From NCBI RefSeq assembly GCF_014205215.1, contig NZ_JACHNC010000001.1:6134501-6198500 (forward strand): DNA of 64,000 bases, in the 5' to 3' direction. This stretch comes from Actinoplanes lobatus (GTDB taxonomy: Bacteria > Actinomycetota > Actinomycetes > Mycobacteriales > Micromonosporaceae). The number at the start of each line of letters is the position of its first letter. Within the stretch, counting starts at the first letter, position 1. This document shows positions 1 through 64,000 of the stretch, in pieces. The notes beneath the pieces were generated by a model, which was not told the origin of the DNA, did no database searches, and saw only the letters and a list, made by a program, of their open reading frames with translations. A program made the position numbers and the translations under genes.

Positions 1-1
1 A

Positions 2-769
2 GCCATCGACACGGTGGGCCCGCTGATCATCCAGGTGTCCGGCACGATCGCCATCACCAGCAAACAGGGGGTACGCCCGAACAAGACGATCGTCGGCCTC
101 GGCGCGAACGCGACGATCACCGGCGGCGGGTTCGACATGTACCGGTCGTACAACGTCATCATTCGCAACATGACATTCGTTGACGCCGAGGATGACGCGA
201 TCAATGTTGGTCAACAGTCACATCACGTGTGGATCGACCACAACACGTTCATCCGTCCCGTCGACGGGTCGATCGACATCGTGCGCGGCGCCGAGTACGT
301 CACCGTGTCGTGGAACCACTTCGCCGGCACCGACAAGAGCATGCTGATCGGCCACTCCGACGGGGCGTCCGGCACCGACGTCGGCCATCTCAAGGTGACC
401 ATCCATCACAACTGGTTCGACGGGTCGCGGCAGCGGCATCCGCGGGTGCGCTTCGGCGAGCCGGTGCACGTCTACAACAACTACTTCAACGGCAACGAGC
501 TGTACGGGGTCGCGTCCACGATGAACGCCGGCGTGATCGTGGAGGGCAACTACTTCAACGCGGTGCCGTACCCGTGCTACTCCACCGGCGGTTACGCCGA
601 CAGCGGTCCGGGCCGCCTGGTTCAGCGGGCCAACGTGTTCACCGGCTCCGGCACATGCCAGGCCGGTGGGACGGTGGTGGAGCCGAGCACCTACTACTCG
701 TACACCCTGGATCCGGCCTCGGCGGTGCCGTCGCTGGTCCAGGCGGGCGCGGGAGCCGGCCGGATCTGA
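2..769 (+). CDS. Pectate lyase, PL1 family (5' end outside window)
   Basis: Secreted-type polysaccharide lyase that cleaves polygalacturonate by beta-elimination. The reading frame is open to the window edge, so the signal peptide and N-terminal strands are missing; an in-frame GTG at 14 is not the true start. The visible 255 residues form a right-handed beta-helix with PL1 signatures: VWIDHNTF, then VTIHHNWFDGS followed by RQRHPRVRFG, which holds the conserved catalytic-region arginines, then VYNNYF. Asp/Asn-rich turns fit Ca2+ binding. The stop is followed 14 bases later by a strong hairpin. It is convergent with the methyltransferase. Family assignment is firm; the exact substrate (pectate or pectin) cannot be read from this fragment. 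Confidence 0.9.
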   Translation, partial: AIDTVGPLIIQVSGTIAITSKQGVRPNKTIVGLGANATITGGGFDMYRSYNVIIRNMTFVDAEDDAINVGQQSHHVWIDHNTFIRPVDGSIDIVRGAEYVTVSWNHFAGTDKSMLIGHSDGASGTDVGHLKVTIHHNWFDGSRQRHPRVRFGEPVHVYNNYFNGNELYGVASTMNAGVIVEGNYFNAVPYPCYSTGGYADSGPGRLVQRANVFTGSGTCQAGGTVVEPSTYYSYTLDPASAVPSLVQAGAGAGRI

Positions 770-782
770 GATCGGCCGGCCG

Positions 783-819
783 GCCGGGCGGTGAGGCAGC
801 GGCAGCCTCGCCGCCCGGC
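783..819. terminator. Bidirectional hairpin terminator
   Basis: A 15-bp stem (783-797 with 805-819, one T-G wobble at 792/810) encloses a 7-nt loop. It lies between the convergent pectate lyase and methyltransferase genes, so it can end transcripts from both sides. There is no clear T-tract, which is common for actinomycete terminators. Confidence 0.7.
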
Positions 820-838
820 GGATCAAACGAGCACCCGA

Positions 839-939
839 AACAGGACCGAGGACTGGCCGTCGCGTTCCTCGGGGCGCGGCTGCTCAGGCGGGTGCCTGGA
901 ACAGGACCGAGGACTGGCCGTCGCGTTCCTCGGGGCGCG
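839..939. repeat. 40-bp direct duplication of a gene 3' end
   Basis: Bases 839-878 and 900-939 are identical over 40 bp, 61 bp apart. The copy at 900-939 lies inside the end of the methyltransferase gene (encoding the RPEERDGQSSVLFQ region on the minus strand). The copy at 839-878 lies just beyond its stop, so the gene tail has been locally duplicated. Confidence 0.85.
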
Positions 940-1540
940 CCTGCCGCACCATGCGGGCCACCTCGCGCAGGCCGAACGCCTCCGCGCGGGCCGCCACCTC
1001 GTCGGCTGTGTAGTTGTAGCGCTCCAAATCGACGTCGTAGCCCATGCCGCGGTAGATCTCGCCGACGTCGCGGCTGCCCCGGCCGTGCTGGAAGCCGACG
1101 AGCAGATGCCCGCCCGGCCGCAGCACCCGCGCGGCCTCGGCGAAGATCCGGTCCTGGCCGGCCGGCGGCGTGTGAATGATCGAGTACCAGAGCATGACAC
1201 CGGGAAACGCGTCGTCCGGGAACGGCAGCTCGGTCAGCGACGCCACCGAGAAGGTCAGCTCGGGACTCTCCTTGCGGGCCCGGGCGATCATGCCGGGTGA
1301 GAGGTCGACGCCCTCGGCCAGAACGCCGCGGCCGCTCAGATATCGGCTCAGCCGGCCCGAGCCGCAGCCGGCGTCGAGAATCCGCGGGTCGCCGCCGGCG
1401 ATCACCGCGGCGGCGAAGGCGTCAACCATCGCCAGGTCCAGCGCATGCTCGGCGCTGGTGTCCGGAAAATAGTCGGCGTACGCGTCCGCGACCGTGTTGT
1501 AGGCCTTCTCCACACCGCGATAGTCCACTGAGTCCGTCAC
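884..1540 (-). CDS. Class I SAM-dependent methyltransferase
   Basis: Soluble SAM-binding methyltransferase of about 218 aa; substrate unknown. Motif I reads ILDAGCGSGRLSRYL, followed by an acidic post-I strand (GVDLSPGM), a motif II/III region ending in FPGVMLWYSIIH, and an ARVLRPGGHLLVGF segment typical of the methyltransferase_11/25 fold. The frame is open upstream to 1762, but homology begins at the GTG at 1540 (VTDSVDYRGVEKAY), or at nearby ATGs at 1549 and 1552; no start has a good Shine-Dalgarno site. It is divergent from the HEAT-repeat gene and convergent with the pectate lyase. The last codons lie in a duplicated 40-bp segment. Confidence 0.8.
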   Translation of the reverse strand: MTDSVDYRGVEKAYNTVADAYADYFPDTSAEHALDLAMVDAFAAAVIAGGDPRILDAGCGSGRLSRYLSGRGVLAEGVDLSPGMIARARKESPELTFSVASLTELPFPDDAFPGVMLWYSIIHTPPAGQDRIFAEAARVLRPGGHLLVGFQHGRGSRDVGEIYRGMGYDVDLERYNYTADEVAARAEAFGLREVARMVRQARPEERDGQSSVLFQAPA

Positions 1541-1621
1541 GCCCGGCATCATCGCACCGGTGGCCCGGTGTGCGAAGATCGGTTCCATGACCAACGGAAA
1601 GGGCGCCGCGCGCCCCGTCGA

Positions 1622-3412
1622 GTGAGCATCCCGGCTCCGGCGGACGGCTGGAGATGGCTGGAGGCGGGCCTCCGAACCGGCGACGTCCTGACTCCCGGTG
1701 ACGACGCGCGGGAACACGTCGCCTACTTCGTCCGGGCCGACCGTGACGGGCCGACGACCCACCGCCTGCTGAGATTCGCGGCCGAGGGCGGGGCACGAAT
1801 ACGTCGTGTCGCCCTGGAACTGCTGGATCAGCTCTGCTTACCGCCGTCCGGCTGGCCCCTGGTGGCCGACGCCGCCGAACGGGCCTTCGGCGACGTGGAT
1901 CCCTCGGTCCGGTCCGCCGCGGCGAGGCTTCTGGTGAACACCGCCGAACCGGGCCGTGTCATGGCGGCCTTCAACGACTCAGCCGATCCGATCGTCCGGA
2001 CCGCCCTGATGGAGATGATGCCCTGGCAGCGGATCCGGCGACATCGAGCAATCCTGGAGCGTCTACGGACGGACCCGGTAGCGGCCATCCGGTTTCTGGC
2101 CAACATCGCCCTGCTGGGCCGCGACGAGTCGCCGGTACGGGACGCCGCGATCCGGGCCGACCTCGAGGCCTCGATCGACGCCCTGGAGATGCGGGGTTCC
2201 GCCGGGCAGCGGTGGGCGTGGGCGCTGGCCGGTGCCGACCGGGAGAAGGACCTTTATCACCTCGCGGAACGGCTGACGGACCGGGCCGAGAGCGAGAGCG
2301 TCAGACTCGAAGGCGTCCGGATGGCGGCCGTGGCGATGGGTGAGTGGCGCGCCGCGCCCGCCCGGGTGACGCCGATGCTGATCCGGCTCCTGCATGACGA
2401 TGGCGTACGGACGGCGGCACTGCACACGCTGGCCGCCTCGTTGACCGCGTCCCGCCTGGCCGCGGACGAACTCGCGGCGATGGCGGACGACCCGCGACTG
2501 GGCGCGACGGCCGCCATCGCACTGGGCTGCGCCGGCGATCACCGTGCGATGCCCCATCTGGTACGGCTGCTGCTCGCCGACAGTGATCAGCCCCGTCTGA
2601 CCGAGGCATTCCGGGCGCTCGCCAGGGCGGGCACCGATCCGGAGGCGCCGGTGATCGCCGCCCGGCGGATTCTCGCCAGTCATCCGCACCACTCAGAACC
2701 GGAGCGAGCGATGCGGGTGCTGGCCGCGTTCGGCCCACGGGCGGCCGCCGCGGTCCCGGAACTGATCGTCCGGCTCCAACAGGCGGTGAACGACACCCCG
2801 GACTGGGCCATGTGTGTCCTGGGCCGGATCGGCCCGGCGGCCACCGCGGCGATTCCGTACCTGCGCGAGTATCCGACGCAGGCCGCCAGACACGCCCTCG
2901 TCGAGATCACTTTGGACCGGGCATCGGCCGACCGGTATCTCGCCAACTGCCCGGAGAGACTTCGCCACGGCGGCCTCGCGATGGATTTGCTGAACGGGCT
3001 CGCCGGGAACGGTGGGCTCACGCCCCGCCAGCACCGGCAGCTGCGAAGCCTGTTCGAGACATCCGGATCCACCCAGGTGGGAACGGCTGCTGCACTGTGG
3101 CTCCACGAGGGCCCGGCGGCGGCCGAAGAACTGCTGGAGGTGCTGCCGGAGTACCTGTCCGACCACCGGCACGCGTTCACGGCGCTCAAGGTGTTCACCG
3201 CGATGGGACCGCATGCCGGGCCGGTCCTCGACCGGCTGGACCGGTTTGTGGCCGCACGGCGGCGGGCGCGCTTCACCACCGGCGACCGCGAGGTCGCCAT
3301 GCGGGCGGACGAGGCGTTGTTGGCCGAGATGGTCAGGCCGGGGCCTCCATGCCGTTCGCGACGGTCAGGAGCCGGTCGGCCAGGGCGGGAGCCGCGGCCC
3401 GCACCGCGGTGA
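1622..3412 (+). CDS. HEAT-repeat protein
   Basis: Predicted soluble alpha-solenoid of about 596 aa, probably a protein-protein scaffold. Repeating helical pairs carry HEAT features such as VRSAAARLLV, DPIVRTALMEMM, ATAAIALGCAGD followed by AMPHLVRLLL, and EAFRALARAGTD. No enzymatic motif is visible. The frame is open from 1568, but a GTG at 1622 (VSIPAPADGW) is a plausible start; neither start has a convincing ribosome site. Its last 80 bp overlap the convergent TPR gene, and the C-terminal 25 or so residues (Arg/Pro-rich) are probably unstructured read-through. Function unknown. Confidence 0.7.
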   Translation: MSIPAPADGWRWLEAGLRTGDVLTPGDDAREHVAYFVRADRDGPTTHRLLRFAAEGGARIRRVALELLDQLCLPPSGWPLVADAAERAFGDVDPSVRSAAARLLVNTAEPGRVMAAFNDSADPIVRTALMEMMPWQRIRRHRAILERLRTDPVAAIRFLANIALLGRDESPVRDAAIRADLEASIDALEMRGSAGQRWAWALAGADREKDLYHLAERLTDRAESESVRLEGVRMAAVAMGEWRAAPARVTPMLIRLLHDDGVRTAALHTLAASLTASRLAADELAAMADDPRLGATAAIALGCAGDHRAMPHLVRLLLADSDQPRLTEAFRALARAGTDPEAPVIAARRILASHPHHSEPERAMRVLAAFGPRAAAAVPELIVRLQQAVNDTPDWAMCVLGRIGPAATAAIPYLREYPTQAARHALVEITLDRASADRYLANCPERLRHGGLAMDLLNGLAGNGGLTPRQHRQLRSLFETSGSTQVGTAAALWLHEGPAAAEELLEVLPEYLSDHRHAFTALKVFTAMGPHAGPVLDRLDRFVAARRRARFTTGDREVAMRADEALLAEMVRPGPPCRSRRSGAGRPGREPRPAPR

Positions 3413-4985
3413 GGTCGGTACGGGTGTCGAGCTGCTGCGTCCACAGGACTGCCCGGCCCACCTCCAGCAGGCACAGCGCACGTGCCGGGTCGCCGGCCGC
3501 GCAGGCGCAGGCCGCCGCGTTGTCGGTCAGGTGGCGCCAGTCGAGCAGCAGCAGTTCGCGGCTGGCCCGGTTCAGGCCACGCCAGGCCAGCAGCGGCAGC
3601 AGGTCGACGGCGGCCGCGAATCCGTCGGCGGCGTCCGCCCAGTCGGCTGTCGCCGCGGCGCTGCGGCCCCAGTGCTGGGCCGCCTTCACCCGTTCGGCGA
3701 CCGGTGCCGATCGCACCGCGACACCCTCGTACGCCGTGTCGCGGGCCCGCCGGCCGTCCACCGGCCGGTTCGACAGCGCGTGGCGCGATTGCAGGGTGTG
3801 GCTGAGATTCGACAGGTACATGACCCGGTCGGGGTGCCCGTCCGGGGTGCCGTCGACGGCCTTCTCGAACAGGCGCACCGCCTCGTCGAGGTCCTCGGCC
3901 GCGCCGGTGGCGTCGAACCGGTGACGCAGCGCGAGGCCGAGGTTGGAGACGTACCCGGGAAGTTCCCGATCGTCCGGCGGCAGCAGCGTGATCGCCTCCC
4001 GCAGCACCTCGATCGCCTCGGTGAGGTCCGGCAGCCGCCGGTGCGCCTCGAAGCGGATCTGGAGGACCACGCTGAGGTTGCTGAGCATCTCGGCCCGGCC
4101 CAGCAGGGTCGTGCCCCCACCGCCGGGGAGCGAGGTCGCGGCCCGGCAGGCGTCGACCGCCGCGTCGAGATCCGCGGGGTTCCGCCGACGGTCGAACCGG
4201 CCCCGCAACGCCACTCCGAGCGCCGACAAGGTCGTGGGCCGTGCCGGGTCGCGGCGCCGCAGCGCGGTGAGCGACCGCCGGAGGACCTCGATCGCCTCCT
4301 CCACGTCGTCCAGTTCGCCGAGGTGGCCGAACCGGATCGTCAGCAGGGTGCCCAGCCCGGACAGGACGATGCCGCGGGCCGGCCGGCGGCGGCGCCGGGG
4401 CAGCCGTTCCAGCACGTCGCGTTTCAGGTCGATCGCCTCGTTGAGGAACCGGATGTCGCCACTGAGCTCGAACCGCTCCCGCAGCCGGCCGGCGAGCAGG
4501 TCATGAGTGGCGAAGTCCGGGGTCTGCGCCAGCCGGTCCCGCAGCAGCGGAAGCTCGAAGTCGATCCGTTCCAGTTCGGGCGTCTCGCCGATGTGGTCGA
4601 CCCGGGCCGCGGCGCCCTCCCACAGGTTGCGGGGAATCTCGTCGATGTCGCGGCGTGCCCGCTCCGGCACGATCTCGTCGCCCTGCCGGTGCAGCAGCAG
4701 CTCGGAGAAGTGGTCGAGAGCGGCCGCGTGGTCGTCGGCCAGCGACGGGTCGGCCAGATGGCGGCACCAGTGCAGCCATCCGGACAGGGCCAGCAACTCC
4801 CACTCGGCGGGCCCACCGCCGCCCTCCCACAGGGCGGCGTAGACGCCGGCCAGCCACAGCCGCCGGACCTCATCGACCGCCTCCGGGGTCAGCACGGCCG
4901 CGGCGTCCCCGGACCGGCGGTAGGCGCCGATCCGGGCCGCGATCGTTCCGGCCAGGGCGAGGGCCTGCTCGGACGCGGTCGGCAT
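3333..4985 (-). CDS. TPR protein of the TPR-CHAT type, lacking CHAT
   Basis: A 550-aa alpha-helical repeat protein. Repeats have the pattern seen in actinomycete TPR-CHAT proteins: DLTEAIEVLREAITLLP, LSNLSVVLQIRFE, LSALGVALRGRFDR, EDLDEAVRLFEKAV. Near the C-terminus are AWRGLNRASRELLLLDW, then ALCLLEVGRAVLWTQQLDTR. In family members this helix pair leads into a CHAT (caspase-like) protease domain; here the protein stops about 30 residues later and no CHAT catalytic His/Cys is present. It starts at an ATG 6 bp after the DUF4132 stop, so the two form an operon. Likely a scaffold or regulatory partner; function unproven. Confidence 0.75.
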   Translation of the reverse strand: MPTASEQALALAGTIAARIGAYRRSGDAAAVLTPEAVDEVRRLWLAGVYAALWEGGGGPAEWELLALSGWLHWCRHLADPSLADDHAAALDHFSELLLHRQGDEIVPERARRDIDEIPRNLWEGAAARVDHIGETPELERIDFELPLLRDRLAQTPDFATHDLLAGRLRERFELSGDIRFLNEAIDLKRDVLERLPRRRRRPARGIVLSGLGTLLTIRFGHLGELDDVEEAIEVLRRSLTALRRRDPARPTTLSALGVALRGRFDRRRNPADLDAAVDACRAATSLPGGGGTTLLGRAEMLSNLSVVLQIRFEAHRRLPDLTEAIEVLREAITLLPPDDRELPGYVSNLGLALRHRFDATGAAEDLDEAVRLFEKAVDGTPDGHPDRVMYLSNLSHTLQSRHALSNRPVDGRRARDTAYEGVAVRSAPVAERVKAAQHWGRSAAATADWADAADGFAAAVDLLPLLAWRGLNRASRELLLLDWRHLTDNAAACACAAGDPARALCLLEVGRAVLWTQQLDTRTDLTAVRAAAPALADRLLTVANGMEAPA

Positions 4986-4991
4986 GGCAGG

Positions 4992-7190
4992 TCAACCTCT
5001 CAGGGAATACAACTCCACCAGGGCCTCGGACAGGGCGACCGGATCACCGTCGCCGAACGGGATCCGCCGTGCGGCCCCGAAGTGATCCGATTGCGCTTCG
5101 TCGACCCAGATCTCGGTGATCCGGTGCTCGCTACCCGGATCGTACGACGACGTCGACACCGGCTTGTCCAGCTCGGCCAGCAGGGTCAGCCCGCCGGGCA
5201 GTTCGGTCCACAGCCGGGTGTACGGCGAGTGCGAGGTGCCGTGCCCCTCACCGTGCCAGCGGCCGTTGACCGGTTCCTCGAACCGGTTGTTGCGGACCGG
5301 CCCGAAGCCGGGCAGGCTGGTCGCCGCCCGCTCGGCCTCGGTGAGCACCACCGCGGGCCGGTTCACCTGCGGGAACGGCTGCATGATCTCGTAGTCGGCG
5401 AAAACCCGTGCCCACGCCGTCAGATCGTCACCGAGTTCCGCCGGGTGCACGATGCGCAGCCGGGCGTCGCCGTCGACGGTCACCGTGTCGTCGTCCAGGT
5501 CGGCGAGACTGCCGTCCTCGGCGACCCGCACGGCCCGGATCAGGCGATCGCCGGCGTCGTACTCGCCCCACAGCAGCCGGCGCGCGATCGGCCCGAGGAT
5601 CGGGTGCGGCAGCAGGAAGCCGGGCAGATCGCGGGCCGGCCGCTCGTAGCGGGCGAACATGTCGCGTTCCAGGCGGACGAGCTGTACCGCCGCGGCCGCC
5701 CGCAGATCCTTCTTGAACTGGAGGAACCACGGGTACGCCTCGGGCCTGGTGTCCCTCACGCCGGGCTTGGGCAGCCGGGCCAGCAGTTTCCCGGTCGGCC
5801 CCTGCACGAAGGCGGTCAGGTGCTCGTCGGTGACCACCGGGAACGAGCGCGGCCCGTAGTCCAGCGTGATCCCGGCGTCCAGGCCGAGCGTCGGCGCCAG
5901 GCGGTCGGCGACCTGCGCAACGGTCAGGCCGCGGCCCGCGGCGGCCTGGGCGAGGTAGACGCGGAGTCGCTGGTTGCGGGATCCGGGTGTCATGCGCTGT
6001 TCGATCGCCAGCAGATGCCGCATCGCGGTGTCCGAACCGATCGCGCACAGCACCGCGTACCCCTCGATGGCCCGCTGGTGACGGCTGTCCTGCGGCCAGG
6101 CGCGCACCTTGGGCGCCAGATGCTCCACCGTGGCGTCGTCGCCGAGGTGCGCCTGCGCCACCACCACCCACGCCTCGGACGGCGGAAGGCCACCGGAGAT
6201 CCAGGCGTCCAGCATCGCCCGCCCGAATTCGGCCACACTCTGCCTGTCGCATTCGGCGATCAACTTCGCCGCCTCCGGGGTGGGCGGCGCCACCATCGGC
6301 TGCGCGGCCTCCCACGACTCGACCGCCACCGGCCGGCCGAGCGGCCCCTCCGGATCACCGGGCGCCGGCTCCGGCGGATCCGCCAGCCGCGACGAGGTCA
6401 GCGCCAGGATCAGGCGCCCGGTGTCCTCGGCCGACATGATCCCGCCACCGGCCAGCACGATCTTCGGCAATTCGCCGAGATCCAGCCACGACGGAACCTT
6501 CACCCTCCGCGCGGCTCGCGCCGGCGTCGAAAACAGCGGGGGTACGGGTGTGAGCACACCGTCGTCCGCTCCCACCAGGGCGATGACCGCGGCGTGCACG
6601 CCCGTCCCGTACCCCTCGGCGGTTTTGATCAGCATCGGGCCGTGACCGATCGACGCGAGATGGCGCACCGCGTCCTCGGCGTTGCGCCGGCCCGCGCCGG
6701 CCCGCCCGATCGTGGCCGGAACCAGCGCCCGCGCCGCGTTCTCGGCGTGCCGCTCCAGCCACAGCCGCGCCCACGCCCGGGCCGAGCCGAGCTGGCGCAG
6801 CCATCCGGCGACGAGACGGGCCGGCTCCGGACCGCGGAACGGCAGCAGCAGCACGCCCAGCTGGTCGGCGGAGTAGGCGGTGCCCGCCACGGCGAGCGGC
6901 AGCGCGTCCACCCCCAATCTGGCCACCGCGACCCGGCTCAGGTCGATCCGGTGCGGCACCCGGTACCGCATCTCGTCGGTCTTGCCGAGCAGCTTCCGCG
7001 CGGTCGCCTCCGGGCCCTCGGCGAGCAGCCACGACACCTGCCGGGACTTCAGATCGGTGAGGTCCTTGGCAGCGTCCACCGCGTCGGCCCAGCCGGGTTG
7101 CTCCGGCCCGTGGCCCAGCGCCGCGGTCCGCGACAGCCACCGCTCCCGCTCGCCGTCCTCCCACGCCATGACCGTCGCATCGTCCGTCAC
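4992..7190 (-). CDS. DUF4132 domain protein
   Basis: Large soluble protein of about 732 aa. The C-terminal third is a DUF4132 domain, recognised from LERDMFARYERPAR, LLPHPILGPIARRLLWG, a beta-strand region, then LRIVHPAELGD, WARVFADYEIMQPFPQ and a final FGPVRNNRFEEP/LYSLRG segment. The N-terminal two thirds are helical and Ala/Leu-rich. I prefer the GTG at 7190 (VTDDATVMAW), which has a GGGGG Shine-Dalgarno run about 7 bases upstream; another GTG at 7196 is in frame. DUF4132 occurs in MolR/YehI-like proteins of unknown biochemical role. It is upstream of and probably co-transcribed with the CHAT-less TPR gene. Confidence 0.8.
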   Translation of the reverse strand: MTDDATVMAWEDGERERWLSRTAALGHGPEQPGWADAVDAAKDLTDLKSRQVSWLLAEGPEATARKLLGKTDEMRYRVPHRIDLSRVAVARLGVDALPLAVAGTAYSADQLGVLLLPFRGPEPARLVAGWLRQLGSARAWARLWLERHAENAARALVPATIGRAGAGRRNAEDAVRHLASIGHGPMLIKTAEGYGTGVHAAVIALVGADDGVLTPVPPLFSTPARAARRVKVPSWLDLGELPKIVLAGGGIMSAEDTGRLILALTSSRLADPPEPAPGDPEGPLGRPVAVESWEAAQPMVAPPTPEAAKLIAECDRQSVAEFGRAMLDAWISGGLPPSEAWVVVAQAHLGDDATVEHLAPKVRAWPQDSRHQRAIEGYAVLCAIGSDTAMRHLLAIEQRMTPGSRNQRLRVYLAQAAAGRGLTVAQVADRLAPTLGLDAGITLDYGPRSFPVVTDEHLTAFVQGPTGKLLARLPKPGVRDTRPEAYPWFLQFKKDLRAAAAVQLVRLERDMFARYERPARDLPGFLLPHPILGPIARRLLWGEYDAGDRLIRAVRVAEDGSLADLDDDTVTVDGDARLRIVHPAELGDDLTAWARVFADYEIMQPFPQVNRPAVVLTEAERAATSLPGFGPVRNNRFEEPVNGRWHGEGHGTSHSPYTRLWTELPGGLTLLAELDKPVSTSSYDPGSEHRITEIWVDEAQSDHFGAARRIPFGDGDPVALSEALVELYSLRG

Positions 7191-7372
7191 CGGCACACCC
7201 CCGTGCTCGTATGTCTGTAGCCGGAGACCGTATCCGAGCGCCGCTCAGGCCGCGCCGGCGGAGGAACGGACGTGGTGCCGGCCGATCGGTGGCATCAGCG
7301 GCCTGCCGGGACCGGGCCGATGATCACCTCGGTGGGGTACAGGTCCTCCGGTCGGGGCGATACGGTCCTGAA

Positions 7373-8119
7373 ATGGAGCTGTCCCGGTCCTTCGGCGCGG
7401 CGGCGACCGCGTACGCCGTACACCGCCCCGACTACGCGCGCGCCGCCGTCGAGTGGGCCCTCGCGTCCGCGCCCGGCCGGCGGGTGCTCGACCTCGGTGC
7501 CGGGACCGGCAAGCTCGCCGCCGTCCTGGCCGCGATGGGCGCCGAGGTCACCGCGGTCGAACCCGATCCCGCGATGCTGGCCGAGTCGCGCCATGCGTTG
7601 CCGGAGCTCCGGGCGCTGCCGGGCAGCGCCGAGGCGATCCCGCTGCCGGACGGATCCGCCGACGCGGTGCTGGCCGGAAACGCCCTGCACTGGTTCGACA
7701 TGGACACCGCCGGGCCGGAGATCACCCGCGTCCTCGCGCCGGGCGGTGTCCTCGCCGGACTGTGGAACGTCGTCGACGACCGGATCGACTGGGTTGCCGG
7801 TCTGGCAGAAGTCAGCGGCAGCGCCGCCATCGGGCCACGGGACACACCGGACAACTGGCGTGCCGAGGCCGCCCGTCTGCGGCTGCCCGGCTTCGGCACG
7901 CCCGAGCAGGCGACGTTCCCGCACGGGCAGCGCCGCACCGCCGACTCGCTGGTCGCGACGCTGGCCACCCGGGCCGGCATGCTCGTCATGCCGCCGGGGG
8001 AGCGGGAGGCCCGGCTCGGGCGGATCCGCGCCTACCTGGCGACCCGCCCGGAGACCGCGGACGGCGAGTTCACCCTTCCGATGCTGACCTGTGTGCTCCG
8101 GAGCTCCCCGGTGACATGA
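7373..8119 (+). CDS. Class I SAM-dependent methyltransferase
   Basis: Methyltransferase_11-type protein of 248 aa. Motif I is VLDLGAGTGKLAAVL, post-I is VTAVEPDPAML, and the central region has the AIPLPDGSADAVLAGNALHWF signature split around DGS, followed by VLAPGGVLAGLWN. It resembles the subgroup of YafE/Tam-like enzymes; substrate unknown. The frame is open from 7211, but the ATG at 7373 (MELSRSFGAAATAYAVHRP) matches the family N-terminus. It is divergent from DUF4132 and followed after 7 bp by a hypothetical gene that may be co-transcribed. Confidence 0.85.
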   Translation: MELSRSFGAAATAYAVHRPDYARAAVEWALASAPGRRVLDLGAGTGKLAAVLAAMGAEVTAVEPDPAMLAESRHALPELRALPGSAEAIPLPDGSADAVLAGNALHWFDMDTAGPEITRVLAPGGVLAGLWNVVDDRIDWVAGLAEVSGSAAIGPRDTPDNWRAEAARLRLPGFGTPEQATFPHGQRRTADSLVATLATRAGMLVMPPGEREARLGRIRAYLATRPETADGEFTLPMLTCVLRSSPVT

Positions 8120-8126
8120 TCATCGG

Positions 8127-8675
8127 ATGTCGAATCTGACCGACTACTTCGTGGCGCCCACGGACGAGGTGGCGGCCACCGCCGCGGAGTACACCGAAGA
8201 TCGGCTGGGGCTGCTCGACCTCACGCCGGAGGACGTGGCGGCGGGCAAAGCCCTGTACCAGCAGAATCCCGTGCTGGGAGCGATGCCCCGGGTGCGTACC
8301 GCCGCCTCCGGGACACTCGTGGTGCAGCGCAAGAATGTCGAGCCCGCTCTGTCGATGGCCCAGCTCGAGGAGATTCTGACCGGCCGAATGCAGCGCGTCG
8401 TCAAGGACGACCTCCGATGGGCCGCACTGATCGGTCCGGCCGGCCCCGAGGACGTCGCCGACGCCGTGGTCGTCTCCCTCACCGACACGCTCCGCGACGC
8501 TCTGGCCGGGCTGGACGCCCCGGCGATCCAGGAGGCGGCCCGGCGGTGGGGCGAGGCCGAGGAGTTCACGGACGCGGACACGAGCGGCCTCGCACCGTTT
8601 CTCACGGCGCTCGCCGATCTCGCCGCCCGCGCGCTCCCCGGAGGCGAGCACCTCTACTGCCGGGTCATCTTCTGA
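8127..8675 (+). CDS. Hypothetical protein, 182 aa
   Basis: I do not recognise this protein. It is soluble and acidic, starting MSNLTDYFVAPTDEVAATAA, with a predicted alpha/beta mix. The pattern ALSMAQLEEILTGR in the middle and DTLRDALAGLDAP toward the C-terminus resemble small accessory proteins that read or bind partners, but no motif supports an enzyme. It begins 7 bp after the methyltransferase stop, so the two may be co-transcribed. Codon use is like its neighbours. Confidence 0.65.
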   Translation: MSNLTDYFVAPTDEVAATAAEYTEDRLGLLDLTPEDVAAGKALYQQNPVLGAMPRVRTAASGTLVVQRKNVEPALSMAQLEEILTGRMQRVVKDDLRWAALIGPAGPEDVADAVVVSLTDTLRDALAGLDAPAIQEAARRWGEAEEFTDADTSGLAPFLTALADLAARALPGGEHLYCRVIF

Positions 8676-8732
8676 ACGGCCCTGTAGGGAAGCCGACAAC
8701 TGGCAATGAATCGCCTGGTCGACATCGTGGGT

Positions 8733-8748
8733 AGCGGTGAATACCGCT
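8733..8748. promoter_or_regulatory. Small perfect inverted repeat
   Basis: AGCGGT and ACCGCT arms (8733-8738 and 8743-8748) flank a GAAT tetraloop, in the 134-bp gap upstream of the lipoprotein gene. It could be a short terminator for the hypothetical gene or an operator; the stem is too short to decide. Confidence 0.35.
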
Positions 8749-8809
8749 TCGGACGGCGAGTGTTGATCATCTACTCTCGGAGGGATTTCGGTGCAACGAG
8801 GGCGGAACG

Positions 8810-9238
8810 ATGCGTAAGCAATTGACGGCAGTGGCGGCGATCCTGGCGGTGTGTGTGCTGGCCGGATGCACGGGCGGCAGCGGGACGCCGAAGTCATCGA
8901 AGACGACCGGGCCGACCCGGACCACCGTTAAGGCGACCACGAAGCCGAGCCCCAATCCGGTCGTGACGGCCAGCGGCCCGAGCCGGTTCGTCCTCGTGGT
9001 CAAGCAGGAGCTGCCGGAGATCGCCAAGGACCGCACCGACCAGGACATCCAGGCGATCTCGGACACCGCCTGCGCGGCGCTCGCCGCCGGTGATTCCGCG
9101 GACGAGATCGTCGCGGTGACCCGCTCGCTGGGCACCCTCGACGCCGAGGCGACCGATCAGGCCACCGCCCGCGAGCTGATCAAACTGGCGATCGACAGCG
9201 ACTGCCTGAAGCAGGCGACCCGCGTCGACGAGTTCTGA
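8810..9238 (+). CDS. Small secreted lipoprotein (DUF732-like)
   Basis: A 142-aa exported lipoprotein. Residues 1-20 form a lipoprotein signal peptide with lipobox LAGC and lipid-anchored Cys20. A Thr/Lys/Pro-rich linker follows, then a small helical domain from about residue 58 with two cysteines (TACAALAAGD and DSDCLKQA) that probably form a disulfide. That helical bundle with paired Cys resembles DUF732 proteins common in actinomycetes. The ATG at 8810 has a GAGGGCGG purine run just upstream. Role at the cell surface unknown. Confidence 0.75.
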   Translation: MRKQLTAVAAILAVCVLAGCTGGSGTPKSSKTTGPTRTTVKATTKPSPNPVVTASGPSRFVLVVKQELPEIAKDRTDQDIQAISDTACAALAAGDSADEIVAVTRSLGTLDAEATDQATARELIKLAIDSDCLKQATRVDEF

Positions 9239-9319
9239 GCCGAAGCCGGCCTCCACGGTGTCGTGGCCGCCGCCTGCCGAACTCGTTCTCCCTGCTGGCC
9301 CGCTGCAACGGAGGGCAGA

Positions 9320-11065
9320 TCACGCCGTGACGGAGGCGGCGTGCGCGCGGGCCAGGTCGTGGAAGCGGTAGCGCCCGGCCGCCGGTTCGAGCAGCAGGTT
9401 GGCGTCCATCAGCTGGTGCAGCACCTGGGTGGCGGCCACCGGGGTCGCGCCGAGCAGTTCGGCGGCGGCGTGTTCGTCCAGTTCGGGGCCGGGGTGGCCG
9501 GCCAGCGCCCGGTAGGCGTGCCGCGCGGGGAGGCTGAGCCGCTGGTAGGACAGGTCGAAGGCGGCGGCCACACTGCGCTGCCCGGCCTCCAGTTCGGCGA
9601 GCCGGTAGCGGGGGTCGCGCAGCCGTTCGACCAGGTGCGCCAGCGTCCACGTGGGATGTGCCCGTAGGCGGGCCGCCGCGATCCGGATGGCCAACGGCAA
9701 CCGGCCACACAGGTCGGCCAGTTCGGTCACCAGTTCGGGCGGATGGCCACCGGCGCGGCGGGCGAACAGTGCGATCGCGTCGGCCGTGGTGAGGGTCTCC
9801 AGCGCCAGCCGCCGGGTGTTGTCCAGGCCGGCCAGCTGCCGTCGGCTGGTCACCAGCACGAGGCAGCCGGGCGCGCCGGGAAGCAGCGGGGCCACCTGGT
9901 TCTCGCCGGCGGCGTTGTCCAGCAGGATCAGCATCCGGCGGCCGGCGAGCCGGGTGCGGTAGAGGGCGGCCCGCCCGTCGAGGCCGTCCGGGATCTGTGC
10001 CGACGGTACGCCGATGCCGTGCAGCAGGTTCCCGAGCGCCTCGGTCGACTCGACCGGATCGGCGTCTTCGCTGTATCCGTGCAGGTCGAGGTAGAGCTGC
10101 CCGTCCGGGTAGCGGTCGGCGATGCGGTGCGCGGCCTCGACGGCGAGCGCGGTCTTGCCGGCGCCGGCCATCCCGTCGATCACGGTGATCAGCACGTCGG
10201 CGCCGTCGCTGGGCGAGGTGAGGCGGGCCAGTTCGCCGTCGCGGCCGGTGAAGGCGGGTGGCGGTGCGGGCAGTTCGTGGGGCGTCCACCGGGTGTGCGC
10301 CTCGGTGGCGGCGGGGGTGAGTGCCGGGTCGGCGGCGAGGATCTGCCGGTAGAGCTGTTGCAGTTCGGGACCGGGGTCGGCGCCGAGGCGCTCGGCGAGA
10401 TGCCGGCGGATGACGGCGTACTGGTCGAGCGCGTCGGAGGTCCGCCCGGCCGCGTACAGGGCCCGGATGTAGGCGCCGGCGAGAGGTTCGTCGGTGACGC
10501 GCTCGGCGGCCAGCCCGGCCAGCAGGGCCAGCACCGGGCCGGTCTCACCGGCCTGCACAGACGTGGCCGCCCATTCCTGGACGGCGTCGAGGTACTGCTG
10601 CTGCCACGCCTGCCGGACGGTGGCCGCCCACTGTCCGGGCAGGTCGGACAGCGGTGGACCGCGCCACAGGTCCATCGCCTCGGCGAGCAGTTTCATCCGT
10701 TCCAGGTCGGTGCGGTGACGTTCGTGGGCCTGCTCCACGAGGCGGCGGAACCGGTGCGCGTCCACCTGGTCCGGTTCGACGTCCAACTGGTAGCCGCCGG
10801 AGCGGCGCACCACCCGTACCGGTGCCTGGTCGTTTGATTGTGCGGTGTCCAGAAGCCGTCGCAGGCGGCTGAGATGGACTTGAAGCGTGCGCCGCGCCCC
10901 GCTGGGCGCCTGGTCCCACACCCGGTCGATGAGGGTCTCGGTGCCGATCAGCCGGCCGGCGTCGGCGGCGAGCGCGGTCAGGACAAGCCGCTGCTGCGGC
11001 GGGCCGGCATCCAGTGCCCGCCCGTCGTTGATGATCTCGACCGGCCCCAACAGCCGAATCAGCAT
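9320..11065 (-). CDS. SARP/AfsR-type transcriptional regulator
   Basis: DNA-binding activator of the Streptomyces antibiotic regulatory protein type. Residues 1-95 are an OmpR-like winged helix (LLGPVEI, LQVHLSRLRRLLD, GGYQLDV), about 105-250 the bacterial transcriptional activation (BTAD) TPR domain (DLWRGPPLSDLPG, GADPGPELQQLYRQIL), then an NB-ARC ATPase with Walker A GMAGAGKT near residue 301 and Walker B MLILLDNA near 381. It ends at 581 aa, without the C-terminal TPR array of full AfsR. ATG at 11065 (MLIRLLGPV) fits the family start; another ATG lies 9 bp upstream. It is divergent from the eCIS operon across a 186-bp gap and is the obvious candidate regulator of it. Confidence 0.9.
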   Translation of the reverse strand: MLIRLLGPVEIINDGRALDAGPPQQRLVLTALAADAGRLIGTETLIDRVWDQAPSGARRTLQVHLSRLRRLLDTAQSNDQAPVRVVRRSGGYQLDVEPDQVDAHRFRRLVEQAHERHRTDLERMKLLAEAMDLWRGPPLSDLPGQWAATVRQAWQQQYLDAVQEWAATSVQAGETGPVLALLAGLAAERVTDEPLAGAYIRALYAAGRTSDALDQYAVIRRHLAERLGADPGPELQQLYRQILAADPALTPAATEAHTRWTPHELPAPPPAFTGRDGELARLTSPSDGADVLITVIDGMAGAGKTALAVEAAHRIADRYPDGQLYLDLHGYSEDADPVESTEALGNLLHGIGVPSAQIPDGLDGRAALYRTRLAGRRMLILLDNAAGENQVAPLLPGAPGCLVLVTSRRQLAGLDNTRRLALETLTTADAIALFARRAGGHPPELVTELADLCGRLPLAIRIAAARLRAHPTWTLAHLVERLRDPRYRLAELEAGQRSVAAAFDLSYQRLSLPARHAYRALAGHPGPELDEHAAAELLGATPVAATQVLHQLMDANLLLEPAAGRYRFHDLARAHAASVTA

Positions 11066-11194
11066 CCCGTGCACCCCGACGATGCTCGTCCCGCGGAATC
11101 CGCGGGCCGGGCGATCTGCCCGTTAGCTTTTCAGCAGCAATCTATACATCGACGGGGCTCACCCTCTACCGGATACCGGCGCTAGTTCACTTTA

Positions 11195-11210
11195 AGTCGG
11201 TTTTCCGACT
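11195..11210. promoter_or_regulatory. Inverted repeat upstream of the eCIS operon
   Basis: AGTCGG and CCGACT arms flank TTTT (11195-11200, 11205-11210), 42 bp before the sheath start codon in the SARP-eCIS divergent gap. The region around 11130-11160 is unusually AT-rich for this genome and probably contains promoters, but no clear -35/-10 pair can be fixed. It could be an operator or a short attenuator hairpin. Confidence 0.4.
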
Positions 11211-11251
11211 ATCTACCGCGTATCGGTCGATGACGAGGGATTGGAGACGGG

Positions 11252-13201
11252 ATGCCGGCGGAGACGACCTATCCCGGGGTGTACGTCGGGGAGATCTCCA
11301 CGAGCACACGCAGCGTCACACCGGTGTCCACCGCGACGGCCGCGTTCGTCGGTTACACCCGGCGCGGCCCGGTCGGCCAGCCGGTGCGGATCGGCGGTTT
11401 CGGCGACTTCGAGCGCTACTTCGGCGGGCTGAGCAGGCACGGCGCGGTCGGATACGCGGCACGCCAGTTCTTCGCCAACGGCGGCACCTCCGCCGTGATC
11501 GTCCGGGTGATCAAGGAGGGCAGCGCCGAGGCGGCGTCGGTCACCCTCACCGCGCGCGATCACGGCCACGATCATCACCCGCACGACAAAGACGATCGAG
11601 GGGTACGCGAGACGCGCGCCGATGCCGAAGTGGCCGAGGACCGCGGCCGCCCCGACGACCACGATCACCATCCGCGGGAGCGGCCGGTGCTGGAGGTGTC
11701 CGCCAAGGAACCCGGCTGCTGGGGCAACGACCTGCTCGTCCGCGTCGACCACGGCACCCGCGACCCGCACGAGACGTTCAACCTGCACGTCGCCAACGGC
11801 CCGGCCCGCGAGTCCTACCACGACCTGTCGATGGACCCGGACTCCGACCGCTACGCCCCCGAGGTGATCAACGAGGCGTCGAGGCTGATCCGGGTCGAGG
11901 CGGTCGGACAGGATCGGCCGGACCCCAACGGCACGATCTCCCACGAGTTCGACCGCGACCTGCCGGCCTGCGACGACCTGGAGATCACTGTCCGGATCGG
12001 TGGTGAGGAGCGGCGTTTCCGCCTCTTCCACGGCCACCACGACGGCCCGCCGCCGCGCCGCCTGTCCGAGCTGGCCGCCCTGCTGGAACGCAAGCTGCGC
12101 GCCCAGCCCGACTGCCCGGGCAGCACCGCCTTCTCCGGCGCCCGGGTGCGCGCTTTCGGCCGCCGCCTGCAAACCGTCGCCGGATCGGTCGACGAGAACG
12201 ACGTGGTCCACTTCGAGGGGCGCGACGCCGAGCGGCTGGGCCTGGAGGCGTACGCGAATCCGCCGGTCTCCACCCTGTCCGGCGGCGACGACGGCGACCC
12301 GCCGCAGCCCGGCGACCTGATCGGCGCCGAATCCGCCAAGAGCGGCCTGCACGCGCTGACCGACCTCACCGACGTGAACCTGCTCAACCTGCCCGATCTG
12401 GCCGGCTGGGAGTCGATCGAGGACGCGTCGACGGTGCTGTCGGTGGCCGACCGGATCGCCCGCGAGCTGCGGGCCCTGCTGCTGATCGACGCGCCCGCCA
12501 CCTGGAACAGCGTGGACGCCGCCCGCAGCGGTATCGAGCAGCTCGCCGCGGTCCGCAGCGACCACGCCGCCCTGTACTTCCCGCACCTGCTGCTCGACGA
12601 CCCGCAGTCCGGCCGCCCGTGCGCCGTCCCGCCGTCGGGCGCGGTCGCCGGGGTCATCGCCCGCACCGATGCCGAACGCGGTGTCTGGAAGGCGCCCGCC
12701 GGGACCACGGCCCGCCTGATCGGGGTGCGCGCCCTCACCGTGCCGCTCACCGACCGGGAGAACGGCCTGCTCAACCCGCTCGCCGTCAACTGCCTGCGCA
12801 CCTTCCCGGGCAGCGGCCCGGTGGTGTGGGGCGCCCGCACCCTGGACGCCGGGGAACAGCCGGCCGAATGGCGGTACGTGCCGGTCCGCCGGCTCGCCCT
12901 GCACATCGAGGAGAGCCTGCACCGGGCGCTGCGCTGGGTCGTCTTCGAACCCAACAACGAGCAGCTCTGGCAGGCGATCCGCCTGGAGGTGGGCGCCTAT
13001 CTGGACAGCCTGTTCCGGCGGGGCGCGTTCGCCGGGCGCACGCCCCGGGAGGCCTTCTTCGTCACGTGCGACGCGTCCACCACCACCCCGGCCGACATCG
13101 ACAACGGCGTGGTCAATGTGGTCGCCGGGTTCGCGCCGGTGGAGCCGGCCGAGTTCGTGATCGTCACCATCCGGCAGACGGCCGGGCAGTTCGCCCTCTG
13201 A
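11252..13201 (+). CDS. eCIS contractile tail sheath protein
   Basis: Outer contractile sheath of the injection particle, 649 aa. The N-terminus (TTYPGVYVGEI, TATAAFVGYTRRGPVGQP, YAARQFFANGG) and the C-terminus (ALRWVVFEPNNEQLWQAIRL, YLDSLFRRGAFAG, NGVVNVVAGFAPVEPAEFVI) are the conserved phage/eCIS sheath core and attachment strands. Between them lies a variable surface domain. Residues 102-145 are an unusual His/Asp-rich insertion (HGHDHHPHDKDD and DDHDHHP). There is only one sheath gene, unlike Afp/PVC which have several. First gene of the long operon; tube gene follows after 21 bp. Confidence 0.95.
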   Translation: MPAETTYPGVYVGEISTSTRSVTPVSTATAAFVGYTRRGPVGQPVRIGGFGDFERYFGGLSRHGAVGYAARQFFANGGTSAVIVRVIKEGSAEAASVTLTARDHGHDHHPHDKDDRGVRETRADAEVAEDRGRPDDHDHHPRERPVLEVSAKEPGCWGNDLLVRVDHGTRDPHETFNLHVANGPARESYHDLSMDPDSDRYAPEVINEASRLIRVEAVGQDRPDPNGTISHEFDRDLPACDDLEITVRIGGEERRFRLFHGHHDGPPPRRLSELAALLERKLRAQPDCPGSTAFSGARVRAFGRRLQTVAGSVDENDVVHFEGRDAERLGLEAYANPPVSTLSGGDDGDPPQPGDLIGAESAKSGLHALTDLTDVNLLNLPDLAGWESIEDASTVLSVADRIARELRALLLIDAPATWNSVDAARSGIEQLAAVRSDHAALYFPHLLLDDPQSGRPCAVPPSGAVAGVIARTDAERGVWKAPAGTTARLIGVRALTVPLTDRENGLLNPLAVNCLRTFPGSGPVVWGARTLDAGEQPAEWRYVPVRRLALHIEESLHRALRWVVFEPNNEQLWQAIRLEVGAYLDSLFRRGAFAGRTPREAFFVTCDASTTTPADIDNGVVNVVAGFAPVEPAEFVIVTIRQTAGQFAL

Positions 13202-13222
13202 CTTAGGGACGGAAAACTTTCG

Positions 13223-13747
13223 ATGGCCGAGTTCGAAGTCAACGCGCACCGGTTCGACCCGTACAAGAACTTCAAGTTCCTGGTCCGGTGGGACGGGCGC
13301 ACGGTAGCCGGGATCAGCAAGGTCAGCCCGCTCAAGCGCACCACCGAGGTGATCAAGCACCGGGACGGCGGCTCGCCGAGCACCCCGGTGAAGTCGCCGG
13401 GCCGCTCCGAGTTCGAGGGCGTCACCCTGGAACGGGGCGTCACCCACGACCCGGAGTTCGACCGCTGGGCCAACAAGGTCTGGCAGGTCGGCGCGGGACT
13501 CGGCGCCGAGGTGTCGCTCGCCGACTTCCGCAAGAACATCATCATCGACGTGCTGAACGAGGCGGGGCAGGTCGCCGTCTCGCACAAGCTGTACCGGGCC
13601 TGGCCGAGCGAGTACTCGGTGCTCGGCGAACTCGACGCCAACGCCAACGCGGTCGCCATCCAGAGCCTCAAGCTGGAGTGCGAGGGCTGGGAACGCGACT
13701 ACGAGGTGCCGGAGCCGGTCGAGCCGTCGTTCACCAACCCGGCCTGA
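13223..13747 (+). CDS. eCIS inner tube protein (T4 gp19-like)
   Basis: Forms the inner tube inside the sheath, 174 aa. Family features: FEVNAHRFDPYKNFKFLVRW start, VAGISKVSPLKRTTEVIKHR, FEGVTLERGVTHD, FRKNIIIDVLNEAG, and KLYRAWPSEY before LKLECEGWERD. Length is slightly above the usual 145-165 aa because of a short Pro/Glu tail. Its stop overlaps the next start (ATGA at 13745-13749), implying translational coupling. Only one tube gene is visible in the cluster. Confidence 0.95.
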   Translation: MAEFEVNAHRFDPYKNFKFLVRWDGRTVAGISKVSPLKRTTEVIKHRDGGSPSTPVKSPGRSEFEGVTLERGVTHDPEFDRWANKVWQVGAGLGAEVSLADFRKNIIIDVLNEAGQVAVSHKLYRAWPSEYSVLGELDANANAVAIQSLKLECEGWERDYEVPEPVEPSFTNPA

Positions 13748-14472
13748 TGACGGTTCACGGATCGGCCGGCCTGCTCGCCACCTGGGAGGACGGGCTGGCC
13801 CACACGGGGCCGGCCCGCGCCCTGGCGCTGCACCGGGCCGCCCGCCCCGGAACCGCCACGGACGATCTGCTGCGGCTCGCGGTCGGGGAGCGCGAGACCG
13901 ACCTGTACGCGCTGCGCCGCGCCCTGTTCGGCGACCGGATGCCGGTGCTGGCCGACTGCGCGCACTGCGGCGAGATCCTGGAGTTCGATCTGGACGCCGC
14001 CGCCCTGGCTCAACCACCGGAGCCGGTCGACGGGCCGCTGCGGGTGGCGGAGGACGGGTGGGAGGTCGAGTTCTGGCCACCCACCGTCGCTGACCTGGCG
14101 GCCGCTGCCGAGTCCTGGGATCCGCGCGGTGAGTTGCTGGCCCGCTGTGTCGTCACCGCCCGTCACGGGACCCGGGTGGTGACGGCGGCCGGCCTGCCGG
14201 AGACGGTGCAGCGGCGGCTCGCCGAGGCGGCCGAGCGCGCCGACCCGGCCGGCGACATCATGCTGCGGGTGCCCTGTCCCGGCTGTGGCCGGGCGACCAC
14301 GATACGGCTGGACATCGCCGCCCACCTCTGGGCCGAACTCGACTTCTGGGCCCGGGACCTGCTCGCCGACGTGCACGTGCTGGCCGGCGCCTACGGCTGG
14401 ACCGAACCCGAGATCCTGGCGCTGAGCCCGGTGCGGCGCCGCTACTACCTGGAGTTGTGCGCCGATGCCTGA
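13747..14472 (+). CDS. Zn-ribbon baseplate-type protein
   Basis: A 241-aa protein with two Cys pairs, CAHCGE (Cys71/74) and CPGCGR (Cys177/180), that could bind one zinc across about 100 residues. The C-terminus, AYGWTEPEILALSPVRRRYYLELC, has the pattern of small phage and eCIS proteins encoded next to the tube and thought to act in hub or baseplate assembly; that family reading is from memory of similar clusters. Start ATG overlaps the tube stop, and its own stop overlaps the start of the next gene by 8 bp, so it is part of the tightly coupled operon. Confidence 0.7.
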   Translation: MTVHGSAGLLATWEDGLAHTGPARALALHRAARPGTATDDLLRLAVGERETDLYALRRALFGDRMPVLADCAHCGEILEFDLDAAALAQPPEPVDGPLRVAEDGWEVEFWPPTVADLAAAAESWDPRGELLARCVVTARHGTRVVTAAGLPETVQRRLAEAAERADPAGDIMLRVPCPGCGRATTIRLDIAAHLWAELDFWARDLLADVHVLAGAYGWTEPEILALSPVRRRYYLELCADA

Positions 14473-15136
14473 GCCGACTCCGGACTACTTCGACCGGCTG
14501 CTGGCCCGCCACACCGGGCGCGGCGACACCGGTGGGACGCGGCCCCGGCTGCCCGGCCCGTTCGAGCGTGGCGAGGCCCGCTGGCAGGAGGTGGAGATGC
14601 CGCCGCTTCCGGCCGCGCACCCGGTCGTCCGCGAATCCGGCGATCGGCCGCCGACCGCACCGGTCCGTGTCGAGCGGCATACCGAGATCCGTGTCGAGCG
14701 GCCGGATCCTGGATCGGCCGATCCGGCACCGGCTCCGCTGCGCCGGTCCACCGAGATCCGGTCGGCTGAACCCGCTGCGGTTCGCGAGACTGTCACCCAG
14801 GTCATCTCGGGCGCGCCGGTCCGGCCCGCTGTCACCGCGCCGCAGCGTCCCGCGCCGGCGACCGCGCCGGCGGATCGTCCCGTGGCTGGTCCGGCTCCCG
14901 TCATGCGGCCGGCGGCCGGTGTCGCCCCGGTCGTGGCCGCACGGCGCGAAACCGCGCTGCCGCCGGCCTCCCGCCGCCGGGCGCGTCCCGCCGAACCGTC
15001 GGTGCACGTCACGATCGGCCGCCTCGAAGTCCGTGCCACCGCGCCCGAGCGCGCGCCCGCCCGTACCCCGCGAAGTGGCCGGCCGTCTCCGGTCGTGAGC
15101 CTGACCGACTACCTGGCGGGGGAGGGACGCCCGTGA
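14465..15136 (+). CDS. Pro/Ala/Arg-rich eCIS adaptor-like protein
   Basis: A 223-aa protein, mostly disordered. The N-terminus (DYFDRLLARHTG) and especially the C-terminus are the recognisable parts: VHVTIGRLEVRA, a Pro/Arg linker, then PSPVVSLTDYLAGEG. A short IGRLEVRA...LxDYL module recurs in eCIS clusters next to the DUF4255 gene; I rely on memory for that. The centre has an imperfect RHTEIRVERPD / RSTEIRSAEP repeat. It is coupled on both sides by start-stop overlaps. Likely a structural linker or assembly peptide; function unproven. Confidence 0.6.
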   Translation: MPEPTPDYFDRLLARHTGRGDTGGTRPRLPGPFERGEARWQEVEMPPLPAAHPVVRESGDRPPTAPVRVERHTEIRVERPDPGSADPAPAPLRRSTEIRSAEPAAVRETVTQVISGAPVRPAVTAPQRPAPATAPADRPVAGPAPVMRPAAGVAPVVAARRETALPPASRRRARPAEPSVHVTIGRLEVRATAPERAPARTPRSGRPSPVVSLTDYLAGEGRP

Positions 15137-15741
15137 GCAACGCGCTGGCGATCGCGACCGTCACCCAGGCGCTGGCGATGCAGATCGAACGGAACCTGCC
15201 ACCGGAGATCGACTTCGCGGTCAACGTGCAGACCCGGCGGCCGCACACCGAACCCCCGAACGAGCCGTCCGTCACGGTCTTCTGCTACCAGGTCACCCCG
15301 AACGCGGCCCTGCGCAACGCCGACCTGCCGGTCCGGGCCTCCGACGGCACCCCGATCGGCCGGGCCGCCGCGGCGCTCGACCTGCAATACCTGATCAGCG
15401 CGTACGGCGAGGAGAACGAACTCGTCGGCCAGCGGCTGATCGGCAGCATCGTCCGGACCCTGCACGAGCACCCGCTGCTGCCCGCCGACGTCATCGAGGA
15501 GGCCGTTCGGCAGCCCTACCTGAACGGCAGCGACCTGGCCGCCACAGTGCAGCGCGTCCGGTTCTCGCCAACCGCCATGGACATCGAGGAGACCTCCAAG
15601 CTCTGGGGCATGTTCCACCAGACCCCGTACGTCCTGTCCGCGGTCTACCAGGCGTCCCTTGTCCTGATCGAGGGGCGTGAGACGCCGCCGCAGCGGCCGC
15701 CGGTGCGGGAACCGTCGATCCGGGTGACCGCTCGTGAATGA
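15133..15741 (+). CDS. DUF4255 / Pvc16-type tail terminator protein
   Basis: A 202-aa DUF4255 protein. In Afp/PVC-type particles the family member caps the distal end of tube and sheath. Signatures: VTQALAMQIERNLPP, VTVFCYQVTPNAALRN, LDLQYLISAYG, LVGQRLIGSIVRTLHEHP, and LWGMFHQTPYVLSAVYQASL. GTG start at 15133 overlaps the preceding stop (GTGA); its own stop overlaps the ATPase start by 8 bp. The presence of this gene next to the AAA+ ATPase is one of the best eCIS markers in the window. Confidence 0.92.
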   Translation: MSNALAIATVTQALAMQIERNLPPEIDFAVNVQTRRPHTEPPNEPSVTVFCYQVTPNAALRNADLPVRASDGTPIGRAAAALDLQYLISAYGEENELVGQRLIGSIVRTLHEHPLLPADVIEEAVRQPYLNGSDLAATVQRVRFSPTAMDIEETSKLWGMFHQTPYVLSAVYQASLVLIEGRETPPQRPPVREPSIRVTARE

Positions 15742-17608
15742 CCCCGCGGCACTCGCCGACGCCGTCCGCTGGGTCCTGACCCGCCTCGACGCGCACGCGG
15801 GCGGGGCGGACCCCGAGCCACCGCCCGGCACCGGCCCGGTGACGCTGCGGGTGCTCGTGGACCGCTTCGGGCTGAGCGCCTTCGAACGGGCCGTGCTGCT
15901 GCTGGCCGCCGCCGTGGAGATCGACCCGACCACCGGCAGCCGCTGCGCCGCCGCGCACGGCGACCCGGAACGCGCCTACCCCACCTTCGGGCTGGCGCTG
16001 GCCGCGCTGCCCGATCCGCACTGGGACGCGCTCACCCCGGTCGCGCCGCTGCGCCGCTGGCGGCTCGTCGAACCGGCCGACGAGACCCGGCTCACCGCCT
16101 CCCCGCTGCGCATCGACGAGCGGGTGCTGCACTTCCTGGCCGGAACGCCCTACCTCGACGCCCGGCTGCACGGCCTGCTGCGGCCGGTGCCGGAACCCGC
16201 CGGCGTGGCGCCCGGCCACCGCACGGCCGCCCAGCGGGTCGCCGTCGGCATCACCGAACCGCCACTGCGGATCGAGCTGGTCGGCGGCACCCGGCGGATC
16301 CGGTCGGACATCGCCGCCGCGGCGGCGGCCCAGCACGACCTTTCCCTGTACGCGATGAGCGCCGCCGACGTGCCCACCGACCCGGCCGACCGGGACCGGC
16401 TGGCCCGGCTGTGGCAGCGCGAGGCCGTACTGCTGCCCGCCGCGCTGCTGCTCGAAGTGGACACCCTGGAACGCGACCGGACGGCGGCCGCCGACGCGTT
16501 CGCCGCCGCCGCGGCCGTACCCCTGATCGTCGGCGGCGACGAGCCGCGCCGCGACGGCGGGCCACGGGTGACCGTCCCGGACCTGACCGACGACGAACAG
16601 CTCGGACTGTGGCGGGACGCCTTCGCCGACGTGCCCGACCTCGGCGACGAGCAGCTGCGCGACCTGGTCGCCCAGTTCCAGCTACCGCCGCACACCGTCC
16701 GGTCGGTGGCCGCCGCGGTCCGCCGGGACCTGGCGGACGCCCGGATTCCCGCCACCGAGGTGGCCTGGCGGGCCAGCCTCGACGAGGCGCGGATGGGCCT
16801 CGACGGACTCGGCCGCCGCATCGGACCCCGCGCCGGCTGGGCCGACCTCGTACTGCCCGAACGGCAGGTCGCCGTCCTGCGGGAGATCATCGCCCAGGTT
16901 CGCCGGCGCGCCACCGTCCACCAGGAGTGGGGCTTCGCCCGGACCCTGCGGCGCGGGCTCGGCGTCACCGTCCTGTTCGCCGGCGGCTCCGGCACCGGCA
17001 AGACCCTGGCCGCCGAGGTCATCGCCGGTGAACTGGGGCTCGACCTGTTCGTCATCGATCTGTCCCAGGTGGTCAGCAAGTACATCGGCGAGACCGAGAA
17101 GAACCTGCGGGCCGTCTTCGACGCGGCCGAGCACGGCGGGGCGCTGCTGCTGTTCGACGAGGCCGACGCGCTGTTCGGCAAACGCAGCGAGGTCAAGGAC
17201 AGCCACGACCGGTACGCCAACCTGGAGGTCAGCTACCTGCTCATGCGGATGGAGGCGTACCGGGGACTGGCGGTGCTCACCACCAACATGAAACAGGCGC
17301 TAGACCCGGCGTTCATGCGCCGCATCCGGTTCGTCGTCGACTTCCCGTTCCCCGGCGAGCGGGAACGGGCCGAGATCTGGCGGCGGGTGCTGCCCGCGCA
17401 GGCGCCCGCCGCCGGGCTCGACCCGCACCTGCTGGCCCAGCTCACCGTGGCCGGCGGGTCGATCCGCAACATCGCGTTGTCCGGGGCGTTTCTCGCCGCC
17501 GACGAGGGCGACAAGCTGCGGATGCGACACCTGCTGGCGGCCGCCCGCACCGAATACCTCAAGCTCGAACGCTCCCTCACCCCGGGCGAGGTGCGCGGAT
17601 GGGTCTGA
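15734..17608 (+). CDS. eCIS AAA+ ATPase (Afp15/Pvc15-like)
   Basis: ATPase thought to act in particle assembly, loading or release in eCIS. The N-terminal 350 residues are a helical domain; the AAA+ module follows with Walker A GGSGTGKT (417-424), Walker B LLLFDEADAL (471-480), sensor 1 TTN (516-518), and an arginine finger in FMRRIRF (about 528-533). A complete active site is present. GTG start at 15734. It is 624 aa, similar to other eCIS ATPases. Its stop overlaps the next start by 10 bp. Confidence 0.93.
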   Translation: MNDPAALADAVRWVLTRLDAHAGGADPEPPPGTGPVTLRVLVDRFGLSAFERAVLLLAAAVEIDPTTGSRCAAAHGDPERAYPTFGLALAALPDPHWDALTPVAPLRRWRLVEPADETRLTASPLRIDERVLHFLAGTPYLDARLHGLLRPVPEPAGVAPGHRTAAQRVAVGITEPPLRIELVGGTRRIRSDIAAAAAAQHDLSLYAMSAADVPTDPADRDRLARLWQREAVLLPAALLLEVDTLERDRTAAADAFAAAAAVPLIVGGDEPRRDGGPRVTVPDLTDDEQLGLWRDAFADVPDLGDEQLRDLVAQFQLPPHTVRSVAAAVRRDLADARIPATEVAWRASLDEARMGLDGLGRRIGPRAGWADLVLPERQVAVLREIIAQVRRRATVHQEWGFARTLRRGLGVTVLFAGGSGTGKTLAAEVIAGELGLDLFVIDLSQVVSKYIGETEKNLRAVFDAAEHGGALLLFDEADALFGKRSEVKDSHDRYANLEVSYLLMRMEAYRGLAVLTTNMKQALDPAFMRRIRFVVDFPFPGERERAEIWRRVLPAQAPAAGLDPHLLAQLTVAGGSIRNIALSGAFLAADEGDKLRMRHLLAAARTEYLKLERSLTPGEVRGWV

Positions 17609-17877
17609 CCGGAGACGTACGGGTCGAGATCGGCGAACTGGTGCTCGACGGATTCGGGCCATCCGTGGACGTGGACCTGGTATCGGCCGCGTTCACCACT
17701 GAACTTGTCCGGCTCGTGCGCGCGTACGGCGTACCGCTGGCTTCGGGACGTGAGCGTGAGCTGGACGCCCTGGCCGGATTGCCGCCGATCTCCCCGGCGG
17801 TCTCGCCGGAGCGTCTCGGGATCACGCTGGCCCGGTCGGTGCACGCCGGGCTGAGCGGGCGCGGGAGGCGGCGATGA
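17599..17877 (+). CDS. Small conserved eCIS protein, 92 aa
   Basis: A small soluble protein, MGLTGDVRVEIGELVLDGFG, followed by an AFTTELVRLVRAYGVP helix and a basic tail. An IGELVLxGF motif with a following helix is seen in short proteins placed between the ATPase and DUF4157 genes of eCIS loci, to my recollection. The ATG overlaps the ATPase end by 10 bp and the stop overlaps the DUF4157 start by 4 bp (ATGA), so it is fully coupled. A chaperone or cargo-adaptor role is a guess from position only. Confidence 0.6.
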   Translation: MGLTGDVRVEIGELVLDGFGPSVDVDLVSAAFTTELVRLVRAYGVPLASGRERELDALAGLPPISPAVSPERLGITLARSVHAGLSGRGRRR

Positions 17878-20800
17878 GCGCCACCCGCGCCACACCGGAC
17901 CGGCGGTCGAAACAGGACGACCGGCGCCGCCGGCGTGGCCGGAACACGTCGACACCGTCGCCCAGGAACATCGTCAGCGGGGCCGGGCAGCCACTCGACC
18001 TCAGCGTGCGCCGGGCCGCCGAGGAGCGGCTCGGGTACGACTTCGGGCAGGTCAGGCTGCACACCGACCGGGACGCCGACGCGCTCACCGGGCTGCTCGG
18101 CGCGGACGCGGTCGCCGTCGGACGGGACGTCTTCTTCCGGGCCGGCGCCTACCAGCCGGGCACCACCGGCGGGCAGCGGCTGCTCGTCCACGAACTGCTG
18201 CACACCGTGCAGGAGCCGTACGGGGCCGGGGCGTTGCGGGCCGGGCGTGCGGCCGGGGCGGTGAGCCTGCCCGCGGAACCCGCCGAACAGGCCGCCGAAC
18301 GCGCCGCGCGGGAGTCCGTGGAGCCGTCCGGCGCGGCGGCCGTGGAGCTGTCCGGCGCGGCGGCCGTCGACGCGGAGGCGCCGCTGCCCGCCTGGATGCG
18401 GTACGCGACGGTCACCGCCGACCAGATGCGGGTCGAGCGCCTGGATCCGGCCACCCTGCCGGACCGGTTGGCGGCGACCATCGTGCGGTCCCTGCGCGGG
18501 GACCCCGCCGACTGGTCGCATCGGACCCGCACCCAGTTGGCGCGGTTGCCGGAGGAACTCGTCGAGCCGGTCCTCGACCGGCTGGAGAACCGGTTGCTCG
18601 GCCCGGAGTACGAGCGGGTCCTCGACCTGATCGACGAGGTCGACGGCGAGATCCCGGAGCCGGAGGCGCACGCCGCGCCGCTGCCCGAGCCCGACTCGGC
18701 CGAGGATCTCCGGTACGCCCGTGAGCTGGACCGGCGGCGTGCCGATGAGCAGCGGGAGGCCTCGGGACGGCCGGAGCCCGCGCCCGGTCCGGAGAAGGAG
18801 CAGTACGGGACGCCCGGCGGGCCAGCCCTCACGCCCGGGCCGTTTCCCGCTGCCCGACCGAATCCGGCCGCCCGGCCGGATTCCGGTGGGCGACACGATC
18901 CTGCCGCCCGTGCTGATACCGGCAACCGGTCGGATTCCGGTGCCCGGCAGGAACCCGCCTCTGGCTTTCCCAGTTCCTCTGGCTTGTCCGGGTCCGCGGC
19001 GAAGGGCGAGTCCGCGTCGGCTGCTCAGAGTGGATCCGCGGCCTCGCGGGAGAAGGCCGCCGCCGAGAAATCCGGTGGGGAGACGGCGCAGCGGGAGGTG
19101 CCCGTCGCCAGTGCTGAGGGGTCGGCGGCCAGGAACCGGCCCGAGGCCGCCCAGGCCCGGGCCGCGGGGAGGCAGGTGCGGCCGGAGGAACGGTTCGAAC
19201 CGGGGCGGACGGCCGGCACACCGGCGACCGTGGGCAAGGACACCCAGATGTCGTCGGCGGTGGGGACACTCGATCCGCTCCGCAACCAGGACCTGCCGGA
19301 GCTGCGGGAGACGGAACCCGAATCGCCGCCGCCGACCAACTGGTCCGAGGTGGAGGTCGGTGGCGGGCCGTCCAGCGCCTGGGATGTCAGCCTGCGACCG
19401 GACGACTTCCTGCCGGCTCAGGACCCGGACGTGTCCGCGATCCCGACCGTCGACATGATGGATCCGGCGTCGAGCGTCGAGCCGTCGATGCCGTCGTTCC
19501 CGGCAGCGCCGATCACCCGTGCCGACCGGGTGCAGGCCGAGCGGGAGGCGGAGGACGCCGAGGAGGAGCAGGCCGAAGCGGAGTTGGCGGAGCCGGAGCC
19601 GCTTCTTGCCGACGATCAGTCCGGGCCGGACGTGGTGGGGCCGGCTCTGTCGCTTTCGGACCTGGTCGCCGGGATACCGTCCGCGACCGGTGTCGCCCTG
19701 CGGGACCCGGCGAGTGGCGCCGACCCGAGGAGCGGGCCGGTCGACGCGCAGACCACCGTGCAGGAGGTGGCCGGGCGTTCCGAGGGCGGCACTCGCGAGA
19801 CTGAGCCGGCCGCGAAAGAGGCGAAAGGTACGTCCGCTGCGGGTGACAACGTCGCGGCGGCGCCCGAGAAGGCAAGCCAGCAGGCGGTCGGTGGGCAGGC
19901 GACCGCACCGGCCACGGAGTCCTCCAGCCGGTCGGCCGGCGGCCCGGCCGCTGAACCCGGGACGACAAGCGAGCCGTCGACAGCACCCGCCGCCGGGACG
20001 GGGTCGCCGTCGAGCGCGCGGCCCGCCGTACCGGAAATGTCTTCTCGTGAGCCCGCGCCGACCCCGCCCGCGCCCGATGCACCTGCCTTGGCCACCGATC
20101 CGGCCTCGCGGGAAGCGGCGCCTGGCGCCGCCCCGCCATCAGTGCGCGCCGAAAACGCTGGCGGCGGGAGCGCTGGCGGCGGGAGCGCGGGCGCCAGTGG
20201 TGGAGGCGGCGGAGGCGGGAGCGCGGCCGCCCCCGTCAAGCGCAAGGACGAATCCGCGCCCGCCCCGGACCTGTCCACCGCATCCCCCGAAGGGGGCCTG
20301 GCCACCGCCGCCACGCTGAAACCGCACCGCGCCCTGGAAGCGATGGGCGGGGTGGGCCGCGCCGCCGACCGCAATGTCGGCGACGAGCACAAGAATCTGG
20401 CCACCGCCCCGCCCGCCATGCAACGCCCGGCCGGCGCACCGCAGACGCTGTCCGGCCCGCCGAAGGCCGACACGGCGGTGCGGTACTCGACGGATCCGGC
20501 CCAGCGTTCCACCGCGCCGGAGAGTGGGAAAGCCGAGGTCACCGGCGCGCAGGAGCCGGCCGGGCCGATCGAGGCGGAGCAGGCCGAGGAGCCGGGCGGC
20601 TGGGACACCTTCAAGATGGCGCTGGGTTTCGGCATCGGCAAGGTCGCCTCGTGGCTGGGTTTTGAGGTGGACGCCCAGGAACTGGCCGCCAAGTTCGCCG
20701 GGCTGCCCACCAGGGACGAGGCGCTCAAGCAGGCGATGGCCGGGAACGCGCCGGGCGTACAGATGAGCGGCGCGGCCGGGCAGACGTCGGCCGACCAGGG

Positions 20801-23800
20801 CGCCGCCGTCGACGACAAGGGCCGGCAGACGGTGAGCGCCGCCCGCGAGGACGCCGGCCGGGGGATGGGCGAGGACCAGGTCTACCCGGACGTGCCGCCG
20901 GAGACGATGGAGGCGGCGGTGCCGGGCCGGCCGGGTGGCGCCCCGGTTCCGGCCGTCGGCGCGCCGACCGGTGCGGTGCCCGCCGAGGCGGCGTCCAAGG
21001 TGGCCGAACATGACAACGGCCCCCGGATCCAGACAGCGTTCCAGCAGGGCGGTCAGGGCATGGCGCAGGGCCGCCAGGACCGGGACCGTGGTTTCCGCGA
21101 CTCGCAGGCACGCCACCGGGCCGAGGTCACCGCCGAGGTCGCGACCAACACCGAAAACCAGGCGGGGGTACGGGGTGGCGCGCTCGACGACGTGAATTCG
21201 CAGCGTGCCGCCTGGCGTACCGATCAGGACCGGGAGCTGTCGAAACTCGGCACGAAGAAGGCGGACCGGCAGGCGAAGGTCCGTAAGGACGTGCAGGACC
21301 GGGAGAAGAAGGCCGACGACGACGTCACCACCGAGAAGGACAACAGCGACAAGAGGATCCGTGCCGAGGCGACCCGGGCGGAGCAGGACGCCGAGCGGCA
21401 GCGCGACTCCGCCGTACAGAACTCGGGCAACTGGGTGGCCAAGGCCTTCGAATGGCTGAAACAGAAGGTCATCGAGATCAAGAACGCGATCGTACGGGTG
21501 ATCCGGGCGGCCCGGGACGCGGTCGTCGGCTTCATCAAGAACTTCAAGTCGACCGTCGAGCGGTGGATCAACGAGGCCCGCACGTTCATCGTCGACGCGA
21601 TCACGAAGCTGATCACCGAGCTGATCGAGTTCGCCAAAGCCATGGTGCAGGCGGTCATCGAACTGGCCAACCGCATCCGGCGACTGATCACCGACCTGAT
21701 CAAGGCGGCGATCGCCCTGGTCAACCGGCTCGCCGCGATGCTCAAGCAGATCATCAAGGATCTGCTCGACGCGCTCGGCAAACTGCTCGCCGAGATTCTG
21801 CGGATCCTGCTGAAAGCCCTGATGGACGTCATCAAGGCGGTCGTGGACGCGGTCAAGCAGGTCCTCGCGGCGGCCTCCCAGTTGCTGGGCGCGTTGGGCA
21901 AGTTCATGTTCATCGCCATCGACTTCCTGTCCGATCCCGGCGGCTGGCTGGGCGGCGCCAGGAATTCGGCCGTGGACGGTGCGAAGAACCACCTGTTCCG
22001 CGAGGTCAAGTCGGCGGTCAAGGCATGGTTCCAGCAGAAGGTCGAGGAGATCCTCGGCGTCGGCAGGGCGGTCATCGACGTACTGGTCAAGGGCGGTTTC
22101 ACGCTCGAGAAGATCGTCAAGGAGACGTGGGACGCGATCCTGCCCATGCTCCCGGTCATCATCGGCGAGATCGTCATCACCAAGGTCATCGCCAAGCTGA
22201 TCCCCGGCGCGGGCTGGGTGATGGCCGTCATCGACGCGATCCGGACGGCGATCGGCTCGCTGGGCGCGATCCTGCGGGCGGCCGGCGCGGTCCTGTCCTG
22301 GCTGCTGGCGGTCCGGCAGGGCAGCGCCGGGATTCTGTTCGCCAAGGCGGTCGCCGCCGGCATCGTGGCCCTGCTGGAACTGGCCTACGAGGCGCTGGTG
22401 AGCGGCATCGGCAAGTATGTCGCCAAGGTCGGCAAGCGCCTCAAGGCCGTCGCGCAGCGGCTGGCCAGGGGCAAGAAGCGCGACACGCCGGGCGCTCCGG
22501 GCGACGGCGGCCGACCCGGCCGGGCACCGGATCGGCCCACCACCGGGACGCGGGGCGCCGATACCCCGCGTGCGGCGCCCCGGGGCGGCCTTCCTGGGCG
22601 GCCCGCCGCCACGCCGAGGCCCCGTCCCGCCGCCGGGCCGAGACCCGACCGGCGGCCCCCGGCCGGCCCGGGACCCCGATCGACGGGTGCCCCGGATCGC
22701 CCCGGTAGCCGGTCGGCCGGTGCTCCGGACCGGCCCGGAACCCGATCCACCGGTGCTCCGGACCGTCCCGGGGCAAGGCCCGCCGGTGCTCCGGATCGGC
22801 CGGGGACGAGTCCTTCCGGAACCTCGGATCGGCCCGGAACCAGCCCGGCCGGCGCTGCGGACAGGCCGTCGGCTGCTTTGCCAGCCGGGTCGACGCCGGC
22901 CCCTGCCAGGTCGCCGGGCCGGGTGCCGCCCGCCACCGCAAAGAACCGCGACGGCACTCCTAGGACCGCCGCGGATCAACGGCCGGACACCCGCCCCACC
23001 CCGCCGCCGAGACCGCGGCCCGAGGCGAAGGCCCCGGCGAAGCCGTCGCCGGGTCCGAAGGACGCCGACCCGGCGAAACCGAAGAACACCGACCCGGACC
23101 GCCCCAGGGACACCGATCCGTCCCGGTCGAAGCCCGACGGCACGGGTGCCCCGAAACCGGGACGGGACGGCGACCGCCCGGGCGGCCCGCGTGACCGCCG
23201 GGATGCCGATCGACCGGACCGGGATCCGTCGTCCAGGCCCTCGCCGGAGCGGAGTCACTCGCCGGATCGCAAGGACCGGGAGCGAAAGAAGGACGAGGAG
23301 TCCAAGGACGAGCGGCTGCGCCGGATCGTGGCCCGGATCCAGCCGAAGGTGAGACGGCTCGTCGACCGGGGAGTGCTCGGCCGCCCGCTGCGGGCCGCGC
23401 TCTCCGGGTTGCGCCTGTGGTACCGCCTCACCGGCCTGGACACCGCCGGGCAGCCCGACTTCGGGATCACGGCGGTGCTGAATCCGCGGCGGGATGTCCA
23501 GCGCGGATGGGTGCTCACCGGCTCCGATCTGCGCCGGCTGGTCACCGAGGTGTCCGAGGAGATGCTCCAGCGGCCGGACGTGCAGGACGCGGCGCGGAGG
23601 ATGCGCATCACCATGGCGGTGGCCGGGGTCAATGCCGAGGAGCAAGCACTGGAGATCGCGGAGTCCCGCGACATCCCGGGCGCGGTCCGGTACCTGCAGA
23701 ACCGGGGAACCGGCTTGGAGCTGGCCCGCCCGGGCGGGCCGAGCCGGGTCGCCGGTCCGCACCGGCCGCGTGAGGGGCGTGGGCGACAGCCCGGAGCCAT

Positions 23801-24443
23801 GGAGACGTACCGGGTCGGGCCCGACCGGGACCCGGTGTCCGAGGAGAACCGCGTGGGCGCCACGAATGCGCTGACGCAGGGAGTCGGCACCTATCCGGAG
23901 ATATTCCGGGTGATCCAGCGTATGCGTCATGGGGACCGGGCCATCGCGCACGCGCTGCGGCAGTATTCGAGGACGAGGCGATTTCCGGGCGGATTCGACG
24001 CTGACCAGCGTGAGTTCCTGCGAGCCCTGCACTGGCTGATTTTCGTCCGCGAATCGGTGCGCGACCGGGCGAATCTCGGATTCGCGCCGATGATGGTGCG
24101 GCTCATCGAGCGAGGTCAGCTCAGCTGGGAGGAGGCCTTCGTCCAGTTCGAGGCCAGGGAGAGCGGCCGGAGGGGTGGCCGGGGGTCCTTCCCGATGTCG
24201 ATGCGGCTGGCGGCAAGCGCTTCGCGTGGCATCGCGGCCCGGATCCGGAGCCGGCGGCGCAGGCCGAGCAACGCGTTGCTCAATCGGAGGGAGCTGGCGC
24301 GCAGGCAATTCGAGTTGAGTGAACGGTGGATGCGTGCTGTCACCAATGGACAGGGGATTTACGGTCCCACCGCATCGCAGGCCATTCAGAACGGGCGTGA
24401 GCAGGTGCAGCGCTTCATGCTGAGATACTACGGTCTCGACTAG
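17874..24443 (+). CDS. Giant DUF4157 protein, candidate eCIS cargo/tape-measure
   Basis: A 2189-aa multidomain protein. Residues 32-114 are a DUF4157 (eCIS core) domain with an HELLH metallopeptidase-like motif at 106-110. Roughly 260-760 is low-complexity Ala/Ser/Pro/Glu; 761-785 is Gly-rich; 1119-1185 a Lys/Asp/Glu/Arg coiled coil; 1186-1356 a run of amphipathic Ile/Leu/Lys helices; 1423-1519 a hydrophobic, membrane-insertable stretch. A Pro/Arg linker carries six 11-aa repeats (1603-1668). Residues 1812-2189 form an unrecognised, basic, helix-rich domain. DUF4157 proteins are known eCIS-associated toxin or cargo proteins. No separate tape-measure gene is visible, so the helical centre might serve as one. 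The 3' end has lower GC than its neighbours. Start is coupled to the preceding stop. Confidence 0.8.
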   Translation: MSATRATPDRRSKQDDRRRRRGRNTSTPSPRNIVSGAGQPLDLSVRRAAEERLGYDFGQVRLHTDRDADALTGLLGADAVAVGRDVFFRAGAYQPGTTGGQRLLVHELLHTVQEPYGAGALRAGRAAGAVSLPAEPAEQAAERAARESVEPSGAAAVELSGAAAVDAEAPLPAWMRYATVTADQMRVERLDPATLPDRLAATIVRSLRGDPADWSHRTRTQLARLPEELVEPVLDRLENRLLGPEYERVLDLIDEVDGEIPEPEAHAAPLPEPDSAEDLRYARELDRRRADEQREASGRPEPAPGPEKEQYGTPGGPALTPGPFPAARPNPAARPDSGGRHDPAARADTGNRSDSGARQEPASGFPSSSGLSGSAAKGESASAAQSGSAASREKAAAEKSGGETAQREVPVASAEGSAARNRPEAAQARAAGRQVRPEERFEPGRTAGTPATVGKDTQMSSAVGTLDPLRNQDLPELRETEPESPPPTNWSEVEVGGGPSSAWDVSLRPDDFLPAQDPDVSAIPTVDMMDPASSVEPSMPSFPAAPITRADRVQAEREAEDAEEEQAEAELAEPEPLLADDQSGPDVVGPALSLSDLVAGIPSATGVALRDPASGADPRSGPVDAQTTVQEVAGRSEGGTRETEPAAKEAKGTSAAGDNVAAAPEKASQQAVGGQATAPATESSSRSAGGPAAEPGTTSEPSTAPAAGTGSPSSARPAVPEMSSREPAPTPPAPDAPALATDPASREAAPGAAPPSVRAENAGGGSAGGGSAGASGGGGGGGSAAAPVKRKDESAPAPDLSTASPEGGLATAATLKPHRALEAMGGVGRAADRNVGDEHKNLATAPPAMQRPAGAPQTLSGPPKADTAVRYSTDPAQRSTAPESGKAEVTGAQEPAGPIEAEQAEEPGGWDTFKMALGFGIGKVASWLGFEVDAQELAAKFAGLPTRDEALKQAMAGNAPGVQMSGAAGQTSADQGAAVDDKGRQTVSAAREDAGRGMGEDQVYPDVPPETMEAAVPGRPGGAPVPAVGAPTGAVPAEAASKVAEHDNGPRIQTAFQQGGQGMAQGRQDRDRGFRDSQARHRAEVTAEVATNTENQAGVRGGALDDVNSQRAAWRTDQDRELSKLGTKKADRQAKVRKDVQDREKKADDDVTTEKDNSDKRIRAEATRAEQDAERQRDSAVQNSGNWVAKAFEWLKQKVIEIKNAIVRVIRAARDAVVGFIKNFKSTVERWINEARTFIVDAITKLITELIEFAKAMVQAVIELANRIRRLITDLIKAAIALVNRLAAMLKQIIKDLLDALGKLLAEILRILLKALMDVIKAVVDAVKQVLAAASQLLGALGKFMFIAIDFLSDPGGWLGGARNSAVDGAKNHLFREVKSAVKAWFQQKVEEILGVGRAVIDVLVKGGFTLEKIVKETWDAILPMLPVIIGEIVITKVIAKLIPGAGWVMAVIDAIRTAIGSLGAILRAAGAVLSWLLAVRQGSAGILFAKAVAAGIVALLELAYEALVSGIGKYVAKVGKRLKAVAQRLARGKKRDTPGAPGDGGRPGRAPDRPTTGTRGADTPRAAPRGGLPGRPAATPRPRPAAGPRPDRRPPAGPGPRSTGAPDRPGSRSAGAPDRPGTRSTGAPDRPGARPAGAPDRPGTSPSGTSDRPGTSPAGAADRPSAALPAGSTPAPARSPGRVPPATAKNRDGTPRTAADQRPDTRPTPPPRPRPEAKAPAKPSPGPKDADPAKPKNTDPDRPRDTDPSRSKPDGTGAPKPGRDGDRPGGPRDRRDADRPDRDPSSRPSPERSHSPDRKDRERKKDEESKDERLRRIVARIQPKVRRLVDRGVLGRPLRAALSGLRLWYRLTGLDTAGQPDFGITAVLNPRRDVQRGWVLTGSDLRRLVTEVSEEMLQRPDVQDAARRMRITMAVAGVNAEEQALEIAESRDIPGAVRYLQNRGTGLELARPGGPSRVAGPHRPREGRGRQPGAMETYRVGPDRDPVSEENRVGATNALTQGVGTYPEIFRVIQRMRHGDRAIAHALRQYSRTRRFPGGFDADQREFLRALHWLIFVRESVRDRANLGFAPMMVRLIERGQLSWEEAFVQFEARESGRRGGRGSFPMSMRLAASASRGIAARIRSRRRRPSNALLNRRELARRQFELSERWMRAVTNGQGIYGPTASQAIQNGREQVQRFMLRYYGLD
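22680..22877 (+). repeat. Six 33-bp tandem repeats (GAPDRPG units)
   Basis: Six successive 11-residue units with consensus (S/P)(T/A)GAPDRPG(T/S)(R/S) inside the DUF4157 gene; the last two are diverged (GTSDRPG, GAADRPS). They lie in a Pro/Arg-rich linker between the hydrophobic segment and the C-terminal domain and probably act as a flexible spacer. Confidence 0.85.
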
Positions 24444-24465
24444 CGGATTCTTCAGGGGAATATGA

Positions 24466-25041
24466 ATGGCTGAGATGAAGGCTCGAATGGTGTTCAAGAA
24501 TGTGGACGCCGAACTGGAGGTCGACCAGATCTCCTTCGATGACGGTTGGGACATGCTCCAGGTCGAGGACCCCGCCTCGGACACGTTCGTCAACGTCTGG
24601 GCGACCGCGGACGGCTCCGTCGAGATCCATCTCGTCAAGGACCCGATGGTGGGCCTGGACTATCTGACCCTGTACGGCGACGACGTGGCGGACGTCCAGC
24701 TCGACATCGAGGAACGGTCGTCCTTCTGGTCCACCGGGGAAGCGCTGCGGGAGATCGGGCGGGCCACCGACCGCGACGACCGGCTGCGGGCCGTCTACAC
24801 GGCGGCGCTGTCCGCCACCGACGCCGAGAGCGACGCCGTGGCGGAGGCGTTCCGCACGGTCAGCCGGGACGACGATCCCGGGATCCGGCTGTCGGTGGTG
24901 GTCGCGACGGGTTATCTCCAGACCCCCGGCCTCGTGGAGATCGTCGCCGGGCTGGCCGCCGACGATCCGCACGACACCGTCCGGGAGAACGCCCGGATCC
25001 TGCTGGAGGGGATCGAACGAGAACGTGGAGGTGGGTGGTAG
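24466..25041 (+). CDS. Unknown acidic protein beside the DUF4157 gene
   Basis: A 191-aa acidic soluble protein that I do not recognise. The N-terminal half is beta-rich (MKARMVFKNVDAELEVDQIS, DGSVEIHLVKD, ADVQLDIEERSSF); the C-terminal half is a HEAT-like helical segment (DPGIRLSVVVATGYLQTP, DTVRENARILLEGIERE). It starts 23 bp after the DUF4157 stop with an AGGGGAA Shine-Dalgarno site, and has no counterpart among standard eCIS structural proteins. Position and acidity against a basic effector domain suggest an immunity protein or a cargo chaperone. That is inference. The first 20 codons share the lower GC of the preceding gene's end. Confidence 0.6.
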   Translation: MAEMKARMVFKNVDAELEVDQISFDDGWDMLQVEDPASDTFVNVWATADGSVEIHLVKDPMVGLDYLTLYGDDVADVQLDIEERSSFWSTGEALREIGRATDRDDRLRAVYTAALSATDAESDAVAEAFRTVSRDDDPGIRLSVVVATGYLQTPGLVEIVAGLAADDPHDTVRENARILLEGIERERGGGW

Positions 25042-25680
25042 ATGAGCACGTTCGCCGACATTCCCAAGGCGATCCGGGCATCGATCGTGGTGATGGATCC
25101 GGGCGGCGCGGCACCGCGGCGGGTCATCGTCATGCAGTTCAATCCGGACTCGCTGGAACGCAGCATCCAGCCGCAGGCGGCCGGGGGCACGTCCGGTGCG
25201 AGCGGAACCGGGACCGACGGTGACCGCAACGAGGCGCTGCGGCTCAAGGGCCCGGCCGAGGAGCAGTGGAAGTTCACCGCTGAGATCGACGCCACCGATC
25301 AACTGGACGTCGCCGCGCCGGACGGCATCCACCCGCAACTGGCCGCGCTGGAGATGCTCGTCCAGCCGACGGTCGCCCAGTTGCGGGAATCCATCGACGC
25401 GGCCCGCCGGGGCGCCATCGAGGTCAACCCGATCGAGATGCCGCTGACCCTGTTCACCTGGGGCGGCAAGCGGATCATGCCGGTCCGGCTGACCGAGTTG
25501 TCGGTCAACGAGCAGGCGTTCGACGTCGACCTCAACCCGATCCGCGCGTCGCTGAGCATCGGCATGAAGATCCTCACCGTCAGCGACCTGCCGTTCGGGC
25601 ATCCCGGCGGCGACTTCTACCTCGCCCACCTGGCGATGAAGGAACAACTCGCCGCCCGTGGCAGCAGGATCGGAGGCTGA
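25042..25680 (+). CDS. eCIS tube-baseplate adaptor (Afp7/Pvc7 N-domain-like)
   Basis: A 212-aa protein of the CIS tube-adaptor family, placed between tube and baseplate hub. Signatures: VVMDPGG, VIVMQFNPDSLERSIQP, a disordered Gly/Thr loop, RLKGPAEEQWKFTAEIDATD, VNPIEMPLTLFTWGGKRIMP, LTELSVNEQAFDVDLNPIRA, and SIGMKILTVSDL. In Afp7 this domain is joined to a LysM; here the LysM-like part is encoded by the next gene, 2 bp downstream. ATG immediately follows the preceding stop. Confidence 0.85.
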   Translation: MSTFADIPKAIRASIVVMDPGGAAPRRVIVMQFNPDSLERSIQPQAAGGTSGASGTGTDGDRNEALRLKGPAEEQWKFTAEIDATDQLDVAAPDGIHPQLAALEMLVQPTVAQLRESIDAARRGAIEVNPIEMPLTLFTWGGKRIMPVRLTELSVNEQAFDVDLNPIRASLSIGMKILTVSDLPFGHPGGDFYLAHLAMKEQLAARGSRIGG

Positions 25681-25681
25681 C

Positions 25682-26029
25682 GTGCCCGAGCCCTACCCGA
25701 ACGTCTACGACGGGATTCCCGGCGCCGCACCCTACCCGCGGACCAGCCGCTACGCCGCTGTCGAGATCGCGGTGCACACCCGGCCGGACGGCCAGGAGAT
25801 CCGGTACGCCCGGCACCGGCTGCTGCCACCGCTGCCTGACGGCGACCACACAGGCGTCCACACGGTCACCGCCGGGGAACGGCCCGACCTGCTGGGACGG
25901 CGTTTCTACGGCGACCCGGAGCAGTGGTGGCGGATCGCCGACGCCAATCCGGTGCTCGACCCGCGTGAGCTGACCGCCGAGCCGGGCCGCGCGATCGGCG
26001 TACCGGAACGGGGTTTTGATCTTGGCTGA
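25682..26029 (+). CDS. LysM-like baseplate protein
   Basis: A 115-aa protein with a C-terminal LysM/tail-X-like fold (VHTVTAGERPDLLGRRFYGD, then WWRIADANPVLDPREL). Such proteins sit with the tube adaptor and hub in contractile systems. The GTG at 25682 directly follows the previous stop; an upstream ATG at 25658 would overlap that gene by 23 bp and is less likely. Its stop overlaps the next start by 8 bp. Together with the previous gene it looks like a split version of Afp7. Confidence 0.8.
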   Translation: MPEPYPNVYDGIPGAAPYPRTSRYAAVEIAVHTRPDGQEIRYARHRLLPPLPDGDHTGVHTVTAGERPDLLGRRFYGDPEQWWRIADANPVLDPRELTAEPGRAIGVPERGFDLG

Positions 26030-27161
26030 CGAACCCTTCGGGCGCGGGCCGCTGCACCTCGATCTCAGCATGGGCCGCGACCTGCCCCGGCCGGTGCCGC
26101 CGGAGGTCGGCGACGCGCTGCTGTCCGCGCAGATCACCGCGACCGCGGGCGAACGCAGCGGCTTCCAGCTCGCCTTCGACCTCACCAAGAACGGGCCGAT
26201 CGCCCGGCGCTACCTGCCGGAACGCTTCTTCCACCCGAGGACGCGGGTGGTGCTGAGCACGACGCTGCGCGGCGCTACGACGGTGCTGTTCGACGGGCTC
26301 GTCACGCGGCAGGAAGTCGGCGCCAGCAACCGTCCCGGCCAGTCCACGCTGACCGTCACCGGCGAGGACCTGACGCTCGTCATGGATCTGGACGAGCGCG
26401 CCGAGGGCTTCCCCAACCTGGCGCCCTCGCAGCGGGCCGAGCTGATCCTGCGCCGGTACGCCGGGTACGGCATCACGCCCCGGGTGATCACCGAGCAGGT
26501 GCCGCAGCCACCGGACGCGGCCCAGCGCATCGACTTCCAGAGCGGCACCGACCTGCGGTACCTCAACCAGCTGGCGCGCGCCAACGGCTACACCTTCTAT
26601 CTGGAGCCGGGGCCGGAGCCGGGCCGGTCGACCGCCTACTGGGGACCGCAGATCCGCACCGGGGTCCGGCAGCACGCGCTGTCGGTCAACATGGACGCGA
26701 ACTCCACCGTCGACCAACTGACTTTCGCCTACGACGGGCTGGCCCGCGAGGAGCCGACCGCTCTCGTGCAGGATCCGGCCACCCGCGAGATCGTCCAGCT
26801 CGCCCAGCCGCCGATCGACCCGCTGCGCCCGCCGCTGGGCCGGGATCCGACCGAGGCGCTGAAACGGCCCAGCCTCCGCAACACCGCCAAACTCGGCACC
26901 GCCCAGGCGCAGGCCGAGCTGCTGGCCCGGGCCGCCACGTCGGCCGACGCCATCGCCGGGTCCGGGTCGCTCGACGTCACCCGGTACGGCTTCGTGCTGC
27001 GCCCCCGCGAACTGGTCGGCGTGCGCGGTGCGGGCGTGGCGTACGACGGCGACTACTTCGTCACCTCGGTCACCCACACGCTGCGGCCGGGGCAGTACCT
27101 GCAGAACTTCACGATCTCCCGCGAGGGAATGGTCGCGCGCGGCGACACCGTGCGGCCCTAA
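26022..27161 (+). CDS. gpD/VgrG N-domain-like baseplate hub
   Basis: A 379-aa phage late control D-type protein forming the trimeric hub below the tube (T4 gp27-like). Typical elements: DALLSAQITATAGERSGFQL, GLVTRQEVGASNRPGQSTL, VTGEDLTLVMDLDE, RAELILRRYAGYGI, RIDFQSGTDLRYLNQLARAN and a C-terminal VTRYGFVLRPRELVGVRG barrel segment. TTG at 26022 has a GGAACGGGG site 8 bp upstream; TTG at 26016 is an alternative. In Afp8 the hub and spike are one chain; here they are two adjacent genes. Confidence 0.88.
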   Translation: MADEPFGRGPLHLDLSMGRDLPRPVPPEVGDALLSAQITATAGERSGFQLAFDLTKNGPIARRYLPERFFHPRTRVVLSTTLRGATTVLFDGLVTRQEVGASNRPGQSTLTVTGEDLTLVMDLDERAEGFPNLAPSQRAELILRRYAGYGITPRVITEQVPQPPDAAQRIDFQSGTDLRYLNQLARANGYTFYLEPGPEPGRSTAYWGPQIRTGVRQHALSVNMDANSTVDQLTFAYDGLAREEPTALVQDPATREIVQLAQPPIDPLRPPLGRDPTEALKRPSLRNTAKLGTAQAQAELLARAATSADAIAGSGSLDVTRYGFVLRPRELVGVRGAGVAYDGDYFVTSVTHTLRPGQYLQNFTISREGMVARGDTVRP

Positions 27162-27171
27162 GGAGCATCAG

Positions 27172-27693
27172 ATGCCGGAACCGAGCAACCGTTTCCTCGG
27201 CAAGTACCGGGGCCGGGTCGTCGACAACGCCGACCCCCGGCGCATCGCCCGGCTGCGGGCCGAGGTGCCCGACGTGCTGGGCCGGGAGTGGTCCACCTGG
27301 GCGCTGCCGTGCCTGCCGTTCACCGGTGAGGGGTTCGGGCATTTCAGCATGCCGGCGGTCGGCGCCGGTGTCTGGATCGAGTTCGAACAGGGCGATCCCA
27401 GCCACCCGATCTGGTCCGGCACCTGGTACGGCGACGCCGCCGAACTGCCGCCGGACGCCCGTACCGCCCAGGAGGCCGAACCACCCACCCAGCCGGTCGT
27501 CATCCAGACCCGGGCCGGCCACAAGGTGGTCGTCTCCGACACCGCCGGTGGCGGAATCCTGTTGCGGGCCGGCGGAGCGTCGGTGCGGATCGACGGCGGC
27601 GGCGTCCGTCTCGAGGACGGCCTCGGCGGCGTGCTCACGGTCTCCGGCGGCCGGGTCGACGTGAATGGCCAGATCTTCCCGGGGAGGGCCTGA
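27172..27693 (+). CDS. gpV/gp5-like spike protein
   Basis: A 173-aa OB-fold plus beta-prism spike that caps the hub. OB part: FLGKYRGRVVDNADPRRIAR, LRAEVPDVLG, WALPCLPFTG, MPAVGAGVWIEFEQGDPSHP and IWSGTWYG. Beta-helix tip: VVIQTRAGHKVVVSDTAGG, ILLRAGGASVRIDGGG and similar short strands ending in VNGQIFPGRA. ATG at 27172 follows an AAGGAG site. No separate PAAR tip gene is visible, so the tip may be the end of this beta-prism. Stop overlaps the gp25 start (ATGA). Confidence 0.9.
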   Translation: MPEPSNRFLGKYRGRVVDNADPRRIARLRAEVPDVLGREWSTWALPCLPFTGEGFGHFSMPAVGAGVWIEFEQGDPSHPIWSGTWYGDAAELPPDARTAQEAEPPTQPVVIQTRAGHKVVVSDTAGGGILLRAGGASVRIDGGGVRLEDGLGGVLTVSGGRVDVNGQIFPGRA

Positions 27694-28055
27694 TGCGCAT
27701 CGACATCGCCGTCCCGTTCCGGTTCGGGGCCCGCGGCCGGACCGCCACGGCGACCCACGACGAGCACGCCCGCGACCTGATCGAGCAGCTGCTGTTCACC
27801 AGCCCGGGGGAGCGGGTGATGCGGCCCGACTTCGGCTGCGGCCTGCTCGACCTGGTGTTCGCCCCGACCGCCCCGGAGCTGGTCGCGGCGCTGGAGCTGT
27901 CGGTGCGGGCGAGCCTGCAACGCCTGCTCGGCGATCTGGTCGAGGTGCGGGCGCTGGACATGTCCGTCACCGGCGGCATCGTGCGGGTCGAGTTGCACTA
28001 CACCGTGCGGCGGACCGGCAGCGAGCGCAAGGACGTCTTCGAGGGGCGATCATGA
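27693..28055 (+). CDS. gp25-like baseplate wedge protein
   Basis: A 120-aa GPW/gp25 family protein, which nucleates sheath assembly on the baseplate. Signatures: the central LIEQLLFTSPGERVMRPDFG with the conserved PGERVMRP turn, CGLLDLVFAP and LVAALELSVRASLQRLLGDL. Length is typical. Start overlaps the spike stop. Its stop overlaps the first start codon of the 77-bp tandem repeat (ATGA at 28052-28055). Confidence 0.93.
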   Translation: MRIDIAVPFRFGARGRTATATHDEHARDLIEQLLFTSPGERVMRPDFGCGLLDLVFAPTAPELVAALELSVRASLQRLLGDLVEVRALDMSVTGGIVRVELHYTVRRTGSERKDVFEGRS

Positions 28056-28132
28056 GCGAGCTTGCGAGCGAGTCATCCAGCTCAGTCTTGAACTCATTGC
28101 GACGCCGGAGCGCGGCGGAGGTGGCGCAGTGA
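28052..28132 (+). CDS. Mini-ORF 1 of the 77-bp repeat, 26 aa
   Basis: ATG-initiated; begins MSELASESSSSVLN and ends SLRRRSAAEVAQ. Its start overlaps the gp25 stop and its stop (TGA 28130-28132) overlaps the next GTG, so ribosomes could be passed along the array. No known domain; whether a peptide is made is unproven. Confidence 0.35.
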   Translation: MSELASESSSSVLNSLRRRSAAEVAQ

Positions 28133-28209
28133 GCGAGCTTGCGAGTGAATCATTCAGCTCAGTCTTGAACTCATTGCGACGCCGGAGCGCGGCGGAGGTG
28201 GCGCAGTGA
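28129..28209 (+). CDS. Mini-ORF 2 of the 77-bp repeat, 26 aa
   Basis: GTG-initiated copy; differs from mini-ORF 1 by a single residue change (Ser to Phe at position 9). Four-base overlaps with both neighbours. Confidence 0.35.
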   Translation: MSELASESFSSVLNSLRRRSAAEVAQ

Positions 28210-28286
28210 GCGAGCTTGCGAGTGAATCATTCAGCTCAGTCTTGAACTCATTGCGACGCCGGAGCGCAGCGGAGGTGGCGCAATGA
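28206..28286 (+). CDS. Mini-ORF 3 of the 77-bp repeat, 26 aa
   Basis: GTG-initiated copy with the same peptide as mini-ORF 2 (both nucleotide differences are silent). Its stop overlaps the ATG of the baseplate J gene, so translation of J may depend on coupling through the array. Confidence 0.35.
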   Translation: MSELASESFSSVLNSLRRRSAAEVAQ

Positions 28287-30826
28287 GCGACCGTAGGCGC
28301 GCGGCGATCCGGGTGGCCGGCCACAACGGGGTCGACGAGATCGAGGTGAGCGACGACGGGCTGCGGCTCTCCGTCACGTTCCTGGGCCGGGCCCCGGCCG
28401 ATCTGGGACCCGGCAACATCCGCATCGACGGTGGCCGCCGCGTCACCGGCGTCACCGCGGTCGAGGTGGAGGTGGAGCACGCCGGCGACCCGGAGCTGGA
28501 CGACCGGCTGCACGTCACCGTGGACCGGGCCGGCGACACCTCCCGCTACCGGCTGTCGATCGTCGAGACCGACGCCTACGGGCGGCCGGGGACCAGGCCC
28601 TACCCGGGTTTCGACCAGCGCTATCACGGTGCCGGGTTCCGGTTCCGGCCACAGTGCGCGCCGCCGTTCGAGCCGCCACCGCCGGACCGGGTGCGCCCGC
28701 CCGCGCCGGTGATCGACTACACGGCACGCGACTACGACACGATCCGGCGGCTGCTGCTGGACCGGATGGCGCTGACCGTTCCGGCGTGGGTGGAGCGCGG
28801 TCCGGCCGATCTCGGTGTCGCCCTGGTCGAGTTGCTGGCCTACACCGCTGACCAGATCTCGTACCAGCAGGATGCGGTCGCCACCGAGGCGTACCTGGAC
28901 ACCGCCCGCCACCGGGTCTCGGTCCGCCGCCACGCCAAGCTGATCGACTACCCGATGCACGACGGCTGCAACGCCCGCACGGTCGTCGTCGTGGACGTCG
29001 CCGAGCCGGTCACCCTCCACCCGGGCGAGTACCGGTTCGCGGCCGCCGACGCGCACCGGGGAGGCGTCGAGCACGCCCTGATCTTCGAACCGCTCGACCG
29101 GCGGCCGGCGCGACTGTGGCCGGAGCACAACGCCATCCGGTTCTGGACGTGGGAGGGCGACGAGCCGACGCTGTTGGCCGGGGCCACCGCGGCGACGCTG
29201 CGCGACGACGACCGCTGTCTGCGGTTGCGGCCCGGCGACGTGCTGGTTCTCGAGGAGACCCGTGGCCACCGACAGGCGGTTCGGCTGATTTCCGTCACGC
29301 CCGGCACGGACCGGCTCCGCGGGCAGGAGATCGTGGAGGTGACCTGGGCGGACGGGGACGCTCTCACCGGACCGCTGGACCTCTGCGACAGTGTGGCACG
29401 GGGCAACGCGATCCTGGTCGATCACGGCCGCACCCTCCCTGAACCCGAGCCGGTCAGCACGCCGGGGCCACGGTCGGTGACGCAGGCCGTCCCGTACCCG
29501 CTTCCCGAGCACGTCCGCGCCGGCCAGGCCGCCCACCTGGCCGCACTTCCGGAGCGCGCCCGGGAACGGCTGGCCGACCTGTGGCGCAGCGCCGTCGACC
29601 GCAACGGGCTGTCCGACGGCGAGGTCGACGAGCTGACCGTCCTGTTCGACCTGCCCTACGCCGAGCGCACCCGGCTGCGCGAGGACCCGGCCGGCACGCT
29701 GCGCGACCTGCTGGCCGGGAACAAGCGCCGGCTGGCCGGGAAGCTGCGCCGGCTGGAGGTGCTGGCCGCCCGCGCCCGCGCCGGAACGGTCCTCGGCGAC
29801 CACATCGCCGAGGAGATCGCCCAGACCTGGGGAGACCGGTACGCGGACGGGCTGCGCCCCGGCGACCCGGTGCTGGCCGGCCCGGTCAGCGCGCTGGCCG
29901 GCGACCCAGGACGGGCCCTGCCCGTCCTGCACGGCGACTGGACACCGCGCCGCGACCTGCTCGACAGCGGCCCTCGCGACCGCCATGTGGTCGGCGAGCT
30001 CACCGACGACGGCCGGCTCCTGCTGCGCTTCAACACCCCACCCCCGCCCGGTACGAGGATCGGCTACCGGGTCGGCGGCGGCACGGCCGGGAACGTCGGC
30101 GCCGAGGCGATCACCCACCTGGTCATGTGCCGCGACGACGGCGAAAGACCGGCGGTCACCGGCGTACGCAATCCGCTGCCCGCCGTCGGCGGCACCGACC
30201 CGGAACCGGTCGACCAGGTCCGCCGTCTCGCCCCGCTCGCCCTGCGCCGTGAGCGGCAGCGGGCGATCACCGCGGCCGACTACGCCGAGCTGGCCTCCGC
30301 GCTGCCTGGCGTGCAACGGGCGGCCGCCGAGATCCGGTGGACCGGCAGCACCGCCGAGGCGCACGTCGCCATCGACGCCCGTGGCAGTGGAGTCCCGTCC
30401 CAACGGCTTCTGGACGAGGTGGCGGACCGGCTTGAGGCGTACCGGCGGATCGGCCACGACCTGGTGGTCGCCCCGGCGCGCCCGGTCCCGCTGGACATCG
30501 TGATCGAGGTGTGCGCCGCCCCCGGCCACCAGCACGGCCGCATCCTCGCCGAACTGCACCGCAAACTGTTCGCCGCCTTCCGCCCGGACGCGCTCACCTT
30601 CGGCGACCCGGTACGGGTGAGCCGGCTGACCGCCCTGGCCGCGTCCGTGCCCGGGGTGCGCACCGCCCGGGTGACCCGGCTGCGGCGGCTGTCCGCCCCG
30701 GACTCCGGGGAACTCGAGGCCGGCCTGCTGCGCCTCGGCCCGCTGGAGATCGCGCGGTGCGACAACGATCCGGACCGGCCGGAGAACGGCCGCCTGGAGA
30801 CAGTCCTGACCGACGGAGGCGACTGA
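28283..30826 (+). CDS. Baseplate J-type protein 1 (Afp11-like)
   Basis: An 847-aa putative baseplate assembly protein, part of the wedge ring around the hub. Recognised from PVIDYTARDYDTIRRLLLDR, WVERGPADLGVALVELLAYT and ADQISYQQDAVATEAYLDTA with the following VRRHAKLIDYPMHDGCNAR, which are the conserved N-terminal block, and a C-terminal J-like region: NPLPAVGGTDPEPVDQVRRL, ALRRERQRAITAADYAELAS and later DIVIEVCAAPGHQHGRILAE. ATG at 28283 is embedded in the end of the third 77-bp repeat. One base separates its stop from the next gene. Confidence 0.9.
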   Translation: MSDRRRAAIRVAGHNGVDEIEVSDDGLRLSVTFLGRAPADLGPGNIRIDGGRRVTGVTAVEVEVEHAGDPELDDRLHVTVDRAGDTSRYRLSIVETDAYGRPGTRPYPGFDQRYHGAGFRFRPQCAPPFEPPPPDRVRPPAPVIDYTARDYDTIRRLLLDRMALTVPAWVERGPADLGVALVELLAYTADQISYQQDAVATEAYLDTARHRVSVRRHAKLIDYPMHDGCNARTVVVVDVAEPVTLHPGEYRFAAADAHRGGVEHALIFEPLDRRPARLWPEHNAIRFWTWEGDEPTLLAGATAATLRDDDRCLRLRPGDVLVLEETRGHRQAVRLISVTPGTDRLRGQEIVEVTWADGDALTGPLDLCDSVARGNAILVDHGRTLPEPEPVSTPGPRSVTQAVPYPLPEHVRAGQAAHLAALPERARERLADLWRSAVDRNGLSDGEVDELTVLFDLPYAERTRLREDPAGTLRDLLAGNKRRLAGKLRRLEVLAARARAGTVLGDHIAEEIAQTWGDRYADGLRPGDPVLAGPVSALAGDPGRALPVLHGDWTPRRDLLDSGPRDRHVVGELTDDGRLLLRFNTPPPPGTRIGYRVGGGTAGNVGAEAITHLVMCRDDGERPAVTGVRNPLPAVGGTDPEPVDQVRRLAPLALRRERQRAITAADYAELASALPGVQRAAAEIRWTGSTAEAHVAIDARGSGVPSQRLLDEVADRLEAYRRIGHDLVVAPARPVPLDIVIEVCAAPGHQHGRILAELHRKLFAAFRPDALTFGDPVRVSRLTALAASVPGVRTARVTRLRRLSAPDSGELEAGLLRLGPLEIARCDNDPDRPENGRLETVLTDGGD

Positions 30827-30827
30827 C

Positions 30828-33800
30828 GTGGACCACGGCACGTTCCTCAGCGACATGCTGGACCACCCGGCGCTGCGCCGGCTCACCGTGCGCACCACCG
30901 ACGACCCGGCGATCGCCCTGCTCGACGCGGCCGCCGTGGTCGCCGACCTGCTCACCTTCCACGGCGAGCGGATCGGCGACGAGGGCTACCTGCGGACCGC
31001 CCGGGACCGTCGCTCGCTCGGGCTGCTCGGCCGGCTGGTCGACTACCGGCCGCGGCCGGGGCTCGCGGCGGACACGCATCTCGCGTACCGGCTGGATCCC
31101 CGCTCCCAGCCCGGCGGCGCGGACGCGGACGTGCTGATCCCGCGCGGCTCGCGCAGCCGCAGCGTGCCCGCCGCCTCCGGGGAGCCGCCGCAGACCTTCG
31201 AGACCGACGCCGACCTGGTCGCCCGCGCCGCGTGGAACGACCTCGCGGTCCGCCGGCAGCGCCCCGATCCGCTCACCACCGACGATCTCACCCGGCGCGC
31301 CGAGATCCTGGTGGCCGGAACGGACACCCTGCTCGTGGTGGGGGACCGGCTGCTGTTCGTCTTCGGCGACGACCGGCGGCTGATTCCGGTGGCCCGCCTA
31401 CGGATAGACAGGGAGCGGGACGTCACCGCGATCGGCCTGCCCGGCTCGCCGCCGCCGAGCCTTCCCGAGCTGATCGCCCAGCTCCGGCGCCGTCTCGCCG
31501 AGCCGCGCCCGAACGGCACGCTCGTGACCGAGACGGACCGGTCCGTGCTGGCCCCTCTGGACGCCGATCTCGATCAGATCAACACCACCGAGGGGTACGC
31601 CGAGCGCCTGGCCGATCCGATCCAGCGGCTCACCGAGGCCGCCGCCGTGGCCGGAACCCGTCAGGACATCGCCGACTGGTGCGAGCGGCTCGCGGCGGCC
31701 CTGGTGGATCAGGCCGCCCGCGCCCGGGATCTGGGTGGAGTCCACATCGAGGAGCCGACCGGTGCCGGGCTCGCCGCCGTGGCCGCCCTGACCGGCCTGT
31801 TCGCGCTGCGGGTCACCGCCACGCCGTTCGGCGCCACGGCACCCCTGCAACCGGTACGCGACCAGCAGGGCCGGGTGATCAACGTGACCGACTGGCCGTT
31901 GCCCGGCGCCACGCTGACCACCACCCGGATCGTCTTCGACACGGCCGGCCGGGTCCCCGTACGGGCCGAGTTCGTCCACGCCCAGCCGGACGGCACCGTC
32001 CAGCACGGCGAGAACCTGCCGGTCGCCGAGACCACCGTCGACCTCGGCCCCGGCCGGGTCACCGTGACCGGCACCGCCGAGAGGGTGACCGTCAACCTGC
32101 GGCCCGGCCTGCCCGAACACGAGCTGACCGTCACCACCCCGACCGCGGAACGCCGGGTCACGGTCACCGTCGCCGGCCAGTCCTTCGATCTGAACCCGGG
32201 CGACACCCGGCCGGTCACCGTGGACGGCCAGGTGATCGCCATCCGGTACCCGGGCGCCCTGGAGATCGCGGTCGCGACGGTGCCGGACGAGAGCCTCCGC
32301 ACGGTGCTGTCGCTGGACGCCGTCCACAACACGGTCACCCCCGGCAGCCCGATCGTCGTCGAACGACCGGGCCGGCCGCCGCTCATCACCCGGGTCGCCG
32401 AGGCCCGCACCGCCACCTACGCCCAGTTCGGCATCACCGGCCGCGGCACCCGGCTCGTCCTCGACGACGCCTGGCTGGGCGAGGGCGACGTGCTGCTGTC
32501 CCAGATCCGCGACACCACGATCTACGCGGGCGGTGAGCCGCTCCGCCCGGCCGGGCAGCCGCTGGCCGAGGACGTGCACGGCGACCGGATCGAGCTGGAC
32601 GACCGCCACGACGCCCTGCGCCCCGGCCGGATCCTGGCGGTCACCGGCGAACACACCGAGATCGTCACGATCGCCGCCGTCGGCCACGGACCGGCGAACA
32701 CCACCATCGTGCTGGCCGGTCCGCTGGCCCACCGCTACCGGCGCGACACCGTCCGGATCCTCGGCAACGTCGTCCCCGCCAGCCACGGCGAGACCCGCGA
32801 CGACCCGATCGGCAGCGGCGACGCCACCGCCGTCCACCAGACCTTCACCCTGTGGCAGGAACCGCTCACCTGGCTGCCGTCCGGCGACCCCGTCGGCGCC
32901 CGCCCGGCCTTGGAGGTCCGCGTCGACGGCCTGCTCTGGCAACTGGCCGACAGCCTGGACGGACGTGGCCCGGCGGAACGGGTCTACGTCCTCGGGAACA
33001 CGCCGGACGGCCGGACCACGGTCACCTTCGGCGACGGTGTGCACGGCGCCCGGCTGCCGACCGGGCAGGAGAACATCCGTGTCCGCTACCGGTTCGGGGC
33101 CGGACCGGAGGGCAACCTGCCAGCCGGGCGGATCACCCAGCCGGTGACCCGGCCGCTCGGCGTCATCGGGGTCACCAACCCGGTTCCGGCCACCGGCGGC
33201 GCCGACCCGGACGGTCCCGGACTGGCCCGGCGGCGCATCCCGCTCGCGGTGGCCACCCTGGACCGGCTGCTGTCCACCCGGGACTACGCCGACTTCACCC
33301 GCTCCCGGGCCGGTATCGGACGGGCCACGGCGCGGGAGGTGTTCGACGGCCGCCGCCGGGTCGTGCACGTGACGGTGGCCGCGGTCGACGACGTACCCCT
33401 GGATCCGGGATCCGACCTGTTGCCCGCGCTGCGGGCGGCGCTGGCCGCCCACGGTGACCCACGCCTGCCGGTGCGTGTCGAAGTGCGTGAGCTGGTCGCG
33501 TTGCGGCTGGTCGCGGGGGTGAAGGTGGCCGCCGGGCACGCGTTCGAGATCGTCGCGCCACGGCTGGGACGGGCGCTGCTGGACCGGCTCGGCTACCGCG
33601 GCCGGGATCTCGCCCGGGACGCCTACCTGAGCGAGGTCATGGCGGTGGCCGACCGCACGCCCGGCGTCGACTACGTGGACGTGGCCGTTTTCGCCCCCAC
33701 CGACGGGCCCGGACAACCGCTTCCAGTCGTGCCGGCGAGGCCCGCCCGCTACGTCGAACAGATCCACCGGGTCACCGGCCCGGACCCGCGGACCCTGACG

Positions 33801-33974
33801 GCGGTGGCGGCCGCGGCCGGAATCCCGCTGACCGAGCTGGCCCGCCTCAACCCCGACATCACCGATGTCCGGCCGCTCCCGCCCGGCCGGACGGTGACCG
33901 TCTTCCGCGGTCTCCGGCCGGCGCAGTTCGCCGTCCTCGCCGCCGACGGCCTGACCCTGACGGAGATCGCATGA
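30828..33974 (+). CDS. Baseplate J-type protein 2 with C-terminal LysM-like domain
   Basis: A 1048-aa second putative baseplate assembly protein. N-terminal block: DPAIALLDAAAVVADLLTFH, ERIGDEGYLRTARDRRSLG and LLGRLVDYRPRPGLAADT. C-terminal J block: GRTTVTFGDGVHGARLPTGQ, TNPVPATGGADPDGPGLARR and LSTRDYADFTRSRAGIGRA. The middle is a variable beta-rich region with Val/Thr-rich strands (about 360-480). Residues 975-1029 look like a LysM fold (VAAAAGIPLTELARLNPDI, then LPPGRTVTVFRG). GTG start at 30828. Overlaps the next gene by 4 bp (ATGA). Confidence 0.88.
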   Translation: MDHGTFLSDMLDHPALRRLTVRTTDDPAIALLDAAAVVADLLTFHGERIGDEGYLRTARDRRSLGLLGRLVDYRPRPGLAADTHLAYRLDPRSQPGGADADVLIPRGSRSRSVPAASGEPPQTFETDADLVARAAWNDLAVRRQRPDPLTTDDLTRRAEILVAGTDTLLVVGDRLLFVFGDDRRLIPVARLRIDRERDVTAIGLPGSPPPSLPELIAQLRRRLAEPRPNGTLVTETDRSVLAPLDADLDQINTTEGYAERLADPIQRLTEAAAVAGTRQDIADWCERLAAALVDQAARARDLGGVHIEEPTGAGLAAVAALTGLFALRVTATPFGATAPLQPVRDQQGRVINVTDWPLPGATLTTTRIVFDTAGRVPVRAEFVHAQPDGTVQHGENLPVAETTVDLGPGRVTVTGTAERVTVNLRPGLPEHELTVTTPTAERRVTVTVAGQSFDLNPGDTRPVTVDGQVIAIRYPGALEIAVATVPDESLRTVLSLDAVHNTVTPGSPIVVERPGRPPLITRVAEARTATYAQFGITGRGTRLVLDDAWLGEGDVLLSQIRDTTIYAGGEPLRPAGQPLAEDVHGDRIELDDRHDALRPGRILAVTGEHTEIVTIAAVGHGPANTTIVLAGPLAHRYRRDTVRILGNVVPASHGETRDDPIGSGDATAVHQTFTLWQEPLTWLPSGDPVGARPALEVRVDGLLWQLADSLDGRGPAERVYVLGNTPDGRTTVTFGDGVHGARLPTGQENIRVRYRFGAGPEGNLPAGRITQPVTRPLGVIGVTNPVPATGGADPDGPGLARRRIPLAVATLDRLLSTRDYADFTRSRAGIGRATAREVFDGRRRVVHVTVAAVDDVPLDPGSDLLPALRAALAAHGDPRLPVRVEVRELVALRLVAGVKVAAGHAFEIVAPRLGRALLDRLGYRGRDLARDAYLSEVMAVADRTPGVDYVDVAVFAPTDGPGQPLPVVPARPARYVEQIHRVTGPDPRTLTAVAAAAGIPLTELARLNPDITDVRPLPPGRTVTVFRGLRPAQFAVLAADGLTLTEIA

Positions 33975-36040
33975 CCAGCGAAAGGCTCGCGGCCGGCGGA
34001 TATCGCACGGGCGCCGCCGACGAACTCGTGGACCTGCTGCCGCGCTGGTACCGGCTGGCCGACGAGGAGGGCGGCGAGCCGCTGCGGGCGCTGCTCGCGG
34101 CGATCGAGGAGCAGATCGACCGGGTACGCGACGCGACCACCCGCCAGTACGAGGACTGGTTCGTGGAGACCGCCGCCGCCCGGGCGCTGCCGCTGATCGG
34201 CGACCTGGTCGGCTACCGGCCGCTGGCCGGATACCAGCGGATCCTCAGTGAAGGGCTGCACGACGGCGGCCCGTCCGGTGACTCGATCCGCCGTCTCGCC
34301 GAGGCGCTCGCCCCCAGGCGCGATGTCGCCGGCACGGTCGGATACCGCCGCCGCAAGGGCACCCTGTCGCTGCTGGAGGAGCTCGCCGACGCGGCCGCCG
34401 GCTGGCCGGCCCGCGCCGTGGAGACCTCCCGGCTGCTGGCGCACACCCAGCCGGTGCGCCTCTACGGGGGCACGACCCGGACCGACACGGTACGCGCCAC
34501 CCGCGGCAGCCTCGCCGACCTGCGTGACGGCGGCGCCCTGGACCTGATCGGCACCCCGTTCGAGTCGTCCGCCCGCACCTTCGACGTCCGCCGCGCCGGG
34601 GTGGAGGTGCACGTGTGGCGGCAGAAGGCGTACCCGGTCACCGACGCCCCGGCGTACCGGGTGGAGGGGGCCCGCAACCGGTTCACCTTCTCCGTCCTGG
34701 GCGCCGACACCCACCTGGTGACCAGGCCCGAACCGGAGCCGTCCACCACCCATGCCGCCACCGTCGACAACGTGCCCGCCCGGCTGCGGCGGCGCCTGTT
34801 CGCCGACCGTCTGGCCGACTACTACGGGCCCGGCAAGTCGGTGGTGATCCGGCGCGGCGACCGGCTCGTCCCGGTGTCCGGCATCGTGGTCGCCGACCTG
34901 ACCGGATGGCACTACCAGCCGGCCCGCGACCGGGTGGCGGTCGACCCGGAGCTGGGCCGGATCGCGTTCAGCCCCCGCGCCGACCTGGACGACGGGGTGC
35001 ACGTCAGCTACCACTACGCGTTCAGCGACGACCTGGGCGGTGGCGAGTACCCGCGCGACCTCGTGGATCCGGACGGCACGACGGTGTACCGGGTGGGGCC
35101 TGGCCAGCCGTACCGCCGGATCGCCGACGCCCACCGCGAATGGCGTGCCGACCGGCCCGCCGACGCCGTCATCGAGATCACCGACAGTGGCGCCTACCAG
35201 GAGGAACTCGCGTTCCGGCTGGGCGGCGGGCAGCGGCTCACCCTGCGGGCCGCGGACGGCGCCCGGCCGGTGCTGCGGTTGCTCGACTGGTCCAGCAACC
35301 AGCCGGACGCCCTCGACATCGAGGCCGAGGACGGCTGCGCGGACGCGTCGGTGACCCTGGACGGGCTGCTGGTCGCCGGGCGCGGCATCCGGGCCGGCGG
35401 ACCGCTCGCGACGCTTACCCTCCGGCACTGCACCCTGGTCCCGAACGGCGACGAACCCAGCCTGTTCCTGGAACGCGCCACCGCCACGGTCCACATCGAG
35501 CGGTGCGTGCTCGGCCCGATCCGGGTGCTCGCCGACGAGGTCGGCACCGACCCGGCGGCGATCCTCCTGCGCGACAGCATCCTGGACGCGGCCTGCCACG
35601 ACGGTGCCGCACTGGCCGCGCCGGACGGCCGCCACGCGCACGCCGAACTGCACGCCGACCGGACCACGGTCATCGGCGAGACCCACGTCCACGCCGTCGG
35701 AACCGTCTCGGACAGCATCTTCACCGGGATCCTGCACGTCGCCCGGCGGCAGCGCGGCATCCTGCGGTTCTGCTTCGTGCCGCCGGGCTCCCGGACACCG
35801 CGCCGCGTCCGATGCCAATCCGGCCGCCGGCCGGTGTTCGCCGGGCTGGGGTACGGGGCGCCCGACTACGGCCGGCTCGCCGCCGACTGCCCCGCCGAGA
35901 TCGCCCGCGGCGCCGGGGACGGCTCCGAGATGGGCGTCTTCCACGACCTCTACCAGCCGCAACGCGAGGACAACCTGCGTGCGCGGCTCGCCGAGTACAC
36001 GCCCGCCGGCACCCGCGCCGCCATCGGCTTCGTCAGTTGA
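33971..36040 (+). CDS. Phage tail gpI-like / beta-helix protein
   Basis: A 689-aa structural protein. The first 200 residues are a gpI-like tail domain: LVDLLPRWYRLADEEGGEP, LLAAIEEQIDRVRDATTRQY, EDWFVETAAARALPLIGDLV. From about residue 380 to 600 is a right-handed parallel beta-helix resembling surface or receptor-binding proteins (YRRIADAHREW, VIEITDSGAYQEEL, LTLRHCTLVPNGDEPS, VHIERCVLGPI, RDSILDAA). It could connect baseplate to a target-binding surface. The C-terminus (MGVFHDLYQPQREDNLRARL) is conserved in family members. Coupled to J2 by overlap; 14 bp to the next gene. Confidence 0.82.
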   Translation: MTSERLAAGGYRTGAADELVDLLPRWYRLADEEGGEPLRALLAAIEEQIDRVRDATTRQYEDWFVETAAARALPLIGDLVGYRPLAGYQRILSEGLHDGGPSGDSIRRLAEALAPRRDVAGTVGYRRRKGTLSLLEELADAAAGWPARAVETSRLLAHTQPVRLYGGTTRTDTVRATRGSLADLRDGGALDLIGTPFESSARTFDVRRAGVEVHVWRQKAYPVTDAPAYRVEGARNRFTFSVLGADTHLVTRPEPEPSTTHAATVDNVPARLRRRLFADRLADYYGPGKSVVIRRGDRLVPVSGIVVADLTGWHYQPARDRVAVDPELGRIAFSPRADLDDGVHVSYHYAFSDDLGGGEYPRDLVDPDGTTVYRVGPGQPYRRIADAHREWRADRPADAVIEITDSGAYQEELAFRLGGGQRLTLRAADGARPVLRLLDWSSNQPDALDIEAEDGCADASVTLDGLLVAGRGIRAGGPLATLTLRHCTLVPNGDEPSLFLERATATVHIERCVLGPIRVLADEVGTDPAAILLRDSILDAACHDGAALAAPDGRHAHAELHADRTTVIGETHVHAVGTVSDSIFTGILHVARRQRGILRFCFVPPGSRTPRRVRCQSGRRPVFAGLGYGAPDYGRLAADCPAEIARGAGDGSEMGVFHDLYQPQREDNLRARLAEYTPAGTRAAIGFVS

Positions 36041-36054
36041 AGGGGAACCCGCAC

Positions 36055-37506
36055 ATGCACGCAGATCTGTCCCGCGACACCTTCCGTGCCGGCCGGAACT
36101 ACTCGATGGTGCTCGCCCAGCAGGGCCGGGTCCAACTGGACGCCGACCTCAACGAGCAGGCCGCCATCCAGGAGCACCGGCTCCGTACCGTGGCCGCCGA
36201 CCTGATCGGGCCGGACGGCGGGCCCCGCGACGACGCCGGATTCGCCATCACGCATGTGCCCGGCGAGGGCGGCGCCCCCGACGACCTGGCCATCGGGGAG
36301 GGCCGCTACTACGTCGACGGTGTCCTCATCGACGCCACCCGCCCGGTTCCCGCCATCGCGGTGCCCGACGAGGGTGCCCCGCCGGAGCCGGAGGACCCGC
36401 GCCCGTGGACCTGGTTCACCCAGCCCGACGGCTTCCGCGACCAGGACCGTACCGGCGACCGGCTGCCGGGCGTCTACCCGTACCTCGTGTATCTGAAAGT
36501 GTGGGAACGGGCCGTGACCGCCGTCGAGGAGCCCTCGTTGCGCGAGGTCGCGCTGGGTCCGGCGATGCCGGACACCGCGGCGCGGATCCGGGTGGTCTGG
36601 CAGGTGCACACGGTGCCCGAGGCGGAGCTCGGCCTTTCCGGGGACCCCGGCCCCGACACGGTACGGGCGGCGCTAGCCGACTGGGCCAGCCGTGACGACG
36701 AGCCGCGACTGGCCGCCCGCGCCCGCCGCCCCGAGGACACGACCGGCGACCCGTGCCTGATCCGGCCGGAGGCCCGGTTCCGTGGGCGTGAGAACCAGCT
36801 GTACCGGGTGGAGATCCACGATGCCGGCCCGGCCGCCGTGGCGACATTCAAGTGGTCGCGGGAGAACGGCTCGGTGGTGTTCGCCGTGCACGACGTCGAC
36901 GGCGCCTGGGTGGAACTCGACACCCTGGACAAGGTGCAGCTCAGCGTGGGGGAGTGGGTGGAGGTGGTGGACACCGCCTACACCAGCCGGCAGGAGCCGT
37001 TGCCGCTGCTGCGGGTCGAGGAGGTGGACCTGCCGGGCGGCCGGGTACGCCTGTCCGCCGAACCCGCCGCCGGTGTGGGCCGCCGCCCGGAGTTGCGGCC
37101 CTACCTGCGGCGCTGGGACCACACCGCCGGCAGTCCGGACGGTGTGCTCCGGGTGGAGGAGGGCCGCTGGCTGCCGCTGGAGGACGGCGTCGAGGTGTAT
37201 TTCGCGGCCGGGGACTTCGCCTACGCCACCGGCGATTCCTGGCTGATCCCGGCCCGGACCGCCACCGGCGACGTCGAGTGGCCCCGCGACCCGGCCGGCC
37301 GCCCTCTGCTGGCCGAACCGTCCGGCGGCGCCGTCGCGCACGCCCCGCTGGCCTGGGTCACCGGCCCCGGCGAGCAGACCGACCTGCGCCTGCTCTTCGA
37401 CCCGCTGGCCCGTGCCGTGCGGCCCGCCGCGGAGGAGGGCGCCACCAAGGCCGCCCGCCCGGCCGCCAAGCGCCGCACCCGCCGGACCACGGGAGACAGC
37501 CGGTAA
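36055..37506 (+). CDS. DUF6519-type eCIS/phage-like tail protein
   Basis: A 483-aa protein at the end of the eCIS operon. Signatures: LSRDTFRAGRNYSMVLAQQG, RVQLDADLNEQAAIQEHRLR, GRYYVDGVLIDAT, VYLKVWERAVTAVEEPSLRE, NQLYRVEIHD and FKWSRENGSVVFAV. These match a DUF6519-like family found with baseplate genes; I assign the name from memory with moderate certainty. The C-terminal 30 residues are Lys/Arg/Ala-rich. ATG at 36055 has an AGGGGAA site 7 bp upstream. A probable terminator follows, so this is the last gene of the operon. Confidence 0.75.
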   Translation: MHADLSRDTFRAGRNYSMVLAQQGRVQLDADLNEQAAIQEHRLRTVAADLIGPDGGPRDDAGFAITHVPGEGGAPDDLAIGEGRYYVDGVLIDATRPVPAIAVPDEGAPPEPEDPRPWTWFTQPDGFRDQDRTGDRLPGVYPYLVYLKVWERAVTAVEEPSLREVALGPAMPDTAARIRVVWQVHTVPEAELGLSGDPGPDTVRAALADWASRDDEPRLAARARRPEDTTGDPCLIRPEARFRGRENQLYRVEIHDAGPAAVATFKWSRENGSVVFAVHDVDGAWVELDTLDKVQLSVGEWVEVVDTAYTSRQEPLPLLRVEEVDLPGGRVRLSAEPAAGVGRRPELRPYLRRWDHTAGSPDGVLRVEEGRWLPLEDGVEVYFAAGDFAYATGDSWLIPARTATGDVEWPRDPAGRPLLAEPSGGAVAHAPLAWVTGPGEQTDLRLLFDPLARAVRPAAEEGATKAARPAAKRRTRRTTGDSR

Positions 37507-37524
37507 CGCCCGGTGGGCCGGGTG

Positions 37525-37554
37525 GGCGCACACGCGGGACCTCTCGTGTGCGCC
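37525..37554 (+). terminator. Hairpin at the end of the eCIS operon
   Basis: A perfect 10-bp stem (37525-37534 with 37545-37554) and 10-nt loop, 19 bp after the last eCIS stop. No T-tract. It marks the likely 3' end of the 26-kb transcript. The remaining 140 bp before the next gene hold nothing else I can identify. Confidence 0.7.
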
Positions 37555-37696
37555 GGCCACCGTCATACCCGAGGTGGGCGATCCCGGTGCCGCCATCGTG
37601 CGCGGGCGTTCACCCGCCGTGGCCGTAGATCACGATCACCAATCTGTCTAGTGGTCGTTAAGGTTCTCTTATGGAAGTCCCCGCTACGTTCTCGCC

Positions 37697-38080
37697 ATGG
37701 CGGTCATGTCTTCCCCACAACTGGCGGCGCTGACCGGGCAGCGGCTCACCAGCGTCCTGCTCGGGGACGCCGTCTCCCTGCGGTTCACCGGCGGCGACGA
37801 GGTGCTGTTCGAGGGCGTCGCACACCTCGACGGTTTCGGCATCCGGCCCGGCGACGACTCGGTGGACGCTCTCGTGACGCTGCTCGGCGATGAGGTCCGG
37901 GATGCCCGCGCCGGGGCCGGTGGCGAGCTGCGGATCAGCTTCGGCAGCGGGGCGCAGCTGGTGGTCGACGCCGACGCGGAGGCTGAGTCGTGGGCGATCG
38001 CCGGGGCGGACGGCCGGCTCATCGTGTGCCTGGCCAAGGGGGAACTGGCCGTCTGGGATCAGGCCGGCACGAGGCCCTGA
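37697..38080 (+). CDS. DUF6188-like protein
   Basis: A 127-aa soluble protein: LTGQRLTSVLLGDAVSLRF, VDALVTLLGDEVRDARAGAG, ELRISFGSGAQLVVDAD, then ESWAIAGADGRLIVCLAKGE followed by LAVW. This beta-rich pattern ending in a GxELAVW strand matches my memory of DUF6188 proteins, which are often located near toxin-immunity genes; a defence or immunity role is possible but not shown. ATG at 37697; the MSS at codon 4 (37706) is an alternative. It is separated from the eCIS operon by the hairpin and overlaps the convergent epimerase by 22 bp. Confidence 0.6.
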   Translation: MAVMSSPQLAALTGQRLTSVLLGDAVSLRFTGGDEVLFEGVAHLDGFGIRPGDDSVDALVTLLGDEVRDARAGAGGELRISFGSGAQLVVDADAEAESWAIAGADGRLIVCLAKGELAVWDQAGTRP

Positions 38081-39030
38081 TCGCGTAGCCACCGCCCGGT
38101 TCGCGCCATCCCCTCGGTGAGGTCCACCCGGGGCTGGTAGCCGAGCAGCCGCCGGGCCTTCTGGATCGAGTAGGTGCCGGTCCGGGTGAAGTAGAGCATC
38201 GAGGTCGCGTTCACCTCGGTCGGGCCGCTGACCAGCCGGATGGCGGTGCCCATGATTCCGGCCACGGCGACCGCCAATGGGGTGGGCAGCACGACCGGGC
38301 CGCGTTTGCCGAGCATCCGGTAGTAGTGGCCGAAGAACTCCCGGCACGGCACCCCGGCACCGCCGGTCAGCGTGAAGATCTGGCCGGCGGCCTCCGGCTT
38401 CCCGGCGGCGAGCAGTACCCCGTCGATCAGGTCGTCGATGTAGACCGGGCTGAAGATTCCGTGGCCGCCCGCGGGCAGCAGGAACCGGTTCGTGCGGATC
38501 AGTTCGACCGGCAGGACCGTCCACGGACGTGAGCCCGGCCCGTAGACGTCACCGGGCCGCACGATGGTCACCGCGATCCGGCCCTCGGCGTGCGCCTGCA
38601 ACGCCACCTGCTCGCCGGCGATCTTGGTGTCCACGTACGGGTTCCCGTCCGTCCGGACCGGATGGTCCTCGCTCACGCCGTCCGGGAAGCCCAGGTCGGA
38701 GAACGCCCGGATCGACGAGAACTGGAGGAACCGGCCGGCCTTTCCGCGGACCGCGGCGTCCAGGGCGTGGCGGGTGCCGGCCACGTTGACCCGCCACTGC
38801 TCGTCCAGGCCGACCGCGTTGGAGACCACGGCGGCCGTGTGGATGACCAGATCCGCTCCGGCGGCGGCGTCCTGCCAGGAGCCCTCCTCGCCGATGTCCC
38901 CGGCGACCACCCCGGCGGCCTCGTCGGCGCGCAGGTCCACGCCGGTGACCGTGTCGCCGCGGGCGCGGAGCCGGGTGGCCAGAGCGCGTGCGATGAACCC
39001 GTTGGCGCCGGTGATGAAGACTACGGACAC
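38059..39030 (-). CDS. NAD(P)-dependent epimerase/dehydratase
   Basis: Extended short-chain dehydrogenase of 323 aa, likely acting on a nucleotide sugar or a steroid-like substrate. Rossmann motif TGANGFIA (7-14), active-site region FLQFSSIRAF, catalytic YVDTK (Tyr132, Lys136), and YGPGSRPWTVLP typical of the 3-beta-HSD/epimerase group. GTG at 39030 has a GAGGAG site 6 bp upstream, so the longer frame to 39090 is not used. Monocistronic by position. Confidence 0.85.
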   Translation of the reverse strand: MSVVFITGANGFIARALATRLRARGDTVTGVDLRADEAAGVVAGDIGEEGSWQDAAAGADLVIHTAAVVSNAVGLDEQWRVNVAGTRHALDAAVRGKAGRFLQFSSIRAFSDLGFPDGVSEDHPVRTDGNPYVDTKIAGEQVALQAHAEGRIAVTIVRPGDVYGPGSRPWTVLPVELIRTNRFLLPAGGHGIFSPVYIDDLIDGVLLAAGKPEAAGQIFTLTGGAGVPCREFFGHYYRMLGKRGPVVLPTPLAVAVAGIMGTAIRLVSGPTEVNATSMLYFTRTGTYSIQKARRLLGYQPRVDLTEGMARTGRWLRDQGLVPA

Positions 39031-39129
39031 TCGATCTCCTCGGCGCTCGTCCCGATCCGTTCCGATATGGATGCAGCTCGTTTCTAGCACCCGGTCGAGC
39101 GCGTCCGTAGGACCGGAAAGGTGGTGAGA

Positions 39130-40344
39130 TCAGCCGACCGGGATGGCCGATGCCGGGCGACGGGTTTTCGTCAGCACGCACATCAGGGCGAAAGCGGCCG
39201 CGAAGAAGCCGCTCATGGCGATCGCCATCGGCGTCAGCGTGTCGTGGCCGAACACGCCGGTCAGCGGTGTCACCAGGGCCGCGGTCAGGAAGGTGAGGCC
39301 GCCCTGGAGTGCCGACGCGGTGCCGGCCGCCCGGCGCCCGGCCTCCTGCGCCAGCGCGGTGCTCGCCGGGATCGAGAAACCCATCCCGGCGACGACGGCG
39401 CACAGCAGCGCCCACGGCACGGCCAGCGGAACCGACTCCGGCCCGGCGAGCGCCACCGCGGGCAGGCCGGCCGCGCCGAGTGTCGACACGGTGATGCCGA
39501 CCGCCCGCAGCCGGACCGCTCCGGCCCGCACCACGAGCGCCCGGAAGAGCAGGCTGAACAGGGCCATCCCGGCGGCGTTCGACGCGAAGACGATCGTGTA
39601 CTGGGTGGGGCTCAGGTCGTACACCGAACGCAGCACGAACGCCGATCCGCCGATGTAGGTGAAGAAGCCCGCCGCGGCCAGGCACTGCAGCGTCACGTGC
39701 CGCATGAACGACCAGTCCCGGGTCAGGTCGGCCATCCGGACGCCGAGCGCCCGCAGGCCGGCCGGATGCCGCTGCGGCGGTGGCAGGGTCTCGGCGATGC
39801 CCAGTGTCACCGCCACGGCCATCGCCGCGCCCAGCAGGGTCAGGGCCGCGAAGACGGTCCGCCAGGTGCCGTGCGCCAGGATCACGCCACCGATCGCCGG
39901 CGCCACCACCGGCCCGAAGAAGGTGACCGACGAGATCGCGCCGAATGCGGCCGCCGCCCGGTCCCCGCGGTAGGTGTCGGTGACCACCGCGCGACCCAGC
40001 GCCACACCGCCGCCGGCCACGAAACCCTGCAACAGCCGGGCGGCCACCAGCACCGTCCCGGTCGGGCTCAGCCCGCACACCACCGACAGCACCGCGAACA
40101 GCACGCTGCACCCGATGAGCAGGCGGCGGCGACCGTACGAATCACTCAGCGGCCCGATCAGGAACTGCCCCGCCGCCATGCCGACGATGAACGCGGTCAG
40201 CGTCAGCTGCGCCACCGTCGCGCTGGTCTCCAATGTGCGCCGCAACTCCGGCAGCGCCGCGATGTAGGTGTCGGTGGCGAACGGGCCGACCCCCATGACC
40301 AGGATCAACGCGACCAGGGCGGGCCGCCGGGGCGGGGTGGACAA
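39130..40344 (-). CDS. MFS multidrug efflux pump, Bcr/CflA type
   Basis: A 404-aa inner-membrane proton-driven exporter with 12 predicted helices. Bcr/CflA signature: PFATDTYIAALPELRRTLET in helix 1 and the motif A loop GPLSDSYGRRRLLIG, then RLLQGFVAGGGVALGRAVVT in helix 4/5. TTG at 40344 lies 7 bp after AGGAGGG, a much better start than the GTG at 40371. Substrate unknown. No adjacent regulator; the 213-bp upstream gap to the small acidic gene has an AT-rich stretch that may contain its promoter. Confidence 0.88.
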   Translation of the reverse strand: MSTPPRRPALVALILVMGVGPFATDTYIAALPELRRTLETSATVAQLTLTAFIVGMAAGQFLIGPLSDSYGRRRLLIGCSVLFAVLSVVCGLSPTGTVLVAARLLQGFVAGGGVALGRAVVTDTYRGDRAAAAFGAISSVTFFGPVVAPAIGGVILAHGTWRTVFAALTLLGAAMAVAVTLGIAETLPPPQRHPAGLRALGVRMADLTRDWSFMRHVTLQCLAAAGFFTYIGGSAFVLRSVYDLSPTQYTIVFASNAAGMALFSLLFRALVVRAGAVRLRAVGITVSTLGAAGLPAVALAGPESVPLAVPWALLCAVVAGMGFSIPASTALAQEAGRRAAGTASALQGGLTFLTAALVTPLTGVFGHDTLTPMAIAMSGFFAAAFALMCVLTKTRRPASAIPVG

Positions 40345-40557
40345 GACGGTTTCCCTCCTGTCCGGCGGCACCGCGCCACCGGACAGGGTGAAGTCTGCCC
40401 AATCCGCCGCGGGGCCGCTGTGATCGGCCGTACGTTCTATGCGGAAACTGTGCGGTCGATAGCAATATCGTGTGCCCGCCTGTCGATTCTTGACACTGCC
40501 TGACCAGGATTCCTAACGTTCTCGCAACAGCCGGAATTCTTTTCTTCGGAGGGTTTC

Positions 40558-40740
40558 ATGTCCACCGCCGTCCGCGCCGCCATAGGTTTCATGATCCGGC
40601 TCCATCGACCCGCTCTGGCCAGCCCGGACAGACGTCCCGAGCCGCAGGTGGGCTACGATTTCGACTTTGATTTCGACGACGCCGACGACGACCGGGAATT
40701 CGAGGACGACGATTTAGATCCTCATTTCCCCCACTCATGA
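40558..40740 (+). CDS. Small acidic protein, 60 aa
   Basis: A 60-aa protein with a strong ribosome site (GGAGGG, 6 bp before ATG). The first 25 residues are basic/amphipathic (VRAAIGFMIRLHRP); residues 33-53 are extremely acidic with alternating Asp/Phe (YDFDFDFDDADDD) and Glu/Asp. Lower GC in the acidic half. I do not recognise it. Such a sequence could bind cations or a basic partner, but there is no direct evidence. Confidence 0.6.
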   Translation: MSTAVRAAIGFMIRLHRPALASPDRRPEPQVGYDFDFDFDDADDDREFEDDDLDPHFPHS

Positions 40741-40783
40741 CCACAGTGCTGTACCGGCGCTGTGAAATAGCCGCGAATAGCCT

Positions 40784-41467
40784 GTGGATCGCATCTTCTA
40801 CGATGTTGACGTGCTGAATTCGGCGTTCACCGCCCGGGTTGTCGTCCCCGTCGAGATCCTGTTGGCCGCCGCCTATGTCGCCGTGGACGTCCCGACCGGG
40901 GGCGAGTTCGGCCGGACCGCCTTCCCATGGATGCTGGGCCTGGTCCTGCTGTTCGGCGCGCTCAGCTTCTGGGCCGCCCTGCGCCGGCATCCGGCCGCCC
41001 TTGTCCTGCGCCCGGGAGTCGCCGCCTTCGACGCGCCGCCGAGCCCGCTGCCGGTTCTCGCCTTCACCGCACTGATGCCGATGACCACCGAGAAGCTGAG
41101 CACCACCATCGACCGGGTGGCGAACCGGGTGGACCCGTGGTGGCTGGACATTCTGAGTACCACGGTGTGGATCGGGTTCCTGACCGTGCTGGCGGTGGCC
41201 GCCTGGCGCGGGTTCGGCGTCCGCCTGCGCCCGGACGGGATACTGGACCGCCGTCCGGTCCGCCCGGTGTTCATGCCGTGGCAGTCCCTCGGGCCGGGAC
41301 GGCCTGTCGTGGCCGGCCGTTTCCAGGTCCTGGTCGGGCGCCGTGGCCTGTCCACGTGGAACATCGACAGCACCTTCCTGGCCCGGGTCATCCAGGAGTA
41401 CGCCGACCACCCCGAACACCGGCCCGCCATCGGCACCGAGGCCGAACTGCGCCGCCTTCTCGACTAG
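40784..41467 (+). CDS. Membrane protein, unknown function
   Basis: A 227-aa protein with two or three hydrophobic segments: TARVVVPVEILLAAAYVAV, FPWMLGLVLLFGALSFW and TTVWIGFLTVLAVAAW. The rest is a cytosolic domain with a PH-like strand pattern (FRVRLRPDG, RPVFMPWQSLGPGRPVVAGR). GTG at 40784, or a GTG at 40811, could be the start; neither has a clear site. No known family recognised. It follows the small acidic gene by 43 bp. Confidence 0.55.
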   Translation: MDRIFYDVDVLNSAFTARVVVPVEILLAAAYVAVDVPTGGEFGRTAFPWMLGLVLLFGALSFWAALRRHPAALVLRPGVAAFDAPPSPLPVLAFTALMPMTTEKLSTTIDRVANRVDPWWLDILSTTVWIGFLTVLAVAAWRGFGVRLRPDGILDRRPVRPVFMPWQSLGPGRPVVAGRFQVLVGRRGLSTWNIDSTFLARVIQEYADHPEHRPAIGTEAELRRLLD

Positions 41468-41515
41468 CCGACTCTCAGCGCTGTCCCGACGCGCGTGAGC
41501 CGGCCGGCGCCGAGG

Positions 41516-42874
41516 TCAGGGGGCGGTGACCCGGTAGACGGCGCCGGCGTGGTCGTCGCTGACGTAAAGGGCGCCGTCCGGGCCCTGAACCGCCATCACC
41601 GGGCGGCCCCACCGGGAGCCGTCCTCGTTCTGGAAGCCGGTCAGCAGGGTCTGCTGCGGGCCGAGCGTCCCGTTGCGCCAGGCGAAGAAGGACACCTCCG
41701 GCGGCCGGGGCGGGTTACGGTTCCACGAGCCGTGGATCCCGGCCAGCGCGCCCGGCCCGTACGACCCGGCCAGACCCGGCGACACGGCGAAACTCAGGCC
41801 GAGCGGCGCCGAGTGCGCGCCCATGCCCTGCTCGACGGGCGCCAGCTTCGAGCAGTCCAGCTTCGCGCCGCCGGGATTGGTCTGGAAGTCCCGCACGAAC
41901 GGCCGCCCGGTGTAGCTCAGCGCCGACTCCGGATCGCCGGGTGACAGGTCGGGCTCCGAGTTGCAGTACGGCCAGCCCAGCTCACGGCCCTGCGTCAGCC
42001 GGGCCAGTTGCTCCATCGGGTGGTCGTTGACGTACGACTGCATCACCTCGCCCCGGTCGCCGCCGCTGTTGCCGTCGTAGTCCCGGTCGTACGGGAACTC
42101 GATGTTGTCGCGGTGATTGACCGCCGTCCACACCGCCCCGTCCGGGTCGACGGCCAGCCCGGTCCCGTTGCGGACACCCCGCGCGAACACGGTGGGCTCG
42201 CCACCGGCGGCCGGCGCCTTCAGGATCGTCGCCCGCTCCGGCGAGGCGTCCCGGTCCTCCTCCGAGATGTTGCCGGTCGACCCGACCGAGATGTAGATCG
42301 CCCCGTCCGGGCCGATCGCCACGCTCTTGAGCGCGTGCGAATAGGCGCCGCGCAGCTCCGGGCTCTTGTCGTCGGGCAACCCGCCGACGACGACCCGCCC
42401 ATTCAAGACCTTTCCATGCCGGTACGTGTACGCGTTGACCTGGTCGCTTTCGGCCACGTAGAGGGTGTCGCCGGAGAACGCCAGCCCGTGCGGCTGATTG
42501 AGCCCGCTGAGCAGGGTCTCCTGTCGTGGCACCCCACCGCCCGGCACCAGCGCGACGACGTCACCGAACTTGGGCCGCGACACCAGCAGCCGCCGGTCCG
42601 GCGTCCAGGCGAGCAGCCGTGCGCTGGGGATCCGCGCCCACACGCTGACCGTCCAGCCGGGGGGCGCCTGCATCCGCCGTTTCTCGTCGAACGGCGCCGT
42701 TCCGGCCCCATCGAGGACCCGCACATCGGTGGCCTCCAGGTCCGGCACCTGAGCCACGGCCGACGACGGCGGCGGCACGGTCGGCCGCGCCGCCGCGACC
42801 GGCTCGTCCGCCGAACAGCCGGCCAGACCGGCCAACAGGCTCAAACCCACGACACCCCGGGTGATCGTCCTCAT
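41516..42874 (-). CDS. PQQ-type sorbosone dehydrogenase-like lipoprotein
   Basis: A 452-aa secreted lipoprotein: signal peptide with lipobox LAGC (Cys20), then a six-bladed beta-propeller. Signatures: GLNQPHGLAFSGDTLYVAES, LKSVAIGPDGAIYISVGSTG, FARGVRNGTGLAVDPDGAVW, GREVMQSYVNDH and MGAHSAPLGLSFA, HGSWNRNPP, PVMAVQGPDGALYVSDDHAG. This is the L-sorbosone/glucose dehydrogenase (GDH) family, which oxidises sugars using PQQ. Activity is unproven as no PQQ biosynthesis genes are visible here. Monocistronic. Confidence 0.82.
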   Translation of the reverse strand: MRTITRGVVGLSLLAGLAGCSADEPVAAARPTVPPPSSAVAQVPDLEATDVRVLDGAGTAPFDEKRRMQAPPGWTVSVWARIPSARLLAWTPDRRLLVSRPKFGDVVALVPGGGVPRQETLLSGLNQPHGLAFSGDTLYVAESDQVNAYTYRHGKVLNGRVVVGGLPDDKSPELRGAYSHALKSVAIGPDGAIYISVGSTGNISEEDRDASPERATILKAPAAGGEPTVFARGVRNGTGLAVDPDGAVWTAVNHRDNIEFPYDRDYDGNSGGDRGEVMQSYVNDHPMEQLARLTQGRELGWPYCNSEPDLSPGDPESALSYTGRPFVRDFQTNPGGAKLDCSKLAPVEQGMGAHSAPLGLSFAVSPGLAGSYGPGALAGIHGSWNRNPPRPPEVSFFAWRNGTLGPQQTLLTGFQNEDGSRWGRPVMAVQGPDGALYVSDDHAGAVYRVTAP

Positions 42875-43037
42875 CGGCCCACCTTATCGACGCGCCGCCC
42901 GGTGGAGCCGGTTGCGCGAACCGCGCAGCGACCGCCCTGCCGCCGAGATCCTGCATTCACCGGTACGGGCGTGACATCCCACCACGGGTCCGACCGTATG
43001 CTACGAAGCGTAACCATCATGATCATCGGGGCTGAAA

Positions 43038-43460
43038 ATGAGTGACCTGCTCAAGACGCACATCGAGAACGTGCTCGAAGCCAACTACGCCACCGTCTCC
43101 AAGACCATGCAGCGCGTCGAGGACTACGAGGCGCAGGGCCGCCGCGTCATCACCGGCGGTCAGATCGGCGAGGACTCCTGGGACATCATCGACTGGCGTA
43201 CCAACGAGATCCTCGCCGCCGGTACCGACGGCCTGGCCGGGTACGCCGCGGCCGGCACCGAGCTCGACCCGGACGGCACCTGGATCCACCTCGACCAGAT
43301 CCTCGAGGAGGACGAGTCGGAGTATGTGGAGACGCCCGGCCTGCCCGAGGGTCTGGCCGCCACCATCGAGGACTGGGTCCTGACCGGCGACCCGGAGGAG
43401 ATCGCCGCGTTCATCGGCTGGCCTCTGGAGAAGGTCGAGGAGTACCAGGCCGAGGCGTGA
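43038..43460 (+). CDS. Hypothetical acidic protein, 140 aa
   Basis: A small acidic soluble protein, starting MSDLLKTHIENVLEANYATV, with YEAQGRRVITGGQIGEDSWD and DWRTNEILAAGTDGL in the middle and a helical C-terminus (DPEEIAAFIGWPLEKVEEYQ). I do not recognise a family. The last 25 residues have the EEIAxFxGWPLEKV spacing of a helix-turn-helix-like arrangement but no DNA-binding evidence. The GGGGCTGAAA just upstream is a weak ribosome site. It sits alone between a lipoprotein and the P450 operon. Confidence 0.65.
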   Translation: MSDLLKTHIENVLEANYATVSKTMQRVEDYEAQGRRVITGGQIGEDSWDIIDWRTNEILAAGTDGLAGYAAAGTELDPDGTWIHLDQILEEDESEYVETPGLPEGLAATIEDWVLTGDPEEIAAFIGWPLEKVEEYQAEA

Positions 43461-43500
43461 CAGTTTCGCGAATCGGCCACAGTGCTGCGAACCTGGACCG

Positions 43501-43620
43501 ATGCGTCTCCTAGTCTTCGGCGCCGCGCTCCTCGTCCTGCTGCTGGCGCTGCTGGTCCTGGCCCTCGGCATCGCCTCCGCCATGGGCCTGGTCGAGCTGC
43601 GGTTCGGCGCCCCATCCTGA
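43501..43620 (+). CDS. Putative 39-aa single-pass membrane peptide
   Basis: ATG at 43501 encodes a 39-aa peptide with one uninterrupted hydrophobic segment (GAALLVLLLALLVLALGI). It lies antisense to the end of the 111-aa minus-strand gene, and no good ribosome site precedes it. Either this is a real small membrane protein and the minus-strand gene ends earlier than drawn, or it is a chance antisense ORF. Confidence 0.35.
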   Translation: MRLLVFGAALLVLLLALLVLALGIASAMGLVELRFGAPS

Positions 43621-43845
43621 CGCCTGCCGCCGCCGGGCGAGGAGTTCCGCGTCGGCCTCCCGCCCGGCCAGGCGGCCCGTCTCGTACCACCGGGCCGCCT
43701 GTCCGGCCTTGCGCTGGGCATGGATGAACCAGTTGTCCGCCGCGACCGCGTCACGGAATGCCGCCTCGCCTCTCGCGAGCAGCGTGTCGGCGGGGACGTC
43801 CACCGGGAATTCCCGCCAGCCCGCAGCCTCGGTGGACCGGGTCAT
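43510..43845 (-). CDS. Hypothetical protein downstream of the P450
   Basis: A 111-aa protein whose ATG overlaps the P450 stop by 4 bp, so it is translationally coupled to it. The first 75 residues (VDVPADTLLARGEAAFRDAV, NWFIHAQRKAGQAARWYETG) are helical; the rest is a Gln/Glu/Asp/Gly-rich tail that overlaps the 39-aa antisense peptide. I do not recognise it. Coupling suggests a role with the P450, for example as a partner in the same pathway. Confidence 0.5.
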   Translation of the reverse strand: MTRSTEAAGWREFPVDVPADTLLARGEAAFRDAVAADNWFIHAQRKAGQAARWYETGRLAGREADAELLARRRQASGWGAEPQLDQAHGGGDAEGQDQQRQQQDEERGAED

Positions 43846-45026
43846 CCGGTGGTGACCGGGAGAGTGGCGTAGCCGCGCAGAACCAGGCGGTCACGGCGTT
43901 CCGGGACGCCGGCCAGGGCCAGGCCGGGCAGCGTGGCCAGAATCAGTGGGAACGCCACCTGCGCCTCCAGGCGGGCCAGTGGGGCGCCCAGGCAGTAGTG
44001 GGCGCCGCCGCCGAAGGAGACCGGCTGGACGTTGGGCCGGTCGGGGTCGAAGCGGTGCGGGTCGGGATAGCGGGCCGGGTCGCGGTTGGCGGAGCCGAGC
44101 AGCAGCGTCAGCGCCGAGCCGGCCTCCAGCTTCCGGCCGTCCAGCTCCACCGCCGTCGAGGTGAACCGGGACGCCAACTGCACCGGGGAGTCGTACCGGA
44201 GCATCTCCTCGACGAACGCGGGCGCGAGGCCCGGATCGGAGCGCAACCGGGTGGCCAGATCGGGATGGTCCAACAGGATCTGTAGCCCGGTGCCGAGCAG
44301 GTTGGTGGTGGTCTCGAAGCCGGCGACCAGCAGCAGCACCAGGTTGGCCAGCAGCTCACTGCCGGTCAGGCCGGATCCGGCGGCGGCGAGCGCGCTGGTC
44401 AGATCCTCCCGCGGGTGGCGTTGCCGTTCGGCGATCAGGCCGATGAAGTAGTCCTCCAGTTCACGGGCGGCGGCGTCGGCGGCCCGCATCTCCTCCTCGG
44501 TGCTGATCGGCTCCAGCACCACGGTCAGGTCGGCGGCCTGCCGCCGGAACCACGGCATGTCGGTGTCCGGAACTCCGAGCAGCGCACAGATCACGCCGAT
44601 CGGCAGCGGGTAGGCGAACGCCGTCATGAAGTCGGTCTCGCCCGGCATCGCCTCGATCAGCTCCCCGGCCTGACGAGTGATCACGTCGCGCATCGCGGCG
44701 ACCCGGCGGGCGGTGAACGTGGACGCGGCCGCCCGGCGCACCCGGGTGTGGTCCGGCGGATTGTTCTGCAACATGGACCGCACGATCGCGGCGACGCCCC
44801 GGTTCTCCCGCCAGTCCGGCCAGAACCCGTCGTAGTCGGCGGCGTCGGCCACCCGCATGCCGGGATCCCGCAGGATCCGGCTGGTCAGCTCGTGGGTGGT
44901 GACGAACCAGCGATCGTCGATCGCCTGGAAGACCGGCGCATGGCCGCGAAGCACCTCATAGGCGGGATACGGATCCTGGCGTCCTTCGGCCGAGAAGAGT
45001 GAGGTCAGCGCGCTCTGGAAATCCAT
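43842..45026 (-). CDS. Cytochrome P450
   Basis: Bacterial class I soluble P450, about 394 aa, hydroxylating an unknown substrate with electrons from external ferredoxin/reductase. All key features are present: I-helix oxygen-activation motif AGFETT (about residues 235-240 counted from MDFQ), ExxR motif in EEMLRY, and heme-binding loop FGGGAHYCLG with the thiolate Cys at about 345. ATG at 45026 (MDFQSAL) is preferred over one four codons upstream. No ferredoxin gene is adjacent. Confidence 0.93.
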   Translation of the reverse strand: MDFQSALTSLFSAEGRQDPYPAYEVLRGHAPVFQAIDDRWFVTTHELTSRILRDPGMRVADAADYDGFWPDWRENRGVAAIVRSMLQNNPPDHTRVRRAAASTFTARRVAAMRDVITRQAGELIEAMPGETDFMTAFAYPLPIGVICALLGVPDTDMPWFRRQAADLTVVLEPISTEEEMRAADAAARELEDYFIGLIAERQRHPREDLTSALAAAGSGLTGSELLANLVLLLVAGFETTTNLLGTGLQILLDHPDLATRLRSDPGLAPAFVEEMLRYDSPVQLASRFTSTAVELDGRKLEAGSALTLLLGSANRDPARYPDPHRFDPDRPNVQPVSFGGGAHYCLGAPLARLEAQVAFPLILATLPGLALAGVPERRDRLVLRGYATLPVTTG

Positions 45027-45157
45027 GCCGCCCATCATGGCGCGGGCAGGCCAGTGCGGCGACGGCGCGAGCGCGGATCATTCTCAGACCATTTCGGGGG
45101 TACGCCGCGCGGCGCAGCGGGCTACCAGGAGCGATGACCGGCCGCCAGGATGGCGGG

Positions 45158-47461
45158 ATGACGGATTCGAAGCCGCTCGTCGAGAGCCTTCGCCGCCGGA
45201 TCCGTGCCTACCTCGACGACGGCGACCGGCTGGGCCTGTTCGATCCACGGTCGAACACCGAGGTGGCCGAGTTGACCGAGTTCTGCCTGGCGCATGCCGA
45301 CTCGGTCGCGGTGGAGGTCGTCGAGACGCTGGCCTGGCTGCACTGGGTGCGCTGGCAGGTCATGCCCGATCAGCGGGATCTGGACATCGCGCAGGCCCTT
45401 TTCGGGCAGCTTCGCGATATATATCCCGAGCTGACCCCAGCCGAGTTCCGGAACCCGGACCGGACGCAGTGGCCGTATGCGGGCGCCCGCGTCCTCGACG
45501 ACCTCGGGCTCGACGCCGATCCGGCTCATCTCGACACCGCGATCGAGCTGTTGGAACAGGGTCTCGACAGCGTGCCCACCGGGGATCCGGATCGTGGCGT
45601 ACACCTGATGAATCTGGCGAACGGGTACATCCAGCGGTTCGATCGCGCGGGCGCGGCCGCCGACCTCGACGGGGCCGTCCAGACGGCCCTGGACGCGCTG
45701 CGTACCGGCCGGTTCGCGGACCTCGGCGCCGACGTCTTCCGGGAGACCCTCGAACGTGCCGTCGACAGACGCCATGATCTGTATCACCGCATCGACGATC
45801 TGGACAAGCTCATCGATGTAGCCCGCGCCCGGTGGCGAACCGTGGCCGCCGACGATCCCCGACGGGTCTTCCGTGCCGTGCGCCTGTCCGCAGTCCTGCA
45901 GGACCGGTTCGAACGTACCGAGCGGCGATCCGACCTGGACGAGGCCATCACCGTCGAGCGGGCCGCGCTGATCGGCGACCGAACCGATCTTGACGCGGCG
46001 CTCGCGGAGATCCGGGACGAGCCGGTGGGCGACCCGGACGTGCGCCTGGCCCGCGTCGTGCTGCTGTCGGGCCACGGCACCTCGCTGTCCGTTCGCTATG
46101 GTCTGAGCGGCGTGGACAGCGACCTGGCCGCCGCGATCGTCGTGTGCCGCATCGCCGTCGAGATGATGCCGGAGCGTCCGGCCGGGCCGATCGGTCTCGC
46201 GATTGCCCTGCGTATGCGGTTCCTGATCGCGGGTGATCCCGCCGATCTTGAGGAATCGATCCGGCTGGCACGGGCGGCGGGCACCGGCCTCAGCCCCGGC
46301 GATCCGGAGTACGGGCACCAACTTGCCGTGCTGAGCCAATCCTTGCGGTACCGCTACGAACACCGGGGCGATCTCACCGACCTCGACGAGGCGGTGTCCA
46401 CCGGGCGAGCGGCCCTCGGCAATCTGGCCGGCGACGACCCGGAACGGGTGCTCTGCGCCGTGAATCTCCTCAGCGCGCTGCGGGCGCGGGCCGTCCAGCG
46501 CGGTGAGCTCAGCGACCTGAACGAGGCGGTCGAGATCGGCCGGACCGGGCTGGCCTCGCTCCCGGCCCGGCACCCGCATCGCCCGGTCTGCCTTTCGAAT
46601 CTGGCCCTGTCGCTGATGGACCGATTCGAGGCGGTCCACGACCGGTCCGACGCCGACGAGGCGGTCGAGGCGGCCCGTACCGCCGTCGAGATACTCAATC
46701 CCACCGACCCGGACCGGCAGGCCTACCACTTCACCCTCAGCCGCATCCTGCGCAGCCGCTACCAGGACACCGGCCGGCCGGACGATCTGGACGGAGCCCT
46801 CGAAGCCGCCCGGACCGCCGTCGCCCTGGCCGGTGCGGACCTCCCGACCCGCCTGTATGCCCTGGGCGAGCTGAGCGTCATCCTCACCCAGCGGTTCGCC
46901 GAGACCGAGGCCGAAGCGGACCTGGACGAGGCAGTCGAATACGCCCGGCTCGCCGTTGACGCATGCCCGCCCGGCAATCCCAACCGGGCCGGCTACCTCT
47001 ACCTGCTCGGTCGCGTGTTCGAGGCCCAGAAGCAGGTGGACAGCGCCATCGATGTGTGGCGGGATTCCGTCGGCGCCGGCAGTGGACCACCACGCAACCG
47101 CATCTCCGCGGCTCGTGCCTGGGGTGCGGCGGCGGCCCGCCGAGCGCAATGGCGGTCCGCGCGGACCGGGTACGCCGCAGCGGTGGAGCTCATCCCCGTG
47201 CAGGCGTGGCGCGGCATCAACCGGGCCAGCCAGGAACTCCTGCTGGCCGACTGGTCCGGGCTCGGCGCCGACGCGGCGGCGTGCGCCGTGCACGCGGGCC
47301 CACCCGGCGAGGCGGCCCAGCTGCTGGAGATGGGCCGCAACGTGCTGTGGGGTCAACTGCTGGAGACACGTACCGCCCTGACCGATTCACTGCGGAAACA
47401 GGCCCCCGACCTGGCCGAACGCCTGGACACCGTCCGCGCCGCCCTGGACCGCCCGCTCTAG
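45158..47461 (+). CDS. Second TPR protein of the TPR-CHAT type, lacking CHAT
   Basis: A 767-aa TPR-rich protein with many repeats of the LDEAVEYARLAVDA / DLDEAITVERAAL kind. The C-terminus repeats the architecture of the protein at 3333-4985: VQAWRGINRASQELLLADW, then AAQLLEMGRNVLWGQLLETR and TALTDSLRKQAPDLAERLD, and stops 13 residues later. In family members this segment precedes a CHAT protease domain; none is here or in the following 400 bp in any frame. ATG at 45158; ATG 45134 is an in-frame alternative. A membrane protein gene starts 12 bp downstream. Confidence 0.75.
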   Translation: MTDSKPLVESLRRRIRAYLDDGDRLGLFDPRSNTEVAELTEFCLAHADSVAVEVVETLAWLHWVRWQVMPDQRDLDIAQALFGQLRDIYPELTPAEFRNPDRTQWPYAGARVLDDLGLDADPAHLDTAIELLEQGLDSVPTGDPDRGVHLMNLANGYIQRFDRAGAAADLDGAVQTALDALRTGRFADLGADVFRETLERAVDRRHDLYHRIDDLDKLIDVARARWRTVAADDPRRVFRAVRLSAVLQDRFERTERRSDLDEAITVERAALIGDRTDLDAALAEIRDEPVGDPDVRLARVVLLSGHGTSLSVRYGLSGVDSDLAAAIVVCRIAVEMMPERPAGPIGLAIALRMRFLIAGDPADLEESIRLARAAGTGLSPGDPEYGHQLAVLSQSLRYRYEHRGDLTDLDEAVSTGRAALGNLAGDDPERVLCAVNLLSALRARAVQRGELSDLNEAVEIGRTGLASLPARHPHRPVCLSNLALSLMDRFEAVHDRSDADEAVEAARTAVEILNPTDPDRQAYHFTLSRILRSRYQDTGRPDDLDGALEAARTAVALAGADLPTRLYALGELSVILTQRFAETEAEADLDEAVEYARLAVDACPPGNPNRAGYLYLLGRVFEAQKQVDSAIDVWRDSVGAGSGPPRNRISAARAWGAAAARRAQWRSARTGYAAAVELIPVQAWRGINRASQELLLADWSGLGADAAACAVHAGPPGEAAQLLEMGRNVLWGQLLETRTALTDSLRKQAPDLAERLDTVRAALDRPL

Positions 47462-47472
47462 GATCACCGACC

Positions 47473-47859
47473 ATGATCACGATCGGGCGGGCTCGGCACA
47501 CGTATCTCGCGGTGGGCAGCCCGCGCCGGCTGATGGCGGCGCTCGCCCCCGGGTACGTCCTCGTCCTGGCCGTCGGACTGGCGCTCCAGGACAACATTTG
47601 GCTTCTCGCCTTCGGTCTCCCGTATACGCTGTTCGCCGCTGTGCCGCTGCTGTTCCGCGGATCACGCGGCTTCAACTGGGCCTGCTACACGGTGTCGGTT
47701 TTGCTGTGGTTGTGCGGGGCCTTCGGCGCGATCCTGTTCATCCCGGCGTTTATCCCGCTGCTGTTCGCCACCCCGCCGTCACTGCGTGCTTCCGCCCTTC
47801 ATGCCGTCGTGGCGGCCGTCCTGGGCGTGCTGGCCACCGCCATCATCCTGGTGTTCTGA
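47473..47859 (+). CDS. Small membrane protein, 128 aa
   Basis: A 128-aa integral membrane protein with four hydrophobic segments (ALAPGYVLVLAVGLAL, WLLAFGLPYTLFAAVPLLF, YTVSVLLWLCGAFGAILF and HAVVAAVLGVLATAIILVF). No family recognised. ATG at 47473, 12 bp after the TPR stop, so probably co-transcribed with it. A membrane partner of the TPR scaffold is possible but unproven. Confidence 0.7.
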   Translation: MITIGRARHTYLAVGSPRRLMAALAPGYVLVLAVGLALQDNIWLLAFGLPYTLFAAVPLLFRGSRGFNWACYTVSVLLWLCGAFGAILFIPAFIPLLFATPPSLRASALHAVVAAVLGVLATAIILVF

Positions 47860-47937
47860 CGCGGTGAGGTTCATAGCCGCCGATTCGGCCTACCGGTATA
47901 GTCGCGCCGCCCGGTTGATTGATCTTGAGGAATCCGT

Positions 47938-48561
47938 ATGCGAAGCACCCTCGCCGTCCTGGCGCTCGGCGGTTGCCTGTTGACCGCCGCCTGCGGCGAG
48001 ACCGCGGAGCCGGTCCTGGTGTCGCCGGGCACCTCGGCGATCGCCGCCGGGGCCCCCGCCACCTCGGAACCCGTGTCCTCGCCCGAGCCGGAGACGTCGA
48101 AGCCGAAGTCGAAGAAGCCGTCCCCATCCGCGTCGGCGTCGAAACGCAGCCCGTCGCCCAAGCCGACGACCGCCGCCGCGAAGAGCGACCCCGAGGCGGC
48201 CTGTGACGCGACCATGAAGGCCGAGGACCGCCTCAACACGGTCAAGGAGGCCAACGGCCCGTTGGCGGTCGGCGACGACGCCACCCCGGCCGAGGTCGCC
48301 GCCGCGGTGGCCGCGTTGCGTACCGGCGTTCAGGCCAACGTGCAGGCCGTGACCAAGGCCCGGGGCCTGACCACCGACACGGATGTGCGGGCCGCCCTCG
48401 CCGATCTGATCGCGGCCCGCAAGGCGATGATCGCGCTGCTGAACAAGGCCGGCACCGACGCCGGGAAGAAGAACGCGACCCTCAACACGGTGGCCGAGGT
48501 GAAAGCGACAATGAACCTCTGGCGGTACCCCGAAGGGCTGTGCATGCCCTACGTCGACTGA
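47938..48561 (+). CDS. Secreted lipoprotein, 207 aa
   Basis: Lipoprotein with signal peptide and lipobox TAAC (Cys19). A Pro/Ser/Lys-rich linker (residues about 40-80, KPKSKKPSPSASASKRSPSP) spans the wall. The folded part (about 85-207) is helical and contains two cysteines (AACDATMKAEDRL and EGLCMPYVD). ATG at 47938 has a GAGGAA site 4 bp upstream. No known family recognised. Followed after 47 bp by an SDR. Confidence 0.75.
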   Translation: MRSTLAVLALGGCLLTAACGETAEPVLVSPGTSAIAAGAPATSEPVSSPEPETSKPKSKKPSPSASASKRSPSPKPTTAAAKSDPEAACDATMKAEDRLNTVKEANGPLAVGDDATPAEVAAAVAALRTGVQANVQAVTKARGLTTDTDVRAALADLIAARKAMIALLNKAGTDAGKKNATLNTVAEVKATMNLWRYPEGLCMPYVD

Positions 48562-48608
48562 CCGGGAAAACGTTTGCGCGGGTCCGGCCGGTTGTGGAGG
48601 ATCCGCCC

Positions 48609-49376
48609 GTGACGAATCCTGAGCAGACCCGGCCGACCGCACTCCTCACCGGGGTCGGCCGCACCGTCGGGATCGGCGCCGGCATCGCCGCCCGCCTGGC
48701 CGCCACCGGGTGGAACATCGCGTTCACCTGCTGGACGCCCTACGACGACCGGATGACCTGGGGTGTCGAGACCGGCGCCACCGAGGCGATCACGAAAACC
48801 CTCACCGGGTACGGCGCGGCCGTCACCGCCATCGAGGCCGACCTCGCCGACCCGGCGGCGCCCGCGGCGGTCTACGACGAGGCCGAGCGCCGCCTCGGGC
48901 CGGTCACCGCCCTGGTGATGTGTCACGCCGAGTCGGTCGACTCCGGCCTGCTCGACACCACGGTCGAGAGCTTCGACCGCCATTTCGCCGTCAACACGCG
49001 GGCCAGCTGGCTGCTGATCCGGGAGCACGGTCAGCGGTACCGCGGCCGCCACGGCGACGGCCGTGTCATCGCGCTGACCAGCGATCACACGGTCGGAAAC
49101 CTGCCGTACGGGGCGAGCAAGGGCGCCCTCGACCGGATCACCCAGGCCGCCGCCCACGAGCTGGCGCACCTCGGGATCAGCTGCAACGTGATCAATCCCG
49201 GTCCGATCGACACCGGCTGGATGTCCGACGAGGGCCGCGAATCGCTGCTGCGGCAGACGCCGCTCGGCCGGCTCGGCACCCCGCGGGACACCGCCAACCT
49301 GGTCGCCTTCCTCTGCTCGCCCGAGGGTCAGTGGATCAACGGCCAGCTGCTGCTCAGCAACGGCGGCTTCGCCTGA
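48609..49376 (+). CDS. Short-chain dehydrogenase/reductase
   Basis: A 255-aa SDR using NAD(P)(H). Cofactor motif TGVGRTVGIGAGIA (14-27), NVNTRAS-like turn (FAVNTRAS), catalytic Ser158 in ALTSDH, YGASK (Tyr167, Lys171) and a GPIDTGWM loop followed by LGTPRDTANLVAFLCS typical of FabG-like enzymes. The ALVMCHAES segment replaces the usual NNAG. GTG at 48609 has a TGGAGG site 8 bp upstream. Substrate unknown. Confidence 0.88.
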   Translation: MTNPEQTRPTALLTGVGRTVGIGAGIAARLAATGWNIAFTCWTPYDDRMTWGVETGATEAITKTLTGYGAAVTAIEADLADPAAPAAVYDEAERRLGPVTALVMCHAESVDSGLLDTTVESFDRHFAVNTRASWLLIREHGQRYRGRHGDGRVIALTSDHTVGNLPYGASKGALDRITQAAAHELAHLGISCNVINPGPIDTGWMSDEGRESLLRQTPLGRLGTPRDTANLVAFLCSPEGQWINGQLLLSNGGFA

Positions 49377-49402
49377 CACTCGCCGGGCGTGGACGGATCG
49401 GT

Positions 49403-49432
49403 CTGAAGTACGGGATCCGGACGGCACTTCAG
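49403..49432. promoter_or_regulatory. Inverted repeat between SDR and DUF2306 genes
   Basis: CTGAAGT (49403-49409) and ACTTCAG (49426-49432) arms with a 16-nt spacer, 27 bp after the SDR stop. It could be a transcription terminator for the SDR or an operator for the downstream gene; the sequence does not decide. Confidence 0.3.
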
Positions 49433-49494
49433 CACGGGCCGGTTCCGGACCTCGCTCCGATGAGTTCGGCCGCCGCCGTCGCGACGATGGGCGC

Positions 49495-50121
49495 ATGCGA
49501 ACACAGGTGGCACGATCGAACTGGCTCGTTCCGGGTGCGTTACTGCTTCTCGCCGCGGTTCCGGGGATCGCCGGAAGTCTGCGGCTGGCCGAGTTCGCGG
49601 GTGGCGCCCAAACGCTGCCGGACAGCGAGCGGATCACCTCGGCGCCGCTGCCGGTCATCGTGCACATCGTCAGCGTCCTGGTGTTCAGCGTGCTCGGCGC
49701 GTTCCAGTTCGCGCCGGGGTTGCGGCGGCGGCGCGGCTGGCATCGGGTGGCCGGGCGGATCGTCGTGCCGGCCGGTCTGGTCGCGGCGCTCAGCGGGCTG
49801 TGGCTGAGCCTGTTCCTGCCGCGTTCGCCGATCGACGGTGACGCCACCGCCGCCGTCCGGGTCCTGGTCGTCGTCTACATGGCGGTGTCGCTGTGTCTCG
49901 GGCTGGCGGCCGTGCTGCGACGGGATTTCGCCCGGCACCGGGCGTGGATGATCCGCGGTTACGCGATCGGGATGGGCGCCGGCACGCAGGCGTTCACCCA
50001 GGGGTTCTGGCTGGCCACGGCGGGGCCGCTGACGATGTGGGGCAAGACCGGGACGCTGGCCGCCGGATGGCTGATCAACATCGTGGTGGCGGAGTGGGTG
50101 ATCCGGCGAACACGGTCTTGA
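49495..50121 (+). CDS. DUF2306 membrane protein
   Basis: A 208-aa integral membrane protein of the DUF2306 type with about five to six helices: VPGALLLLAAVPGIAGSL, LPVIVHIVSVLVFSVLGAF, IVVPAGLVAALSGLWLSLFL, VLVVVYMAVSLCLGLAAV. Characteristic conserved His residues in IVHIVSV, WHRVAGR and FARHRAWMIRGYAI suggest heme or metal coordination, as in the related cytochrome-like families; that is inference. ATG at 49495, stop overlaps the promoter region of the next gene. Confidence 0.8.
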   Translation: MRTQVARSNWLVPGALLLLAAVPGIAGSLRLAEFAGGAQTLPDSERITSAPLPVIVHIVSVLVFSVLGAFQFAPGLRRRRGWHRVAGRIVVPAGLVAALSGLWLSLFLPRSPIDGDATAAVRVLVVVYMAVSLCLGLAAVLRRDFARHRAWMIRGYAIGMGAGTQAFTQGFWLATAGPLTMWGKTGTLAAGWLINIVVAEWVIRRTRS

Positions 50122-50162
50122 GCGTCTGCTCAAAACTGCTAGACTTTGAGCACTCGCTCAAA
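50118..50162 (+). promoter_or_regulatory. Promoter with two palindromic operators (TetR-like)
   Basis: Two inverted repeats, TTGAGC-N4-GCTCAA (50118-50133) and TTTGAGC-N4-GCTCAAA (50145-50162), share the same half-sites with centres 28 bp apart. Between them is TAGACT (50140-50145) with TTGAGC (50118-50123) at a 16-bp spacing, a plausible -10/-35 pair. Both elements are overlapped by the palindromes. This arrangement fits repression by a TetR-family dimer, but no such regulator gene is adjacent. Confidence 0.75.
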
Positions 50163-50171
50163 GGGGTTGCC

Positions 50172-51011
50172 GTGGCCAGGATCTACGTCGAGACGATCAT
50201 CAGAGCGCCGCTGGACGAGGTCTGGGCCGCGACCCAGGACCATCGGCGGCACGCCCGGTGGGACGTCCGGTTCGGTCGTATCGACCCGGTGCCGGGCAGT
50301 GTTCCGGCGGCGTTCACCTACGCCACCGCGGTGCTGCCCGGCGTCGAGATCGCCGGGCACGGCGTGCACAGCGGGGAGCGGCGACAGGCCGACGGTTCCG
50401 CCACGTCGGCGCTGCGGTTCGGCTCCGCCGACCCTCGATCGCCCATCAGGGACGGGGCGGGCTACTGGCGCTATGTCCCGGTTCCCGGTGGGGTGCGCTT
50501 CTTGACGGGGTACGCCTACCGCACCCGCTGGGGGCGCACCGGCCGTCTGGTCGACCTGGTGTTCGGGCCGGCGTTCGGGTGGGCCACCGCCTGGTCGTTC
50601 GACCGGCTGCGCCTGTGGCTGGAACACGGCGTGTCCCCGGAAAGCGCCCGCCGCCGGGCCCTCGCCGAACTGTTGGCACGCGCGGCTCCGGTCGCCGCCG
50701 CCGTCACGTTCGACGGCCGCCCGCTCGCCGTCCTGCTCACGCTGGGGCTGGCGCTCGGCGTACCCCCGCACCGGCACACGCCCGCGGCACGACGCTGCCG
50801 GCGCCGACCCGGCAAGAGCGACCCACCCGAAATGCGTGCCCCGCTCGAAAGCCGCCACGGGCACGAATCGGGTGCCCCGCTCGAAAGCCGCCGCGGGCAC
50901 GAATCGGGTGGCCCGCTCGAAAGCCGCCGCGGGCTTGAATCGAACTGCCCGCGAGGGCACAGCGAACCGCTTGTGACGGGTGGCCTGCCCGGCGCGGGGG
51001 ACCCGCGATGA
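50172..51011 (+). CDS. SRPBCC-like protein with C-terminal repeats
   Basis: A 279-aa protein: residues 1-150 are a START/SRPBCC-like fold (YVETIIRAPLDEVWAATQDH, TYATAVLPGVEIAGHG, GVRFLTGYAYRTRWG) that probably binds a hydrophobic ligand. One or two hydrophobic helices follow (AAVTFDGRPLAVLLTLGLAL). The tail contains three 12-residue repeats (APLESRRGHESG) from a 36-bp minisatellite. GTG at 50172 follows AAGGGG. It overlaps the DUF4166 gene by 4 bp (ATGA), so the two form an operon under the palindromic promoter. Confidence 0.75.
   Translation: MARIYVETIIRAPLDEVWAATQDHRRHARWDVRFGRIDPVPGSVPAAFTYATAVLPGVEIAGHGVHSGERRQADGSATSALRFGSADPRSPIRDGAGYWRYVPVPGGVRFLTGYAYRTRWGRTGRLVDLVFGPAFGWATAWSFDRLRLWLEHGVSPESARRRALAELLARAAPVAAAVTFDGRPLAVLLTLGLALGVPPHRHTPAARRCRRRPGKSDPPEMRAPLESRHGHESGAPLESRRGHESGGPLESRRGLESNCPRGHSEPLVTGGLPGAGDPR
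50837..50944 (+). repeat. Three 36-bp tandem repeats in coding sequence
   Basis: Copies at 50837, 50873 and 50909 are nearly identical. In frame with the SRPBCC-like gene they encode APLESRHGHESG, APLESRRGHESG and GPLESRRGLES. The length is a multiple of 3, so copy number can change without breaking the frame. Confidence 0.9.
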
Positions 51012-51832
51012 CCTCGGTTTTCGAGCATGCGCTGCGTGCGGATTTCGGGCGGCTGCACCCGCGGCTGCAACGGCGCTTCGGCGTCGACGGCGACCGCGAC
51101 CAGGGCTGTGTCGGCACCGGCGTGATGGACCGGGTGTGGCGCGGCGGCGCTTTCACCGTGCCGTTCCTGCATGTCGGCACGCTGCGGCACATCCTGTTCC
51201 CGGAGACCGGCACCGGTATCCCGTTCACCATCGAGAACTACGCCTACCCGGACACTTTCGGCCGGCCCACGCTGACGTTCGTGCGGACCTTCCAGGTGCG
51301 GCCACACCGGCGCCGCCGGTTCGACGCGACCATGGTGTACGACGGCGCCCGCGATACGGTGATCGACTACCTCGGCACCACCCAGCATCTGGCCGTCGAC
51401 CTGGACGTGTCCGTCGACGCCCGGGGCGGCCTGCGGATCCGCAGCGGGCCGCAGACGTTGCGGGGCGGGGTGCGCTGCCCGGCGGCGGTGACCGGTGAGG
51501 CCGAGGTGCACGAGTGGTGGGACGAGCGGGCCGAACGGTTCCGGATCCGGGTGACCGTCACGAACCGGCGGTTCGGGCCGCTGTTCGGCTATCACGGCAG
51601 TTTCACGGCGGCCTATGTCCCGGCCGGTTCGCCGGTTCCGGCCGCCGTCCGCCCGCTGCGGGAGAACCCGAGCGGTGCCCGCGCCCGACCCCGCGCGCTG
51701 GAGAACCCGAGCGCCGACCGCGCCCGACCCGGCGCGCTGGAGAACCCGAGCGCCGACCGCCCCCGGCCCGCCGGCGCCGGCGCGGTGGACATCCGGTCAA
51801 GATCAATCGGCCGCAGATCTCCGGCGGCTTAG
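51008..51832 (+). CDS. DUF4166 protein with C-terminal repeats
   Basis: A 274-aa protein with a DUF4166 domain over the first 205 residues: FEHALRADFGRLHPRLQRRF, TVPFLHVGTLRHILFPETGT, PFTIENYAYPDTFGR, LRIRSGPQTLRGG and a C-terminal RVTVTNRRFGPLFGYHGSFT. DUF4166 proteins are often found with saccharopine-dehydrogenase-like or membrane oxidoreductases. The last 70 residues are a 13-aa repeat (ENPSADRARPGAL) and a basic tail, probably disordered. ATG overlaps the previous stop. Confidence 0.82.
   Translation: MTSVFEHALRADFGRLHPRLQRRFGVDGDRDQGCVGTGVMDRVWRGGAFTVPFLHVGTLRHILFPETGTGIPFTIENYAYPDTFGRPTLTFVRTFQVRPHRRRRFDATMVYDGARDTVIDYLGTTQHLAVDLDVSVDARGGLRIRSGPQTLRGGVRCPAAVTGEAEVHEWWDERAERFRIRVTVTNRRFGPLFGYHGSFTAAYVPAGSPVPAAVRPLRENPSGARARPRALENPSADRARPGALENPSADRPRPAGAGAVDIRSRSIGRRSPAA
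51661..51777 (+). repeat. Three 39-bp tandem repeats in coding sequence
   Basis: Copies begin at 51661, 51700 and 51739. In frame they encode ENPSGARARPRAL, ENPSADRARPGAL and ENPSADRPRPAGA at the C-terminus of the DUF4166 protein. The unit is a multiple of 3 but unrelated in sequence to the 36-bp repeat at 50837. Confidence 0.9.
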
Positions 51833-51835
51833 CCC

Positions 51836-51960
51836 GGCTGGAACCAGCCCGGTTGGCTGGAACCAGCCCGGTTTGGCTGGAACCAGCCCGGTTTGGCTGG
51901 AACCAGCCTCGCTTGTTGGAGCCCGCCCCCGTTGGCTGGAACCTGCCCCGCTGGCTGGAG
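51836..51960. repeat. Degenerate ~20-bp intergenic tandem repeat
   Basis: GGCTGGAACCAGCCCGGTTT-like units start at 51836, 51855, 51875 and 51895, then decay at 51915-51960. Each unit contains the palindrome GGCTGGAACCAGCC, so the transcript could form a row of hairpins. The array fills most of the 226-bp gap between the DUF4166 gene and the epimerase, where it could end the upstream transcript. Confidence 0.85.
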
Positions 51961-52058
51961 ACCGCCCCCGCCGGGCGGACCGTCGCCGTGCCGAACCGGC
52001 CGGTCTCCGTGCTCCCGGGCTGCTCCCGGCGGACGACCCACCGGATAGAGTGCCGCGT

Positions 52059-52928
52059 GTGCGGGTTGTGGTGACGGGGGCGTCCGGTTTCATCGGCGGG
52101 CATCTCGTGCACGCGCTCACCGGGCAGGGCCACGACGTGGTGCCGGTCGACGTGAACGGCCCGGACCGGTGCGATCTCGCCACCGGCGACCTCACCGCGC
52201 TGGCCGGGGCCGACGTGGTCCTGCACCTGGCGGGCCGGCCCGGGGTGCGCGCGTCGTGGGGTGACGGCGCGGCGGCTGCCTGGCGGGACAACGTCACCGC
52301 CACCGAACGCCTGCTCGCCGCCTGTGCGGCCACCCGGCCCCGATTCGTGCTGGCGTCGAGTTCGTCGGTGTACGGCAGCGCCGACCGCCCGTGCGCCGAG
52401 GACGACCCGATCGACCCGCGCAGCCCGTACGCCGCCTCGAAGGCCGAGGCGGAACGGCTCGCGCACAAGGCCGCGGCGAACGGCCTGCCGGTCGTCATCC
52501 TGCGCTACTTCTCGGTGTACGGGCCCGGGCAGCGCCCGGACATGGCGTTCCACCGGTTCATCGAGGCGGCCCTCGACGGTTCACCAGCCCCGCTGTACGG
52601 CGACGGCGCCCAGAGCCGCTCGTTCACCTACGTCGGCGACGTGGTCGACGCGACCGTCCGCGCCGCGGGGACGCCGCTGCCGCCGGGGACCGTCCTGAAC
52701 ATCGGCCACCCCACGACGACCAGCCTGCGCGACGCCCTCGACCGCATCGCCGACCTGCTGGGAACCCCTGCGCCGACCGTTGCGAAGGACGTCGCGCCCG
52801 GCGACGTGGCCAGAACATGGGCGGGCACCACCCGGGCCGCCGAACTGCTCGGCTGGACGGCGACGACCGGCCTGGACGACGGCCTGGCCGCACAGATCGA
52901 CTGGCATCGGGGGAGGCGCCGTGCATAG
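52059..52928 (+). CDS. NAD-dependent sugar epimerase/dehydratase
   Basis: A 289-aa extended SDR likely acting on an NDP-sugar. Rossmann motif VVTGASGFIGGH (5-16), active-site region LASSSSVYG (98-106), YAASK (Tyr124, Lys128), and LRYFSVYGPGQRPDM, which is typical of GalE/RmlB relatives. GTG at 52059 gives the family's short N-terminal strand; the weak TAGAGT upstream may be a -10 element of a near-leaderless transcript. First gene of a five- to six-gene glycosylation operon; its stop overlaps the next gene by 8 bp. Confidence 0.88.
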   Translation: MRVVVTGASGFIGGHLVHALTGQGHDVVPVDVNGPDRCDLATGDLTALAGADVVLHLAGRPGVRASWGDGAAAAWRDNVTATERLLAACAATRPRFVLASSSSVYGSADRPCAEDDPIDPRSPYAASKAEAERLAHKAAANGLPVVILRYFSVYGPGQRPDMAFHRFIEAALDGSPAPLYGDGAQSRSFTYVGDVVDATVRAAGTPLPPGTVLNIGHPTTTSLRDALDRIADLLGTPAPTVAKDVAPGDVARTWAGTTRAAELLGWTATTGLDDGLAAQIDWHRGRRRA

Positions 52929-54057
52929 GGCCGCATATCTGGCGTTCGACCGGTTCCCGTCGGCCAAGGGCTCGGCCGTGCACATCCGGCACATGGCGGC
53001 CGAACTGTTCGACCGGTACGGCGGCGGCCTGCTCTGCGTGCTCGGCGGTGGCGAGCTGCCCGCCTACCAGCGTGAGGGCGGCGTGGAGATCGTCCGGTTC
53101 ACCGATGTGGTGCCGAACCTGCTGGACCGGGCCGAGGCGTTCTCCCGGTGGGCCGCCGACCGGCTCGCCCCGCACCGCGACACCCTGGAGATCTGCCACG
53201 TCCGCGACCCGTGGGGCGCGCTACCCGCACTGTCCACCGGCGCCCGGCTGGTCTACGAGGCGAACGGCCTGCCGTCCGTCGAACTGCCGTACCACTGGCC
53301 ACTGGCCGCACCCAGTACCCTTTCCAAGATCCGTGAACTGGAGGAGCACTGTCTCCAGGAATCGGATGCGGTGGTCGTACCCTCGCGGGTGATCTTGAAA
53401 GCGGTGACCGACCGCGGCGCCGGACCGGACCGCGTGCATCTCGTCCCGAACGGCGCCGACCCGGTGCCGGCCGACGTGCCGCGACCACCCACCGCGCCGG
53501 GCCGTTACGTGATCTACGTGGGCGCGCTGCAGCCGTGGCAGGGCGTCGACGTGCTGCTGCGGGCCTTCGCCCGGCTCGCCGACCTCACCGACCTGACCCT
53601 GGTCGTCTGCTCGTCGGTGTCCCCGGCGCGGGCCCGCCCGCTGCGCCGCCTCGCCGAACGCCTCGGTGTCCGGATCCAGTGGGAGCACCAGATTCCGCAC
53701 GCCGACGTGGCCGCCTGGCTGGCGCACGCCGAACTGTCGGTGGCCCCGTTGACCGCCGGCCCCCGCAACCTCGACCAGGGATGCAGCCCGATCAAGGTGT
53801 GGGAGTCGATGGCGGCCGGAACTGCGGTGGTCGCCTCGGACCTGCCAGTGATCCGCGAGGTGCTCGGCGACCACGGCCGGCTCGTGCCACCGGACCGGCC
53901 GGCCGAACTGGCCCGCGCCATCCGGGTGCTGCTGGAGTACCCGGACGCCTGCCGGGACCTGGGCGAGCGCGCCCGCCGCCACGTCGAGGACGGGTTCACC
54001 TGGAAACACGCGCGCGCCAGGCTGGCCGACGTGTACGACCGGGTCGAAGCCCACTGA
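52921..54057 (+). CDS. GT4-type glycosyltransferase
   Basis: A 378-aa retaining GT-B glycosyltransferase. N-terminal domain: FDRFPSAKGSAVHIRHMAAE, ICHVRDPWGALPAL, YEANGLPSVELPY. C-terminal donor-binding domain: VIYVGALQPWQGVDVLLRAF, HADVAAWLAHAELSVAPL, CSPIKVWESMAAGTAVVASD and VIREVLGDHGRLVPP, the GT4 E-x7-E region. GTG at 52921 overlaps the epimerase stop. Acceptor and donor unknown. Next gene starts 13 bp downstream. Confidence 0.88.
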   Translation: MHRAAYLAFDRFPSAKGSAVHIRHMAAELFDRYGGGLLCVLGGGELPAYQREGGVEIVRFTDVVPNLLDRAEAFSRWAADRLAPHRDTLEICHVRDPWGALPALSTGARLVYEANGLPSVELPYHWPLAAPSTLSKIRELEEHCLQESDAVVVPSRVILKAVTDRGAGPDRVHLVPNGADPVPADVPRPPTAPGRYVIYVGALQPWQGVDVLLRAFARLADLTDLTLVVCSSVSPARARPLRRLAERLGVRIQWEHQIPHADVAAWLAHAELSVAPLTAGPRNLDQGCSPIKVWESMAAGTAVVASDLPVIREVLGDHGRLVPPDRPAELARAIRVLLEYPDACRDLGERARRHVEDGFTWKHARARLADVYDRVEAH

Positions 54058-54070
54058 TACGGTCCGGGTC

Positions 54071-54775
54071 ATGTTCTGGCGCAAGCAGAAGGCGGCCATC
54101 GCGGGATTCCACCCGCTGCACCAGGCGCTCATCTTCGAACGAGGGTTCGCCGCGACCCATCCGGCCGCCGAATGGGCCGCTCTGGCCGCCAGTCTGCACC
54201 GGCACGCCGGGCTGATCCGCCGCCCCAAATGGGCGCTGCCGCCTCGGGCGATGGACGTGATCCTGCCACTGCTCACCGAGATCTGCGAGGACCTCGGCCC
54301 GAAGGGCGTCCTCGCCGTCACGGCCGACCTGCGCGGCATCCACGCCCACGGCAAGTCGCATCCGGCCCGCAGCATCCCGGTGCGGCCACCGGCCCGCTCG
54401 GCCACCGAGACCTGGTCGATCGACCCGTGGCTGCGCCTGCACGCCGGCCTGCGCGACGGCAGCAGCCTGGACATCCTGCTCGTCGACCGGGAGCGCATGC
54501 GCCGCGTCAACAAACGCAGCCGCAGCGGAAAGACGAAAATCAAGCGGAAGACGCAGATCACCCAACTGATCAAAGTCCGCCGCCGGCTCCCGCGCGGCGT
54601 GGCCGGGGCCCGCCCGCAGACCGCGCCACCGGCCTGGATCGGCGTGACCCTGCGCGACGGGGAGCGCCGCAGCGTGCTCGCCGCCGCCAAACTGTTGCGG
54701 CTGCCGCAGTCCGCCGACGAGCAGCTCGACCGGATCCTGACGGTCGCCACCGAAACCTTCCGCTGGACGAGGTAG
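54071..54775 (+). CDS. Hypothetical protein in glycosylation operon, 234 aa
   Basis: A 234-aa basic soluble protein: MFWRKQKAAIAGFHPLHQAL, then KWALPPRAMDVILPLLTEIC, TADLRGIHAHGK, SATETWSIDPWLRLHAGLRD, a Lys/Arg-rich patch (RVNKRSRSGKTKIKRKTQ) and IGVTLRDGERRSVLAAAKLL. I do not recognise a family. The basic patch could bind a phosphate-rich ligand such as nucleic acid or a lipid-linked pyrophosphate. It sits between the GT4 gene and a Zn-finger gene in the same direction, so it is likely part of the same operon. Confidence 0.65.
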   Translation: MFWRKQKAAIAGFHPLHQALIFERGFAATHPAAEWAALAASLHRHAGLIRRPKWALPPRAMDVILPLLTEICEDLGPKGVLAVTADLRGIHAHGKSHPARSIPVRPPARSATETWSIDPWLRLHAGLRDGSSLDILLVDRERMRRVNKRSRSGKTKIKRKTQITQLIKVRRRLPRGVAGARPQTAPPAWIGVTLRDGERRSVLAAAKLLRLPQSADEQLDRILTVATETFRWTR

Positions 54776-54780
54776 ATCTG

Positions 54781-55119
54781 ATGACGCCCTGCGCGGTCAC
54801 GACCGGCTTCTTCACCCTCGGCAAGTGCGGGCAGATGGCGGTCGCCGGCTGTCCCGCCTGCGGCCGGGCCGTCTGCGCCGACCACCTCGCCGACGGCGGG
54901 CTGTGCCCGGAGTGCGCGGCCGCCCGCAACCGGTTCGGCCATCCGGCCGCGGCCGCCGCCGCCCGCCGTCGTACCTACCGGCAGCGGCAGTCCCAGTACT
55001 ACGGGGACACCGTCTACTACAGCGGCTTCGACGACTACGACCGGGCCGCGTTCGAGCCGGGTGCCGCCGCCGACCAGGACTACCTCGACGACGGCGACGA
55101 CGCCCTGGTGGACAGCTGA
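54781..55119 (+). CDS. Small B-box/Zn-finger-like protein
   Basis: A 112-aa protein with a Cys/His-rich N-terminal half: GCPACGRAVCADHLADGG, then LCPECAAARN. The CxxC-x4-C-x2-H-x6-CxxC spacing (plus an earlier GKCGQ) matches a B-box-like zinc finger. The C-terminal half is Arg-rich (RRRTYRQRQSQY), then acidic with tyrosines (DDYDRAAFEPG, DQDYLDDGDD). ATG at 54781 is 5 bp after the previous stop with a GAGGTAG site. The next gene starts directly after its stop. Probably a protein-binding adaptor. Confidence 0.7.
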   Translation: MTPCAVTTGFFTLGKCGQMAVAGCPACGRAVCADHLADGGLCPECAAARNRFGHPAAAAAARRRTYRQRQSQYYGDTVYYSGFDDYDRAAFEPGAAADQDYLDDGDDALVDS

Positions 55120-56211
55120 ATGCGGTTGCTCTGGATCACCGAGAACTTCCCGCCAAGCCCGGGCGGCATGGCGAACTCCTGCGACCGCATCGTCCGCGGG
55201 CTGCGGGGCGCCGGTGTCGACGTCGACGTCGTCCACCTGAGCCGTCGTGGCACCGCCCAGCGGGTCACCGGCGTACGGACCGTGCCGCTCACCGACGACC
55301 CGGAACACACGCTGCGCCTGCTCTGGACCGGCCTCGCCCCGGTGATCGGCGACTACACCCACATCGTGGCGTTCGGCGGCACCTATCCGTTGCTGTCCGC
55401 GCCCGTCTACGCGGCCTGGTCCGGGCTGCCGCTGATCACCCTGCTGCGCGGCAACGACTTCGACACCGGCATGTTCTCGCTGCGCCGCCAGCCGGTCGTC
55501 CTCGAGGCGCTGCGCTCGTCGGCCCACGTCTGCGTCGTCGCCGCGAACACCGCGCCGCTGGTGTCCGCGCTGGCCCCGCACACCCCGGTCACCTGGGTCG
55601 CCAACGGCATCGACACCACCGAGTGGCGGATCCTGCCGTCCGAACGACGCGAAGCGCAGGCGTGGCGGGACAGGCACGTGGCGCCGGGGAAACGCACCGT
55701 CGGCGTCATCGGCCAGCTGAAGAACAAGAAGGGGGTACGGCTGCTGCTCGACGCCGTCGCCGCGGGCCGGCACGACCTGCACGTCATCCTGGCCGGTGAC
55801 CTCGAACCCGGCATCGGCGAGTTCCTGGCGGCCCACCCGGAGATCGCCTATACGGCGCTGCCGTTCCAGGACCGCTACCAGCTGCTGTCCGTCTACGCCG
55901 CCTGTGATCTGGTGGCGCTGCCGTCGTTCTACGACGGGTTGCCCAACGTCGCCCTCGAGGCGGCCGCCCTCGGCATCCCGCTGCTCGCCTCCGATGCCGG
56001 TGGGCTCGCCGACCTGGTCGATGACACGATCGGGTTCCCGTTCCCGGCCGGTGACCCGCATGCCTGCCGGGCCGCCGTGCACCGTGCCGCGAACGCCACC
56101 GCCGACCAGTTGGCCGTTTTGGGCGCGGCCGCCGAGCGGCGGGTCCTCGACCGGTTCGGGGTGGCCGCCGAGACCGAGGGCTACCTGAAGGTCCTGGCCG
56201 CCGTGCCGTGA
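55120..56211 (+). CDS. GT4-type glycosyltransferase
   Basis: A 363-aa GT-B glycosyltransferase: LWITENFPPSPGGMANSCDR at the N-terminus, LITLLRGNDFDTGMFSLRR, WVANGIDTTEWRILP, VGVIGQLKNKKGVRLLLDAV, VILAGDLEPG, LVALPSFYDGLPNVALEAAA and LGIPLLASDAGGLADLV. The last two hold the GT4 donor-binding E-x7-E motif. ATG follows the Zn-finger stop directly; its stop overlaps the next start by 4 bp (GTGA). Second glycosyltransferase of the operon, diverged from the one at 52921. Confidence 0.9.
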   Translation: MRLLWITENFPPSPGGMANSCDRIVRGLRGAGVDVDVVHLSRRGTAQRVTGVRTVPLTDDPEHTLRLLWTGLAPVIGDYTHIVAFGGTYPLLSAPVYAAWSGLPLITLLRGNDFDTGMFSLRRQPVVLEALRSSAHVCVVAANTAPLVSALAPHTPVTWVANGIDTTEWRILPSERREAQAWRDRHVAPGKRTVGVIGQLKNKKGVRLLLDAVAAGRHDLHVILAGDLEPGIGEFLAAHPEIAYTALPFQDRYQLLSVYAACDLVALPSFYDGLPNVALEAAALGIPLLASDAGGLADLVDDTIGFPFPAGDPHACRAAVHRAANATADQLAVLGAAAERRVLDRFGVAAETEGYLKVLAAVP

Positions 56212-56978
56212 TCGTCTGCTATGCGCAGGGTGGCGGGCTGGGGCATCTCACCCGGATTCGCGCCTACCTGCACACCTGCCACGGCGACGAGCCGGCGACG
56301 ATCCTGAGCACGTCGCCGTTCACCGCCGACCCGCGGGTGCTCGGCCCGCACCGGCTGCTGCCCACGTCGGCGCTGCCCACGTTGCGCCCGTCGTTGCTGG
56401 TGGTGGACGCGTTCCCGGCCGGCATCGACGGTTCGCTGTCGGCCGCGTCGGTTCCGCCGGGGGCGCGGACCGTGCACCTGGCGCGGCTGCTGCGCTGGGA
56501 CGTCTACCGCCCGTTGATGCCCGTGGACCCGATCCGCTACGACCGGATCTGGGCGGTCGAGGAACTCGGCGACTCCCCGCTGCCCGTGACCGGCCCGTTG
56601 TCCCTGGCCGACCCGCCGGCCGCCGGGGACCCCGATCCGTCCGGCGTCGCGGACGGCGCCTGGCTCATCGTTCACTCCGGGCCTTCGGCCGAGATCCAGG
56701 AGCTCATCGGGTACGCCCGTGACTGCGCCGACCTCGAAGGCGCCCGCCCCCGGTTCGTGCTGGTGGCGCCGCACCGCCCGGCCGGGCTGCCGTCCGCGGT
56801 CGGCCACCTCGACCCGTACCCGGCGTGGCCGCTCTTCGCCCGCGCCGAGCGGGTCGTCACCGCGGCCGGATTCAACGCGGTCCGCCAGATGCGGCCGTGG
56901 CGGGAACGGCACCTGATGCTGCCGTTCCCGCGCCGCTTCGACGACCAGTTCACGCGAGCCGCCCGCGCCCGCTCCTGA
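56208..56978 (+). CDS. GT28/PseG-like glycosyltransferase fold protein
   Basis: A 256-aa protein. The start, MIVCYAQGGGLGHLTRIRAY, is the glycine-rich GGG-GH loop of MurG/GT28-like proteins; a later VVTAAGFNAVRQM resembles the donor-binding AGxNxxxE region, with MLPFPRRFDDQF near the end. It is shorter than typical GT28 enzymes (about 350-400 aa), so it may be a minimal enzyme or a glycan-sensing relative. GTG overlaps the GT4 stop. Last gene of the operon; the convergent Bax-inhibitor-like gene ends 4 bp away. Confidence 0.65.
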   Translation: MIVCYAQGGGLGHLTRIRAYLHTCHGDEPATILSTSPFTADPRVLGPHRLLPTSALPTLRPSLLVVDAFPAGIDGSLSAASVPPGARTVHLARLLRWDVYRPLMPVDPIRYDRIWAVEELGDSPLPVTGPLSLADPPAAGDPDPSGVADGAWLIVHSGPSAEIQELIGYARDCADLEGARPRFVLVAPHRPAGLPSAVGHLDPYPAWPLFARAERVVTAAGFNAVRQMRPWRERHLMLPFPRRFDDQFTRAARARS

Positions 56979-56982
56979 CCGG

Positions 56983-57642
56983 TCAGCGGTTGCCGCCTCG
57001 GAAGATCCGCAGGAAGAAGAGGAACACGTTCAGGATGTCCAGGAAGATCGATGCCGCCAGCAGCGGGGCCGAGTCGATGTCCCGCGAGCGCCGCAGCCGC
57101 TGGAAGTCGAACATGATGAAACCCGCGAAGATCACCAGGCCGAGGATCGAGTAGATCAGCGCGCCACCCGGGATGTTCACGAAGATCAGTACGATGCCGA
57201 AGATCAGCAGGCCGACCAGCGCCCAGAAACACAGCCGGGCCAGCGCCGACAGGTCACGGCGGGTGGCGTACCCGGCGGCTCCGAAACCGGCGACGAACAG
57301 CGCGGTGGCCGCCCCCGCCTGCCACAGCGCCTGCGGGTCGGTGTTCGCGTAGTAGACCAGCGTCGGCGCGAGCGCGACACCCATCAGCAACCCGAACGCG
57401 CCGAGCAGCGCGACCGTCGTCTCCTTCGACTTGCGGACCGTGAACTGCATGGCGATCAGGGCCGCGAACGACGCCAGATAGGCCATGAACGCGGCGAAGC
57501 TCGGCAGGTTGCGGCCGAGGTAGGCGCCGAGCGCGAACAGCGCGGTCGTGCCCGCCACGTACCCCATGGTCTGCCCGAACAGGGTGTGGCCGCGATCCCG
57601 GGTGGCCATCGCGGCCGGACGGTACGGATAGGCGTCGTCCAT
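56983..57642 (-). CDS. Bax inhibitor-1/YccA-like membrane protein
   Basis: A 219-aa protein with seven predicted membrane helices: TLFGQTMGYVAGTTALFAL, FAAFMAYLASFAALIAMQF, VALLGAFGLLMGVALAP, ATALFVAGFGAAGY, LCFWALVGLLIFGIVLIFV, IYSILGLVIFAGFIMFDFQR and SIFLDILNVFLFFLRI. The C-terminal FDFQR and FLDILNVFLFFLRI are the conserved BI-1 block, with the acidic pair implicated in Ca2+/H+ leak in relatives. ATG at 57642 follows GGAGGA by 5 bp. Monocistronic. Confidence 0.85.
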   Translation of the reverse strand: MDDAYPYRPAAMATRDRGHTLFGQTMGYVAGTTALFALGAYLGRNLPSFAAFMAYLASFAALIAMQFTVRKSKETTVALLGAFGLLMGVALAPTLVYYANTDPQALWQAGAATALFVAGFGAAGYATRRDLSALARLCFWALVGLLIFGIVLIFVNIPGGALIYSILGLVIFAGFIMFDFQRLRRSRDIDSAPLLAASIFLDILNVFLFFLRIFRGGNR

Positions 57643-57768
57643 CGGAAGTCCTCCGCGGTCGTGGTGGTCTCGCCCCCCACTCTGACCCCGCGCGATCATC
57701 CTGACTTCCTTCGCCAGGGATGAGATCCGGCGTCACCTACGGTCGAGGACCTTCACCTGCCTGCGATT

Positions 57769-58767
57769 TCAGTTGATCCGGTGGCGGATCCACCAGAAGC
57801 AGAACGCGGCGAGCAATGCGGCCAGCCCGATGAAGACTCCGGCCTCCGCCCATTGCAGTGGCCAGAAGTGGGTGCCGGGGTGGTAGAGGGCATCCTGACG
57901 CAGGCCGAGCGATCCGAGCCACTCGTGGCACTTGACCTGGGTGCCGTTCGGGCCGCAGACCGTGAGGTCGGCAGGGCCGGTGAATGTGGTTCCGTCGCTC
58001 GTGATGGTCCGGTTGCTGATCGTCCAGGTGTTCGGCACGTCATCGCCGAAGACCTCCATCGCACCGGTGTCGCCACTGATGGACATCCCGCCGAGGTTCC
58101 CGGCGGTCAGCGGGGCCGTGTGCTGTTGGGCCGGGACCAGGTGCGCCCGCGCCCACAGTGGCATGGCCGCCGCCGCTGCCACGTAGACCGCCAGTGTCGT
58201 GGCCATGGCTGGAACGGTCCGGCGGATGAGCATCCCCACGGTGGCGCCCAGCAGGAAGGCGAAGATGGCGTACGCGACGGGCACGATCCCTCGCGCCCCG
58301 AACACCAGTGGCGTGATCCTGTCGTGCGAGGCGCTGTCGAGGCGCTGCGACCAGACGGTCACCGCCCAGCTGAGCAGGCCGGTGGCCGCCACGACGAGGG
58401 CGCCGCCCACCGTGAGTTCGGCGACCAGCCAGCGGGTACGGGTCACCGACTGGTTCCAGGCCAGGCGATGGGTGCCGGTCTCCACTTCGCGGGCGATGAG
58501 CGGAGCGCCCCAGAAGACCCCGATCAGGGCCGGCACCACGTACAGGGCGGCCATGGCGGCGAGGGCCGCCGGGAAGGCGGCGCTGTCGTTGAACCGGATG
58601 AGAAATGCGGTCGTGACGCCGGCACAGTCACTCGAGCACGCCGCGACGTCGGCGTACAGGTTGGTGATGGTGAGTGCGGTGACGGCCAGCAGGACGCCGA
58701 AGGCCGCAAGCGCTGCCGCGGCGATCGCCGCCCGGGTGCGGAACTGACGCCAGGTGAACCAGATCAT
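57769..58767 (-). CDS. ABC transporter permease
   Basis: A 332-aa membrane subunit with about six helices, including AAIAAAALAAFGVLLAVTAL, FPAALAAMAALYVVPALIG, ELTVGGALVVAATGLLSWAV, VAYAIFAFLLGATVGMLI and a C-terminal FIGLAALLAAFCFWW. A large extracytoplasmic loop lies near residues 215-295. It is translated with the ATPase (4-bp overlap, ATGA on the minus strand). Fits an ABC-2-type exporter of unknown substrate, probably controlled by the divergent two-component system. Confidence 0.85.
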   Translation of the reverse strand: MIWFTWRQFRTRAAIAAAALAAFGVLLAVTALTITNLYADVAACSSDCAGVTTAFLIRFNDSAAFPAALAAMAALYVVPALIGVFWGAPLIAREVETGTHRLAWNQSVTRTRWLVAELTVGGALVVAATGLLSWAVTVWSQRLDSASHDRITPLVFGARGIVPVAYAIFAFLLGATVGMLIRRTVPAMATTLAVYVAAAAAMPLWARAHLVPAQQHTAPLTAGNLGGMSISGDTGAMEVFGDDVPNTWTISNRTITSDGTTFTGPADLTVCGPNGTQVKCHEWLGSLGLRQDALYHPGTHFWPLQWAEAGVFIGLAALLAAFCFWWIRHRIN

Positions 58768-59645
58768 CGGGTGGGCTCCCCTGCGGGCCGAGACGACATG
58801 GCCTGCGACATGTAGGCCAGCACCAGGTCTTCGAGGGTGGGCTGCGTGACGGTGAACGACCCGAGCGGAACGTCGGCGCGGACGATGAGCGTGGACTGCC
58901 GCTCGGTGTGGCCTTCCTCGATGACCTCCACGCCGCCGGGCAGGTCGGCGAGTTCACGCCGGGTGCCGGTGAGCCGGAAGTGCCCGGCCAACAGGTCGTC
59001 GACGTCGCCCGCGATCTGCACCCGGGAAGCGACCAGCACGACGAGGTAGTCGCAGATGCGTTCCAGATCCGACACCAGATGGGAGGAGAGGATGACGCTG
59101 GCCTTGTCCTCCGCGGTGACGCTCATCAGCCCTTTCATGAACTCCCGCCGGGCCATCGGGTCCAGGCTCGCCACCGGCTCGTCGAGGATGAGCAGCTCCG
59201 GCCGTTTCGCGATGGCCAACGTGAGGGCGAGCTGCGCCCGCTGCCCGCCCGAGAGTTTGCCGGCCTTCTGCCGCGGATCCAGGCCGAGCTGGGCGATCCT
59301 CTTCTCGGCCGTTGCCTGGTCCCAGTGCGGATTGGTGCGGGCGCCGAATCGCAGATGATCGATGATGGACAGGTTCGCATAGGTCGGTGTGTCCTGCGCG
59401 ACGAAACCGACTTTGCCCAGTTGGTCCGCGCCGGAGGCCGGGTGGCCGCCGAGGACCTCGATGGTGCCCGCCGTCGGGGCGAGCATGCCGGCCGCCAGCT
59501 GCAGCAGGGTCGTCTTGCCGGCGCCGTTCGGGCCGACGAGACCGACGACCCGGCCCGCCGGGATGTCGAGGGTGCAGCCGGACAACGCGTGGTGTCGTCC
59601 GAATCGCTTGGTCAGACCCACGGTCTTCAGCGCGGGGGTGGTCAT
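58764..59645 (-). CDS. ABC transporter ATP-binding protein
   Basis: A 293-aa ABC ATPase. Walker A GPNGAGKT (38-45), Q-loop Gln84 in FVAQD, signature LSGGQ (131-135), Walker B LLILDEP (151-157), H-loop in ILSSHL. All are intact. The C-terminal 80 residues are an ABC-2 exporter type regulatory tail. First gene of the ABC operon. The 152-bp divergent gap to the histidine kinase should contain both promoters, but I can fix no clear elements. Confidence 0.92.
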   Translation of the reverse strand: MTTPALKTVGLTKRFGRHHALSGCTLDIPAGRVVGLVGPNGAGKTTLLQLAAGMLAPTAGTIEVLGGHPASGADQLGKVGFVAQDTPTYANLSIIDHLRFGARTNPHWDQATAEKRIAQLGLDPRQKAGKLSGGQRAQLALTLAIAKRPELLILDEPVASLDPMARREFMKGLMSVTAEDKASVILSSHLVSDLERICDYLVVLVASRVQIAGDVDDLLAGHFRLTGTRRELADLPGGVEVIEEGHTERQSTLIVRADVPLGSFTVTQPTLEDLVLAYMSQAMSSRPAGEPTR

Positions 59646-59797
59646 GTGGGCTCCTCGGTGGGGATGCGGACGCTGTTCGTCACGGTCACAGGCTGCGCAT
59701 CGCCGGATCGGTCGCGCACCTGTCCGTGGTCATGTTCCGAATCCTGACTTTCGACGGGTGCCCGGTGGCCGCGCCGAGGTTTAGGGTGGCGCCTGGT

Positions 59798-61078
59798 ATG
59801 AGGATTCACGTGGCGGTCCCATGGGGCGCCTTACGCAGATCGAGCTTGCAGGACGCCGGCCTCGCCGCCCTCCTGCTGATCGGCACGTGGGCGGTCGACG
59901 GTGCCACCGCGACCCCGGTGACCAGCGGTTGGTTTGCCGAGGTGGCCTGGTTGCGGGGAGCGCCGGCAAGGTGGGTCCTGATCGGGGTCTGTATCGCCGC
60001 GGTGGCGGTGCGCCGCAGGTGGCCGATTCCGGCGTTCGCCGCGGCGTCGCTCGCCGCCGTGGTGCAGATGGCGCAGGCGGTAGCACCGGTGGCCGCCGAC
60101 CTGGCCGTTCCGGTCATCCTCTACACGATCGCCGCTCAGCGACGGCGCGAGGTGTCGCTCGCGCTGCTCGGCTCCGCCCTGGCCGTGGCGACGGCATGGT
60201 CGGTGTACGTGGCGCTCGACGGCAGGACGGACGGCTGGTTCTACAAAGGGCCTTTCGGCGTCGGCGGAGAGGTGCGTGCGCCGGACTTCGCGATGTTCGG
60301 GCCGGCGGACTGGGGCGGGATCCCGGTGCTCGGCTCCACCATGGTCGTCGCCTGGGCGATCGGGTGGGGTGTCCAGAGCCGCCGCGCCTATCTCGGCGAG
60401 CTCAGGGCGCGGGCACGAGACCTGGAGCGTGAGCGCGACCAGCAGGCCGCGCTGGCAGTCGCCGCCGAACGGGCCAGGATCACCCGCGAGCTGCACGACG
60501 TGGTGGCGCACGGCCTGGCCGTCATCGTGATGCAGGCGCAGGGCGGCGCCGCGGCGTTCGCCAAGCGGCCCGCCGACACCCTTGCCGCGCTGGACACCAT
60601 CGCGGCGACCGGCCGAGCCTCGCTCGCCGACATACGTCACGTGCTGTCCGCGTCCGGGCAGATCGACGGCCCTGCGCAGCCGGTGCCGGGCCTGGCGCAG
60701 CTGCCCCGCCTCGTCGAGCAGGTGCGGCAGGCGGGCACCCCGGTTCAGCTGCACATCAACGGATCGCTGCGTCCGCTGCCCGCCGGCGTGGACGTCTCGT
60801 CGTACCGGATCATCCAGGAAGCGCTGACCAACACCATGAAGCATGCCGGCCCGGGAGCCGGCGCCCAGGTGACGGTGTCCTTCGGCAGCGACGAGCTCAG
60901 GCTTGAAGCCGGCGACAACGGCACCGGCGAGTCGGCCTCCGGCGGGACCGGCAACGGACTGAGGGGCATGCGGGAACGCGCGGCGCTGTTGGGCGGCGAG
61001 GTGGCCGCCGGCCCGGGGCCGGACGGTGGCTACGTCGTGCGGGCCCGTTTCCCCCTCGATGCGGGAGAAACCGCATGA
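59798..61078 (+). CDS. NarL-type sensor histidine kinase
   Basis: A 426-aa membrane sensor kinase. N-terminal half: four to five helices (AGLAALLLIGTWAVDG, RWVLIGVCIAAVAVRR, LAVPVILYTIAAQRR, GGIPVLGSTMVVAWAIGWG). Then the HisKA_3 dimerisation/phosphorylation helix ERARITRELHDVVAHGLAV with phospho-accepting His in ELHD, and an HATPase_c domain with N-box YRIIQEALTNTMKHA, G1 DNGTG and G2 GNGLRGMRERA. ATG at 59798. Overlaps the response regulator by 4 bp. Divergent ABC exporter genes are the probable target. Confidence 0.9.
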   Translation: MRIHVAVPWGALRRSSLQDAGLAALLLIGTWAVDGATATPVTSGWFAEVAWLRGAPARWVLIGVCIAAVAVRRRWPIPAFAAASLAAVVQMAQAVAPVAADLAVPVILYTIAAQRRREVSLALLGSALAVATAWSVYVALDGRTDGWFYKGPFGVGGEVRAPDFAMFGPADWGGIPVLGSTMVVAWAIGWGVQSRRAYLGELRARARDLERERDQQAALAVAAERARITRELHDVVAHGLAVIVMQAQGGAAAFAKRPADTLAALDTIAATGRASLADIRHVLSASGQIDGPAQPVPGLAQLPRLVEQVRQAGTPVQLHINGSLRPLPAGVDVSSYRIIQEALTNTMKHAGPGAGAQVTVSFGSDELRLEAGDNGTGESASGGTGNGLRGMRERAALLGGEVAAGPGPDGGYVVRARFPLDAGETA

Positions 61079-61737
61079 TCCGTGTGCTCCTGGTCGACGA
61101 TCAGGCTCTGCTCCGCGCCGGCCTGCGGATGATCCTCGAGAACGCCGAGGACCTGGACGTCGTCGGGGAGGCCGACGACGGCGCGAGGGCTACCGCCCTG
61201 GCGATGGAAACGATTCCCGACGTCATCCTGATGGACATCCGGATGCCCGAGGTCGACGGACTGGAGGCCACCCGCCGCATCCGCGCGTCGCTTCCGGACG
61301 GCCCGCGCATCCTGATTCTCACGACCTTCGATCTCGACGAGTACGTGTACTCCGCACTGCGGGCCGGCGCCAGCGGATTCCTGCTCAAGGACACCCTCGC
61401 CGCCGATCTACTGTCCGCGATCCGCGTGGTGGCCAGGGGCGACGCCATCGTCGCACCACCGATCACCCGGCGGCTGATCGAACGCCACATCGGCACGTCC
61501 GGCGACCCGCTGCCCCGCACCGAGGCCGAGCTCCGCGTCCTCACCGAGCGAGAACGCGAGGTGCTCGAACTGATCGCCCGAGGCCTGTCCAACGCCGAGA
61601 TCGCCGGCCGCCTCTTCCTCACCGAGGGAACCGTGAAGGGCCACGTCAGCCGCATTCTGACAAAGCTCGGTCTACGGGACCGGGTACAGGCAGTGATCTT
61701 CTCCTACGAGTGCGGCCTGGTCCGCGCCGGCGCATGA
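61075..61737 (+). CDS. NarL/FixJ-type response regulator
   Basis: A 220-aa DNA-binding response regulator, partner of the kinase just upstream. Receiver domain: acidic pocket VDD (Asp8/9), phospho-acceptor Asp54 in ILMDIRMPEVDG, Thr83 in ILTTF and Lys105 in FLLKD. LuxR-type helix-turn-helix at about 150-215: LTEREREVLELIARGLSNAE, then VKGHVSRILTKLGLRDRVQA. All canonical residues are present. Coupled by ATGA overlap to the kinase. Confidence 0.93.
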   Translation: MIRVLLVDDQALLRAGLRMILENAEDLDVVGEADDGARATALAMETIPDVILMDIRMPEVDGLEATRRIRASLPDGPRILILTTFDLDEYVYSALRAGASGFLLKDTLAADLLSAIRVVARGDAIVAPPITRRLIERHIGTSGDPLPRTEAELRVLTEREREVLELIARGLSNAEIAGRLFLTEGTVKGHVSRILTKLGLRDRVQAVIFSYECGLVRAGA

Positions 61738-61783
61738 TGATCCAGCACGACCTGCGTCGCAGATCATCGGTATCTTTGCGTCC

Positions 61784-62359
61784 GTGACCGGAACGCTGCT
61801 GTTCATCGTCGGGCCGCCGGCCGTCGGGAAGATGACCGTGGGGGAGCGGATCGCGGCCCGGACCGGGTTGCGGCTGTTCCACAATCATCTGGCGATCGAG
61901 CCGGTGCTGCGTTTCTTCCCGTTCGGCAGCCCGCCCTTCCACCGCCTGGTGGAGGGATTCCGCCGGGAGATCGTCGAGGAGGTGGCGGCCAGCGACCTGC
62001 CCGGCCTGATCTTCACCTACGTGTGGGCGTTCGACGAGCCGGCCGACGAGCAGGCGATCACCCGGTACGCCGAGCCGTTCCGCAGCCGCGGCGGCCGGGT
62101 GCTGCACCTGGAATTGGAGGCGGCCCAGCAGGAGCGGCTACGGCGTAACGAGGGCGCGTCCCGGCTGGCCGAGAAGCCGTCCAAACGGGACCGGGACGCG
62201 TCCCGGCGCAATCTGCTCGCCCTGGACGAGCGGTACGACCTCAACTCCGGTGGCCGCTTCGACGACCGCCCCGACTACCTGCGGATCGACAACACCCACC
62301 TGGAACCCGCCGAGGTGGCCGAAACGGCCATCACCCACTTCCGTCTCGCCACGATCTGA
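61784..62359 (+). CDS. P-loop kinase-like protein (AAA_33 type)
   Basis: A 191-aa P-loop phosphotransferase-like protein: LLFIVGPPAVGKMTVGERIA (Walker A GPPAVGKM, where Met replaces Ser/Thr after Lys, followed by Thr), GLRLFHNHLAIEPVLRF, and VWAFDEPADEQAI. LEAAQQERLRRNEGASR may be a lid. This resembles the small AAA_33/shikimate-kinase-like proteins that phosphorylate antibiotics or sugars; substrate unknown. GTG at 61784. The gene stops exactly where the convergent transglutaminase-like gene ends. Confidence 0.75.
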   Translation: MTGTLLFIVGPPAVGKMTVGERIAARTGLRLFHNHLAIEPVLRFFPFGSPPFHRLVEGFRREIVEEVAASDLPGLIFTYVWAFDEPADEQAITRYAEPFRSRGGRVLHLELEAAQQERLRRNEGASRLAEKPSKRDRDASRRNLLALDERYDLNSGGRFDDRPDYLRIDNTHLEPAEVAETAITHFRLATI

Positions 62360-62932
62360 TCAGGGTGCGGCGGGTAGCCCGCTGCGGCACAGTTCCAGCA
62401 CGTCGTCGGCGCCACGCAGCGCGGCGACCACGGTGGGTGACGGCGACACGTGCACCTCGGGCAGATCGCCCTCGCCGGCCGGGAAGGCGAGCCGCTCCTC
62501 GCCGAGCCGGAACTGTGCGTCGATGCCGGGCCGGTTGCCGCGCGGATCCTGCCGGTGCCAGCGGCCGTCGAGATGGACGGCGACGAGCCCGTGCAGCACC
62601 GGCCCGCTGTCGCCGGCCAGTCGCTGGTAGCACAGTCCGGTGGGGACGCCGCCGGCCCGGCTGACCGCCGCCAGCAGGTGCGACTTGGCATAACACAGCC
62701 CGACCCGGGCGTCGAGCACCTCACTCGCGGTGAGCGTGACCCGAGGGTCCCGCGCGTCGATCGAGTGCTGGACCCGGTCCCGTACCCACTCGAAAGCGGC
62801 CCGCGCGAACTCCGCGTCCGAGGGGTGGGCCGCGCGTAGTTCGGCGGCCAATGCGCGTACCCCCGGATGGTCTGTCTCGACGATGTCGTCGGCGCCGAGA
62901 TAGTGCGAGGGGTCGCCAGCTCGAAGATCCAT
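62360..62932 (-). CDS. Transglutaminase-like protein
   Basis: A 190-aa transglutaminase-like cysteine-protease fold. Probable triad: Cys80 in DARVGLCYAKSHLLAAV, His114 in GPVLHGLVAVHLDGRWH and Asp129 in RQDPRGN. Activity may be peptide hydrolysis or amide transfer; substrate unknown. ATG at 62932. Its last codon directly abuts the stop of the convergent kinase-like gene. Confidence 0.8.
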   Translation of the reverse strand: MDLRAGDPSHYLGADDIVETDHPGVRALAAELRAAHPSDAEFARAAFEWVRDRVQHSIDARDPRVTLTASEVLDARVGLCYAKSHLLAAVSRAGGVPTGLCYQRLAGDSGPVLHGLVAVHLDGRWHRQDPRGNRPGIDAQFRLGEERLAFPAGEGDLPEVHVSPSPTVVAALRGADDVLELCRSGLPAAP

Positions 62933-62948
62933 TTCTAGAGTGTCCCGG

Positions 62949-63080
62949 ATGGGGTACGACTTTTACATCACCCGGGCCGCGAACTGGTTCGAGAGCGAGA
63001 CCGACCCGATCAGCCGGTCGGACTGGGAGGAACTCGCGGCGAGGCGTTCGAGCAATTGGTCAAGGTCTTGTCTGGTGTAG
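62949..63080 (+). pseudogene. Truncated gene, N-terminal 43 codons
   Basis: ATG at 62949 opens MGYDFYITRAANWFESETDP, then ISRSDWEELAARR, and stops at 63080. A MxYDxYITRA start followed by a W-E-S-E-x-x-PIS-x-x-(D/E)W segment is the beginning of a family of longer (100-150 aa) actinomycete proteins, as I recall it. From about residue 28 the reading runs into sequence that on the other strand encodes a transposase end. So the gene was probably cut by an insertion. Confidence 0.55.
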
Positions 63081-63170
63081 CGCCAGTCGAACGGTCGGGC
63101 AGCGAAAGTTGTAGTGCTGTTCGAACGCCTCCAGCCGGGCGGCGACGTCGGCCAGCGGCCACCGCCTTCC
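63030..63170 (-). pseudogene. Relic of an IS630-type transposase C-terminus
   Basis: On the minus strand WPLADVAARLEAFEQHYN is read in one frame and FAARPFDWRYTRQDLDQLL, then ERLAAS, in another, with the frame change at about 63100. Together they match the end of IS630-type transposases (an AFxxHYNxTARPFxWxxTxxDLxxLL pattern, recalled from the family). The rest of the element and its terminal repeats are not found. Old, broken insertion. Confidence 0.45.
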
Positions 63171-63216
63171 ACTGGATCCGACGAAGGGCTGTCCCCGCAG
63201 CACGGGACGAAAGATC

Positions 63217-64000
63217 ATGGACGGAATGACCACTTCTGTTGCGGGCGTCCGATGGACGGCTGCGGACATCCCGGACCAGACCGGCCGGACAGCCGTCGTC
63301 ACCGGCGCCAACAGCGGCCTCGGCTACGAGACCTGCCGGGCGCTGGCACGGCACGGCGCTCGCGTCGTCATGGCCGTCCGGGACAAGGACAAGGGCCGGG
63401 CCGCCCAGGACCGGCTGCGCGCCGAAGCACCGCCCGGTGAGGTGGTGCTGGAACGGCTCGACCTGGGCGACCTCGGCTCGGTGCGGGCGTTCGCGGCGAC
63501 CCTCCTCGACGCTGGAACGCCGGTGGACGTGCTGGTCAACAACGCCGGCATCGGGATGCCACGACGCTCGCTGACCGCCCAGGGCTTCGAGTCGCAGTTC
63601 GGCGTCAACCACCTCGGGCACTTCGCGCTGACCGGACTGCTGCTGCCGCTGCTGCGCCGGCGCGCTGGCGCACGGGTGGTGACCGTCAGCTCCGACGCCT
63701 ACCGCGGCGGATCCATCCACTTCGACGACCTGACCGGCGAGCGGTCCTACCGGCCGGCCACGTTCTACCGGCAGTCCAAACTCGCCAACGTGCTGTTCGG
63801 GCTGGAGCTGGACCGCCGGTTACGTGCGGCTGCGGTGCCGGTAGCCAGCCTGTTGGCCCACCCGGGCTTCGCCAGCACCAACATGCCGGCATCCGGTTCG
63901 GGCGGGCTGGTCGGGATGGCTCTGCGGATCGCCAACGCGCTGGCGCAGCCCGCCGAACGAGGCGCGTGGAGCCAGCTTTGCGCGGCCACCGCACCCGGCG
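63217..64000 (+). CDS. Short-chain dehydrogenase/reductase (3' end outside window)
   Basis: At least 261 codons, running off the window. SDR of the retinol-dehydrogenase/protochlorophyllide-reductase-like group: VVTGANSGLGYETCRAL (cofactor loop 29-36), VDVLVNNAGIGMP, NHLGHFAL (Asn131), VVTVSSDAYRGG (Ser158/159) and FYRQSKLANVLF (Tyr184, Lys188). All catalytic residues are present. ATG at 63217 or 63226; no strong ribosome site. Substrate unknown. Confidence 0.9.
   Translation, partial: MDGMTTSVAGVRWTAADIPDQTGRTAVVTGANSGLGYETCRALARHGARVVMAVRDKDKGRAAQDRLRAEAPPGEVVLERLDLGDLGSVRAFAATLLDAGTPVDVLVNNAGIGMPRRSLTAQGFESQFGVNHLGHFALTGLLLPLLRRRAGARVVTVSSDAYRGGSIHFDDLTGERSYRPATFYRQSKLANVLFGLELDRRLRAAAVPVASLLAHPGFASTNMPASGSGGLVGMALRIANALAQPAERGAWSQLCAATAPG

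What the first reader, a model, noticed from the sequence alone, without database searches (positions are those of the whole stretch)
17874..24443. 2189-aa DUF4157 protein that may fuse tape-measure and cargo
Seen: DUF4157 with HELLH, long disordered spacer, coiled coil, about 170 residues of amphipathic helices, a hydrophobic stretch, a repeated Pro/Arg linker and a separate C-terminal domain in one chain. No other gene in the operon looks like a tape measure. Known: DUF4157 is linked to eCIS toxins/cargo. Inferred: the helical centre could set tube length or form a pore, with the C-terminal 380 residues as delivered effector. I do not know a described protein with this layout.
Basis: partly seen in the sequence, partly recalled or inferred. 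Interest (0 to 1): 0.85.

Follow-up and report, generated by a model that had tools for sequence, protein, structure and literature searches.

The report
Injection-machine protein with swappable toxin tip
This giant bacterial protein looks like a known kind of cargo for a phage-tail-like injection machine, and comparison with relatives suggests that its probably toxic end is swapped between bacteria together with a neighbouring gene that may protect the producer.

The parts
17874..24443 (+). 2189-aa Tme-type CIS effector/carrier protein (whole ORF)
   Evidence: 477 proteins share its centre
17991..18215 (+). eCIS core domain DUF4157/PF13699, residues 40-114, HELLH 106-110
   Evidence: E 1.9e-24
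18234..20993 (+). long low-complexity, probably disordered spacer, residues 121-1040
   Evidence: composition; low conservation between most homologues
20994..21428 (+). charged, probably coiled-coil stretch, residues 1041-1185
   Evidence: composition; alignment A3; coiled coil itself inferred
21429..21932 (+). amphipathic, probably helical stretch, residues 1186-1353
   Evidence: distance from the W[RQ]TEQD-type motif to the hydrophobic block 240.8 +- 0.5 aa in the 38 homologues where the motif was found
21933..22403 (+). conserved hydrophobic (probable membrane-inserting) block, residues 1354-1510
   Evidence: hydropathy peaks; 156.1 +- 0.4 aa in 66 homologues, ends extrapolated to the model ends
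22404..23297 (+). Pro/Arg-rich linker with 33/66-bp tandem repeats; its end is where DNA similarity between swapped clusters tends to stop
23298..23489 (+). 64-aa junction ('pre-tip') domain, residues 1809-1872, ...WYRLT..L...LNP; no Pfam match
   Evidence: profile found in 55 of 72 proteins examined; no Pfam hit
23490..24440 (+). C-terminal tip, residues 1873-2189; E-x-x-R family, no Pfam match; proposed toxin domain
24051..24062 (+). invariant E-x-x-R of the tip family (E2060, R2063)
   Evidence: 29 of 29 aligned members; the only two invariant columns of the 25-sequence alignment A6
24466..25041 (+). tip-linked 'slot' gene, 191 aa, HEAT_2-like; proposed cognate immunity protein
   Evidence: ends directly at the tube-initiator start
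25042..25680 (+). CIS tube initiator (PF19266)
   Evidence: E 3.6e-6, 27.2 bits against a cut-off of 27
11252..13201 (+). contractile sheath (PF04984, PF17482)
13223..13747 (+). inner tube (PF06841)
15133..15741 (+). Pvc16-type terminator (PF14065)
15734..17608 (+). AAA ATPase, Pvc15-type position (PF00004 with PF22977)
27028..27693 (+). spike OB-domain protein (PF04717)
27693..28055 (+). gp25 baseplate wedge (PF04965)
28283..30826 (+). baseplate J (PF04865)
30828..33974 (+). second baseplate-J-like protein with weak LysM match
   Evidence: both matches below the curated cut-offs

Best explanation
The ORF is the cargo of an actinobacterial contractile injection system and a member of the Tme type: an N-terminal DUF4157 loading/baseplate domain, a long spacer and helical/hydrophobic carrier that lies in the tube and is expelled into a membrane, and an exchangeable C-terminal toxic tip. 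The tip and the next gene form one toxin-immunity cassette: the 191-aa HEAT-like protein (24466-25041) neutralises the E-x-x-R tip in the producer. The cassette recombines between CIS clusters, between the Pro/Arg linker and the tube initiator. Shown: gene order, carrier conservation, tip exchange, class-level linkage of tip and next gene, and a SUKH-4 immunity family in the same position in one class. Inferred: loading, membrane insertion, toxicity of this tip, neutralisation by the next gene.
For: Carrier against tip: window versus a congeneric genome is 60-90% identical in every 50-residue block from 800 to 1549 but 22-30% in each block after 1900. Tip search: 3 of 299 other genomes of the family match, only over its first 68-93 residues. 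68 loci; junction domain in 55 of 72 proteins; tips in 15 clusters among 71. Actinoplanes P0005 and P0006, each 83% identical over the searched centre, carry other C-termini (sequences): P0005 nuclease-like by eye, P0006 a divergent E-x-x-R type (aligned). Next gene: in 66 of 68 loci the tube initiator was found, and in all 66 an ORF lies between it and the tip. 8 slot clusters among 67; of 2016 pairs, 402 of 403 tip-related pairs are slot-related (one exception, L050/L065), against 185 of 1613 tip-unrelated pairs. A recount puts all of the latter inside the E-x-x-R class and finds 0 slot-related among 1536 pairs of different classes. Tip class and slot class each need 19 changes on the carrier tree of 64. 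Cassette edges at DNA level. Slot gene of L024 SUKH-4, 2.9e-17; of L070 SUKH-1, 7e-4, below cut-off. Co-elution with spike and tube initiator, toxicity and nuclease activity of Tme (PMC11126660).
Against: Only 1 of 8 slot families (L024) matches a known immunity family above its cut-off; the window's HEAT_2 match is 27.6 bits against a cut-off of 27.7. Within a class the slot gene tracks the carrier better than the tip (partial rank correlations tip-slot 0.30 and 0.18 against core-slot 0.49 and 0.47), so fine-scale co-evolution is not shown. The one-to-one match of eight classes needs eight tip clusters merged as one E-x-x-R class, a merge made partly after seeing their shared slot family; unmerged, ARI is 0.76 and tip clusters need 28 changes on the tree. 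hhalign did not link clusters 6, 8 and 10. Three of the eight classes are singletons. Tme's sequence was not fetched, so membership rests on the paper's description.
Confidence: 0.72

Rival explanations
1. True tape measure with a fused effector: residues 1-1510 descend from a phage tape measure and set the tube length, and the C-terminus is delivered. This can hold together with the cassette reading.
For: Longest ORF of the window, upstream of tube initiator and baseplate genes; no tape-measure match among the other operon ORFs scanned. Homologues P0002 and P0003 match phrog_1272 (tape measure) at 3.5e-15 and 1.1e-12 forward, with no match to it at 0.01 when reversed. DUF4157-to-hydrophobic-block distance 1280.7 +- 45.4 aa (CV 3.5%, n=66), linker after it CV 17% (n=50). 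1281 aa at 1.5 A per residue (helical rise, recalled) is 192 nm, near the ~200 nm CIS-like particles seen in a S. davawensis tme mutant. Of several stop edits tried in tme only the one just before the tip succeeded.
Against: For the window protein itself the reversed sequence matches the best tape-measure family better (2.7e-11) than the real one (1.4e-8), while some families do better forward. S. lividans particles without the tape-measure-like Sle1/Sle2 show no apparent structural defect. A non-contractile S. coelicolor CIS is homogeneous at ~230 nm in a cluster without a typical tape measure. Length constancy may only reflect ancestry.
Confidence: 0.42
2. The gene 24466-25041 is a tip-specific loading adaptor or chaperone, not an immunity protein.
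For: It lies between effector and tube initiator, changes with tip class and has HEAT-like repeats, which commonly bind proteins (general knowledge). A partner of a CIS effector can be encoded next to it, as Sle2 is next to Sle1.
Against: The same position holds a SUKH-4 immunity protein in L024 (2.9e-17) and a weak SUKH-1 match in L070; a downstream, near-abutting position is typical of immunity genes (recalled); the M. eburnea Sle1-type effector has a protective downstream gene.
Confidence: 0.2
3. The window tip works like a ribosome-inactivating protein, an RNA N-glycosidase.
Confidence: 0.3

Closest known systems
Tme (BN159_7576), tapemeasure-related effector of Streptomyces davawensis CIS (PMC11126660)
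   Same: N-terminal DUF4157, mostly disordered, coiled coil, hydrophobic helices, basic segment after them, separate C-terminal effector domain, largest ORF of the cluster, placed just upstream of tube initiator (BN159_7578) and spike genes with one locus-tag number in between
   Different: Tme's tip is an EndA-like nuclease; the window's tip is the unrelated E-x-x-R family. The main text of that paper has no occurrence of immunity, antitoxin or BN159_7577. Relation judged from the paper's description; sequences not compared.
Sle1/Sle2 of Streptomyces lividans and the Micromonospora eburnea effector-immunity pair (PMC13277306)
   Same: Tape-measure-like carrier with diverse C-terminal domains; DUF4157 partner interacts with the tube initiator; one member has a protective gene downstream
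   Different: There DUF4157 is a separate protein and the pair lies upstream of the sheath gene; here it is fused and the gene lies between ATPase and tube initiator
eCIS-associated toxins with DUF4157 (PMC8213781, PMC11297309; passages seen)
   Same: DUF4157 at the N-terminus, linker sometimes over 1000 aa, toxin domain at the C-terminus
   Different: PMC8213781 reports that immunity genes could not be identified next to most of its verified toxins; here a tip-linked next gene is found in all 66 loci in which the tube initiator was found
Cgo1/Cgo2 of AlgoCIS (PMC8894135, passages seen)
   Same: DUF4157 cargo proteins with differing C-terminal domains, located in the tube lumen
   Different: 'tape measure' does not occur in that paper's main text; no hydrophobic carrier block was looked for there
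Ribosome-inactivating proteins (PF00161)
   Same: Glu and Arg three apart as invariant residues; weak overall fold match
   Different: No sequence match to PF00161; fold match below significance

Membership tests
Tme-type CIS effector (definition in PMC11126660) | DUF4157 in the N-terminal region | tested here: met
   PF13699 residues 40-114, E 1.9e-24
Tme-type CIS effector (definition in PMC11126660) | Relative length of the ORF (largest of the cluster) | tested here: met
   2189 aa, longest ORF of the window
Tme-type CIS effector (definition in PMC11126660) | Conserved synteny just upstream of tube initiator and baseplate genes | tested here: met
   tube initiator found downstream in 66 of 68 loci and the AAA ATPase upstream in 63 of 68
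Tme-type CIS effector (definition in PMC11126660) | Remote homology to phage tape-measure proteins (stated for Tme) | tested here: inconclusive
   window: reversed control matches better; homologues P0002 and P0003: forward clearly better than reversed
Tme-type CIS effector (definition in PMC11126660) | Carried by CIS particles | not testable with these tools
   needs mass spectrometry
Tape measure protein | Length sets tube length | not testable with these tools
   only length constancy measured
Polymorphic toxin-immunity system | Conserved carrier with exchanged C-terminal domains | tested here: met
Polymorphic toxin-immunity system | Adjacent gene that changes with the tip | tested here: met
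   402 of 403 tip-related pairs; 0 of 1536 pairs of different classes
Polymorphic toxin-immunity system | Adjacent gene belongs to immunity families | tested here: inconclusive
   SUKH-4 in one class, SUKH-1 below cut-off in another, no immunity family for the other representatives scanned
Polymorphic toxin-immunity system | Adjacent product neutralises the tip | not testable with these tools
   bench assay needed
Ribosome-inactivating protein | Match to the PF00161 sequence model | tested here: not met
   20 members of A4 scanned, no PF00161 match at E<=0.1
Ribosome-inactivating protein | RIP fold | tested here: inconclusive
Ribosome-inactivating protein | Catalytic Glu and Arg three residues apart | tested here: met
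   29 of 29; the alignment of the most distant members is uncertain, and position in the RIP active site was not shown

The most novel reading that the evidence does not exclude
Tme-type contractile injection systems are a whole polymorphic toxin-immunity world of their own: a constant tube-filling carrier whose tip and private antitoxin are exchanged as one cassette of about 1.5-2.4 kb between the Pro/Arg linker and the tube initiator. In this genome the cassette is a new family of RIP-like rRNA N-glycosidase with a HEAT-repeat antitoxin. This would explain how producers survive carrying these toxins, and predicts that BN159_7577, if it sits in the same slot, protects against Tme.
Probability: 0.28. 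Interest if true: 0.8.

Novelty: new variant of a known kind. Interest (0 to 1): 0.64.

Why it matters
PMC8213781 (passages) calls the lack of immunity genes beside most antibacterial eCIS toxins an intriguing mystery. For the Tme type the answer may be a gene in a fixed position inside the structural operon. That makes protection, target range and cassette exchange directly testable, and gives a list of unnamed toxin and antitoxin families. The reversed-sequence controls also show that for such helical proteins a tape-measure profile match needs a control before it is read as descent: the window fails it, two homologues pass.

Tried and rejected
Undescribed layout: rejected, Tme has it. Tape-measure descent from the window's own PHROGs matches alone: not accepted; a later control on two homologues supports descent, and I raised the tape-measure rival from 0.35 to 0.42 for that. 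Tip as EndA-like nuclease as in Tme: rejected for the window (no PF13930 match); the tip of L011 matches it, P0079 below the cut-off, and others are labelled so. Constant gene after the tip: rejected, relatives of the HEAT-like protein found by tblastn in 7 of 68 loci. First fold of the tip with 3 sequences: poor, pLDDT 47, not used. RIP relatives by PF00161 in genomes: 0 of 396, 0 of 30, 0 of 392; no control genome rang, so absence is not shown. Families not listed by VIA-align 2 are not excluded. Relatives of the slot gene elsewhere in the own genome: none besides itself. NCBIfam gave nothing for the tips and slot genes scanned beyond matches far below cut-off. Alignment A5 mixed fragments with two full proteins and was replaced by A6. 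Literature searches for tip-linked immunity in Tme-type systems; none of the papers opened described it in the parts I saw; subscription papers and preprints are not held.
Full report
What is there. The ORF 17874-24443 (+) encodes 2189 aa without interruption. It lies in an operon with sheath, tube, Pvc16-type terminator and AAA ATPase upstream and tube initiator, spike, gp25 and baseplate-J proteins downstream. The genome is 10.4 Mb in two contigs. Three genomes that the tool calls 'same genus' have contigs of the same length as named records: Paractinoplanes durhamensis, Nucisporomicrobium flavum and Mangrovihabitans endophyticus. The closest centre sequences are from Actinoplanes at 83% identity. 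The organism itself is not named; a Paractinoplanes-like actinomycete is inferred.

Layout. DUF4157/eCIS core with HELLH, a 920-residue low-complexity spacer, a charged stretch, amphipathic sequence, a hydrophobic block, a Pro/Arg linker with tandem repeats, then a C-terminal domain.

It is a known type. Tme of S. davawensis (PMC11126660; outline, part 1 of 3 of the Results, the three sections on the effector and the Discussion read) has DUF4157, about 70% predicted disorder, coiled coils, transmembrane helices, a basic segment and a C-terminal nuclease. It was enriched with spike and tube initiator in a pull-down of the tip protein, and overproduced Tme is toxic to E. coli through its nuclease. 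The paper defines tme-like genes by relative ORF length, N-terminal DUF4157 and synteny; the window ORF meets these. Sle1-type effectors (PMC13277306; abstract and three sections read) are related in plan.

Tape measure or not. The protein matches several PHROGs tape-measure families (best E 4.2e-8). As a control I scanned residues 1022-1540 forward and reversed: best forward 1.4e-8, best reversed 2.7e-11, largely the same families; some, such as phrog_5448 and phrog_6090, do better forward. For the window alone the matches therefore need no more than amphipathic composition. The same control on 500 residues of P0002 and P0003 came out otherwise: phrog_1272 at 3.5e-15 and 1.1e-12 forward, not at all (E<=0.01) reversed, where the best matches are phrog_305 at 3.2e-5 and 1e-7. 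So the family does carry a directional tape-measure signal. In 66 homologues (63 loci, P0002, P0003 and the window) the DUF4157-to-hydrophobic-block distance is 1280.7 +- 45.4 aa (range 1107-1343), while the linker after it varies by 17% and the tip by 10% (n=50 each). Block ends were extrapolated to the model ends, so the very small spread of the hydrophobic block is partly by construction. Descent from a tape measure is plausible; a ruler function is compatible but not shown. Particles of S. lividans without Sle1/Sle2 show no apparent structural defect, and a non-contractile S. coelicolor CIS has a homogeneous length of ~230 nm in a cluster without a typical tape measure (PMC10066040, passages).

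Exchangeable tip. A search with the C-terminal 378 residues in 300 genomes of the family matched 4, one being the own genome; the other three matched only the first 68-93 residues, inside ORFs of 2014-2274 aa. Comparison of full proteins showed a conserved carrier and a loss of similarity in the tip. A pattern scan of the species-genome collection with the centre (alignment A3) gave 68 loci, 62 named Streptomyces and one each Paractinoplanes, Nucisporomicrobium, Mangrovihabitans, Kitasatospora, Wenjunlia and Cellulomonas. With the window and P0002-P0004 this made 72 proteins, some cut by contig ends; 55 carry the 64-residue junction domain. The 17 without it are 16 nuclease-class proteins and the truncated L041. 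Tips of 71 (L041 dropped; for the 16 without junction domain the last 320 residues were used) fall in 15 single-linkage clusters of 28, 16, 5, 5, 3, four of 2 and six of 1. Among the tips scanned, Pfam names three kinds: Endonuclea_NS_2 (L011, 1.6e-6), BMT5-like methyltransferase (L070, 2.8e-32) and DUF7587 (P0104, 8.3e-8); the tips of L015, L024, L046, L049 and L059 have no match above cut-off.

The linked next gene. In the window the gene after the tip encodes a 191-aa HEAT-like protein and abuts the tube initiator. By tblastn it recurs in 7 of 68 loci. L019, L059 and L070 seem to hold two genes there. Clustered by blastp alone, the 67 slot proteins (66 loci and the window) form 8 clusters. 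Of 2016 pairs among the 64 with a measured carrier, 403 have related tips and 402 of these have related slot proteins, the exception being L050/L065; of 1613 pairs with unrelated tips 185 have related slots. In a recount with a slightly different length rule these are 184, all within the E-x-x-R class; over all 67, 0 of 1536 pairs of different classes and 638 of 675 pairs of the same class are slot-related. The E-x-x-R class joins tip clusters 1, 4, 6, 7, 8, 9, 10 and 13, which share slot cluster 1. Its merge was made partly after seeing that; independent support is the E-x-x-R kept in 29 of 29 aligned tips and hhalign links of cluster 1 with 4, 7, 9 and 13, two of them over only about 60 residues; 6, 8 and 10 were not linked. 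Merged, eight tip classes match eight slot clusters without exception; three are singletons. Unmerged, ARI is 0.76. On the carrier tree (64 rows, 31 of 61 inner branches well supported, with a long-branch warning) tip class and slot class each need 19 changes, the 15 unmerged tip clusters 28. L055 and L056 have almost the same carrier (end branches 0 and 0.016) but an E-x-x-R and a nuclease tip.

Cassette edges. Six pairs with close carriers were compared at DNA level. In the four with different tip classes (L055/L056, L020/L026, L013/L014, L059/L061) the flanks are 78-92% identical. In the first three, similarity stops 57-231 bp before the junction domain counted in the first-named locus and 9-58 bp before it in the second; in L059/L061 it stops inside the domain. 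It resumes within 20 bp of the tube-initiator start of the first-named locus (coordinates). Of the two same-class pairs, L060/L078 also lose nucleotide similarity over this stretch, and L049/L054 resume earlier, inside the slot gene.

What the slot gene does. The slot gene of L024 is a SUKH-4 immunity protein (2.9e-17); that of L070 matches SUKH-1 below cut-off (7e-4); the window's matches HEAT_2 at 27.6 bits (cut-off 27.7); the slot genes of L011, L015, L046, L049, L059 and L055 match no Pfam family and L028 only weak HEAT. Eight representatives have no strongly hydrophobic segment (19-residue maxima 0.62-1.41), so they are probably cytoplasmic. Within classes, slot divergence follows the carrier more than the tip, so linkage is shown at class level only. 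Immunity is the best reading; an adaptor is the main rival.

Mechanism proposed. DUF4157 holds the protein at the tube initiator/spike (interaction shown for relatives); the chain fills the tube; contraction expels it; the hydrophobic block enters a membrane; the tip acts in the cytosol; the slot protein protects the producer. All steps after gene order and exchange are inferred for this genome.

Novelty. The protein is a new member of the Tme type. The tip family and the tip-linked slot gene with defined cassette edges are, as far as my searches go, not described for it. The Tme main text has no occurrence of 'immunity' or 'antitoxin'; its supplements were not seen.

Noticed in passing
L010:10143-12197 (G000:C1 near 7,902,208): A second eCIS-core (DUF4157) protein of 684 aa, E 1.3e-26, in the same genome; among the seven neighbouring ORFs scanned none matched a structural CIS family; just before it an AAA/LuxR-type regulator ORF.
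   Followed up: partly
window:17874-24443, residues 1022-1540: Tape-measure profile matches of the window fail a reversed-sequence control while those of homologues P0002 and P0003 pass it; such controls seem worth adding to remote-homology claims for helical CIS effectors.
   Followed up: yes
L070:12263-13078: CIS tip that matches a BMT5-like rRNA methyltransferase family (2.8e-32), with a weakly SUKH-1-like gene after it.
   Followed up: no
L076 (Cellulomonas cellasea): Carrier homologue with an E-x-x-R tip but no HExxH, and no tblastn match (E<=1e-4) to any of the 15 window ORFs used as queries within the fetched 21 kb.
   Followed up: no
L030-L040, L042, L044, L069, L071, L072: Sixteen nuclease-class carriers lack the junction domain by the profile used and form one branch of the carrier tree.
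   Followed up: partly
L019, L059, L070: The slot between tip and tube initiator is long (about 1.2-1.3 kb) and seems to hold two genes.
   Followed up: no
L049, L053, L054, L063, L068: Tip class 3 is followed by an unusually large slot gene of 405-414 aa; the one of L049 has no Pfam or NCBIfam match.
   Followed up: no
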